Position numbers and translations under genes: made by a program. Below the pieces are notes generated by a model. That model was not told the origin of the DNA. It made no database searches and saw nothing but the letters and a program-made list of their open reading frames with translations. A DNA stretch of 64,000 nucleotides from NCBI RefSeq assembly GCF_008831285.2, contig NC_045139.1:36158970-36222969 (forward strand), in the 5' to 3' direction. Origin of the DNA: Nymphaea colorata (Eukaryota > Streptophyta > Magnoliopsida > Nymphaeales > Nymphaeaceae). Positions 1-64,000 of the stretch are shown piece by piece (within the stretch, counting starts at the first letter, position 1; the number at the start of each line of letters is the position of its first letter).

Positions 1-322
1 CTGCATCTTAAGCTAACACAGCTTAGTAATTAATGGAGCAATGCTTTGGAAGTTTAACAAGCAGAGGTTGTTGATCTATGCAAACCAGCTCAATGCACAG
101 AAAAGCTGACCTAAATTCTGTTTCATGCAATTTCTAACAAAATTTTGGCAGCTCTATCCATCAAGCATAGTTTCCATGAGCCATTTCTGGCATGGATGGT
201 TCGGGATTATAAGATTCGTGAGGTTTAGTTCTGGTGGCATGACCCTTCTAAACTTCAACCATGATATTTCAAATGTCATCAACTACGCTATACAATATTC
301 AAAATAAAATCATGCAACATAC

Positions 323-3134
323 TTTCTAGAATTAATGTAGGCGAAGAGCTCCTTGGAATCATTGAGCCTAAGCTGAGTAGCTGGAAGAACGTAAGGTTCA
401 GGATTGACAACATTGCCTGTATACTCGTCGTTACACACAATCATCCCGACACCTCCAGCATCTTTAACTTCAATGCCCTTCAGTATATTTTCATAAGCAG
501 AATCACTGAGGCAAGTTATGATCTTGCCCTTGACCTTTTTGGGATCAAGAGTACCTGTTCGACAGTAGTTTCTGCACAAATTAAGTAGAAAAAGAAAAGC
601 CAAATTATAATGAATAGAAGCTTCTGTATGATGTTAAATGCATGAACCAATAAATTAACCATTGCCATGCATCAAAGGCCTTTGATTCAATAGATTCATC
701 AGGCTTTTTCTGTTGTTATCTGCGATCATTTATGTTGTTCTTAGTTTTTCCACAGTAATAAGGATCGTCTGTTAAGTAATGCACAGCAAACTTACGCAGA
801 GAAGGGCTTGGCATTTGCAGCTCTGACATCCGCTCCTTTCGCCAATGGATATAATTTTTTCGCCAATGAACTTGAAGAAGAAAGGCTTGCTCCCTAAGAT
901 GTTAAAAAACTAGATAAATTCTGCAGCTCTACAAAAAAACGATGTTAAAGACAGTACTAAGTCTTCTTAGCAAGGACAAACCCAAAAAGAAAAAGCGGTA
1001 TAGCTCGAGTAAGGATGTTTCTATCTCTACTATTAGAAACTAATATATCATGAACTCAATTTTGCTGCCTGTACTTGGTTCTGATGCTGATACTAGTTGA
1101 CCAAATCCTTTCGTGGTTCATGAAATGCTAATCACGTTCATACTACCAGGTGCTGCAAAAGATTGATAGTATTTGAAATTTAGAAGATGAAATTCTCAGC
1201 AGAAGTGGAAATGCCAAGTCATATGCTATGGGTTGTTCTCTCAATTTCTACACAGTTATTACTTCTTTAACATTTTCAAAACTATCGGGTTACATCCAAC
1301 TTCTTTTTCGTCAAATTAGGATTCCCAATTCAGATAGCAGTAAGAAAAAAGAGAAACACTAAAAGGGAAATGTGCAAGACCAACCCGAAGAGTCTTATTG
1401 TTGCCAAGAGAAAGATAAGAAACGAACTCCCTGTCCAAGGTGCTAGCAGCAACGGTAATCAACCACGGAGCCACATTAGACACTGACTGCAGCATCGGGC
1501 CATCGTTGCCGGCGGAGGCGACCACCGTGATCCTTCGGCTGACGGCGTGGAACGAGCCGATTGCGATGGCGTCGTTGAAGTAGTCATGAGGTGAGCCGCC
1601 GAGCGAAAGGGTGATGACGTCGACGCCGTCCCTGATCGCAGAGTCGAAAGCAGCCAATATGTCAGCATCAAAACACTGGCGATCCCAGCAGACCTTGTAG
1701 GTCGCGAGACGAGCCCTTGGAGAGCCGCCCTTCGCCGTTCCGTTAGCCGCGCCGAATATGCTCGCGTTCGGCACGAAGCTGCCTGCAGCTGTAGACGCGG
1801 TGTGAGTGCCATGACCTTCCGAATCTCGAGCAGACCTGCCGTCCTTTGGGTGCTCACCGGCGCCGTTGACGTAGCCCTTGTCAAAGTAGCGTGCGCCGAT
1901 CAGCTTTCTGTAGTCCAGCCGCCATTGGAGACGTTCAATTACGGCCCGAGTACCTTAGCTTGTTGCAAAATATTGGAAGAAAAGGAGAGGGAAATCCGAA
2001 GTTGGGCGGCAAACCTGTTGCATTTAACACCATTCACATCGGTCGCATTCTGGCATACTCCTTTCCACCTTGCAGGCACAGGTCCGAGACCTTCATCACT
2101 AAAGCTCTCTGACTCTGGCCAAACTCCTGCTACCACCAAGATCAGATGTCAAAAATTACAGGGCTTTTTAGTATTTCCTCAGGTACATAGGCCTACTCCT
2201 GATGCCACCGAGATCAGATTTCAACAATTGCAGGAAATTTTCATTATTCCCTTACATGTGCAGGCCCAACTCCTCCCACCACCAAGATGGGATGTCAAAG
2301 GTGGCAGGAAATTTTCATTATTTAATAGCCTCAGGACATCGAATCATAAGCTTTTTGACGAAGTATGAAACCTGTGGAGGAGAAATTAAACGATGCAAAA
2401 ATCCTCTTCTCTATAAACTTCATGAAATTTAAGAGAACGTCTTGTCCATATATAAAAATATGATGAAGACGAAGCATGATCCTTTGGTCCATCCTTTTAA
2501 AGTCTTGCATGCAACTCAACATTAAGATGGTTGTAGTGACGACGATCCATCTAATACAAAAAAGTCAGTCAAAGGAAAGCATACAAGAACAGTACTAGTA
2601 CCAGCAGCACCGGCATTAGTGTCGAGGATGCCAATTGATGGATTGTGATTGTAGGTCTACATCCGAATTTGATTAGTTGGGTTCGGAAAAGATTGGATCC
2701 AGTTACCATTTTGAATTTGGTATATTATTTTAGCATCCGAGTCCAAATCCTATCTAAATGATAGATTTTGAGATAGGCGAATACAGTTCCATCCTCAGAA
2801 AATCCGAACTAATACAAATCCGAATAGTTTTGATCAGATCCAATTCCATATTCCCAACTAAATCAGCCATGAAAAAGAAAAATCTGAGCAAGAGTTGCAG
2901 ACGAGGTACGCTAACTATATATAATCAAAATCACACTGTTTGAAATTAAAGGGTAGAAGTAATCCCACCTGTGTCGAAGTGTCCAATAATTACATCTTCA
3001 CCGTAGTGGCCTTTCTCCCACAATGAATTCGGCGTAGTCTTTCCTTCACTCTCCAGGCCCAGAAACTCCCATGAACGAGTTGTATGGAGTTGATGCTCCT
3101 TGTTGGGGAACACAGACACAACACCAGGATGCTC

Positions 3135-3182
<48 letters not shown>

Positions 3183-4203
3183 AATGTGTTTGTTATGGCA
3201 AATCAAATTAATGGAGAAGAAACGGGAGACGCTTTCTTACTGGACAATTCTGTGGCTTCGTCTTCATCTAGAATTGCAGCAAATCCGTTGATGTTGTTCG
3301 TGTAGGAATAAAATATTGATTCCTCCGCTTTTTCTACTCTGAAAAAAGGCGAGGAAAACAAGATGAAGTGAGAGGCGAACTGGCGATGCCCGGATTTAAT
3401 TTCATCTTCCATAAGTGGACAACCTTGCGATTAAATGTAAACAACGTTCTAGTAAAGTCCCCAAAATATATATGATAGCATATGAAATCCTAAAAGTTCA
3501 AATAAGTTGGCCGACCATATAAGAAATGGACTAATTTTAACAATAAAAAAAATGTTCTAAAAGTGTGTGTCTATATATATATATATATATAATTGATCCT
3601 CGTAACTCATTGTTGATAACATCTGCCCCTTAGCATAACTAGTCAGTCTGAGAGGCATGCAAAATGCATGCAGCCAGTTTGATTCACGTGGATGTTGTTC
3701 TTTTTAACTGGAAATGGTAGCATGAACAACATTTGAGTTGAAAGATGTCTCATGAAGCCGTGGCAACGCAAGTTCCGAAGCCTCTATAGACCCTGGGGCA
3801 GGGAGAACGGAGGGTGGCTCGCATACCACCATTGTTGACAACATCTTATCGTGTCAAGATCTATGTGTATAATAATATATGTATGCAATTTTCTCCTTAT
3901 TATATGTTAAGAGAAAACATTGACTGGGAAAAGATATGAAGATGTGATGGTATAATATATATTTCGTACCCTCCTAAAACAGATCCAAGAAGTTGGTGGT
4001 GAGAATTGATCACGTTTTGTTGAACATCTGCTGCTGCTGATATGTGAGAATGTGCTCCCAAGTACACTACGTATGACTGTCACCATGTAAAACGGAAAAG
4101 CCAAGTTACAATGTTACTTTCCCTGTATCATCAGCTTATCCCATGTTCCCCGAAATCCCAAAAAAATAAAAAGAAAATTTGTGATTTAATAGCAACTGCT
4201 TCG

Positions 4204-4240
<37 letters not shown>

Positions 4241-4324
4241 TTTCTTCACTGCCAAAGTGGTGGGGATGACAGCCAAAGAGAGGAAGAAGAGAACCAGAAC
4301 GAGCGACTGCATCCTGTAACTCAT
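323..4324 (-). CDS. Subtilisin-like serine protease, SBT5-type (5' part, continues past left edge)
   Basis: Secreted plant subtilase (peptidase S8), which cleaves proteins in the cell wall or apoplast. Exons by eye, 5' to 3': 4324-4241, 4076-3970, 3338-3241, 3133-2969, 2126-2015, 1907-1385, 893-796, 571-323; phases agree and give 478 codons plus 2 nt. Residues 1-26 are a hydrophobic signal peptide. The I9 propeptide starts [11 protein letters not shown] and includes [10 protein letters not shown]. The catalytic Asp lies in GHFDTG (about D150), the catalytic His in GHGTHTAS (about H221), and the oxyanion Asn in SAGNDGP (about N323). A protease-associated insert follows (DPKKVKGKI to LPATQ). 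The last visible exon ends at a GTATGT donor after YINSRK, where family members continue with NP.AYI. The catalytic Ser (GTSMACPH) and the Fn3-like C-terminus are not in the window. SBT5 proteins are about 750-780 residues, so about 60% is visible. The ATG at 4324 directly precedes the signal peptide. No frame break is seen. Confidence 0.9.
2640..2860. repeat. Transposon-like 'CCGAAT/CGGAT' repeat fragment in subtilase intron 4
   Basis: The intron between exons 4 and 5 (2127-2968) holds a run of related words such as catccgaat, ggttcggaaa, catccgagtcc and aaatccgaa. The same style of sequence occurs at 58440-58720 and 61110-61370. This looks like a terminal fragment of a common repeat family. 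No coding sequence is seen. Confidence 0.35.
3134..3178. repeat. (GA/CT)n microsatellite at a subtilase acceptor site
   Basis: An almost pure GA run on the plus strand. Read on the gene strand it is a CT run of about 42 nt that ends in TAG directly before exon 4 of the subtilase, so it forms the polypyrimidine tract of that acceptor. Confidence 0.9.
4206..4240. repeat. (GA/CT)n microsatellite at a subtilase donor site
   Basis: A pure GA run of about 31 nt. On the gene strand the exon 1 donor GTAC is followed at once by the CT repeat. A shorter GA run lies at about 4529-4544 upstream of the gene. Confidence 0.9.
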
Positions 4325-4375
4325 CCCAATCTGTGTCGTCTGGATACGTGATATGAAATGCTTGCCATCCTTGCA

Positions 4376-4385
4376 TCTTATATTG
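4376..4385 (-). promoter_or_regulatory. Possible TATA box of the subtilase gene
   Basis: The minus strand reads CCAATATAAG about 55 bp upstream of the subtilase ATG. Position and sequence suit a plant TATA element, but the match is short and the 5' UTR would be very short. Confidence 0.3.
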
Positions 4386-4399
4386 GAATTAGAATGTCT

Positions 4400-5740
4400 A
4401 CAAGGTAAGTAGTAATTGAGAAAGATTTGAATCAGTAAAATGGATTCATTGTCGTTTTGACAGCATGATCTTAACTGTATTTTGTCATTGCAGAAAAGGA
4501 ATCTATGTATATGGCCTGATCAACGCAGAGAGAGAGAGAGAGATTCATGTCCATCTCCTGGAAAGGAAATCGAGCTCAAGTTTCCATTTTCTTCGATCGG
4601 TTGCAGCTTTTGATCATGCTGAAACAGTTGGATATCATATCTCCACCTGTGCATGAATATATTATGAAAATGATCTGAAGTATGCTCACCATTCAATATC
4701 TTGATCAAGCCAATGGAAAGATGCGGTTAAAACAACATTATTTCCCACTTGAGAAAGTTTCGTTCTACCATTAAAAAATGTACCTTTTGCGGTCCTTGAA
4801 GAAATGAACATTTTTTTTTAGGGCAAGAGTATAATTGCTTTTTGTGGGATGAAAAATATAAAGGACATATTATTTGGGCAAGGTGATTAATCTTTCGCTA
4901 CTTGTGTTCCTCTCTTTCTTTATGTGAATGATCCCCAGATTTGCTCACACCAATCACATATTTGTGGCCTTAACTGCGTATCATATTTCAATTTAATTTA
5001 AGATCTTGAAGGACCTAGACCGGTCAATAGGATGAATGCTTAAAGATGCTATTGAAATAAGGACATTTATGGGATTTCGGTTTCTACAAGCAGATATGAA
5101 GCATTTGATAAGAAGAGTACCATACAAATATATGGCCTCTAGCGTTTGATTGTTAAATCTAGCGAGAAAAAAATATCCATAATCACTCTATATTTCGTAA
5201 TGTATTTTAAGGACACAATGTTCTTCCTATCGAGTGCCCTCTTAAAATATTTGATTTTTCTATCCAAAATTACTACCCGCTTCTTGGTTTTGCATGATGT
5301 GGGCAGCCACAACCCCGTGCGTCGATAAAGGACAGAGCTCATATCACCATGTAGCTGCAACAAAGATGATAACAGTTTTACCAATGACTAAGACAACGAG
5401 AAGGAAAAGCGCATTCCCTTCCTCCTCCATCACACACAAACAAAAAGGAGGATCTTGCCAAGAAAGAGAATTTGCCGGAGGGACGTGCAACAGAATTAGA
5501 TGAGGTGCTAGTTTCCTGTCCAATACAACAAGCACAACAATTTTGAATCGCGAAGCCTCCTTTCTTTCAGTAGGAAAGGTTGCACGGCCGAACTTTTTCT
5601 ACTTTTCGCATCTCAAATAGAGACTAGTAACAACTATGGAAGTACAGAAGGAACAGAAGAATTTCCAAAAATTAATTATGAGTCAAATTCTGCTAGGAAT
5701 TGGTGGATGCACATGTTCTGTAAAAACAGGAGGATTGGCA
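4400..5740. other. Intergenic DNA between the subtilase and selenoprotein F genes
   Basis: AT-rich spacer. It should hold the upstream region of the subtilase gene and the 3' UTR and terminator of the selenoprotein F gene, both on the minus strand. Short open frames here show no recognisable domain or splice logic. I see no RNA gene. Confidence 0.6.
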
Positions 5741-5747
5741 CCCAGTT

Positions 5748-8700
5748 TTAGCTCGACTCTCTGCTTGGTTTCACCTTCTCTCTCAAAAACTGCTGCACAT
5801 GCTCGCGCTTCCAGTTGTCAATTCTGCAAGGATAAGAGGAAACTTACAATGTCAGTTATAGAGATTCAAAGTAATAGAGGGATCTAAGATCCTCGCTTTT
5901 ACCTGGGTAAGAGTAAATGTATGGCAAACCATAGCCTAAATTTAGAGCAGTCTCGTTCCAGAGTGTGTCAGTGCCACAGATGATTTAATAGACTAACAAT
6001 CGAAAACATAATTTGGAAAAAATGGCGGTAAAAAAAAAATAGACTGTAACCGTCAAAAATTAGCCCATATTCTGAAAATATAGAAAAAATGAGGCCAATG
6101 CTACGACAGATGCTTATTCATGTGCCCAACCTAAATAGATGATTGGACCTGTTTTTCCAGGATGTTTGGAGAATTTATTAATTATTTATGTATCTGAAAA
6201 GAAAAGAATTCAGACTAATTCTCTTGAGAAGAAACAGAAATTAGAATTAGAGAATTCAAATTTCAAAATTGATGGAACATTTGAATAACCAGTATACCTA
6301 TTCTTCATATAGTGCATTTCAACACGCAAAACTATTCTTACATATTTCTGGAACTGACTTCAAAATGCTCCTTTGGAAGTTTACAACTAGATGCAGTTTA
6401 TGCATTTGGGAAGCAAGTCGGTCTTCCCTTTGTAAGTACACTAAAATGTAGATTTAGTAGACACCAGCTCTTACAGGTGGTGGCTACCACATGCAGGGTG
6501 CAACGGGGCAACTCCTTTCTAAATGTCTGTAAGTCCCTCCAATTGCCAGCTCATAAAAAGAACCTATGTGATTTTATATTCCAGAATAACAAACTGGTAT
6601 ACCATTATAAATTCCATTATTATATTCCTATCAGGAACTGTTTCCATCTCAAATACCAAGATGACTCGCACTGCCAGTTAAAACTCTGATTCTTCTATAG
6701 ATAAAGTTAACTGCAGGAAGATGCTCCAGTGATTATGTATACAACAACAAAAAAAAAAAAAAACAGAGATGTTTTTGTCCAGACACTTTTTTTTAGACTT
6801 TAAAATGTATTTAAAACATACCCAAGGAGGTTAACAAGCAGCTTACTTAACAAGAGATACACGCATAATCCATTTAGCAGATGCTCCTAGGCAGTGCCTC
6901 AGTTGGATATACAAGCAAACAAACAAATGAAACATTCATGACAAAAGAGCCACATGCATCTGAATTCAGCAAGTATTTGGGTACTAAACCAACCTTATTG
7001 TTTCTTTGGTTTCACCATCCTCATTGACCATGATCAGTTTCGGGGGTGAAGCATAAGCATATTGAACTTTCACATATGGAAACTGATCTTTGTCTTCTTC
7101 GATGAAGGACACAATTTCAGGATAAAATACAAGTTTCCTCATGCAGACCTCCAATATTGCACCAGAGTATGTAACCTAAGTTGCAATTGAACAGTTGTTA
7201 GATTCAAGTCATTCAACAATAGGACATATAAGAAGTCTAACAAGATAAAATGCAACGTAGTAATGTATCATAAAAAATTATAATTTTTTAAGGTTCAAAA
7301 ATTCAAAAAGCATAAAAAAAGTCAGAAAAGATTAAAAAATGTTTTTTATAGAAAAACATGTCACACATAAATAAAGTCTTATTATAGCAATGAACATTCA
7401 TCAATTTAACATAACATAATCATGATGTCATAAATCATAGCACATCAAGAAATAAGTTCAAAGTTTTAAACATCAATATTGTAAAAGCCACATCGTAATG
7501 CATATCGGTCAGGCCGACCAACGTAACATATTGCAAACATATCGTCAATTATATTTTAATTCATAAAAGATAGAAAAAATAGGAAAATGGAGAATAATTT
7601 GGAAACAATCTTGAAAAATCAACAAAAATGTGTTCTATATAAAAAATTCATTACACACATAATGAACCTTCATGATTTATTGTTCATAAGTAATGAAACG
7701 TTAATAAAATAAAGTGTAAAGTTGTAAATTTTAAAGTATTTTACAACACATCAAAACGAATAATCTGTAGTCGTTAATTGTCAAATGAGAATTGAAATAT
7801 GTTTATGATTAAATAACATCATGATTATTCTCAATCGATACAATATTCATTATCTTCTTCATTTTCATCCTCATCCCTTCAAGCTGGTGATTTCTCCCTC
7901 AAATAATGATGTCTTGGCAATTTCTTTTTAAAATGGTGAAAACCCACCTCTCACAACTCTTAGAGGTGTTGAAAATGAAAGGGAAGAGGAACTGTTTTAA
8001 AAAAAATCACAACAAAAAAGGGGCATCAAACCCATTTTGAAAAAAAAAGTCATATGGTAAGATATGGCCTGTATCAGCTGTAAGATACGGCTGTCACAAG
8101 CACAATACACATGCATTTTGTTATCATGCCAGTAATATATAGGTTTTTCCAATCTATACAATACGTATCTAGTATCTACGATACGGATAACACTGTTATA
8201 CATCACAAGATGAACTTGCTTAACGCAAATAATAAATGATCGGCAATCGCCAATGTCAACTACAAGAAATCAGAAAAATTCCTATCTTTCTTCAACAAGA
8301 AGTTAATCTTTTAGGTGTGAAACTGCAAATATAGCTTCAAATTGACATTTTCTGAGTTCTCCCTTAAGTAGCAACTAGCAAGATCTCCCTCATCTTCAAA
8401 AGCAGCATACTTTCATCCACCACAGACTTTGATTGGCTGTAGTAGTTACTAGTTACTAACTACCCAAAATCAAGCCAAAGACAATGGCACAAGGAGCACT
8501 CCATTATAATACGACTATTGACTTGCACTGACCTAATCATGATTAGCAGTTGGCTCCAATTGCCCCATTTTAAGCCTAACTAAGCTCATCAACTGAGCTC
8601 GATGAGATGCGTTAGGAGCAGCATGCACTGTAAACTGAGGGCAAACAATATCCTGTGAAATTTCTTCAAAAATGTGAATAGAAATATGAACATGCTTCCA

Positions 8701-9807
8701 CATGGACACCAACAAAAGGTGAAAGAAAAATATAGAAAGTTAAAAACCAACAGCACCAGAAAAATTGGAATGTAGAACCACCTTAATGAAAGCAAACAAA
8801 GAAAATGATCATAGGTGATTAACACATTAAAACGTAGCAAAAAATCTTAAAATCATAAACCATGGATCAAGCAAAGAATACAAATCATTGACATAAGAGT
8901 AAGCAAACACAGCTACTAAGCGAACTACTAAACATACCTTACTCATGGAATCATCAGAATCCTCGGTACAACACTTCCGACACTCGGATACCAGTGCTGA
9001 AACCGACAGAAACGTGGAAATGTCAAAATTCATCATCAGTCTAATAAATTAATCATCCTCCAGAACGACACAACCATCTACCTTACAAGAAAAATGCAAC
9101 AATACCTAGTTTACAAAGTGGGGTGCTTATAAGTAGATGCATACATAGAGCGCCAACAAAAACGGGAGTCTATGTCTTAAAAACAACTAGGTAGTATATT
9201 ATCTTGACGCAGTTTTAAGGAACCATTTCCAATTGGCTTCCCAAACTTCTGGAATTTATTGCGCTGTCCTCCCCTCCTCTATAAAACCACACACCACCAA
9301 ACAACGGACAACCCAACAGAGCCAGAACTAAAGAAATCTTCTCTTAGCCACCCGCCAAAGAAATGTTCAATTCTAAACACCCAAAAACTAAAAAAACTAG
9401 ACGTCATCATTGTTACAAAACCAATTTTAAAAATCGCAAAAGATCAGAAAACCTTGGAGTTCAACATAACAACATCAGGTCACGAAGGGAAATATATGAA
9501 GAAAGAACAGCATAATTTCTCCAATAACCCGCCGAAAGGGGCTGGAGCCTGGATCTATCTCAATCCGTCAACGAATAATTTATAGGCAATCAGATCTTCA
9601 ACCAAAAAGAAATAAGGGGATGAGAGCCAAAGGATCACCATCGTCCTTGACGTATTCCGCCAAGGTGTTGCAGTCGGAACAGAGGGCGAGGCCCGTGAAC
9701 CCTAATTCCTCGCATGTCTTGGGGCTCAATTTGCCATCCTTCTCGGAGTGAACCAGGAGGAAACTGAAGGCAACCTGGAGGAGAACTACTAGCAGAACCA
9801 ACTTCAT
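5748..9807 (-). CDS. Selenoprotein F (Sep15) homologue, cysteine form, ER lumen
   Basis: Small ER-lumenal thioredoxin-fold protein. In animals SELENOF binds UDP-glucose:glycoprotein glucosyltransferase and helps quality control of glycoproteins. Exons: 9807-9639, 8996-8938, 7175-6994, 5823-5748; they sum to 486 nt (161 residues plus TAA), close to the 165 of human SELENOF. Residues 1-21 are a signal peptide. A Cys-rich N-terminal region follows (C32, C43, C46, C62, C65, C66), then the thioredoxin-like part with VTYSGAILEVCMRKL, KVQYAYASPPKLIM and RIDNWKREHVQQFL. Animal Sep15 has a Cys-Gly-Sec redox motif; here the site reads C87-M-R, so one cysteine and no Sec or second cysteine remain. I recall the same replacement in other land-plant homologues. 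There is no in-frame TGA and no need for a SECIS element. The introns are AT-rich; intron 2 (7176-8937) is 1.76 kb with degenerate repeats and nothing coding. No lesions were seen. Confidence 0.9.
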
Positions 9808-9809
9808 GC

Positions 9810-10232
9810 TCTCCCTCCCTCCTCTCTCGTTTCTTCCAGGAGCCCTTTTTACTATGGACAATCCATTTATTTGGTTTTCCTTTTCAAACAAATTGCGGAC
9901 AAAATACAGAGGATACAACTTGAAAAAAGAAGACGAGAATAAGATGTTTATTTCTTACACTAATATGTGACGGAAAATCATATGAAAAGTGCAAGAAGTG
10001 TACTATTTTTTCATTGTTTGAGAAGTGTTGGAAGGAAAAAAAAAATCAGAAACTCAGAGGACAGGATGCTGATGCATTTGGATAAGTATTATTTAACCTC
10101 GGGCCATTTGGGTGATGCTATGAATCCATATTAAATTTATATCTGTTAAATCAGTTAGGATTCAAATTAATTGATATTTGTTGTTTTTTGTTCTTCAATA
10201 ACAATTGATGGTAATGAGTATAGAATTAATTG

Positions 10233-10265
<33 letters not shown>

Positions 10266-11160
10266 TAGTACGATAAAAACCAAAACATTTACTTTTTTAG
10301 CTAAAAAATATTATAGACAAAATAAAAGCATCCTAATATGTTCATAAAAACTAATTTGATGCAAAACATGTTTAAACATGCTTTAGTTTAAGTTGTTCTT
10401 ATAAAAAGATGGTGATTTCTCTATCATCAAATTTTTGATGTTATACAAGCCGTTTAATTTATTGTAAAAATATAAATAAATAAATAAATAAAGATCAATT
10501 TCATATGTGTTTCCCATTAACTTACTTTTAAGAAGACTAGATTGCAAAGAAATATACCATAATTATTGCATTTAACCAATTGAATTTTGTCCTGACTTAG
10601 TGGTTAGGGATTTATCATATATAGTAAATGATGAGTTTGCTTAACAAATACTAACTAGATGATGAAAGTACTTATCATTTTTTTTTCCTGTTTTTCTTTC
10701 AACCATATATCGAATCATATTGTTAATTAAATCAAAGCATGTTTTGTATCAAAATAACTATTATAAACATATTAGAATGTTTATATTTTTTAAAATAATT
10801 TTCTAGCAAAAAATTAGATATATATATATATATATATAGTTTAATAGTACCTTTATAATAAAAAAATGAACGGCTCCTATAGCGTCAACATTTTGATATT
10901 TGAAAATTCAACTTTTTTCATAAAAACAATAAGAATCAAAGCATGTTTTATATGAAAAAGGTGATCATAAATATATTATGATGTTTATATTTTTAAAAAA
11001 AGAGAGAGAGAAACGGAAGAAGAAAAACTGGTACGTGGTAAAGGCAGGATATGAGTAGGAACAACACCACATGTCTATTTTCAGATTCAAACCGACATTG
11101 CACACCCTGACGATAATAACATTGTAAATTTCAATAACTAATTTGCATGGGAACTAATTT
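9810..11160. other. AT-rich intergenic spacer with AT microsatellites
   Basis: Upstream region of the selenoprotein F gene followed by very AT-rich DNA. It has (AT)n runs at about 10232-10260 and 10819-10838, a (TAAA)n-like run near 10472-10492, and repeated phrases such as 'atcaaagcatgttttatatgaaaa' variants near 10733 and 10937, suggesting decayed repeats. No coding sequence was recognised. Confidence 0.6.
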
Positions 11161-11832
11161 TTGGATCGTAGCTTAATCAACAGCCGCAGTAATGCATATT
11201 TGTACAACAGTCAAATTTCCTCTTCTCCTCATCCTCACACCTCTGAATATTCTAGGCATCGGAAACAACCGTCAGCCTGTAGTAGCAGCCTTATCAAGGG
11301 TCTAACACATTCTTTCATTCTTGTCACTCGGTGGCGGGTTTCCGCCCTCGACGTTGCTTGATGGGGACCCAAATCCTCTGCTCGCCAGGAAGCTCCATCG
11401 ACTGCCATAGAAGCTCCATCCCCAAGGTATCCACCCCTGTCTGATGCATAGCTCGCTGGAGGAGAGGCGGACGAGGACTCTTGCCCCCTCCCCTCCCCAT
11501 TCGCAACCCTGACCTGACTCTCTCTCGCATTCACAAGCTCTCTCTCTCACCATCCAGGACATAGTCACCACCACCTTGACTCATTGCTAGAGATTGAGCA
11601 GGAGCGTTCCTATTCAGGTCCCGGTCGACGAGACGAGGGTGAAGAGGAGGCAGGTGAGAGAGAGAACCTGCGAGGCTCAAATGAGAACCTTTAAGGGCCA
11701 CAACTTTTATCCGCAGATGAACGTCGGACCTATTTAGGTCCGACGCTTTTCCGCAGACAAAAGTCTGTGAAAACACACTTTTCATCGAGGTGTTTTCTTC
11801 CGTGCGTGATGGAGCACGGACGAAACAGCAGA
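11161..11832. other. GC-richer unassigned block abutting a duplication breakpoint
   Basis: Base composition rises sharply relative to the flanks. Overlapping short open frames on the minus strand are arginine/serine-rich and mutually inconsistent, so I do not call a gene. The block contains the palindrome at 11723-11744 and ends where the duplicated DUF4504 segment starts, so it may be a transposon remnant or a UTR/promoter fragment. Confidence 0.4.
11723..11744. repeat. Perfect 10-bp inverted repeat with 2-nt loop
   Basis: GTCGGACCTA, then TT, then TAGGTCCGAC. The palindrome is flanked on both sides by 'tccgcaga', giving a nested direct repeat around the hairpin, as often seen near the ends of DNA transposons. 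Confidence 0.6.
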
Positions 11833-14800
11833 GATTTATAGTATATATCTCAAATTCTCTATGGATCAGAAATGGTAGTAGGAGTGAAGACAATCAAACA
11901 ACCATTGATGTCGTGCACAGGTGGGCACAAGCACAAAATTTAAAAGGAAATTTTTTTAGGAAATGAAAAAATGATGATAAGAAAATGACATGGCATTTCC
12001 TTCCAATAGTCCTTAAGAGTTAAGAGCTCTTGAAGGTGAGTGCATACCATTAGGATTCAGGAGTATTCAGGCATTACACCATAGCTGCAGACTTTCAAAA
12101 AGATATCCAAGTGATGGGATAGTTACTTTGTTTTATTAAATTTGCAGATATACTACCACTAATTACAGGTCTTAGGCAGGCAGTAATGGTGGATTATGGT
12201 GGTCATGGGTCTGAACTGCAAGCACACCTGTGCGTTTTACTAGATTTGATTAAAAAGTTATGAACTTCATTACTTCATATATATAGAACTGTACTCTCGG
12301 TGCGGTTGTTCACTTCCCATGCAATCTGATAAAATCTTGCTTTGTCAGCTATTCTACATTTTAATGCTGCCAGTATGTACTCGGTGAATGATAAAATTCT
12401 ATGTCAGAAATTTTGAAAATGAAACCTGCAACGCCTATGTGGGAGGATTTTCTAACCTAATTACATGCCATTGGTTTGAACGAAGAACGAAGTATAGGAT
12501 GTGTAATAATGATAGTTGATCTGTAACTGCAGCAAAGAATATTTTGGGTTTAGAGCCCAAATGAGCTTCTCACTCTGCACCAATGTATAATTTGCAACCA
12601 AAGTTTGATATATATCAGCCTAACGCCGAATGATGTTTTGTTAGTTTTCTTGTATGAGGAGAGAGTGTTCCAAATCATGACACTGGAGCATTCTTCTCAT
12701 TCCTTGGAAGTGTCTTTCTCAGTCAGAAATCCACTGTTTCTAGGAATCCCATAATTGTGCTAAATTCCTTTTCAGATTCTCCTCCTTCATATGCTTCCCA
12801 CTCCCATTTCGTCCTCTACTCCTCTGTGCTCCCCAGGAGCTAGTTCTTGTCCTCTCCTTGTTTTGCAACTCATATACCAACTTCTGTTGCACATAATGTA
12901 GTTAATTTTATGTTCTGGTTTTTTCAGGAGTGGGAATTAATTTAAGTTAGTAACTCTATTTTTTTGTGAATAAGAATGTTAGTGGCCATGTGGAAGCTCA
13001 TTATATGTTTGCAGACAGTTGAATCATTTGAGGGTTAGCGAGTAGCTAGAGGTTGAGCATTCCTGCTTCTTGGAGAAGATATAGTACGTACAACTATAGA
13101 AACATTCTGGTGTCGGTAAAGAAGCAATTTTTTTGTGTGGGATTTGTTTTGCCAATACTTCAAATTACAATTTGGATGGTTGAATATTCACCTTTCAGTA
13201 ACATGTCAACTGATGCAACCTGTAAATTTGTATAAGAGCCACAGAAATTTATGGTAATCCACCTTTTGTTCCTTTTTGGACAGCAATCATCATTGTTTGA
13301 ACCTTTAAGGGTCATGATAATTGAGGACATGATCTACTTAATACCTATCAGAGGACTTGGCAAGCCTATGCTTGAAAAGAGAGCTACTATTTGTAGACAT
13401 TGATAAAGACCCTCCAAAGGTTGACTTGATTGGTTCCTTCACAGGCTTTTTTCCCATCAACCTGTCTGGTTCTTTATTTTTTCTGAATAATGACAAATTT
13501 AATTGTGCCTGTGGCAGACGCTTCTATAGAAAGATGGACAGGTAGTATCATCGCAGCTTGAATCAATTCAGAAAATGCTCTTCTCACTACTTTGTGTTCA
13601 TGAACTGAACAAAGACCTACTGGCAGATATCCCACCCTTTCTGGGGATTTGACCCCTAGAAAAAGTGTTGGTTGAGCAATCTGGTTGTCAGAAAGATCCT
13701 GCTAATGAATTGTCTGGGCTTATCGACCTTAGCAGCTTGATGCAGGAAAGCCATGTTACTCTGCCCACTCTGAATGGGTAAACCATCTTTTTATTGGCAG
13801 GCACAGGTGCTAGTTGTTCACTTTATCTATTCATGCATCCCTGAGACAACTCAACTCTAGCTGCTTTTACAATTGTCAGCATCCTGACTTTTAGTGTCCA
13901 TTCTGCAGATACATGACCAAACATATATTTGCTGCTTTGTTCAGATGTATGCATTACTTGAGTGTTGCACCGGCAGGTTCTGAAGTATGCCAGTTTAAGG
14001 TGCTCTAATTCAATCATACATGCAGGGAAAACAAAAAGATAGAAGAATCATATGTTTATACCTAAACAGTTTCACATTTTTAGCTTATGTGGCAGCTGAT
14101 AAATATAATATTCAAAATCTTAAATCTGTTGGAACTGCAAAAGCTAATGGTTAATATGATAACACAAATTCAGATAGTTATATTAAGAAAACAGAAGCCA
14201 CCATATTTTTGAGTTGGCTATTCTCAGAAATTAACCAGATTTGCATTTTTTAGACTTGAATTATGTGAGAGCTTTTAAATATAAACCAAAAATAACGAAT
14301 TTATTTTTATATGCAAAGGCTGTGGTACTGACTGTTGAAACAAATCCAGATACTTATCTAACAATCGCCACTATATATTAGAATGGACTCTGCTTGGAAG
14401 TTGACTCCGTTTGGTAGCCAGTGTACAACTGTAGTTGTGACGGAAATTTAAACCTAGAATATCTACATATATGTCTAGCTGATGCAAGCACATGTACTGG
14501 TTTAGTTCATCATTTGAATGCTTTGTGGCCGAGTGTCTGCCATCTGGAAAATAGTCACTGATCTACATATTTATGGCTAGGTGTGTACGGAATAAGATGT
14601 AATCATGTAATTATATTCCACATGTTCACATCTTAAGTTTGTGTATGCATGTGTGGAGCCTCATATGGCAAGGCACGTGCCGTGGTTTTACTGCAGAGAA
14701 ACAACTCATAACTCCTCAGAGATTAAGTTATAATGATGCAGTGGAAGAACTTATTAAGTATTCTGAGGTTAAGTTCCTTCCTAGTTTATTCCAGGTGGTT

Positions 14801-15896
14801 CAATAGGAAACCTCTGCCCTCATCGACATTGACAGCCAGACCATTTGACTGCTTACATAATGTACAATCTTCTGATAAAACTTGGTTAGGGCAACTGAGA
14901 CATGGATCAATCTTCTGTATGCAAGTGGGTAGTCTTCAACCAATCAGTTACTAATTTTTCCAAAAGTTTGCACAGTAATCATCTTGAGCACTGTGTGTAG
15001 GCAATCTCTACATTGTTTATTCATTTTGCTTACCCTACAAGTATGAAATCTTTAGTACTGATGCTGTACACTGCTGAATGACTGTGATTCTGAAATGCAA
15101 CCAAAAATCAAATTATGATTGTTTTGTTTAATTGAATTTTATTCATCTTATTTGCAGATGCTTCTTGATTATCCAGTTGCTTATTTGTTCACTAAAGATC
15201 ATGTTGCTGATGCAATATCAAACCTGTCTTCCGAGCCTCTTCACCTTTACATGATTTTGGTTTGCAGGTATGACAGTGACCTATTCCTGCAGTTTAATCT
15301 CACTTACAACCTTTTATCCTAATGCGTTAGGATTTTTTTTCTTTGCAGAAATGTGGTATCCAAGAAGGACAATTTTCCTAATGAGGTATAATTGCTTGTC
15401 TATGCTCCATTTCAAGTTAGTTCTCTGCTTTTCAAGTCTCGTTGTCTTGGCAGTCTTTTGACTGTCTGTATAGCTAAATTGTCTTCAAAACGCTGTGTAA
15501 CTGTATGTAGGCAAACTGAAAATTTATGGGTTGTTGATTTCCTGCTATAAGCAACGTGACATGGTTACGGGACCTGTTTATCTAAACCATCAAAACCCTG
15601 AAGCACGTTAGCAGGTTTGACATGGTCATTTAAAGTGGAAAAAATTGAATGCAATGAGAGCCACTGAGAATTGCATGGGCAACAATGACAAGTTATAGCA
15701 GTTCTGTTTTAGAAATATTATTCAATTTTGGAAATTCTCTCTCCTTTTCACAAATTAGACCATGATTTTTCGTTATATCTTCCTAGCTTTTCTACATCTC
15801 TGCTTTTATGCGTATTTCTCTGAAAGCCCTAGCAAACATTTGATATTGTTTAGATTATATTCCAAATCTCATGATTTTCTTGGGATTTGTGTAACT
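11833..15896 (+). repeat. Segmental duplicate A (partial copy of 22441-26639)
   Basis: Colinear, strongly similar DNA covers intron 1 (part) through intron 6 of the DUF4504 gene, including introns. Similarity starts at 'gatttatagtatatatctc' (11833 and 22441) and stops after 'ggatttgtgtaact' (15896 and 26639). Retained introns show the copy was made from DNA, not from mRNA. Exons 1 and 7 are not included. Confidence 0.9.
12148..15385 (+). pseudogene. DUF4504 (C1orf74-like) pseudogene, exons 2-6 only
   Basis: Recognisable exon relics correspond to exons 2-6 of the intact gene: about 12148-12257, 13284-13419, 13543-13782, 15160-15268 and 15350-15385. Exon 1 with the start codon and the last exon are missing. 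Breaks seen: the exon 2 donor lost a G (aaaaagttatg against aaaaaggtctg); exon 3 lacks a short stretch after IRGL and then runs into a stop (ICRH*); exon 4 has ATT-TGA where the intact gene has ATT-GGA; exon 5 lost a G at its start; exon 6 lacks the bases encoding QE. With no promoter region or ends and several independent lesions, this is a dead copy. Confidence 0.9.
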
Positions 15897-16268
15897 TAAA
15901 AAAATCATAAAGAAGTGCTAATGCCTCCATAAACCATTGTCAGGTGCTCATTAATATCAATTTAGTGACTTTTTTTTAGCTACATATATTCTTTAAAATT
16001 TAAACATCTAGTGACATCATGCACAGGAAGCATTGAACTCCCCGATATATCGACACGTACATGTGTATATATATGCATATAATATATATAGAAAAAAGAG
16101 AAAGCAAGATACCCTTTCATAAACTCATGAACGTACAAGTAGATTGAGAGTGTGAAAGTAACGGCTCGTACTTCTCTAGGTAGTAAGCATTTTGAGAGCG
16201 ATTTCATCTCTATGGTCAACAACAATGGGAACAGTTTGCCATTTCATCTTTCTGTTCTAAAACCATGG

Positions 16269-17953
16269 CTACATGGGGCGTTTGGTGTTGGGGCTGGCCT
16301 TCATCATCCCATCAAGCTGCAACGAATAGCGCTCCTGCTGTTCTCTGATCAGCTGGTCAAATTGCTGCAAGTATTCTTCCTCCAGTCGATTCAATTGCTT
16401 TCCTGTTGTCTGCCATGTTTCTTCTTGACTCGTGTTTGTTTGTGTTCTAATATCAGGGTTGGGCCTCATCTGTCGACCAATTTGCGCCATGAGCTGCTCC
16501 TGTTGTTGCTTTATAAGCTGGTCAAATTGCTTCCTGTAGATCTGCTGCTGTTGCTTCCATTGATCATCTGCGGCCTCCATTGCCGGTCTCCGGTGAGGTT
16601 CATCCCCAACGAAGCAGCTACCCTTCATCTCCTCAGCAAATTGCAAGAGGAACTGCTCGCTCTGTTGCTCTACCACCTTTTGAAGGGCTTCAATTCCGGG
16701 AGTTTTCCAAGTTTGGACTCCAAACAAAGGCTTGGAGTTCAGCTCCTCAGCAAGTTGCATCAAATACTGCTCGTGCTGCTGCTCTGCCACCTTCTCCAAT
16801 GCTTGCATTCCCGGAGAATATTGTTGAGTTGGTGTCCCTAACACAGGCATCTGCCTCATGTCGTCGGCAAATTTCATCAGCCACTGCTCTTGCTGCCGCT
16901 TCATCTGGTTTTGGATGGCCATGTACCCTGCACTGCTGCCACTCATACCAGCCAAGTTGTAGGGTCCATAGATGAGTTCTTGCCAAACTTGATCAACAAT
17001 CAAGCGGATCAGTGCCGCCTCATTGCTGCCCTTGTAAAGGAACACAAGCAAAATACTGAATCAGAATTAGATTGATTCGTTTCTTACTGAAATCAACAAC
17101 AGAAGCATGGAGTGGGCCTGAGATCTCAGCAGATTAATGGGCAGTTGGGCATAACGCTTGCGGATCGAACACCCAACTGCGCCTTTAAGACTCACCCATT
17201 AGCAACGTTTCTGAGATCGTAACCAGAGATACCAGCAGCTTCCCGCAAAGCCTTCCTCCACTCCATCACCGTGCTCCTGTCGAAGCGTAGTTGGTAGCTC
17301 TGGAAGGCTGCCTCGAAAGTACCTCTCTGATGCTGGACGTCGGAAGGATCGACGTGGTAGAAGATGGGGATGATCTTCTTCCTGAACTCTATCATCTTGG
17401 CCAGCTCCATACCATTAGGCACCACCTGGAGTCCGCATAGGACGGAGACAGTATGGGTATGCAGACGGCCGACCTCTCGATCGCACTGACTATCCGCTCT
17501 TTGATATTATTTCCCCTCTCCAAGCTCTCCTCGTCGATGAAAGACTTGATGCCTCTCTGATACAGAGCTTCATGGAGGTGTCCTGCGAAGCCTTTCCGAG
17601 TGTCTTCCCCTCTGAAACTGAGAAACACTTCAAACTCTATGGAAGATTCTTCCTGAACTCTATCATCTTGGCCAGCTCCATACCATTAGGCACCACCTGG
17701 AGTCCGCATAGGACGGAGACAGTATGGGTATGCAGACGGCCGACCTCTCGATCGCACTGACTATCCGCTCTTTGATATTATTTCCCCTCTCCAAGCTCTC
17801 CTCGTCGATGAAAGACTTGATGCCTCTCTGATACAGAGCTTCATGGAGGTGTCCTGCGAAGCCTTTCCGAGTGTCTTCCCCTCTGAAACTGAGAAACACT
17901 TCAAACTCTATGGAAGACGAAGAAGATGAACCTGATGATGATAATGATGACAT
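16269..17953 (-). pseudogene. TIR-domain gene with Gln-rich 38-residue repeat C-terminus; TIR exon disrupted
   Basis: Exon 1 (17953-17196) encodes a plant TIR domain: Ser-rich leader, FEVFLSFRGEDTRKGFAGHL, then ERSAVCIPILSPSYADSRWCL and, in another frame, ELAKMIEFRKKIIPIFYHVD and SGYDLRNVANG. Exon 2 (17025-16269) joins in phase 2 and begins NEAALIRLIVDQVWQELI, the usual TIR-to-NB-ARC linker. Instead of a P-loop NB-ARC it encodes about 235 residues of Gln/Glu-rich helix: three clear units of 38-39 residues (e.g. EQQHEQYLMQLAEEL, EQQSEQFLLQFAEEM) and two looser ones, ending at TAG 16269. Plant TIR domains are NADases acting in cell-death and immune signalling. Two breaks lie in exon 1: an exact 271-bp tandem duplication and a 5-nt GTATG insertion between CLM and EL, at the catalytic glutamate motif. 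As written, translation stops after 96 residues. Without the two additions the exon lengths sum to a whole number of codons (412 residues). It may be a recent pseudogene, or partly an assembly error. Confidence 0.8.
17376..17917. repeat. Exact 271-bp tandem duplication inside the TIR exon
   Basis: Units 17376-17646 and 17647-17917 read identically base for base by eye. The unit covers most of the TIR domain from VFLSFRGEDT to FRK. 271 is not a multiple of three, so the array cannot be read through in frame. Confidence 0.95.
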
Positions 17954-18041
17954 GGGTGACAGATTTATGATAAAGCTATGTGAGAAGAAGAAGAAGAAGA
18001 AGGAGAAGAGTGGCAGTGGAAGAGAAGCAGTCTGATTGGAA

Positions 18042-18048
18042 TTTTATA
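18042..18048 (-). promoter_or_regulatory. TATA box of the TIR gene
   Basis: The minus strand reads GCTATAAAATTCC about 89 bp upstream of the ATG at 17953. The intervening leader is a GAA/TTC-rich tract (17986-18010). Spacing and sequence fit a core promoter with a short 5' UTR. Confidence 0.55.
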
Positions 18049-18059
18049 GCGCCTTATTG

Positions 18060-19840
18060 ACTTCATGCGCATGGTCTGTCCAAGCTTGACTTCATTCTGC
18101 TTTTTAAGAAATGAAATGGTCAACAGTCTCTATTTTATTATTATCTTTAAAAGATTGCGCGAAAACATGTGGTTGTTCTTCAGTCAAATCCATAAAAGTC
18201 GGCCCCAATCCAAGCTGAGTTTGAAATTAACGTGATTCAGAGAAGCAAATAAAAGATTAAAAAGGTTCTGCAAAAAGGTTTACAACTTGAATGCTATGCC
18301 TTCAAGAAATGAAAAGACAATACAAAGTCAAAATCGGAATTTTGATTTTGAGATCAAATTTTGAAACTGGGTTTCCCTAACTAAACTTTTTAAAAATAGA
18401 TTGGAAAATAAAATATAAGAACTAATCTTAATTTCAAAGTGGGCACCTGTCAGCACGAAGAGATAAAGGCTGGCTGAGTTATTGGATGGTCAACGAATGA
18501 TATGGAATTATGGATCCAGTGTGACTATGAGCAGGGCATATTCCTTGGACATTCAAGGTAGAGTTGATGACCCACTCAATACAGAGAAACATGCGCGACA
18601 CACAACGAAACATTTTAGTTGATTGTCGAGGGTCTCATGGGCAGTGTAGAACTCCATTGCAAAAGCTTGACAGGTCGATCAGACTGCCTGCATGTTCAAA
18701 ATTTGAATCTGGGTAGGAAGAGCGAAATCAACCCTTCAAACTGCATTCCCCTTCGGGTTGTACAATTGGATTAAGTTAACTTGTAAGATAATGTAATGAG
18801 GATGCCGTAGACCCTTGCGAGGCATCCGAGAACTACAATTCTACAGATGTTATTGAGTGAACAAAAGAAGGACTCTGACCTTAAAAATATCTCTGATGCC
18901 TTGCCTTCGCTGTAGAACAATGTCACAACTGTTTCTATATTAATCCTATCTTTGGAGTCCAATTGCTTTGAAGTTCAAATGTTAGTTCAGATATCTTTGG
19001 GGAAATAAGTGTGGCCGCTACCATTTGAGTTCAGATTCGTATATAAAATTTTTTAAACATTCAACTCGGAGCCAATAACTCAGTAATTGATGTGTGGAGA
19101 ATTTTAGTATATCTGATGCTGGATGTTGCTGATTGATTAAGAAAAGTTGAATTTACCTTTTAAAATTTTAAAATTTATTATTACTTTTGCTAAAAATACC
19201 ACAAATGGCTGTGGCATCATGAACCGCTCTTCCTCAATCTCTCCATTTTAGAGGGATTGGAATCACATTAAAATTCTTTCATTTTCCTTTTCTCTTTTGG
19301 CACCCAAACACAGTTCTTAGCTCCTTTTATTCCCCTCTCTACTAATTAATCGTCCAAACACAAAAAAGGTTTTTCCTTTCATTCCTTTCTCTCCCTCTCC
19401 ATCCATTCAGGCAAGGTGTTAAGATACTGGTTTTTTAGCACTGATTTAATTGCTAAACGTGTCTAGATTGGGACCCGGATGTTTTAAGAGAGAAAAATCG
19501 CATTTAGACGCATATCTGATGGATCAAAATTCGCTTTTATCTGTTCCCGCTGTTTTGTGCTATATCTATGAAAAGCGAGTCATTATCTTGGATTTTCGCC
19601 GGATTCACGAGGTTTTTATGAGCTTCAACTACTTACAAGGTTTGTTAGGATTCCCAGCATTCGATCGAACAAAAATTCGGTAGAAATGATATATTTTTCA
19701 CCGGTAAAAGCACTATGATATGAGGATGAGATGACTGCCGCAGGAACGCAAATGGCGAACACCACCAACTTGATATTAAACAGGTGCTTTTGCAAGAACT
19801 ATCCAGACAAATGTTGTTCATCCTATACATGGGATATTTG
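18060..19840. other. Intergenic DNA, nothing recognised
   Basis: AT-rich spacer upstream of the TIR gene. Short open frames on both strands have no domain signature. No RNA gene or complete mobile element is seen. Confidence 0.5.
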
Positions 19841-19849
19841 AAGTAACTG

Positions 19850-20450
19850 ATAGAAAAATTTTAGAAAATTGAAGAGCTAAAGTCAATATTCGTAAGGCAG
19901 ACCTTACTGAAGGAGAGCCGTCGTCCATGTTTTGCTGTGAGGGCACTCGGAATTGGTCCATGTAGATGATTGTCTAATATGTCTCTAAATCACCAACCCA
20001 CACAGTCAGTTTTCCTCAAAGCAAGTAAAGGAAAACTCTACAAGCACCACAGTAGTCATACTCACAATGTCTGCATTTTCATCGTCCCACAAAATTCTGG
20101 TATTTGGCATTTCAAGCAATCACCTAACAAGTTCGTGTTCGCAGAGACCAGAAAGACATGTATAGCCAGCAAGTCTATCGATCACAGGATGGATTTATTA
20201 TGATGCATGGGCACACTTACAGTGACAGAATGGATGTCAACTTTCAAACTCTGCAGATATTGAGCCAATTCACTGTTGGGAAGGTCCCCGCGTAGAAATT
20301 CTGAGCAGTTAGACCCAGGGATGAGTTGTTGGTTAATAGAGATTTAACTCGAGGTACAAGCCAGTCACTGTTGGTGACTTCAGATTCCCACAGCTGCAGT
20401 CGAGACCTTCTCATGGGAACAGCTCGGGAAGACAAGGATCAGAGATACCG
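19850..20450 (-). pseudogene. Possible decayed leucine-rich-repeat receptor fragment
   Basis: On the minus strand, short stretches resemble the LRR ectodomain of plant receptor kinases: about 20395-20350 reads SPTVTGLYLELNL, about 20310-20235 reads RGDLPNSELAQYLQSLKV, and about 19965-19910 reads DNHLHGPIPSAL. They lie in the right order but are broken by stops and frame changes, and no kinase domain follows. The resemblance is short, so this is a tentative call. Confidence 0.3.
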
Positions 20451-20459
20451 TTTTTCTTA

Positions 20460-21640
20460 ATTTGGTATTAATCTCTGATTCCCATGATTCCATCAACTGC
20501 AATCCTGTCACTTTCTATCCAGGGGAGATGGTAGGATTGGCAAGGTAAAAAATTTTCAACTTCTTTTTTCTTAAATACGAATTTCAAGTGATCTGATTCA
20601 CAATGATTCTGATTGGAATCCGATTTATTTCAGCTGATTTGATTTTCTGATTTTTATTTCAGACACATTTTTTTCTTATTCATTTCCTATTCGACTTAAG
20701 TAAGAAAAAAGGTTGTTCTTGTTCTGATAAAAGCTTCTTGAGTCTTAAAAGCTCTTCTGTCACCACATTCTTGACGGAGGGTAAATGGGCAATGTCCTTT
20801 TTTTTTTTTTTGAATTTTGAATTTTTACTTGAGGGAAATAGCCTTAGCATAAAACTTTAAGGTCGTACCCTGGTGCCAAGATTCTCTGACTTTGTTAGAC
20901 TTACTACAAAGAATGAAAAGAAGACGAGGATTTGCATGGGCTTTTTATGCTTTTGCTAATCTAGTAAAAAATGACATTCACTCTGATAATGGTTAGTTTT
21001 AACATTGAAAGCCAAAGCCAAGGGTGTGTGCTTAAGGAAAATGTCATGAAAAAGGAAAGCCAAAGCGAAAGAAGTGTGGTTATCTACTTATCTTCAATTT
21101 AGTTTTGATGAGTTCATTTGATAAGACAAGAAGAGAATCATAGAAAACTTCGACAGGTTGAAGGCAACCAGGTTTCATTTAGCGCTTGCTTTCAATGATG
21201 AAAACTTCAAAAAAAAAAAAAAATCACTTAAACAATACTCTTTACACTGTTTTGTTTCGTTCTGAATGCGGCCATTTGGCAAGGCTTAAAAATCAGGTGG
21301 GCGTCTAGATTGGTGTAAAAAGCACACTTATAAGAATGTGAAAACTTTTAACTGAGTGTCACACTTGTGATGTTTGATAAAAAAAAATGATGCAGACACT
21401 AGATATATAAACAACAGACCCCCTGAGTTTAAATGTCACGCTTGTCATTGTTGATTAGAAAAAAATCATGCACCCGACCAAGACACGAGGTATAAACAAC
21501 AGACCCGTCAAGTTTGAATTGCCTATCGATTGTGCTACGGCCCTTTACTTGCACGACTCAGTTTTGGTTATGCCCCTTTACTTGCACGACTCAGTTTTGG
21601 TCTCGTTAGAATCCGAGAAGATTAGGCGCATTCGAACTCG
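20460..21640. other. Intergenic DNA upstream of the DUF4504 gene
   Basis: AT-rich with homopolymer runs (T12 near 20799, A14 near 21210). A short direct repeat of 'cctttacttgcacgactcagttttggt' type occurs at about 21542 and 21574. No coding sequence was recognised. Confidence 0.5.
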
Positions 21641-21742
21641 CTCCCACCACGCACCTCATTGGCAGGAATATTCCCCCGGAGAGTCCAAAAAAAGAGCTAT
21701 AAATTGAAAAGGGTGCACGCTAATTCCAGCTTTCGTATATTG

Positions 21743-24700
21743 ATGGATAATTCGCAAGTGGAAGATGCATTTAGGGTGATTGATGCCTCCATAGCCGAAA
21801 TCAAATGGAAGCTCAGGCCTTCATCCAAGAATCGATTAGTTTTCGGTACCCTTTTTCCCCTTGTGCTTGAATCAAGGACGGAATTGTTTGACTTACTGTT
21901 GCATTTTTTTTTTTTTGTAAACATGATTTTGTGCTTGATTTTATTGGTTTCTTTTGATTTTTGAATATAAAAAGAATCTCATGGATTTTGTTGCATGGAC
22001 GAATTCAAATTTGAGATGTTGAGTGTTGTTTCTGCTCGTGTTTAATGCCTATTTTCTCATTTCTTGGTTACACCATACAGCAGATTAAGTGCTGGAATGA
22101 ACACAATATAATGGGATTTTGTTATTATTCAATTTGTATGGCGTTTGTTTGTTTTTTTCGCCCTCTCGTTTAGGTATCTAAGTACAATTTTGTTCGAGTA
22201 AGGACCTTGGCTTCCGGAAGAATGGTTCTTGATAAAGTTCATGAGCAAGTTCAACGGGCTGTTGACTCGTTCTGGCGGGTCAACTGGGTAACTGGATTAG
22301 CTATAACCAAATGTTTCCTTCTACATAACCTTCTAAAGACAAGGGAAAGAACAGGGTCATTCTTCGTATTGATCTTTCCACATTTCTATCTGTGAGCAAA
22401 TGAAAATGTCTGGACTGATACATATGTTATTAATTGACTTGATTTATAGTATATATCTCAAATTCTCTATGGATCAGAAATGAAAGTAGGAGTGAAGACA
22501 ATCAAACAACGCTTGATGTAGTTGCACATGGTGGGCACAAGCACAAAATGTAAAAGGAAAATTTTTTAGGAAATGAAAAAATGATGAGAAGAAAATGACA
22601 TAGCATTTCCTTCCAATAGTCCTTAAGAGTTAAGAGCTCTTGAAGGTGTGTGCATATCATTAGGATCCAGGAGTATTCAGGCATTACATCATAGCTGCAG
22701 ACTTTCAAAAGGATATCCGAGTGATGGGATAGTTACTTCGTTTTTATTAAATTTGCAGATATACTGGCACTAATTACAGGTCTTAGGCCGGCAGTAATGG
22801 TGGATTATGGTGGTCATGGATCTGAACTGCAAGCACACCTTTGCATTTTACTAGATTTGATTAAAAAGGTCTGAACTTCATTACTTCATATATATAGAAC
22901 TGTGCTCTCGGTGCTGTTGTTCACTTTCCATGCAATCTGATAAAATCTTGCTTGGTCAGCTATTCTACATTTTAATGTTGCCAGTGTGTATTCGGTGAAT
23001 GAGAAAATTCATGTCAAGGTTTTGACAATGAAAACTGAAACCGTGAAACGCCTATGTGGGAGGATTTTCTAATTTAATTACATGCCATTTGTTTGAATGA
23101 AGAATGAAGTATAGGATGTGTAATACTAATACATGATAGTTGATCGTGTTGTTTGATCTGTAACTGCAGCAAAGAACATTTTGGGTTTAGAGCCCAAATG
23201 AGCTTCTCACTCTGCAACCATGAGTAATTACAACCAAACTTTGATATATCAGCCTATTGCCGAATGATATTTTGTTAGTTTTGTCGTATGAGGAGAGAGT
23301 GTTCCAAATCATGACACTGGAGCATTCTTCTCATTCCTTGGGTGCATCGTTCTCAGTCAGAAATCTGCTGTTTCTAGGTATCCCATAATTGTGCTAAATT
23401 CCTTTTCAGATTCTCCCTCCTTAGTATGCTTCTCAATCCCGTTTCGTCCTCTGTGCTCTCCAGGAGCTAGTTCTTGTCCTCTCCTTGTTTTGAAACTCAT
23501 ATACCAACTTCTGTTGCTCATAATGTAGTTAATTTTATGTTCTGGTTTTGTCAGGAGTGGGAATAAATTTAAATTAATAACTTTATTCTTTATGAATAAT
23601 AATGTTAGTGGCCATGTGGAAGCTCATTATATGTTTGCAGACAGTTGAATCATTTGAGGGTTAGCGAGTAGCTAGAGGTTGAGCATTCCTGCTTCTTGGA
23701 GAAGATATAGTACATACAGCTATAGAAACATTCTGGTGTTGGTAAAGAAGCAATTTTTTTGTGAGGGATTTGTTTCTCCATTACTTCAAATTAGAATTTG
23801 CATAGTTGAATATTCACCTTTCAGTAACATGTCAACTGATGCAACCTGTAAAGTTGTATAAGAGCCACAGAAAGTTATGGTAATCCATTTTTTGTTCCTT
23901 TTTGGACAGCAATCATCATTGTTTGAGCTTTTAAGAGTCATGATAATTGAGGATATGATCTACCTAATACATATCAGAGGACTGGCGGAACATGCTTTGG
24001 CAAGCCTCTGCTTGAAAAGGGAGATACTATTTGTAGACATTGATAAAGACCCTCCAAAGGTTGACTTGATTGGGGTTCCTTCACAGGCTTTTTTTTTCCA
24101 TAAACCTGTCTTGTTACTTTATTTTTTCTGAATAATGACAAATTTAATTGTGCCTGTGGCAGATGCTTTTACAGAAAGATGGACAGGTAGTATCAGCGCA
24201 GCTTGAATCAATTCAGAAAATGCTCTTCTCACTACTTTGTGTTCATAAACTGAACAAAGACCTACTGGCAGATATCCCACCCTTTCTAGGGATTGGACCC
24301 CCAGAAAAGGTGTTGGTTGAGCAATCTGGTTATCAGAAAGATCCTGCTAATGAATTCTCTGGGCCTATTGACCTTAGCAGCTTGATGCAGGATAGTCAGG
24401 TCACTCTGCCCACTCTGAATGGGTAAACCATCTTTTTATTGGCAAGCGTAGGTGCTAGTTGTGCACTTTTTCTATTCATGCATCCCTGGGACAACTCATC
24501 TCTAGCTGCCGTCACAATTTTAGCATCCTGATTTTTAGTGTCCATTCTGCAGATACATGACCAAACTTATATTTGCTGCTTGGAGCAATGCATTACTTGA
24601 GTGTTGCATCAGCAGGTTCTGAAGTATGCCAGTTTAAGGTGCACTAATTCAATCATACATGCAGAAAAAAAAAAGATAAAGGAATGATGTGTTTGTACGT

Positions 24701-26958
24701 AAGCAGTTTCACATTTTTAGCTTATGTGGCAGCAGATAAATATAATATTCGAAATCTTGAATCTGTTAGAGCTGCAAAAGCTAATGGTTAATATGTTAAC
24801 ACAAATTCAGATAGTTGTACTAACAGAACAGAGGCCACCATATTTTTGAGTTACTAATCTCAGAAATTTACCAGATTTGCATTTTTTATGCTTGAATTGT
24901 GTGACAGCTTCTAAATATAAACGAAAAATCAAGAATTTATTTTTATATGCAGAAGCTGTGGTACTGACTGTTGAAAAAAATTCAGATACTTATCTAACAA
25001 TCACCACTATATATTAGAATGGACTCTGCTTGGAAGTTGACTTGGTTTGGTAGCCAGTGTACAACTGTAGTTGTGACGGAAATTTAACTCTAGAATATCT
25101 ATATATATGTCTAGCTGATGCAAGCACATATACTGGTTTAGTTCATCATTTGAATGGTTTGTGGCCGAGTGTCTCCCATCTGGAAAATAATCACTGATCA
25201 ACATATTTATGGCTAAGTGTGTACGGAATAAGACATGATTATATGAATATATTCCACATGTTCACATCTTAAATTTGTGTATGCATGTGCGGAGCCTCAT
25301 ATGGCAAGATATGTGCAGTGGTTTTACTGCAGAGAAAACAACTCTTAACTCCTCAGGGATTAAGTTATAATGATTGAGTGGATTTACTGCAGAAAAAGAA
25401 TTAAGTCCCCTCCCTAGTTTATTCCAGGTGATTCATAAGGAAACCTTTGCCCTCACCGACATTGACAGCATGACCATCTGACTACTTACATAATGTACAG
25501 TCTTCTGATAAAACTTGGTTAGGGCAACTGAGACATGGATCAACCTTCTGTATGCAAGTGGATATTTTTCAACCAATAAGTTATAGTTTTTCCAAAAGTT
25601 GTACAGTAGTCATCTTGATTCTTGAGCACTATGTGTAGGCATACATTGTTTATACATTTTGCTTACCCTACAAGTATGAAATCTTTAGTACTGATGTTGT
25701 ACCTGCTGAATGACTGTGATTCTGAAATGCTACCAAAAGTCAAATGTTGATTGTTTTGTTTAAATTCAATTTTGTCCATCTTATTTATGCAGATGGCTTC
25801 TTGGTTATCCAGTTGCTTATTTGTTCACTAAAGATCATGTTGCTGATGCAATATCAAACCTGTCTTCCAAGCCTCTTCACCTTTACATGATTTTGGTTTG
25901 CAGGTATGAAAGTGACCTATTCCTGCAGTTTAATCTCACTTACAACCATTTATCCTAATGTGTTGGGATTTTTACGTTGCAGAAATGTGGTATCCAAGAA
26001 GGACAATTTTCAAGAACTAATGAGGTATAATTGCTTATGTATGCTCCATTGCAAGTTAGATCTATTCGTTTGAAGTCTCGTTGTCTTGCTGTCTTTTGAC
26101 TGTTTGTAGCTGGCAATTGTTTTCAAAACGTTGCGTAACTGTATGTAGGCAAACAGAAAAATTATGTGTTGTTGATTTCCTGCTATAAGCAACCTAAGTA
26201 TCTTGTCATTTCTCCAAAGACCAAATTTTCTGAATGGAATTCATTTCTTTGAATTTCATTGATGAAGCAGCAGCTTGCCAAAAATAAATTTTAAGGGCAT
26301 GGAACCTGTTTATCTAAACCATCATAACCCTGAAGAACGCTAGCAGGCTTGTCATGGTCATTTAAACTGGAAAAAATTGAATGCAATGAGAGCCACTGAG
26401 AAATGAGAATTGCATGAGCAATAACGACAAATTATAGCAGTTCTGTTTTATAAAATATTATTCAATTTTGAAAATTCTCTCTCCTTTTCGAAAATTAGAC
26501 AATGATTTTTCATTATATCTTTTCTTAACTTTTCTCACTGCTTTTATGAGTATTTCTCTGCAAGCCCTAGGCTAGCAAGCATTTCATATTGTTTTGATTG
26601 TATTCCAAATCTCATGGTTTTCTTAGGATTTGTGTAACTGAAGATGGTTTGGACAAAGAGAGACAGAGAGGGAGAAAATGCATACTTTCAGGATGGACCC
26701 ATCTGTTAGGAAACATGCATGCCTCCAAACACATGAAAACACAAACTCGAGTATGATAATGGATTCTGACTCTCTTTTTTTTGTGATGATATGAATAGTT
26801 TTACGGTGCCTTGTGAATTGAGCATGCGGGGAGATGATGAGCAATGGGCTAAAGCATTTATGGTGGACATGTCGTCAAAACTTGAGAGATGTAAACAAGT
26901 TTGGAGGCATTTGAAGTTAGAAGTTCGTGAATGCTACCCTCAGTCTATTGTGTTATAG
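21743..26958 (+). CDS. C1orf74/UPF0739-like (DUF4504) protein, complete
   Basis: Conserved eukaryotic protein of unknown biochemical function; I recognise it as the plant member of the C1orf74/UPF0739 family. Exons: 21743-21845, 22759-22868, 23910-24059, 24163-24422, 25793-25903, 25983-26024, 26799-26958; total 936 nt (311 residues plus TAG), close to the family length. Landmarks in order: N-terminal DAFRVIDASIAEIKWKLRPS, then GLRPAVMVDYGGHG, LRVMIIEDMIYLIHIRGLAEH, ILFVDIDKDPPK, MQDSQVTLPTLNGWLLGYPVA, DAISNLSSKPLHLY, and C-terminal LEVRECYPQSIVL. The ATG at 21743 was chosen because the family begins M-(D/E)-N-S-Q-V; the frame stays open upstream. Most splice sites are good; the exon 2 donor (AAG/GTCTGA) is weak. 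No signal peptide or membrane segment is seen, so it is probably cytosolic or nuclear. It is the intact source-like copy of the broken duplicate at 11833-15896. Confidence 0.85.
22441..26639 (+). repeat. Segmental duplicate B (intact copy)
   Basis: Partner of 11833-15896, starting in intron 1 and ending in intron 6 of the DUF4504 gene. Copy B is longer because copy A carries several deletions, e.g. in introns 2 and 6. Confidence 0.9.
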
Positions 26959-26959
26959 C

Positions 26960-29035
26960 AACAAAATTTCACGTTCATGCCTTGCGACTCTCCCAAACTC
27001 TTGTGTCACAGGTGAATTCTTTGCAGCAGGTAGGGCCTTTTGTTAGTTCCATATCATGCAGGAATGAAGGCATGGGGTTCGGCATCAACAAATGTTTAGT
27101 GCAATACATGGGTTTACCCGTTGCACGAACTGGATTCATCTTACTTTAGGGGTTGTATAAATCATAAACGGCCCCTGAGAGATGAACTAGATGCATTCTT
27201 TTTACCCAGATTAGTTTTTATTTTTGTAAGATTCTGAATGCTCAAATGAATGAAAATATGAACTATGCTGTCACTGTGATGATAAGCGGCGATGTTGACA
27301 TTGTTGCTAAACACATACACTATGCATTGCTCAAGGCAACAACGATGATTTGCATGGTAAGGAGATTCAAGGTCTTCTTGGGGTTGGAATTTCCAGCAGC
27401 ACACCGTGAGGATCTAGGGAAAGTTTAAGAAACAAGATATTATAGTATCTGAGCGGACAAAGGATTCACACGTAAATTTATGAATGCAAATCAGCCTGGA
27501 AACTCAAATATGAAATATGCAACCATGTCCTGGGTTCTGAAGTCTAATGGGAGGATTGTGCTATCAAGGAATACGCTCCTGAAAGAAACTCAATATGCAA
27601 ATGTCTGTAACTCCAATGGAAGACAGATATTGTGTCAGGGATCGCATGGCAGCAGTTCCTAAAACAGGTAGAACAGAGAGACAACGCCATCATCCTTTCT
27701 GTTTTTTTGATCACCGCTTCTAGCTTACTATAGTCTGTGCAGTCAGCAAGATGAGGTTGTCACTTCATCAGCAGGGAAGATTATTGGAAACATCTCTCGT
27801 ATTCTTTCCTCAACAGTATTTCCAGGTGAGCAAGAGGCCAACGCCCCAACATTCCCCACACTCCATGCTTCCTTAAGATCAAAAGATTTATTTTCATATA
27901 TAACCTCAAGGACTGCTTTAGAAGCATCTAGTATGAATTGATCATTCAATAGATATAACCATTTTACCCTGCCCACAATGGCAAATGTTTCCCAATTTTT
28001 CGCCAACGTCATGGAAAAGCCAATTTGACCTCATAGAATTGTGACAGCATTTCAGACGTCCAGGTTACGCCAATACCAATTACAACTTTGTATTTCTACA
28101 TTCACAAACCTTTTCCTGTAACGTTGTTGTTGCTTGAATTTGAGTAAAATAAGCAGGTTCATAATATCATAATTACAGAAAACACGTTTTTTTCAAAAAC
28201 AAAAAAACACATAAAAACACAATAAATTAACTAGTCATTTAAAACTTTAAAAAACACGTTTTTTTGACAAAATTTTTTTTTCACATTTTTAACACATTTT
28301 TCAGTTTTTCAGTTTTTTTAATGTCAAAACTTCATCTTTTTGATGTTTTTTTGTGTTATTAGTTTTTCACTTATTTTATTTTTCTCTCATTTTTAGTTTT
28401 TTAAAACTTTTAAAAATTTACCATATTTTTTTCATTTTTTTCAAACTCGCCGTATTATACCCGAGAAAAACCTCACCGTTGGGACCCTATTTGTGACTAT
28501 GGGACTCCAGATCTTTAACTGCATATGATGCATAAATTTTCCAATGTTTGAAATCCTTCAATCAGCAATGACCTTGGAACAGTTTAAACAATTTTAAAGA
28601 CTTAATGCATACAGCAACTACAACTCTACAAGATAAACTCTATTTTTTTTTTTTTTCAAAGATTGCAATTCAATTGTCACCAGCAAAAAGGAAAAAAAAA
28701 TTACCAAGGTATTACATTTCCAAAATTTCAATTAATAAAATTTCAAACAACTTATAAATCAAAACGCCGGGAAAGAATGATACCTCAATCTCTTCATGCA
28801 CGTACAAATCCTCAAACTTAATTGGGACGTATATACAAGAGATAACATAATCAGTAAATAGAACAAAATATGTCGCCAGGACTTCATATGGAGGCCGCCT
28901 ATCACTTTCCTCTACCCCTACATGCGTTCTAGGGAATACCTTCAATCTCTCAGATGTTTTCCATCACATTGGTTGGCCTAAACCTGACTGCAAAACTGCT
29001 GAAACCTTTATCAACCAGAAATTGTTGGGCAGTGA
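26960..29035. other. 3' flank of DUF4504 gene, two unassigned minus-strand reading frames, and AT-rich repeat
   Basis: No gene model can be built here. A minus-strand open frame at 28012-27743 encodes 89 residues of mixed, non-repetitive composition (includes FAIVGRVKWLYLLNDQF and EERIREMFPIIFPADE). A second at about 28945-28786 encodes RRPPYEVLATYFVLFTDYVI and ends at a plausible GAG/GTATC donor. I do not recognise either; they could be exons of one minus-strand gene or relics. Between them, 28160-28450 is poly-A/poly-T-rich with related acgtttttt words on both strands, like the 54760-54960 stretch. Confidence 0.4.
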
Positions 29036-39520
<10,485 letters not shown>

Positions 39521-39925
39521 TGCTCCCTTTTCTCCTTATCTGGCAAAGTAAGCCAGTCACCAGTGGCAGAGGAGGGCAACTGGCTCTGACGCCGTCTGAC
39601 GGGAAATCGTCTACTTGGCCGGAGGCGGAAATCGCCGGAGCCCCGTCGCCGCTTCCTCTTTCGGGTGGGGCTGAGTGGAGGGCGCGGAATCGAGAGAGAG
39701 AGGGAGAGTTTCGTGTTAGGGGTTAACACTAACAGCAATCGGCGATCGGGTAAAACTGTTCAAGGCAGGGAAGCGTCCTCGTCCTCCTTGTTTTATGAAA
39801 ATTTCAAGATGGCGCACGCCTTACTAGAGTTTTTGAGAAACCGGTGAACATTTACTAAAAACGTTTAAATTAAAGAATAAAATCAATTTTTTCAAAACTG
39901 TCCGTTAAACATACTTAATTAAACA

Positions 39926-41054
39926 TGCTTAATTCTGGCACCGTCGAGTACTGCCGAAGAGCCGACCAGCGGTGCAGCTGGGTGCAGCTGGGCACGACGA
40001 TTACCACCCAACAAGCCTATGTCCTTGTTGCCTTGTGAGGTTAGCTTCGGCGGGGATTGCTGAGAGCAGCAGGCCGCAGTACTACGCGCGGCCAAGGATC
40101 GGCACAAGCCCAAGAAACGACTTGCAGGGTCGGCCACTAGCACCTATGTGCGAAGAGCCAAGTGCACACAAGTGGGTGGGATCACACGGCACCTTGGCAA
40201 GGTTCTAGGTTTCACACATGTAGACCCTTTGAGCACCACTTGTATGGCTGCAGTGGGAGGAGTGGGCGGAGTAACTAAGGTCGAAAAAGGTAAGACATGG
40301 TCCAAATCCATAGAGAAAACGAGCGCAACCAAATCTACTCCAAGCGCCCTTTTTACTTATGTTTATTTACTCTTATGTATCGTCTCAACTTGAGACGTTC
40401 TTTGGTTCAGTTTTTCTTTGGTTCAGTTTGTTTTTATCTCGTCTTGGGTTAGAGTTAGAACCGAAACACTCTCATGTATATAAGTCATGTAATTAGGGTT
40501 TTTCTCTTATGCTTGAATGAAGATTTGATTTCATTTGAGTGTCGCTTTCTCTCTCCTCTTTTCCTCCCGAGCTTTGTCAATGGTGGTGGCCGGATCCTAG
40601 TCCGACCTCAACCGGTGTGGCCGGAGTTCTACCCACAGCCAGCGGCCTCCTTTATTTCTGATCTCTCTTCTTCTCCTAAAGTCACCCCTTCCATGGCCGA
40701 TTGGATGACGATTTGAAGATGACGGACGTTGCTGTCGGCGACCTCTCCATCTTCTCCAAGTCACGACGTTTCCCCAACCAGTAAGCTAGGTGATCCACGG
40801 TGCAACTTTCCTTAACCACAAAGGGAGGTTAGAGGCCGGTTTCATCTCACGGGCAGGCTGCAGTGCAGGAGCACGCCAGTAGATCTGGTGTTATACTTCT
40901 AAAGTAACAGCACGACAATCTACCGAACGAACATCCGCCTCCCCTGTGCCTACGATAGAAGGAGAAGCGGTGGCAAAACACAAAGCTGAGACCAATCCGC
41001 CCTGCTGAGTGTGATCTTGAGTAGCGATAGCGCCTTGGCAGCAAGGTTCTATCA
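39926..41054 (+). repeat. 5' LTR
   Basis: Starts TGCTTAATTCTGGCACCGTC and ends GGTTCTATCA. It contains a TATA-like core, 'atgtatataagtcatg', at about 40473. It differs from the 3' LTR by scattered substitutions, a missing stretch of about 12 nt near 39958, and a small duplication of 'ctttggttcagttt' near 40400. Confidence 0.85.
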
Positions 41055-41057
41055 ATT

Positions 41058-41069
41058 TGGTATCAGAGC
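41058..41069 (+). other. Primer-binding site (initiator tRNA-Met type)
   Basis: TGGTATCAGAGC lies 3 nt after the end of the 5' LTR, the standard priming site of many plant LTR retrotransposons. Confidence 0.85.
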
Positions 41070-42467
41070 AAACGCTCGGCACCGGTGGAGATTCAAAAAT
41101 TTGCAGACAAAGAGAAAAACAGCACCGCAGGTTACAGACGGAGAAGACAGCAGAAACCCAGCGACTCAGAGCCCCGTCGCTATTTCTCTATGTAGATTCA
41201 TCGGTCGAGCCATAGATATCTGGAATCGTCTGAGTCTCAAGGATCTTCGAGAAATTTTTCAGAATTTTTGAGGCTACCGTTGGCGAGGAATCAATTTTTG
41301 AAGAGGCACGGTTTCTCAGGCACTGTTCTTTCCCATCTCCTGTGACCACTGAACATTCCAGCGTCGATTCAGTGCGAGATCTTCATCAATTCATGTGGAT
41401 GATCATTCCAAAAGATTCCTGACAGATTTCCGAGCAAATCGAGCCCAAGAACGCATGATTTGGCCTAGAAAATAGGTCATAATCGAATTTTGAAGTTCAC
41501 GGGGCGTTTTCCTGCGTTTTCCGGCTGACGAACAAGGATTCCGGCGAATTCGAAGATTCTGGCACCATGTTCTTCGGTCCCTGACGGAATCCCATGTAAC
41601 AGTGTCGGAAACGGCAGACGATCGCACGGACACGCGAGTCCCGTCGAGTCCAACGCAACCGCGTTCTCGACACTCGTTGTGTCCCGCTACATATCCCGCT
41701 TCACTGCTCCAACAAAACTCGATGAGTCTCGCTTCGCACTCGGACTCTTCTCAAAGGCGATGTGGGCGTGTCGGCGTATCCCGTCGTCCGTAACACGTGT
41801 CTGATCGAGACACCGCCTGAATCCAGCCTGAAGTCGTCTTCTCAATAGCTGAAAAACCTGAATCTGCATCAACTTCAAATCTCCGGCATTTTCAGCTCCG
41901 ACCTCCGTTCTGGATGAACAAACATGCGTTGAAATCGTATTCATCTTGGCTATCTGATCACAAATTTTCAGATTTTTTGATGAAGACAATCGGGCACAGT
42001 GCATTTTTGATTGAAGACTGTTTTGAAGGGCGTCCTACGACTGTGCTGAAGTTGATTTTCAACAGAATCAGGCGGTCGGATCCTCGGCGCTGTTAACTCC
42101 GGCCACGAATTTGGTCGAGTAGATATCTGTTAGAATCGTTAGAATCGTTTACATCTCTTCTGTCTACCCACCAAATTTCAGTTTTTTTGGAGCTAACATC
42201 AGGGCACAGTGAATTTTTGAGTGCTGACTACTCTGAGCCGATTCCTGAAACTGAGTACAAGATGCGGTCGAACAGAAAAGGCGTGACTTTGGGGCTCAAT
42301 GAATTTTGATAGAAGACAACGCTGATAGCCATCTTGGAGGCGTTGGATTCCTACAAATGTCTTCTATTTTTTTTTAAGTTTCGTGAATTTTGGACCACCC
42401 TGTGAGAAGATATCGATTTTTGAAGAAGCAAAGGTTCTTGAAACGGCTAACAAAGAATAAGAGTGCA

Positions 42468-42830
42468 ATGGACTTAGTTCTTGGCGTCTACACGAGGGAC
42501 AAGCACCTACAAGATATAGTGTTGATTCCTGGTTCGAAGATCAATCAAGGACCGAGAGTAGACGTATGGACTGCAGGAAGATTTACGGATTGCGACTTGG
42601 TATTCCAACACCCAAGCATCCACGGGTTCCACTTTGTGCTCGAGATCGACAAAGGGAGCTGACGAGTTTGGATGACCAATGTGACACTGACTGGTAAACT
42701 AAGTGTGGCAGGGTATAGCATAAGACCTCAGCAAACAGTGAGGATCTATCCGGGTGAGGTTCTCCAAGTTGGAAACTCAAGCCGGAGCTTAGTGCTAGAG
42801 GAGACTCCCTCATTGAAGATGGGGATCATG
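42468..42830 (+). pseudogene. FHA-domain fragment captured inside the LTR element
   Basis: The translation resembles a forkhead-associated (phosphothreonine-binding) domain: GRFTDCDLVFQHPSIHGFHF, then RVWMTNVTLTGKLSVAGYSI, then RIYPGEVLQVGNSSRSLVLE. These match the FHA pattern GR-x-CD-h-x-h-x-HPSIS-x-x-H, G-x-x-VNG-x-x-I and GD-x-h-x-h-G-x-S-R. The usual S-R before the second histidine reads H-G, and one in-frame TGA at 42661 sits where KGSRR would be expected. The frame is the same before and after the stop. The first ATG is at 42468, though the frame is open from about 42390. I cannot name the donor gene. FHA is not a retrotransposon domain, so this is probably a captured host fragment. Confidence 0.7.
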
Positions 42831-43329
42831 ACCACGAGCAAAAAGGAGGCCATGACAGCAAGCACCAAGAGCCGTATGTGGAAAGACCGGAGGCACAAGT
42901 AATGCAACAGCTTGGTGAGAAAATTATTGAGGCCATCGATGGGCTGCAAGCAAAAGGGAAGCAAGCTGAAGTCGCCATGGGTTCCAGAATGACACCACAG
43001 CCATGAGAGGGCCATTGTTACCACGGTCCTTCACTCCTCAATGTATGGTCGAGCCTAAGGAGGGTGGTAGTGGTACTTCAGAGAGTTTGTTAAACAATAT
43101 ACAAAGGGCAGCAACGCGGGAGATAGTCATGAGTTCAATAAGTGACCAAAGAAAGCAGGTTCAAGCGATTTCGAGTTGTACAAGGAAGGAACTTGTTCCA
43201 ACACCTTGAAAAGGAAGGCCAAATTATAGCAGCGTGGGAACACAGAAGGGGCATGGCCAGACCATCCAAGGAGATAACCTCCTACAAGCTTGGGGTCAAG
43301 CTCGATCTAAGGAGAATGGATATGATAAG

Positions 43330-44439
43330 TGCCTAATTCTGACACCGTCGAGTACTGCCGAGAGCACTGAAGCAGAGCCGACCAGCGGCATGAGTTGCAG
43401 CTGGGCACGACGATTACCACCCGATGGGCCTATGTCCTCGTTGCCTTGCGAGGTTAGCCTCGGCGGGGATTGCCAAGAACAGCAGGCCGCAGCACTACGC
43501 GCGGCCAAGGATGGGCGCAAGCCGAAGAAACGACCTGCAAGCACCTATGTGCGAAGAGCCAAGTGCACGCGAGTGGGTGGGATCACACGGCACCTTGGCA
43601 TGGTTTTGGGTTTTACACATGTAGACCCTTTGAGCACCACTCGTATGGCTGCAGTGGGAGGAGTGGGCAGAGCAACTAAGGTCGAAAAAGGTAAGACATG
43701 GTCCAAATCCATAGAGAAAACGAGCGCAACCAAATCTACTCCAAGCGCCCTTTTTACTTATGTTTATTTACTCTTATGTATCGTCTCAGCTTGAGACGTT
43801 CTTTGGTTCAGTTTGTTTTTATCTCGTCTTGGGTTAGAGTTAGAACCGAGACGCTCTTATGTATATAAGTCATGTAATTAGGGTTTTTCTCTTACTCTTG
43901 AATGAAGATTTGATTCCATTTAGGCGTCGCTTTCTCTCTCCTCTTTTCCTCCCGAGCTTTGTCAATGGTGGTGGCCGGATTCTAGTCCGACCTCAACTGG
44001 CGTGGTCGGAGTTCTACCTACAGCCAGCGGCCTCCTCTATTTTTTATCTCTCTTCTTCTCCTAAAGTCACCCCTTCCATGGCCGATTGGATGATGATTTG
44101 AAGATGACGGACGTTGCTGCCGGCGACCTCTCCATCTTCTGCAAGTCACGACGTTTCCCCGACCAGTAAGCTAGGTGATCCAGGGTGCAACTTTCCTTAA
44201 CCACAAAGGGAGGTTAGAGGCCGGTTTCATCTCACGAGCAGGCTGCAGTGCAGGAGCACGCCAGTAGATCTGGTGTTATACTTCTAAAGTAGCAGCACGA
44301 CCATCTACCGAACAAACATCCGCCTCCCCTGTTCTTGCGATAGAAGGAGAAGCAGTGGCAAATCACAAAGCTGAGACCAATCTGCCCTGCTGAGCGTGAT
44401 CTTGGGTAGCGATAACGCCTTAGTAGCGAGGTTCTATCA
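43330..44439 (+). repeat. 3' LTR
   Basis: Starts TGCCTAATTCTGACACCGTC and ends GGTTCTATCA. Colinear with the 5' LTR over its whole length, with a TATA-like core at about 43858. Confidence 0.85.
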
Positions 44440-47109
44440 GAATCTACCTCAAAGTTTAAAATATATTTATAAAACAATAGAACAAAATGTCCATAAATCT
44501 ACCCATATTTTATTAGTGCATATTCATAAAACACTGACAAATTGTTTCATTTACACACAACTGCAAAAACAAAAAAGAGGAGAACCTAGAATATTTTGTT
44601 AGCATGTAACCAAAATATGTTCAAACAATTGGAAGTTAACCCTAGATTTGAGACTTTGCTCCAGTTTAGTAGTTCATTGAGGGGAATCCCCCCAACTCTC
44701 TCATTCTCAGTCTCCCCAAACTCTAGAGTTCACGTGCTTGCCATGGTTTGCCGTCTAACGAAACAACGCTCATGAGAATTAAACTAACAATTAGGTTTCC
44801 ACTGCTCCACCAACTCTACCAGTTATGTTATGTTCCTTGGAGCATCATAATAGTTGGTTGTTTATGGTGGTACATCTTAAGAAGACATTTGCATTCTTTT
44901 GAACATATTGTTTCATAAAAGGGCTGGACACATTTATAAATCACTGCATTCTAAAGAACATAATGTTCATTTTACCAAACAACGGACTCATATTGTGAAC
45001 CCTCCCTCTCTAGCATATGTGGACGACGACTAAGAGTCGCATTGATATGAAGGGAAAACATAAGCCTCGACTAGGGTAGGTAGATGCATTTATAATCCTT
45101 TGCATCAGGTGATTTTGAAAGAAGTATTACTGGTGATTTGTGATATGGCCACCTTAATTTATCCTTGCTCAACTTTATAAGTACAAACATATTTAAATAG
45201 ACTAAATTGTAATGGTGTTCGTTTTCATTTGGTTTATTTATGTATCGTTTAACTAGCATTTGGTAGTATGTTTTGTTTATGTAAATTGGTCCATTTGTAT
45301 TAGTGTTTATCTTGGATCTTGGCGTTTGACGCTCCTGGAGAAAGTCCACGGCAGACTTTTTTTTCCTTAAGACCTTGTTTGAATTGGTGAAAAGTTTTAC
45401 TACTAAACAAACAAGGAACTAAAGTGACGAATATGTTTTCTTTTTTTTTTCTTTTGCCAGTTGGAAAGTTGTTGGAACTGCTCTCCTTCTCTTCTACTAA
45501 GTCATCCGCACTTTGGTTCCATGCATAAACAAATACAGAACTAAAGCACCTAAAACTAAAGATCCAAAGCATCAAACACGATAGAGCACATGGAAGGTCG
45601 TCCTAGTACTAAATACCCATCCCGTCATGTTTGGGTATTTAGTTTCACGTATTCAAACGCCTCCTAAATTTTCGGATTTTTTTTTCAGGCGAAACAAACC
45701 CGTCTAACTTTTCCCCCAATCCGGAGTGGATTTGGGAAAAATTTTCGGTCAAAAAAAGTATCGGATCGATCCAACTTTTTTCCACCAAAATTTTTGTCTG
45801 AGGCTTTGCCCGCCCGACTTTTCCTCTTCGGCGTCCTGCTTGGCTGCTTCCTTCCTGCTTCCCCCGCCTTGCGTCCTTGCTTCGGCATGCCTTGCATCCT
45901 TCCCTTTGGTTCGGATTCCTGCTTCGTCAGGTAAGACTTGCCTTTCTATGTCTCTTTCTCGTCGGCCGGTGATGGTCAGGTTGACAGGCAAGCAGCCCTT
46001 TCCTCAACTCCCCATATTCAAATCGTTATTCTTCCGCTTCATCTTCTCCATCCACCGCTCAGAGCCCAACAATTCTTCCAGTTCCCAGGACGAAGCAAAA
46101 CTCATCACAGAATGCCATTCACCTCTCATCGAGACCACCAAAGAATAGTTGGTTGCTCAGATGAAGACTAGAAACTGAGGAATGGAACTATATCATCAGG
46201 AATTAATTGTTCGCTTGTGTTGATTAAAGAAGGATGCTATCACTGCCCAGTGCGTACCAACATGCATGGCATGGCGCAGACTTGAGCCTAACTTGGGTGC
46301 ATTGTTGTCGGTGCTTCATGCTTGGGATGCCATGATCGATCCGAAACAGCCCATGCTCCATGCGCAAATGAGCTTCTAGCGGCCTCTTTTCCGCTACCAA
46401 TGGGAGAAGAGGCCACCTAATTGTCGCGGTTCGAACTGTTTGACAAAATGTCTCAAAGAAAAGTGAAAAACTGTTGCTTCTAGCAATCACCTCAAAGTGG
46501 GTTGCCGACAGATGAAAAATTTTAATCCGCGGCAGTTGGTTGAGAGAAGGTCTAAAAGCGATTCTGTTGCTTGGACGACATTGGTACGTGATGCTGCGAT
46601 CAACCTTCTGTCATTTTTCCTGTTGGTTTTTAGCACGTTATGTAAACTGCAAAATCTGGTGTTCATGGCAGGAAGTTTTATAATGAAGTTTCCTTCCTAT
46701 GTAAACTGCAAAATCTGGTTTAATGAAAAAATGAACATATCAAGTTAGTCTATTTATGTTAGCATATGGATTTAATGTTACGTCTTCATTTGCATGTAAC
46801 ATGGTTTGTTTTGGCACTGCTTATCAGGTAAAATATCTTATTCCTTTCCTGATACTGCGTCTGCAACTTGAACCAGTGAAAACAGAGGGGCATGGCGACT
46901 TTTTCCTAGCATAATTTGAACGTTCTCTCCTTCTTCAGCTCGCTACAAATGGGCCTTGGATCAACTAATGGATAAGTACAATTTCTCACATGTAATTAGA
47001 TTAGAAGGTAAATGTAACATGTTTCAGTGTAATTTTGATTCATTGTGTTATCCAGGTAAAGCAGGGGAGGAGTCAGAAATATCTGGTTAAGGGCCACTAG
47101 AAATATCTG
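44440..47109. other. Intergenic DNA with repeat debris
   Basis: No gene recognised. Near 45610-45641 TAAATACCC and GGGTATTTA form a 9-bp stem with a 14-nt loop, possibly a MITE end. A plus-strand open frame at 45726-46148 has biased composition and no domain, and I do not call it. A direct repeat of 'tatgtaaactgcaaaatctggt' occurs near 46640 and 46700. Confidence 0.45.
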
Positions 47110-47589
47110 CTGCATGGCGGATCTCAGCTGGCTGAAAGGCTGCACCCCCGGGCTCCGCCAACCGGAATATGCAGATTGAGGAAAGGAAAACCCTAATTTT
47201 ATTTGGATCCTGGACCCAGACTCAAAACTGACAAAGATCTGAAACTCAATGGGGGCAAATCAAATTGATCCTAGTTAATATCCCAATCAAATCCAAACCC
47301 AAATCCAGCCGACGCATCATCTTAATACTTCTTTATCAATAGGAACATGGAAAACCAAGAAAAAAAAATGAAAAGGTACATTTATTTGTACACAAAAGTA
47401 CAAGCTTCATACTTCTTCATACACATAACCAAACCCAATTGAATAACTCCCCAAAAAAGGGAAAAATAATATAATACCAATCAATTAACGCCAACAGTCG
47501 GCATATTCAACTGGATAGGCTAGCTGCTGGTAGGGGGCCAGTTACTGGTTCAAATATCAATGGTGCCAAAAATGGCTCTCATGAATAAA

Positions 47590-47823
47590 TCAATTGCCAG
47601 GCCCTTTAGGACTTGGGCCAGATGCCAAGAGACCCATCCAAGTGGCCACAACTGTCCTGGCCTGCTCATAAGGGTAGATGACCAGGTAGCCCTTCCCTGG
47701 GACCAGCTCCTCCCCCATGGGCCTTGCTGCTGTTATTTCCCCAGCTTGCATCAGCATCAACATGAAGCCACACAAAACCAAGGTGGAAACCAAGCCAGCA
47801 AAGGAACTCCTCCAAGACTTCAT
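47590..47823 (-). CDS. PIP/PIPL-type secreted signalling peptide precursor, copy A
   Basis: Intronless 77-residue precursor. The first ATG (47823) is followed by KSWRSS and a hydrophobic signal peptide (LVSTLVLCGFMLMLMQAG). A variable middle follows (AARPMGEELVPGKGYL), then the C-terminal motif SGPSPKGPGN at the very end. SGPSPxGxGH is the signature of PAMP-induced secreted peptides (PIP and PIP-like), which are cut from the C-terminus and sensed by LRR receptor kinases in immunity. In this copy the SGPS core is canonical but the last residue is Asn, not His. CLE and IDA peptides also end in N, but their cores differ. A TATA box lies about 256 bp upstream. Copy B at 52977-53210 is about 93% identical in protein. 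Confidence 0.8.
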   Translation of the reverse strand: MKSWRSSFAGLVSTLVLCGFMLMLMQAGEITAARPMGEELVPGKGYLVIYPYEQARTVVATWMGLLASGPSPKGPGN

Positions 47824-48078
47824 ACTCACTGCTTGAGATGGGCACTTGAGAAGAAAGCAGCAATTGGGTAGTTAACTGAAGTGGTCTGCTGTTGGGATAA
47901 CTCAGGAAATTCTAAAGGATTTTGGGCTAACTGCTCTGCTGTTGGGATAATCCAGGATATTCTAAGGGTTTTAGGGGTTTTCTCTTGGAGCGGCTTTTGC
48001 TAGAGATAGAAAGAGAAAATGTTTTCAGGGAATGAGAATGAGTGAGATGGGCTTCACAATGAAACCTTTCTCACTTGT

Positions 48079-48085
48079 TTTTATA
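48079..48085 (-). promoter_or_regulatory. TATA box of PIP-like copy A
   Basis: The minus strand reads CCCCTATAAAAACAAG upstream of the gene, conserved at the same spacing in copy B. Confidence 0.55.
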
Positions 48086-48099
48086 GGGGAAATTGTGGG

Positions 48100-49735
48100 G
48101 CAGGTGAGGTTGCTTCCTTGTTTTGGTGCCAACTTCAACTTGGCTTCTTGGTCATTGACCATCTTGGATTTCAACCTTGGCCTTTTAGAATGGCAAGAAA
48201 GGACCTCTAATCTTCTCTTATTCCTTGTTTAGCCACAAGTTTAGCACCATGTAAGCGCGAGCGATACCATCAGAATCGGCCGATTCGAATCGAACGGGTA
48301 GCAAAACGATCCGACTCAGAGACCGATTCTCGATAATAAAACAGTTTAACAATTTTATTATTTATAAATTATTTATAAATATATATATATTTTCATGTTT
48401 CTAACTAAATTATCATGTATTATTCTTATTGATTCACAACTGATTGCATTGGGCGCATGAGCTAAGGGTGTTCTTGTCTATTCTGAAAAAAAGGGTTTTA
48501 ACAAGGTCGAGCTCCGTACAGTCCTCTGTCCAGTTACGTGAAGACCAAGCTTGTCGAGGTAAGCTTTTCTTACTCTCCACGTCTTTGAACATGTGTTTGA
48601 ATCGGGTGGCCGCGCATGGAAAGGCAACGTGCTGAGTTGAGCGCCTTGCCTTCTGTTTGCATCTCCCGGGACAAATTCTCCGTTCACGTTCACACTCACT
48701 TGACCGGTAAGACTTTTTGTTCGACTCAGCTGCTGCTACGGGTGTACCTTGAGCTCGAGTTCGGATTTGATCTGTTTAAAGTTGTATCACTTGATTCATA
48801 TATATTTTTTAAAATAAAAATAAAAACTACAAAAAAATGTTAAAATTTGTTAAAAAATACCAACATTCCCTTAAAGATTAATAAATAAAGAAGACATGAG
48901 TTGAGTTGAAAGAAATCAAGCTTGTGTAAGTCGAACTTAACTTGTTTATAAGTCAAGTTTTAATATTCAAGCTGGAGCTTAGAGTTCAAGCTTACATAGA
49001 GGAGTTCGAATGAAACCGAGTTAGTTCGACTCGTTGTGCATCCCTAGCTATTGGTGCAGATGTTATCGTTAACTGAGCTTCGATGAAGGGCAAGTGCTGA
49101 CCAAGAAGTTACTCCAATGATGGGACATGATGGTCATATTACACATCTCGAGATAGAATAGAATTGCTCTTCAACCTTTGGTATGTGAGAGGGAAATGAA
49201 TGGAATGTTCTAACTTCTAAATTGCCTCTACCCATTACCTCTTTAAATAAATCTTCTAAAAAAAGTCGGTTTTTTTTTTGTTTCTTAAACTTTTAGAACA
49301 CTTCTGGATTTAAAAAAATGTTTTGGAAGAAAAATGTTGTTTGAAAGCCCCGGATCTCAGACCCGAAGATCTTAACAACGGAGGGTGGTGTTTAAGGTAT
49401 TGAGTGAAAATCAAGATTGAATTTTTGAAAAAGGAAATGACAAACAATAAGGTTTTTCATAAAAATTGAAAAAAATGCGGTTTATCATTGGATTTCAACT
49501 CTTTTATTTAGGAAGTAGAACGATAGAAGCTGCGAAATCTATCTTTGATTCATAAGAATTAAAGATTATTTTAACGCAAAAGGGCAATTGTTAAAATGTG
49601 CAGGCATTCTTGTTTTTGGTGGTTCTTTTGATCTTTTCTGAAAGTCGTCAGTGAAGTAAGGATGGATCAAAACCATTAAAAAATGCAGCCAGTATTCAAA
49701 ATTATGGCAAAAAGTGGGTGTACGAATGAAAAATT
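48100..49735. other. Upstream DNA of PIP-like copy A, no gene recognised
   Basis: AT-rich with transposon-like stretches such as 'cagaatcggccgattcgaatcgaa' (about 48270, repeated at about 53687 in unit B). No coding sequence was recognised. Confidence 0.5.
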
Positions 49736-49739
49736 CCCT

Positions 49740-50115
49740 TAAAACCGGCAGGCCGGGGCGAGGGTGGCCGCCGCCGGAAGAGGCCGCCAGTCTTCCTTCC
49801 CCTGCGTTTTCCTTGTCAGTTTCCCAGCTTGACTTGGGAAAGCCGTAAGTACGACCACCGCCCTTGACTCTCTCCAGTTCCGGACCCTGGCCGCCGAATT
49901 CCATGCATGGATGACAGAACCAGCCGCTCGACCTGGCCGGCGATAGCTGGAGAAAGGCTCCTCCCTTCGCTCGCGCAAGCGGTGATGCCATCTTAGTCCT
50001 GCCGCACGAGTGGTTTCAATCCGCCGCCAGCCAGTGGGGCGTGTGACTGTTGCCTGCGCTACGGCGGCGCTCACCTGCTGGCCGCCATAAGCCGGCGAGC
50101 GAGCGGCGAAGACCA
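49740..50115. other. GC-rich, CpG-rich block, copy A
   Basis: Strongly GC-rich island in AT-rich surroundings, matched by 55313-55790 in unit B. Open frames of 125 and 141 residues exist on the minus strand, but the two units differ by indels that shift the frame, so protein coding is unlikely. It could be a promoter/first-exon relic or part of a repeat. Confidence 0.5.
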
Positions 50116-50119
50116 CCAG

Positions 50120-52205
50120 TAGCTAGGCGTTCTTCCCTTTTAAATACCCTCAGGCTTCAACAAGTGTGGGCATCGGGTCGGGCCGGTCCGAGTCCGGCTC
50201 CCCGCCTTGATAAAGAGCCGACCCAGGCCTGGATTGGACCCAACGATTAAAACTCGAAGTCGATTAAATTAAAAATATATATAGTTTAATATAAAAAATA
50301 TATAAATATAATTACTTGTAATAAAATATTATATTTATATGTACAAATTAATTAAAATAAATATTTAAAAAGTTATTGAGCCCATTGCAACCAAATCGGC
50401 CCAGTGTTTTTTTTTTTTAGTTCGGGTTCAGGCCGAACCATGCCCATGCCCAGCTTTAATCTTAATATCTTTCTTTTGTGAGCTGAAGAAAAAGTAAAAA
50501 ATAAATGTACTTTTATTTATTTATTATATAAACTAAAAGATCTCTACTTTTTTTTTTGGAGGAGGAAACAAAAGATACTCTCTCCCTTGGCCGAGTGTAT
50601 TATTGAGATACCTCATATTCAAACTACGTGTAAACAAACACGGAACTGAGCACCTACACTCTTTTAATATATAATATTGTGAGACAAAAATAAGATAGAC
50701 AAAATGTCTCGGATAGACTATACCTCACACGCCTCCCAACCACATCACAAATACCTTAACTATAATGCTCAATATCTCCAAAAGATTGCAAGGATAATCA
50801 CAATAGTTTAGTGTTTGATAGCTTCGAATCTCGAATTTGAGGCTGCATCAAAAGGTGTGATCTCAATAACATACATCTTAAATTCATTTACATGTAAAAA
50901 ATCCTAGATCTAAGGAGGGGGGTCTGACTTTAAATTAAATCCATGTATATGAGTTCAACACCTGGTAATGTGAACTCATTTAAAACTTCAGTTCTTCATT
51001 AAAATACATTGTTAACATGAAACTTGTATCAAATTTTGAAATATTTGGTAAGTATCATGTTCAGAATATGATTAACATTTCAAAACCAAGTTGAGAAGGA
51101 CATAAGAATAACATCAATTTCATTATAATATAACCAAAACATGGATGAAAAATAATACATTAAGGCAAAATTTGATTGCTTGAATTTTTATTATTTGTGA
51201 TGACAAGGAGTTCCCACTTGTATAAGAGCCATCCAAGCATTTGTTGTATATGTCTTACATTGCTTGTAGATTAATTCGCTAGATCACCCGAGTCAGCTCG
51301 AATCGATAGAAAATCTGGCCACGAGTCAAGGTTGGCATGACTCACCCCTGACTTGGCCCGACTCGTTTTTGAGTCGGCTCTGGCTGAGTTAATTGGGATC
51401 ATCAACTAATTAAATATATTTTTTTATAATGCATAGCTTAATACTAAAATTTTGTTTTTCTTGTTTAATTCGTGAAATATTACATACTTTACTAAGTAGA
51501 CAAAAAATATCCATCTTACATGTTATTCAGTTTTAGTTGACCACACCAAACATATCAAGCATGAACCATCATAAACTTACATTCTTCCTCTAGTCATAAA
51601 AAAATGCACTATAAAATTTTATCACCTAATTGAGAGAGTCACTGAGCCAACTTTTGACCTAATGACATAGCCTTCAGCCGTTTTGAGTATGAGTCACGGG
51701 TTTGCCAACTATGTCGATAGGTCCACTACGAGAAGGCAAGTGAACGCATGATCAAGACAAGCATTTATTGTTTATTCTGACATTCAAAACGCCTTTATAG
51801 AATCATTTTATTTATGGCACTAGTGAAGGAAAAATCAGGTCATGTATTATTTGATATTCTTTTTCCAAATTATTAATTTTCCTGTATATTAGTTTCTCTG
51901 TCTAAAGTTCCAGCGTTCCGCTTCCCGGTGTTTAAGCCGTGACGGCCTGCTTTGCTTCACCAGCATCCTGCTACCAAGGAGGTGGTCCGCGGGGACTGGT
52001 GCTCTGGGGCGGAGCCAAGGTAGGGCTCGCATGGGTCCTAGCCCCACCTCTTTTTTTTTTTAAAAAAAAGAAATTTACATGTAAATTTTAAAAAAATCAC
52101 TTGTTTTATATAAAAAAATTTAAAAAATTACATTTCCGCCCTAGTAAAAATTTAGCAACTTTAATTTAACTGTCTCATGAAAAATTTCTAGCTCTGCCCC
52201 TACAC
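50120..52205. other. Spacer between duplication units, repeat-derived
   Basis: Mostly AT-rich, with words typical of degenerate transposon ends (cgggtcgggccggtccgagtc near 50173, gagtcggctctggctgagtt near 51371). Nothing coding was recognised. Confidence 0.45.
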
Positions 52206-52261
52206 CCACTGCGGGGCTGAGCTCAACCGGCTGGCTGAAAGGCTGTTCCTTTGGGCTCCAT

Positions 52262-52263
<2 letters not shown>

Positions 52264-52322
<59 letters not shown>
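52264..52322. repeat. (TA)n microsatellite
   Basis: A pure TA run of about 58 nt near the start of unit B. Unit A has only 'ggaatatgcag' at the matching place. Confidence 0.95.
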
Positions 52323-52326
<4 letters not shown>

Positions 52327-52344
52327 GGAAAATGACAACCCTAA

Positions 52345-52546
52345 TGAGGTGTTTGATATACCAGAATCATAAAATTTTATTAGAATCAAAATACTTATTT
52401 TTTAAGAAAATAAAATTATTAAACAAATGGGGTATTGTGTTTCTGAAATTAAGAAACTAAAACTTAATTTTGATTCCATTTCAATTTAAGGAGAAATTAT
52501 GATTCTAGAATTTCATTCTTAAAATTCCAAACCATCAAATGCTCGA
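52345..52546. mobile_element. MITE of about 202 bp, PIF/Harbinger-like, with empty site in unit A
   Basis: The element is flanked by CTAA on both sides (52341-52344, 52547-52550). Its ends are imperfect inverted repeats (TGAGGTGTTTGATATACC, and on the opposite strand GTCGAGCATTTGATGG). Unit A reads straight through as ccctaattttatttgg (near 47190), which is the empty site with one target copy. A TAA-type target and a GTGTTTGAT-type end fit Tourist/Harbinger MITEs. Confidence 0.7.
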
Positions 52547-52976
52547 CTAAATTTATTTGGATCTTGGACCCAGACTTGAAACTGAAAAAGATCCAAAACA
52601 CAATGGGGGCAAATCAAATTGGTCCCAGCTAATATCCTAATCAAATCCAAATCTAAGTCCTGCTGAGGCATCACCTTAATACTTGTTTTCCAATAGGAAC
52701 AGGAAAAACCAAGAAAAAAAAAACAACGAAAAGATGCATTTATTGGTCTGAATCAACTCACAAAAGTACATACTTCACACTTTTCCATACACATAACCAA
52801 AACCCAATTGAATAACCCCCAAATAATGGGATAAAAAATGGAAAAGAATGCAATACCAACAAACTATTCTATTGGTTAGACTAGCAGCTGGTAAACAACC
52901 AGTTACTGGTTCAAATATCAATGGTGTCTACTCTTTGTGAAAGCCAATGCTCAAGAAGGCTCCCATGACTAATCAA

Positions 52977-53210
52977 TCAATGGCCAGGCCCTTTAGGGCT
53001 GGGGCCAGCTGCCAAGAGATCCATCCAAGTAGCCACAACTGTCCTGGCCTGCTCATAAGGGTAGATGACCAGGTAGCCCTTCCCTGGGACCAGCTCCTCC
53101 CCCATGGGCCTTGCTGCTGCTATTTCCCCAGCTTGCATCAGCATCAACATGAAGCCACACAAAACCAAGGTGGAAACCAAGCCAGCAAAGGAACTCCTCC
53201 AAGACTTCAT
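52977..53210 (-). CDS. PIP/PIPL-type secreted signalling peptide precursor, copy B
   Basis: Intronless, 77 residues, starting at the ATG at 53210 as in copy A. It has the same signal peptide and the same middle. The C-terminus ends AGPSPKGPGH: the terminal GH is canonical for PIP peptides, but the first Ser of SGPS is Ala. Nearly all differences from copy A are single substitutions in the last 15 residues (ATWMDLLA against ATWMGLLA, A for S, H for N). Its promoter is conserved, with a TATA box at 53468-53474. Both copies look intact. Confidence 0.8.
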   Translation of the reverse strand: MKSWRSSFAGLVSTLVLCGFMLMLMQAGEIAAARPMGEELVPGKGYLVIYPYEQARTVVATWMDLLAAGPSPKGPGH

Positions 53211-53467
53211 CCTCACTGCTTGAGATGGGCACTTGAGAAGAAAGCAGCAATTGGGTAGTTAACTGAAGTGGTCTGCTTTTTGGGATAACTCAGGAAATTC
53301 TAAAGTATTTTGGGCTAACTGCTCTGCTGTTGGGATAATCCAGGATATTCTAAGGGTTTTAGGGGTTTTCTCTTGGAGTGGCTTTTGCTAGAGATAGGAA
53401 AAGAGGAAATGCTTTCAGAGGAATAAGATTGAGTGAGATGGCCTTCACAATGAAACCTTTCACTTGT

Positions 53468-53474
53468 TTTTATA
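53468..53474 (-). promoter_or_regulatory. TATA box of PIP-like copy B
   Basis: CCCTATAAAAACAAGTG on the minus strand, at the same distance from the ATG as in copy A. Confidence 0.55.
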
Positions 53475-53699
53475 GGGCAAATTGTGGAGCAGGTGAGGTT
53501 GCTTCCTTGTTTGGTGCCAAGGGAGACCAAAATTGGGAACACCAACTTCAACTTGGCTTCTTCTTGGTCATTGACTATCTTTGGTTTCAACCTTGGCCAT
53601 TTAGAATGACAAGAAAATACCTCTGATCTTCTCTTATTCATTCCCAAGCTATGAGTTTAGCACCACTTAAGCGTGAGCGACGTCATCAGAATCGGCCGA

Positions 53700-55310
53700 T
53701 TCGAATCGAATGGGTAGAAAACCGGTTCGACTTGATGGCAGACTGTGGGTAATAAAATTTTTAAAATATTTTTATCATAAATGAAAATGAAGACGAAAAA
53801 AAAAATGTTAAAATTCATTACAATTACCAACATATTCTTAGAGATTAATAAACAGGGAAGACGTGAGTTTATTAGAGTTGAAAGAAAGTGAACTCATGTA
53901 ACTCAAGCTCGACCCGCTTATAACTCGAATTTGAATTCAAACTCGAGCTTGACTCTTTTATTGAACACTTCGAGCTTTTACACAAGTGAATTCAAGTCGG
54001 AGTTGGCTCGACTCATTGTGCATACCTAGCTGCTGGAGATCGTATCATTAATCGAGTTACGATTAGGTCAAGTTTTAACAACAACAGCTATAGTATCCTT
54101 AATCTAATGTTAATATTTTAATGGTATTTATGTTTTAAAAGTTGGTAGCTTACATCTATTTGTGTATATACTTGAAGATTTTTCACCTTATGATTTAAAT
54201 TCCTATTGCACTGGTTGGACAGATGAACATGGATATGAACGAAGTCCACATTCACAGCGTGAGGTCCAGACTGCAGAATTCAAATAGGAGGACAATCTTG
54301 ACAATGTTGGTAAACTATCTAACAATACAAAGCAAATTTTGAACGAAACACCATAGTTCAACATGGACCAGTGAGGAGGAATTCGACCGTATCCAATTCC
54401 AAGCATATTTGGACCATTCCAATCTAAACTATTCATTCATATAAACTTTGCATTTGTTTCAGAAAAAATTCACATTGGAGAAAATCTTCTAGTAATAATT
54501 CCTAATACAGGTCTCACGTTTCTAATTTTCCTACGACAGGCATAAGTTTTCAAGCAGGTTATATGTTAACCAGTACAACGAAAGGCATGGAAAAAAACGC
54601 CATCCAGTTGTGCCTCAGGAAGAGCTGAAGGGCTTTTTGGGTGAGTATGAGGTTATTCAGCTTAGCTCAAGGTTAGTTGAATCTTCTTTTTTTCCTTATT
54701 CCATTAATGTCTAATGATATTATACTGTAACCATTGTGCCAACTATAGTTACAAACAACATCTCGGATTTTTAAACAACGAGGTTTTTTTCGAGTATAAT
54801 AAGGTGGTTTTTTTCGGGTATAAATAAAATGAGGTTGAAAAATATGAGAAAAAAGGTGGGAAATAGTATTTTTTTAAATAAAAAAACTAGAAATAAAAAA
54901 TGTGAAAGAATAATAGCACAAAACTGTAAATAGCATTTCATTTTTTTACGTTTTTGTCGCATTCTTTTTCAAAAATAATGCATTTTTTGTCGCCTTGTAG
55001 TCATAACACCCACAACCTTCTCTTAAATTTACTAACAAAATGAGGGTTTTGCTTTAACATTGCATTTCATCTCTTTATTTAGGACGGAGAACGGTAGAAG
55101 AAGTGACATCCTATCGTTGCTTCGTCGGAAGTAAAGATTTTTTTTAACGCAGCAATGTGTAATTTTCTTGTTTAGTGTTTTTTTTTTGAACTTTTACGAA
55201 AGTCGTCAGGGAAAGTAAGTAAGGATGTACCAAAAACAATGAGAAAAATGTGGCACGTATTCAAAATTATGGTTAAAAAGCGGGTGTACGAACGAAAATT
55301 TCCCTTAGAA
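53700..55310. other. Upstream DNA of PIP-like copy B, with one coding-like stretch
   Basis: About 53700-54060 matches unit A. The insertion private to unit B includes a plus-strand stretch at about 54545-54675 reading SSRLYVNQYNERHGKKRH and VPQEELKGFLGEYEVIQL, of exon-like quality, between possible splice sites. I cannot assign it to a family. About 54760-54960 is A/T-run-rich. Confidence 0.4.
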
Positions 55311-55312
55311 AA

Positions 55313-55790
55313 CGGGCACGTAACACAAAAGGCATGATGGGAACAGGAAGGAGGAGGCAGGCGGCCGGGGCGATGGGCCCGCCGCCGGAAAATTCAGGGG
55401 GGAAAAGGCCGGCGGTCTTCCTTCCCCTGCATTTTCCTTGTCAGTTTCCCAGCTTGACTCGGGAATGCCCAAAGGACGACCGACGCCCTTGACTCTCTCC
55501 CGAACCCTGACTGCCGAATTCCGACGCATGAACGACAGAACGAGCCGTTAGATTTAGCCGGCGAGAGCGGGGGAAGGGCTCCTCTCCTCGCTCGCGCTAG
55601 CGGTGGCGCATCTAAATCCTGCCGCACGAGTGGGTCCAATCCGCTGCCTCTCCTTCGCCGCTACCGCCGGACTATACGGACACCAGCCACTGGGGAGTGT
55701 GACTGTGGCCTGCGCTACGGCGGCGTTCACCTGCTGGCCGTCACAAGCCGGCGAGCGAGCGGCGAAGACCTCCAGTTACTGCCCGCCAGA
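55313..55790. other. GC-rich, CpG-rich block, copy B
   Basis: Counterpart of 49740-50115. Shared phrases include 'cttccttcccctgc', 'gacttgggaaagcc/gactcgggaatgcc' and 'aagccggcgagcgagcggcgaagacc'. Frames are not conserved between the copies. Confidence 0.5.
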
Positions 55791-55799
55791 ATCCGATTA

Positions 55800-56749
55800 A
55801 CACATCCCACAGAACCAAGTTGAGAAGGAGAGAAATATTAGACTTGATTAAGTGCACAGAAGTATCCATACTATGACTTTACTAATTAGTATACATAAAT
55901 ATCTATATTACACGTTATTCAGTTTTAGTTAATGAAAAATATCAAACATGAAGCCCTGACAAAAACTTGTCTTATTCATCTATTCATTAAAAAAAAAGTA
56001 CACTATAAAAATTTATGGTCAAACCCAGCCAAGTAATAAGGTCAAACAAAACCTTGACCTAACCAACTGCTGTATGAGTCACATGTAACCAACTACGTCT
56101 ATTAAGTCAAATATGGCTAAACGATTGTACATGCATGATCAAGACAAACAAGTTATTGTTTATCCTGACTTTCAAACACGCCTTTACGCTACCATTTTGT
56201 ATATGGTAATATTAGGTCAAGGGAAAAAATCAGTTCATATTTTATTAAGGAATGCAAGCACTTTTGTTAACTCAATTGATTGTTTTTTTTTATAGGAAGA
56301 GGACATTCAAATGTTAATATGAAAAAAAATATATGAAAGTCAAATAAATAACTTATAGAAAAATTATACAAAACCATACGAAAAACTTATGGAAAAAGTA
56401 TGAAAATAAGATGATAAACTTGTTTGTTGAGAAAACTATTTGTCTAACTACTCAAACATATCATTTGCTCAAACATACGACCTCATAAAAATTTTATTTA
56501 GTTGACAAATTAATTGTTTTAGATAAGAAAGAGAATTGGTCAAAGAATGTACATGATAATAATATAAAGCATTCTTAAATGACTTAAACACATAGCAATC
56601 AAATATGACACATCATGAGTATGAGGAACTTATTGACATATATGATAAGCTAACATTTAAAACAACTTCACCAACTACATCAAAATTAAGTAATAAATAT
56701 TTGTTCATAAAAAGAAAATATGAAAATCTAAAAGATCACAATAATCTTT
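55800..56749. other. AT-rich spacer left of the inverted duplication
   Basis: The end of unit B and then very AT-rich DNA. Short open frames lack domains. Nothing was recognised. Confidence 0.5.
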
Positions 56750-58725
56750 TTGACTGCCCGTTTCATGCCTTAATCTGTTATCTTTGCTTAGGTGGTTACT
56801 TTTGCCTGGCTCAGGGGATCATTACCGTATAATGATCTATACGATTCTCCAACTCTGCCATTTTTGGTTTCATTGTCCTTATTACAATCGCGTGTATAAA
56901 TTTCAAGCTTCTATCCTGCTTGTAAGGGAAAGGGATCACAGGTGTTATTCACCTGGGTGAGTAATGTCTCCCAACCCAAGTTGTGGCACATCCCCCATGT
57001 GAAGAAGATGGCTGGGAACTGGTGTGTGTACAGGAAACACACTGGTCTTTTCTTGGAGACTTTGGTACTTTGTTTATGACATTTTTTGAATATGAGAGCC
57101 CAGATTTTGAAAGTTTTTTGCACCTGCACCTTGCAACACAACATAAGGCAAATTCCTCTGCTTTAGTTTGTTGTAGCTGGTTGCTTTTTCTTTTTGAATT
57201 TTGCATTTGTTAAAGAGCTTGAGACCTGCCTCTTTGGGCCTTTGCCTCTTTTCCTCCCCACGTACGTATGTATGCCTTTGTTTTCTCAAGTGTCGTTTGC
57301 TTCTTCAAGATGGTCATGTATATATACTGGGCCAGTCTTGTGGTGGTTTAAGGTTGCACATGAATAAGCAATTTTTTCTGTGTACTGATGATCACATTTG
57401 CTTGTTTTTCCTTCAGTATGTTATCAATCACCAAGCATTACAGTGCCTGTTGAATCTTTTGATGCACAATCACAAGAAAAGTATAAAGAAGGAAGCATGC
57501 TGGACGATTTCAAACATCACTGCTGGAAATAAGGTTTCAGGTATATGTGATTTCTGGTTCAGGTGGATTTAGTGATGAATAAAGGTTAAAAGGGGAATTA
57601 AAACTTTTGTTGAACTTACCTTTTTATAATTTTGGATGTGTATTGGGAATTATTATTGTTTTTCTTTGTCAAACTTTCTTTTTTATAAAATTATATGTAT
57701 ATGCGTATGTATTTTATGTATGCGTGACAAGGAAATTGGAGTTATTACAATTTACAAAGGTTTGCTAAATGCTTTGAGCTTTTGAATAATTGTTATTGGG
57801 GTGGTTGGGCAGTTTGTCAACTTTGGTATCTTTCTCTCTATTTATTATGTTTTGGAAATTGATTTTGCTTTGGGAATCTCAATTGTGGAAGCTTATACTG
57901 CGGTTATTCATTTTTTTGGGTTGCAGGCTGTTATTGATGTTGATATATCATTGGTCCACTTGTACATTTGCTTCAAACAGCTGAGTTTGATATAAAAAAA
58001 AGATGCAGCTTGGGCAATCTCCAATGCAACTTCAGGGGGTACACACGATCAGATAAAAGTATGTTTTGATGTATGAAGCTTCATATGCACAGAAAAGGAA
58101 ATGTTGTTTTAGTATTGTTTGTCGGATCATTTTTTTTCCTTAATTGGTAAACCTTGTTATTTAGTTATCTGGTGAGTCAGGGTTGCATCAAACCTTTGTG
58201 CGATCTTTTGGTGCGCCCAAACCCAAGAATTGTGACGGTTTGTTTTGAAGGATTGGAGAACAAATTGAAGGTTGGGGAAGCTGAAAAGAACATGGGCAAC
58301 ATTGGAGTTTGGTCGTTAGATGTTCTTAAAAGATGTGGTCTTAATTCCTATGTCTTGCATGCTAGATGTTCTTAAAAGGTGTGAAGATTGGGTTTCATAG
58401 TTCATTTGGTGTTTACTATATATATTTTGTTGTACATAAATCATATTTGGATCAGATTTACATATGCTTTAGAAGTCATAAATCAGATTTGGATATAACT
58501 TAAAATTCGGATTCGGATCAAATTCAAATATAACTTAAAATTTAGATTCGGATCGGATTCAAATATAACTTAAAGATCGGATTTGTATCGGATTCATATG
58601 TAGATTTTAAAATCGGATTTGGATATGGTATAATTTTTTTCATTCAAATTTGAATTTAAATCTAAATCCTAATATATGAATATCTTAAAAATCGAATATG
58701 GTAAAAAGTGTATCTGATTCGAATA
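56750..58725 (+). repeat. Left arm of large inverted duplication
   Basis: Near-identical to the reverse complement of 61105-63040. The outer end is at 'gactgcccgtttc' and the inner end near 'aatatggtaaaaagtgtat'. It carries an importin-alpha gene fragment with introns. Confidence 0.9.
57417..58330 (+). pseudogene. Importin subunit alpha fragment, left arm copy
   Basis: Importin alpha is the armadillo-repeat receptor for nuclear localisation signals. Three exon relics cover its last repeats: 57417-57533 ([33 protein letters not shown]), 57927-58058 (AVIDVDI, then LVHLLQTAEFDIKK and AWAISNATSGGTHDQIK), and about 58164-58310 ([16 protein letters not shown], then [14 protein letters not shown]). 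The rest of the gene is missing on both sides. The second relic has two extra bases after GATATA, shared with the other arm, and an eighth A in the AAAAAAA run found only here; both break the frame. The fragment has no start codon. Confidence 0.85.
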
Positions 58726-58740
58726 TTATCCGTTGACATC
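58430..58740. repeat. Degenerate 'cggatt..aaatataacttaaa' tandem repeat, left inner arm end
   Basis: About five imperfect units of 30-45 nt, each with a cggat(t/c) core followed by aaatataacttaaa. The mirror copy lies at 61130-61370. Confidence 0.7.
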
Positions 58741-59120
58741 CCTAAATGAATGACACCATGTGGCAACAATCAATGTCATCTGTATCGAACGATACGCACG
58801 CGTATTGTACGATACGGGAGTACGATACGATGCGTGTTTTTTTAAAACATACGCTCCTTTCCTCCCTCTCTCTTTTCTTGTTTCTAAACATCGCAAGAGA
58901 CATGGGATGGAGAGATTTTCTCCATTTGCATCAACCTTTGCCGGTGAATAAGCTTTCTTTCTCGTTGTGGGGAGTTTGGGGACGGTGGTAAGCTTGGAGA
59001 AAGAGAGTTTTTTGGTTTTTAACACCAAGAAGGTAAGAAATAACTCATTTTTGCCGTTGAATTGTTCATTTCTCTTATTTTCTACATTTATTTATATGTT
59101 TTTGCTTGTTTGGTGAAGAT

Positions 59121-60370
59121 ATGTCGGATCCTGTATGGAAGTGGTGTACAATGGTGAATCTCAAAGATATGTTAAAAGTTAAGTGTAATTTTTGTAAGCA
59201 AATCATATCGAAGGGATCTCTCGCTCTAAACATTATATAGTTGCTACACACAGTGATGTAGCTCAATGCATTGGCTCCCAAGAAAACCCATTGCCATTCC
59301 ATATAAGGCACCAATGTTTGGAGCTTATTAATGTCGTGAAAGCAAGTAGAATTGAAAAGGTAATGCAAGATGCCGATGTAGGATTGGGGACCCATATAAA
59401 GAAGAAGGAAGCGAAGGTGAAGATGTTAAGCTCAAAGAAGAAGATGTTGGTGTTAGTTTGGAAATAGCTAAAGGGAAAGCCATCATGCATATAGGTGGTT
59501 CTTCTTCAACTGCAACCAGAAAAAGAAGATGTGCAAGTGCAAGTACAGTTCTATGAGGACGTGGTAGGAGTGGGGGTCATACACTCGTACTGGTGGTGGT
59601 AGAGTACTTACTCTGAAGTCGAGCAATAGGTCTAGTTCGATCAAGAATTTTTTTTCTAATTATATTGTTGTTGGTGCTCAGTCTGATATTTGTACAGCCA
59701 TGTATAAGGATATTGTTGAAGCAGCAGATGAAGCCATAGAAAGGTGGTTCTATGACTCATCTATTCCCTTCAATGCAGCAAACTCAAAATGTCCTCTTTT
59801 CATAAATTGCGAAGTAAAATTCTCAATAATGTAGTTAGAGATGTCAAGACATATTGTGATGAACTGAAATTGAGCTGAAAAAAGACAAGATGTAGTGTAA
59901 TGGCTGATGGGTGGACAAACATAAAAAACAGAACATTGGTAAACTTCCTTGTATATTGCCTCTTTGGTACAATGTTCTTAAAATATGTTGATTTGTCTGA
60001 TACTCCTAAGGCTGCTGATGTTTTGTTTGAGGTTTTTGATAAAATTATACAAGAAGTTGGGCTTCAAAATGTCGTGCAATTTATCACTGATAATGCAGAA
60101 AATTATAAAGCTGCATGTGAAATGTTAGCAGCACGATATATAGGACATTTTATTGAAGCTCATGTGTTGCTCACTAAGTAAATCTAATACTTCAAGATCT
60201 TTGTGAAAGAGATGATATGAAGTAGCCAGTTCTTCAAAGATGCCAAGAAATCACGAAGTTTAGTTATAATCATGCTTATGTCTTGAATTTAATGAGGAAA
60301 TCCACAAATAGGGCTGAATTGATTCGACATACACAAACACAGTTTGCTACAAATGTTTTGACATCTTAAA
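59121..60370 (+). pseudogene. hAT-superfamily transposase relic (BED finger plus DUF659)
   Basis: It lies between the two inverted arms. From the ATG at 59121 a BED-type zinc finger reads MSDPVWKWCTMVNLKD, then CNFCKQIISKG, and then breaks frame. About 59735-59790 reads AIERWFYDSSIPFNAANS. 59900-60181 is an open DUF659 core (MADGWTNIKNRTLVNFLV to VVQFITDNAENYKAA). About 60255-60365 reads ITKFSYNHAYVLNLMRKSTN and ELIRHTQTQFATNVLTS. Several stops and frame changes separate these pieces and the C-terminal dimerisation domain is missing. It is dead as a transposase. Confidence 0.85.
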
Positions 60371-60584
60371 ACTCACTGATACTATTTGTACCTCAGCCGA
60401 GATCACCTCGACCGTGTCTGCCATCGACGAAACAGCTGCAGCCATCATCTTCACCCTCAATGCATGGCACTGGGCAGTAAGGGCACTTGGAGCTCCCTTG
60501 GGCTCTACATGGGTCTTGGGGGCTAGCAAGAAAATCTTTAGTTTCCACCCTCCTTAGTAAACAACATGGATATGGTGGGAATGA
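60371..60584. other. Unassigned GC-richer segment between hAT relic and ndhF fragment
   Basis: About 60393-60540 is GC-richer than its flanks (e.g. gagatcacctcgaccgtg). Frames on both strands are short and not recognised. It could be filler captured with the plastid DNA. Confidence 0.35.
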
Positions 60585-60998
60585 TCCATATGGCATCTCC
60601 AAAGAATGCATTATTGTTTTTAGGGTCTGGATCAATCATTCATTCCATGGAACCCATTATTGGGTATTCTCCGACTAAGAGTCAGAACATGGTTCTTATG
60701 GGCGGTTTAACTAAATATATGCCAATTACAAAAACAACTTTTTTTTTAGGTACACTTTCTCTTTGTGGTATTCCACCCCTCGCTTGTTTTTGGTCCAAAG
60801 ACGAAATTCTTAATGATAGTTGGTTGTATTCACCGATTTTTGCGATAATAGCTTTCTACACAGCAGGATTAACTGCATTTTATATGTTTCGTATGTATTT
60901 ACTTACTTTCGAAGGGCATTCACGTAGTCATTTTCAAAATTACAGCGGACACACAAATAGTTCCTTCTATTCAATATCCATATGGGGGCAAGAAGGTT
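60585..60998 (+). pseudogene. ndhF: Plastid ndhF fragment in nuclear DNA (NUPT)
   Basis: A stretch of about 410 bp translates without a break as the middle of plastid NAD(P)H dehydrogenase subunit 5: [20 protein letters not shown], then [59 protein letters not shown] and [17 protein letters not shown]. It has neither end of the roughly 740-residue protein and sits next to a hAT relic inside nuclear repeats. The open frame suggests a fairly recent transfer. It is not expected to function in the nucleus. Confidence 0.9.
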
Positions 60999-61104
60999 CC
61001 CAAGCACTACATTGACGCCATCAATGGGTTGTACATAATGGTCAACCAAAGATGCATCATCCGAATGGTGAACTCACCTCACTACACATAATGAAGCATT
61101 CTAA

Positions 61105-63040
61105 ACTTGTTCGAATTGGATATACTTTTTACCATATCTGATTTTTCGAATATTTATATGTTCAGATTTGGATTTAAATTCAAATTTAAATGAAAAACAA
61201 TTTATACCATATCCGAATCCGACTTTAAAATCTACATCTCAATCCCACCCGCATCTGATCCGAATCTAAATTTTAAGTTATATTTGAATTTGATCCGAAT
61301 CCGAATTTTAAGTTATATCCAAATCTGATTTATGACTTCTAAAGCATATGTAAATCTGATCCAAATATGATTTATGTACAACAAAATATATATAGTAAAC
61401 ACCAAATGAACTATGAAACCCAATCTTCACACCTTTTAAGAACATCTAGCATGCAAGACATAGGAATTAAGACCACATCTTTTAAGAACATCTAACGACC
61501 AAACTCCAATGTTGCCCATGTTCTTTTCAGCTTCCCCAACCTTCAATTTGTTCTCCAATCCTTCAAAACAAACCGTCACAATTCTTGGGTTTGGGCGCAC
61601 CAAAAGATCGCACAAAGGTTTGATGCAACCCTGACTCACCAGATAACTAAATAACAAGGTTTACCAATTAAGGAAAAAAAATGATCCGACAAACAATACT
61701 AAAACAACATTTCCTTTTCTGTGCATATGAAGCTTCATACATCAAAACATACTTTTATCTGATCGTGTGTACCCCCTGAAGTTGCATTGGAGATTGCCCA
61801 AGCTGCATCTTTTTTTATATCAAACTCAGCTGTTTGAAGCAAATGTACAAGTGGACCAATGATATATCAACATCAATAACAGCCTGCAACCCAAAAAAAT
61901 GAATAACCGCAGTATAAGCTTCCACAATTGAGATTCCCAAAGCAAAATCAATTTCCAAAACATAATAAATAGAGAGAAAGATACCAAAGTTGACAAACTG
62001 CCCAACCACCCCAATAACAATTATTCAAAAGCTCAAAGCATTTAGCAAACCTTTGTAAATTGTAATAACTCCAATTTCCTTGTCACGCATACATAAAATA
62101 CATACGCATATACATATAATTTTATAAAAAAGAAAGTTTGACAAAGAAAAACAATAATAATTCCCAATACACATCCAAAATTATAAAAAGGTAAGTTCAA
62201 CAAAAGTTTTAATTCCCCTTTTAACCTTTATTCATCACTAAATCCACCTGAACCAGAAATCACATATACCTGAAACCTTATTTCCAGCAGTGATGTTTGA
62301 AATCGTCCAGCATGCTTCCTTCTTTATACTTTTCTTGTGATTGTGCATCAAAAGATTCAACAGGCACTGTAATGCTTGGTGATTGATAACATACTGAAGG
62401 AAAAACAAGCAAATGTGATCATCAGTACACAGAAAAAATTGCTTATTCATGTGCAACCTTAAACCACCACAAGACTGGCCCAGTATATATAAGTATACCA
62501 CATGACCATCTTGAAGAAGCAAACGACACTTGAGAAAACAAAGGCATACGTACGTGGGGAGGAAAAGAGGCAAAGGCCCAAAGAGGCAGGTCTCAAGCTC
62601 TTTAACAAATGCAAATTTTTTACAGCAGTGTCTTGCATACAAAATTCAAAAAGAAAAAGCAACCAGCTACAGCAAACTAAAAAGCAAATGAATTTGCCTT
62701 GTGTCGCAAGGTGCAGGTGCAAAAAAAATTCAAAATCTAGGCTCTCATATTCAAGATGTGTAAAGTCATAAACAAAGTACCAAAATCTCCAAGAAAAGAC
62801 CAGTGTGTTTCCTGTGTACACACCAGTTCCCATGGGGGATGTGCCACAACTTGAGTTGGGAGACATTACTCACCCAGGTGAATAACACGTGTGATCCCTT
62901 TCTCTTACAAACAGGATAGAAGCATAAAATTTATACACGCGATTGTAATAAGGACAATGAAACCCAAAATGATCCCCTGAGCCAGGGAAAAGTAACCACC
63001 TAAGCAAAGATAACAGATTAAGGCAAGAAACGGCAGTCAA
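61105..63040 (-). repeat. Right arm of large inverted duplication
   Basis: Reverse-complement partner of 56750-58725. It differs by small indels; for example it keeps about 23 nt ('tgcaagacactgctgtaaaa' on the minus strand, near 62620-62640) that the left arm lacks. Confidence 0.9.
61490..62393 (-). pseudogene. Importin subunit alpha fragment, right arm copy
   Basis: The same three exon relics as in the left arm, on the minus strand: 62393-62277, about 61883-61752, and about 61650-61500. Here the poly-A run has seven A, so AEFDIKKDAAWAISNATSGG reads in frame, but the two extra bases after GATATA are shared with the left arm and still break the exon. Start and end of the gene are missing. Confidence 0.85.
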
Positions 63041-63590
63041 CAAATCAGGTGTCAAATCAATCACAACATTAGGCAAAACGGGTCTCAAAGATGAGGAAAT
63101 AAAATAACAATAGAGAAAAAGATGGAAGAGGAGGAGAATCAATTTTAGGAAGCAACAACGAAGAAGAACAACGTCAAGGAAAGGAGCAAGACACAAACAG
63201 AATGAGAAAGACGTTGTCTACTGCTAGGACGAGAGAGTTGTTGAAGAAACTTCTATCAGAAAATGAAATCCCCTAATTGTTTTTCAGCCCTTGCAATGTG
63301 AGTTGGCAATCCTGTGGCAACTCAAGCAGATCCACTGACCGAGCAACAAGTCTATGTTATGGCGGAAGAGAAAGGAATGCTGCACATCACCAGCAACAGA
63401 GAGAGAGAGAGTGAGAGGATTACCTACGCAGCAGAAGAGTGAGAGGGCAAGAGAGACGACGACAAGGGATTTTTCTTTTCAATGTTGAAGGTGCGGTGGG
63501 GGTTGGGCAGCAGCGGGTGAAGAAGATAGAAGAGGAAGACGAGGGGAAGCCCTTTTTCAAAACTTCTAGGGCAACCCCCTCCCTCCTCTT
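63041..63590. other. Region right of the inverted duplication, no gene recognised
   Basis: Contains a (GA)n run near 63400-63416. Minus-strand open frames are short or low-complexity. The DNA just outside the right arm (63041-63200) has no counterpart at the left arm. Confidence 0.5.
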
Positions 63591-64000
63591 GTTCGAGTCC
63601 CATACCCCATCCTCCTCCTCCTCCTCCTCCTCCTCCACCTCCTCCCGTCCCTCCTCCTCTTCCCGTCCCCCATTCTCCCTTCCACCTCCACCTCCTCTCG
63701 TTCCTCCTCCCATCCCCCATCCTCCTCCACCTCCACCCGTCCCTCTTCCTCCTCCGCCTCCTCCGGTCCATCCTCCTCCTCCCGTCCCCCAACCCCCCTC
63801 TCCTCTTGTTCCTCCTCCCATCTCCCGTCCCTCCATCCGCCTCCTGCTCCCGTATCCCATCCCTCCATCCGCCTCCACCTCCTCCCCTCCCCCATCCCAT
63901 CCTTCGCCTCGTTCCTCCTCCCGTCCCCCATCCTCCCTTACGCCTCCACTCCTCCCGTCTCTCATCCCCCCATCCGCCTATACCCTCTCTCGTTCCTCCT
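63591..64000. repeat. Pyrimidine-rich CCT minisatellite, continues past right edge
   Basis: The plus strand is almost only C and T, built from cctcctccc, cgtccc, catccccc and ctccacctcc words. A longer phrase of the type 'gttcctcctccc(a/g)tcccccatcctcc' recurs at about 63701, 63810 and 63913, suggesting a higher-order period near 100 bp. The minus strand is G-run-rich. The long minus-strand open frames (Gly/Glu/Arg only) come from this composition. Confidence 0.85.

Follow-up and report, generated by a model that had tools for sequence, protein, structure and literature searches.

An inverted duplication with an importin-alpha fragment in Nymphaea colorata, probably a transposon-associated pseudogene with a recently gene-converted core

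Introduction

Inverted duplications of gene and transposon fragments have been described in several plants, and the closest systems are summarized here. In maize, the Mu killer locus is a partial inverted duplication of mudrA that is reported to silence MuDR lines, and its hairpin RNA is proposed to arise by read-through from a flanking gene (PMC3440606). On the poplar Y, inverted ARR17 fragments have been reported together with 24-nt siRNAs and methylation of the target (PMC9636151), and CHS siRNAs have been reported for the chalcone synthase (CHS) sequences of the soybean I locus (PMC3534067). On a smaller scale, young MIRNA genes are described as originating from inverted duplications that involve pseudogene or transposon sequence (PMC3237417), with precursors of about 200 nt (PMC3534067).

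The locus analyzed in this study lies in a stretch of 64,000 nucleotides of the Nymphaea colorata genome, referred to as the window (C2:36158970-36222969), the right end of which is 43.6 kb before the end of the contig. It resembles Mu killer in being a partial inverted gene duplication that includes transposon ends, the poplar ARR17 locus in having inverted fragments, copied from a distant gene, within a transposon-rich region, and the soybean I locus in forming an inverted repeat of gene sequence with potential siRNAs against its parent. In contrast to these three systems, for which MuDR silencing, siRNAs with target methylation, and CHS siRNAs, respectively, were reported, the Nymphaea locus is known from its DNA alone. 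It differs further from Mu killer in that the possible target would be a host gene in addition to a transposon, from the poplar locus in showing no hint of sex linkage, and from the soybean locus in that the portion derived from a gene is a frameshifted fragment of 1.0 kb. An inverted duplication derived from pseudogene and transposon sequence is also what the locus shares with young MIRNA genes, but it is far larger, having arms of 1.9 kb and a spacer of 2.4 kb in place of a short precursor hairpin. The locus is of an ordinary kind, and its one uncommon feature is a sharply bounded core that is free of substitutions.

Results and Discussion

A gapped alignment of the whole window against itself returned one inverted pair, consisting of the left and right arms listed in Table 1 (91.05% over 2,023 columns), with a spacer of 2,386 bp (58724-61109) between them; the ten ungapped inverted pairs found in 50000-64000 were nearly all pieces of this one gapped pair. 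For an arm-to-arm match of such length in the alignment, chance is excluded. The preliminary description had placed two opposed arms of about 1.95 kb between 56750 and 63040, separated by 2.4 kb, and in these respects the gapped alignment bears it out. It had also called the arms near-identical, which is accurate for 57172-58554, where there are 0 substitutions, but not outside this core, where 45 substitutions occur in 499 aligned bases. Three observations go beyond that description, namely the transposon composition of the arms, a third copy of the junction within them, and the sharp boundaries of the substitution-free core. Long, highly complementary inverted arms, which are a feature of endogenous inverted-repeat siRNA loci, are present. 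Other loci, amounting to 218,384 bases, contained one inverted repeat of at least 300 columns (in locus L031, formed by two hAT copies at 78%), a comparison that yields no frequency estimate because the loci were picked as repeat copies and some overlap. Left out of it were 15 loci, comprising those overlapping the window, short ones nested in others, and L027 and L028, which are importin loci.

Table 1. Features of the inverted repeat and adjoining sequence, in window coordinates.
Feature	Position	Strand	Description and basis
Left arm of inverted repeat	56747..58723	+	importin sense on +; gapped self-match
Right arm of inverted repeat	61110..63043	-	importin sense on -; probably the older of the two arms; gapped self-match
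Substitution-free core, left arm	57172..58554	+	right-arm counterpart ~61257-62671; arm alignment
Importin-alpha fragment, left arm	57296..58307	+	three partial exons with introns, frameshifted; 89% to L021 7696-8690 (C5:26428695-26429689)
Importin-alpha fragment, right arm	61504..62523	-	90% to C5:26428695-26429689; Arm repeat E=1.3e-9
hAT transposon terminal part, left arm	58380..58744	+	ends ...CCGTTGACATCCCTA at 58744; genome matches
hAT end, right arm	61110..61431	-	without final ~21 bp; arm alignment
Spacer: 5' part of BED/DUF659 hAT element	58790..60362	+	genome matches; DUF659 E=8.4e-32
Spacer: plastid ndhF fragment in nucleus	60605..61003	+	Proton_antipo_M and _C domains in 60542-61012
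Dispersed repeat X	62587..63553	-	copies on C10, C13, C8 and others spanning window 63043

Within the core, the 1,378 aligned bases of the two arms differ by four gap events, and all arm-to-arm substitutions are confined to positions up to 57171 and from 58555 onward. Three of the gaps, measuring 28, 4 and 9 bp, fall within 57199-57319; the fourth is a single base in an A run. In the outer part of the arms (56758-57171), 21 of 355 aligned bases are substituted, compared with 24 of 144 in the inner part (58556-58723). The latter consists of short repeats and is possibly poorly aligned, leaving the outer rate of about 6% as the safer figure. At the pooled rate of 45/499, an unchanged stretch of 1,236 bases has a probability of about 1e-51, a value that excludes 57172-57319 and relates to core boundaries chosen after inspection of the data. 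The contrast between the core and its surroundings is independent of the choice of boundary and of rate, and the tract may start nearer 57320, given the three gaps within 57172-57319. At the 9-bp gap the right arm is like the parental importin-alpha gene, and at the 28-bp gap it is like a copy of repeat X (L061), which suggests that the left arm lost sequence at both gaps. From this pattern, present in one individual, we infer that the facing arms recently underwent gene conversion in their core.

The presence of importin-alpha exons in the arms, proposed from the letters of the window, was confirmed by matching the three partial exons and their introns to a gene on contig C5 in a genome-wide comparison (assembly of 407.8 Mb in 783 contigs). 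Importin sequence makes up about half of each arm, the remainder being repeat and transposon. The left-arm fragment contains an Arm repeat (E=1.4e-10), and its best solved chain is importin alpha-1a (E=6.5e-27). Compared with the parent gene, the fragment shows 67 substitutions in 980 aligned bases (exonic 19/395, intronic 48/585), and both arms carry exon changes that break the frame, namely 5 bp lost and 2 bp gained. The parental gene has an IBB match at 26424341, followed by further open exons through the Arm_3 domain, and is apparently intact as judged from these exons and domains; the genome search with the IBB matched two places. Another stretch, C5:17259984-17260688, which is 80% to window 57296-57969 and 85% to the C5 importin gene, looks like a partial paralogue rather than a copy of the chimeric arm sequence. 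When this stretch served as outgroup, changes on the side of the arm were counted at 4 of 165 exonic and 25 of 478 intronic sites, too few to judge selection.

A retrocopy of importin-alpha, derived from its mRNA, was ruled out because the arms retain introns, and copying would therefore have taken place at the DNA level.

Between the importin fragment and the last 0.37 kb of hAT sequence, the arm contains about 70 bp of filler. The hAT part is covered by 53 of 57 match rows, C7 included (40 of 931 candidates scored, often with several rows per place), its end motif occurs in 13 of the 21 loci scanned, and the upstream frame of one copy (L048) encodes a hAT-like RNase-H domain (E=4.4e-28). Among the matches listed, the importin/hAT junction occurs outside the window at one place, C7:19321800-19322344, where 0.2 kb of importin sequence is followed by the same filler as in the arms and then by a partial hAT end. 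The importin sequence at C7 and in the arms stops at the same parental base, and the C7 hAT match reaches window 58677. Because the junction is shared, the chimera would be older than the inverted duplication. Of the 143 sites in the exon they share, 7 differ between the C7 copy and the parent, 7 between the arm and the parent, and 14 between the C7 copy and the arm, suggesting that the two probably separated soon after the junction arose. As to how the chimera moved, a single hAT end was recognized.

Repeat X continues for about 0.5 kb beyond the outer end of the right arm, and the left arm's copy stops at 56747. At least 59 match rows were obtained for this repeat, including the two arms, so that 57 are other rows (40 of 84 candidates scored, several rows per place). 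Ten of the 57 span window 63043 and reach at least 0.03 kb beyond it, and five are confined to roughly 70 bases beside the importin junction, which may represent another small repeat. The copies on C10, C13 and C8, compared over 63553-62587, are without about 0.1 kb of the arm (62803-62911); these three have about 1 kb in common, in which inspection by eye revealed no clear protein. Since repeat X crosses the outer end of the right arm and not that of the left, the right arm is probably the older one, and the left arm would be a copy that was cut short. The hAT end, in turn, is whole in the left arm and has lost about 21 final bp, with the motif CCGTTGACATCCCTA, in the right arm, the inner end of which was probably lost later.

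The spacer has content of its own. For its hAT element, the 40 candidates scored out of 631 gave at least 39 further matches (81-85%); the element also has a zf-BED match (E=7e-4) that is slightly short of the cut-off. The ndhF fragment differs from C783 by 3 mismatches in 399 bases (99% identical), and 20 of its 31 other matches cover at least 250 bases at 96-100%, 19 of those 20 being on contigs numbered 43 or higher, which suggests that plastid DNA was recently inserted into the spacer. The remaining spacer produced one weak match (60479-60579, 76%).

Overall, the locus is probably a transposon-associated pseudogene that was copied as DNA, duplicated in inverse orientation and recently gene-converted in its core, most likely without a selected function. 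The order of events suggested by the sequence pattern would begin with the DNA-level joining of an importin piece, a hAT end and repeat X into a chimera, part of which would also have reached C7. The chimera would have been duplicated at the present site in inverted orientation, the spacer would have taken up hAT and plastid-DNA pieces, and gene conversion between the facing arms, most recently, would have homogenized the core.

Two further readings concern function rather than origin. The repeat and transposon sequence of the arms could on its own attract 24-nt siRNAs. The locus may be viewed as a silent heterochromatic repeat, the hAT and repeat parts of which would give nothing but 24-nt siRNAs via ordinary RNA-directed DNA methylation and leave importin-alpha unaffected; this is a tentative reading with a sizeable, though less than even, chance of being right, and it agrees with a tally in which repeat, transposon and plastid sequence amount to about 3.6 of the 6.3 kb of the locus. 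The importin part, however, is low copy, with three other places besides the arms among the matches listed.

The second functional reading, a hairpin-RNA locus, is compatible with the proposed origin. Were one transcript to span both arms, with a start, for instance, beyond the right arm, the core would pair with itself as a near-perfect stem, and to this extent the anatomy of the arms fits the earlier expectation that read-through would give a long double-stranded stem containing importin-alpha exons. Dicer enzymes could cut such a stem into siRNAs matching importin-alpha mRNA and the hAT family. Against the three parental exons (567 21-mers, with exon edges placed by eye), 107 of the 1,364 core 21-mers, in seven exact runs of 23-53 nt, and 86 of the 1,361 core 24-mers are shared. 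The arms hence match a distant gene closely enough for guides of 21-24 nt, another feature of siRNA loci, and the 107 shared 21-mers make guides against importin-alpha mRNA, and silencing in trans by guides from the core, possible by sequence. That a folded read-through transcript yields 21-24 nt siRNAs that lower importin-alpha in trans is nonetheless unlikely in our judgment. The 1.38 kb stem free of substitutions, the 21- and 24-mers shared with the parental exons in runs up to 53 nt, and the precedents of poplar ARR17 (PMC9636151), soybean CHS (PMC3534067) and maize Mu killer (PMC3440606) speak for it, but the loop of 2.4 kb is mostly transposon and plastid sequence, and inverted repeats exist elsewhere, as in L031. 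A real effect of the locus on importin-alpha is, at best, equally unlikely. Among the papers listed by the literature search on small RNAs, none named Nymphaea colorata, although such data may still exist, and the term "small RNA" is absent from the main text of PMC7015852. A more ambitious version, in which a living hairpin-siRNA locus tunes importin-alpha while gene conversion keeps the stem perfect and the outer parts decay, is quite improbable; if true, the stem would be renewed by the geometry of the locus, without selection on the stem sequence.

With respect to origin, two independent insertions, in opposite orientations, of one gene-capturing Pack-type hAT would account for the importin piece adjoining a hAT end in both arms and for the partial hAT end at C7. 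This is highly doubtful in view of repeat X, which is common to both arms and passes the end of the right arm; because of this continuation, the outer limit of the right arm does not represent a transposon end. Furthermore, the search for a second hAT end, allowing up to 3 mismatches, found the 15-base end once near the arms, at 58730-58744, and found none in the 10 kb surrounding the C7 copy. Instead of lying between two hAT terminal inverted repeats, as in a Pack-type element, the importin fragment is in an arm whose outer end is inside repeat X.

In a fold-back read chimera, the arms are expected to be identical, with little or no spacer. An assembly artefact, in which one arm is false or assembly or polishing produced the identical core, is quite improbable. 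Although the one part free of substitutions is long, and the assembly from which the window probably derives was built from PacBio RSII reads and mentions Pilon in its methods (PMC7015852), the window is without any N, and misassembly of one arm is unlikely, judging from the assembled sequence, because the arms differ outside the core (45/499 bases plus gaps) and the 2.4 kb spacer has its own content.

Conclusions

The transposon-associated, inversely duplicated pseudogene favored here would be of interest whichever way the functional question is answered. If siRNAs are made, an early-branching flowering plant would offer a naturally occurring hairpin directed at a nuclear-import gene, and the core of the locus could be used to examine whether hairpin stems are kept young by gene conversion. 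If no siRNAs are made, the locus would illustrate in detail how remnants of transposons, a piece of a gene and plastid DNA accumulate in a plant genome and how facing repeats become homogenized.

Sequence surrounding the inverted repeat and related loci

The spacer between the two inverted arms contains a nuclear fragment of the plastid gene ndhF, 19 of whose long matches lie on contigs numbered 43 or higher; these contigs may represent plastid sequence. The left arm begins just to the right of the point at which a fragmented direct duplication, including an additional matching pair, stops, and C+T-rich degenerate repeats adjoin the outer side of repeat X, the dispersed repeat at the right arm. 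Further direct and tandem duplications and a subtilase fragment were also detected in the window.

Features in the window (window positions) and at loci L031 and L023 elsewhere in the genome (own coordinates); SC, gapped self-comparison of the window
Feature	Position	Detail
Subtilase (Peptidase_S8) fragment	1319-1774, minus strand	E=8.5e-13
Direct duplication, ~4 kb	11833-15899 / 22441-26642	two pieces, 86-90% identity; SC
Tandem duplication, 271 bp	17376-17917	perfect; SC
Direct duplication, ~1.1 kb	39926-41054 / 43330-44439	90%; SC
Direct duplication flanking left arm	47193-50120 / 52547-55776	in pieces, 69-83%; SC
Additional pair of the preceding	51486-51851 / 55876-56246	
ndhF fragment	60605-61003	
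Degenerate repeats	63560-64000	
Inverted hAT copies	L031 944-2231 / 3186-4453	78% alike
Partial importin-alpha copy	L023 5910-6689	85% to C5 importin-alpha gene

Outside the window, a second partial importin-alpha copy lies at L023, on contig C5, the contig that also carries the apparently intact importin-alpha gene. At L031, on contig C8, the two inverted hAT copies make up another possible hairpin.
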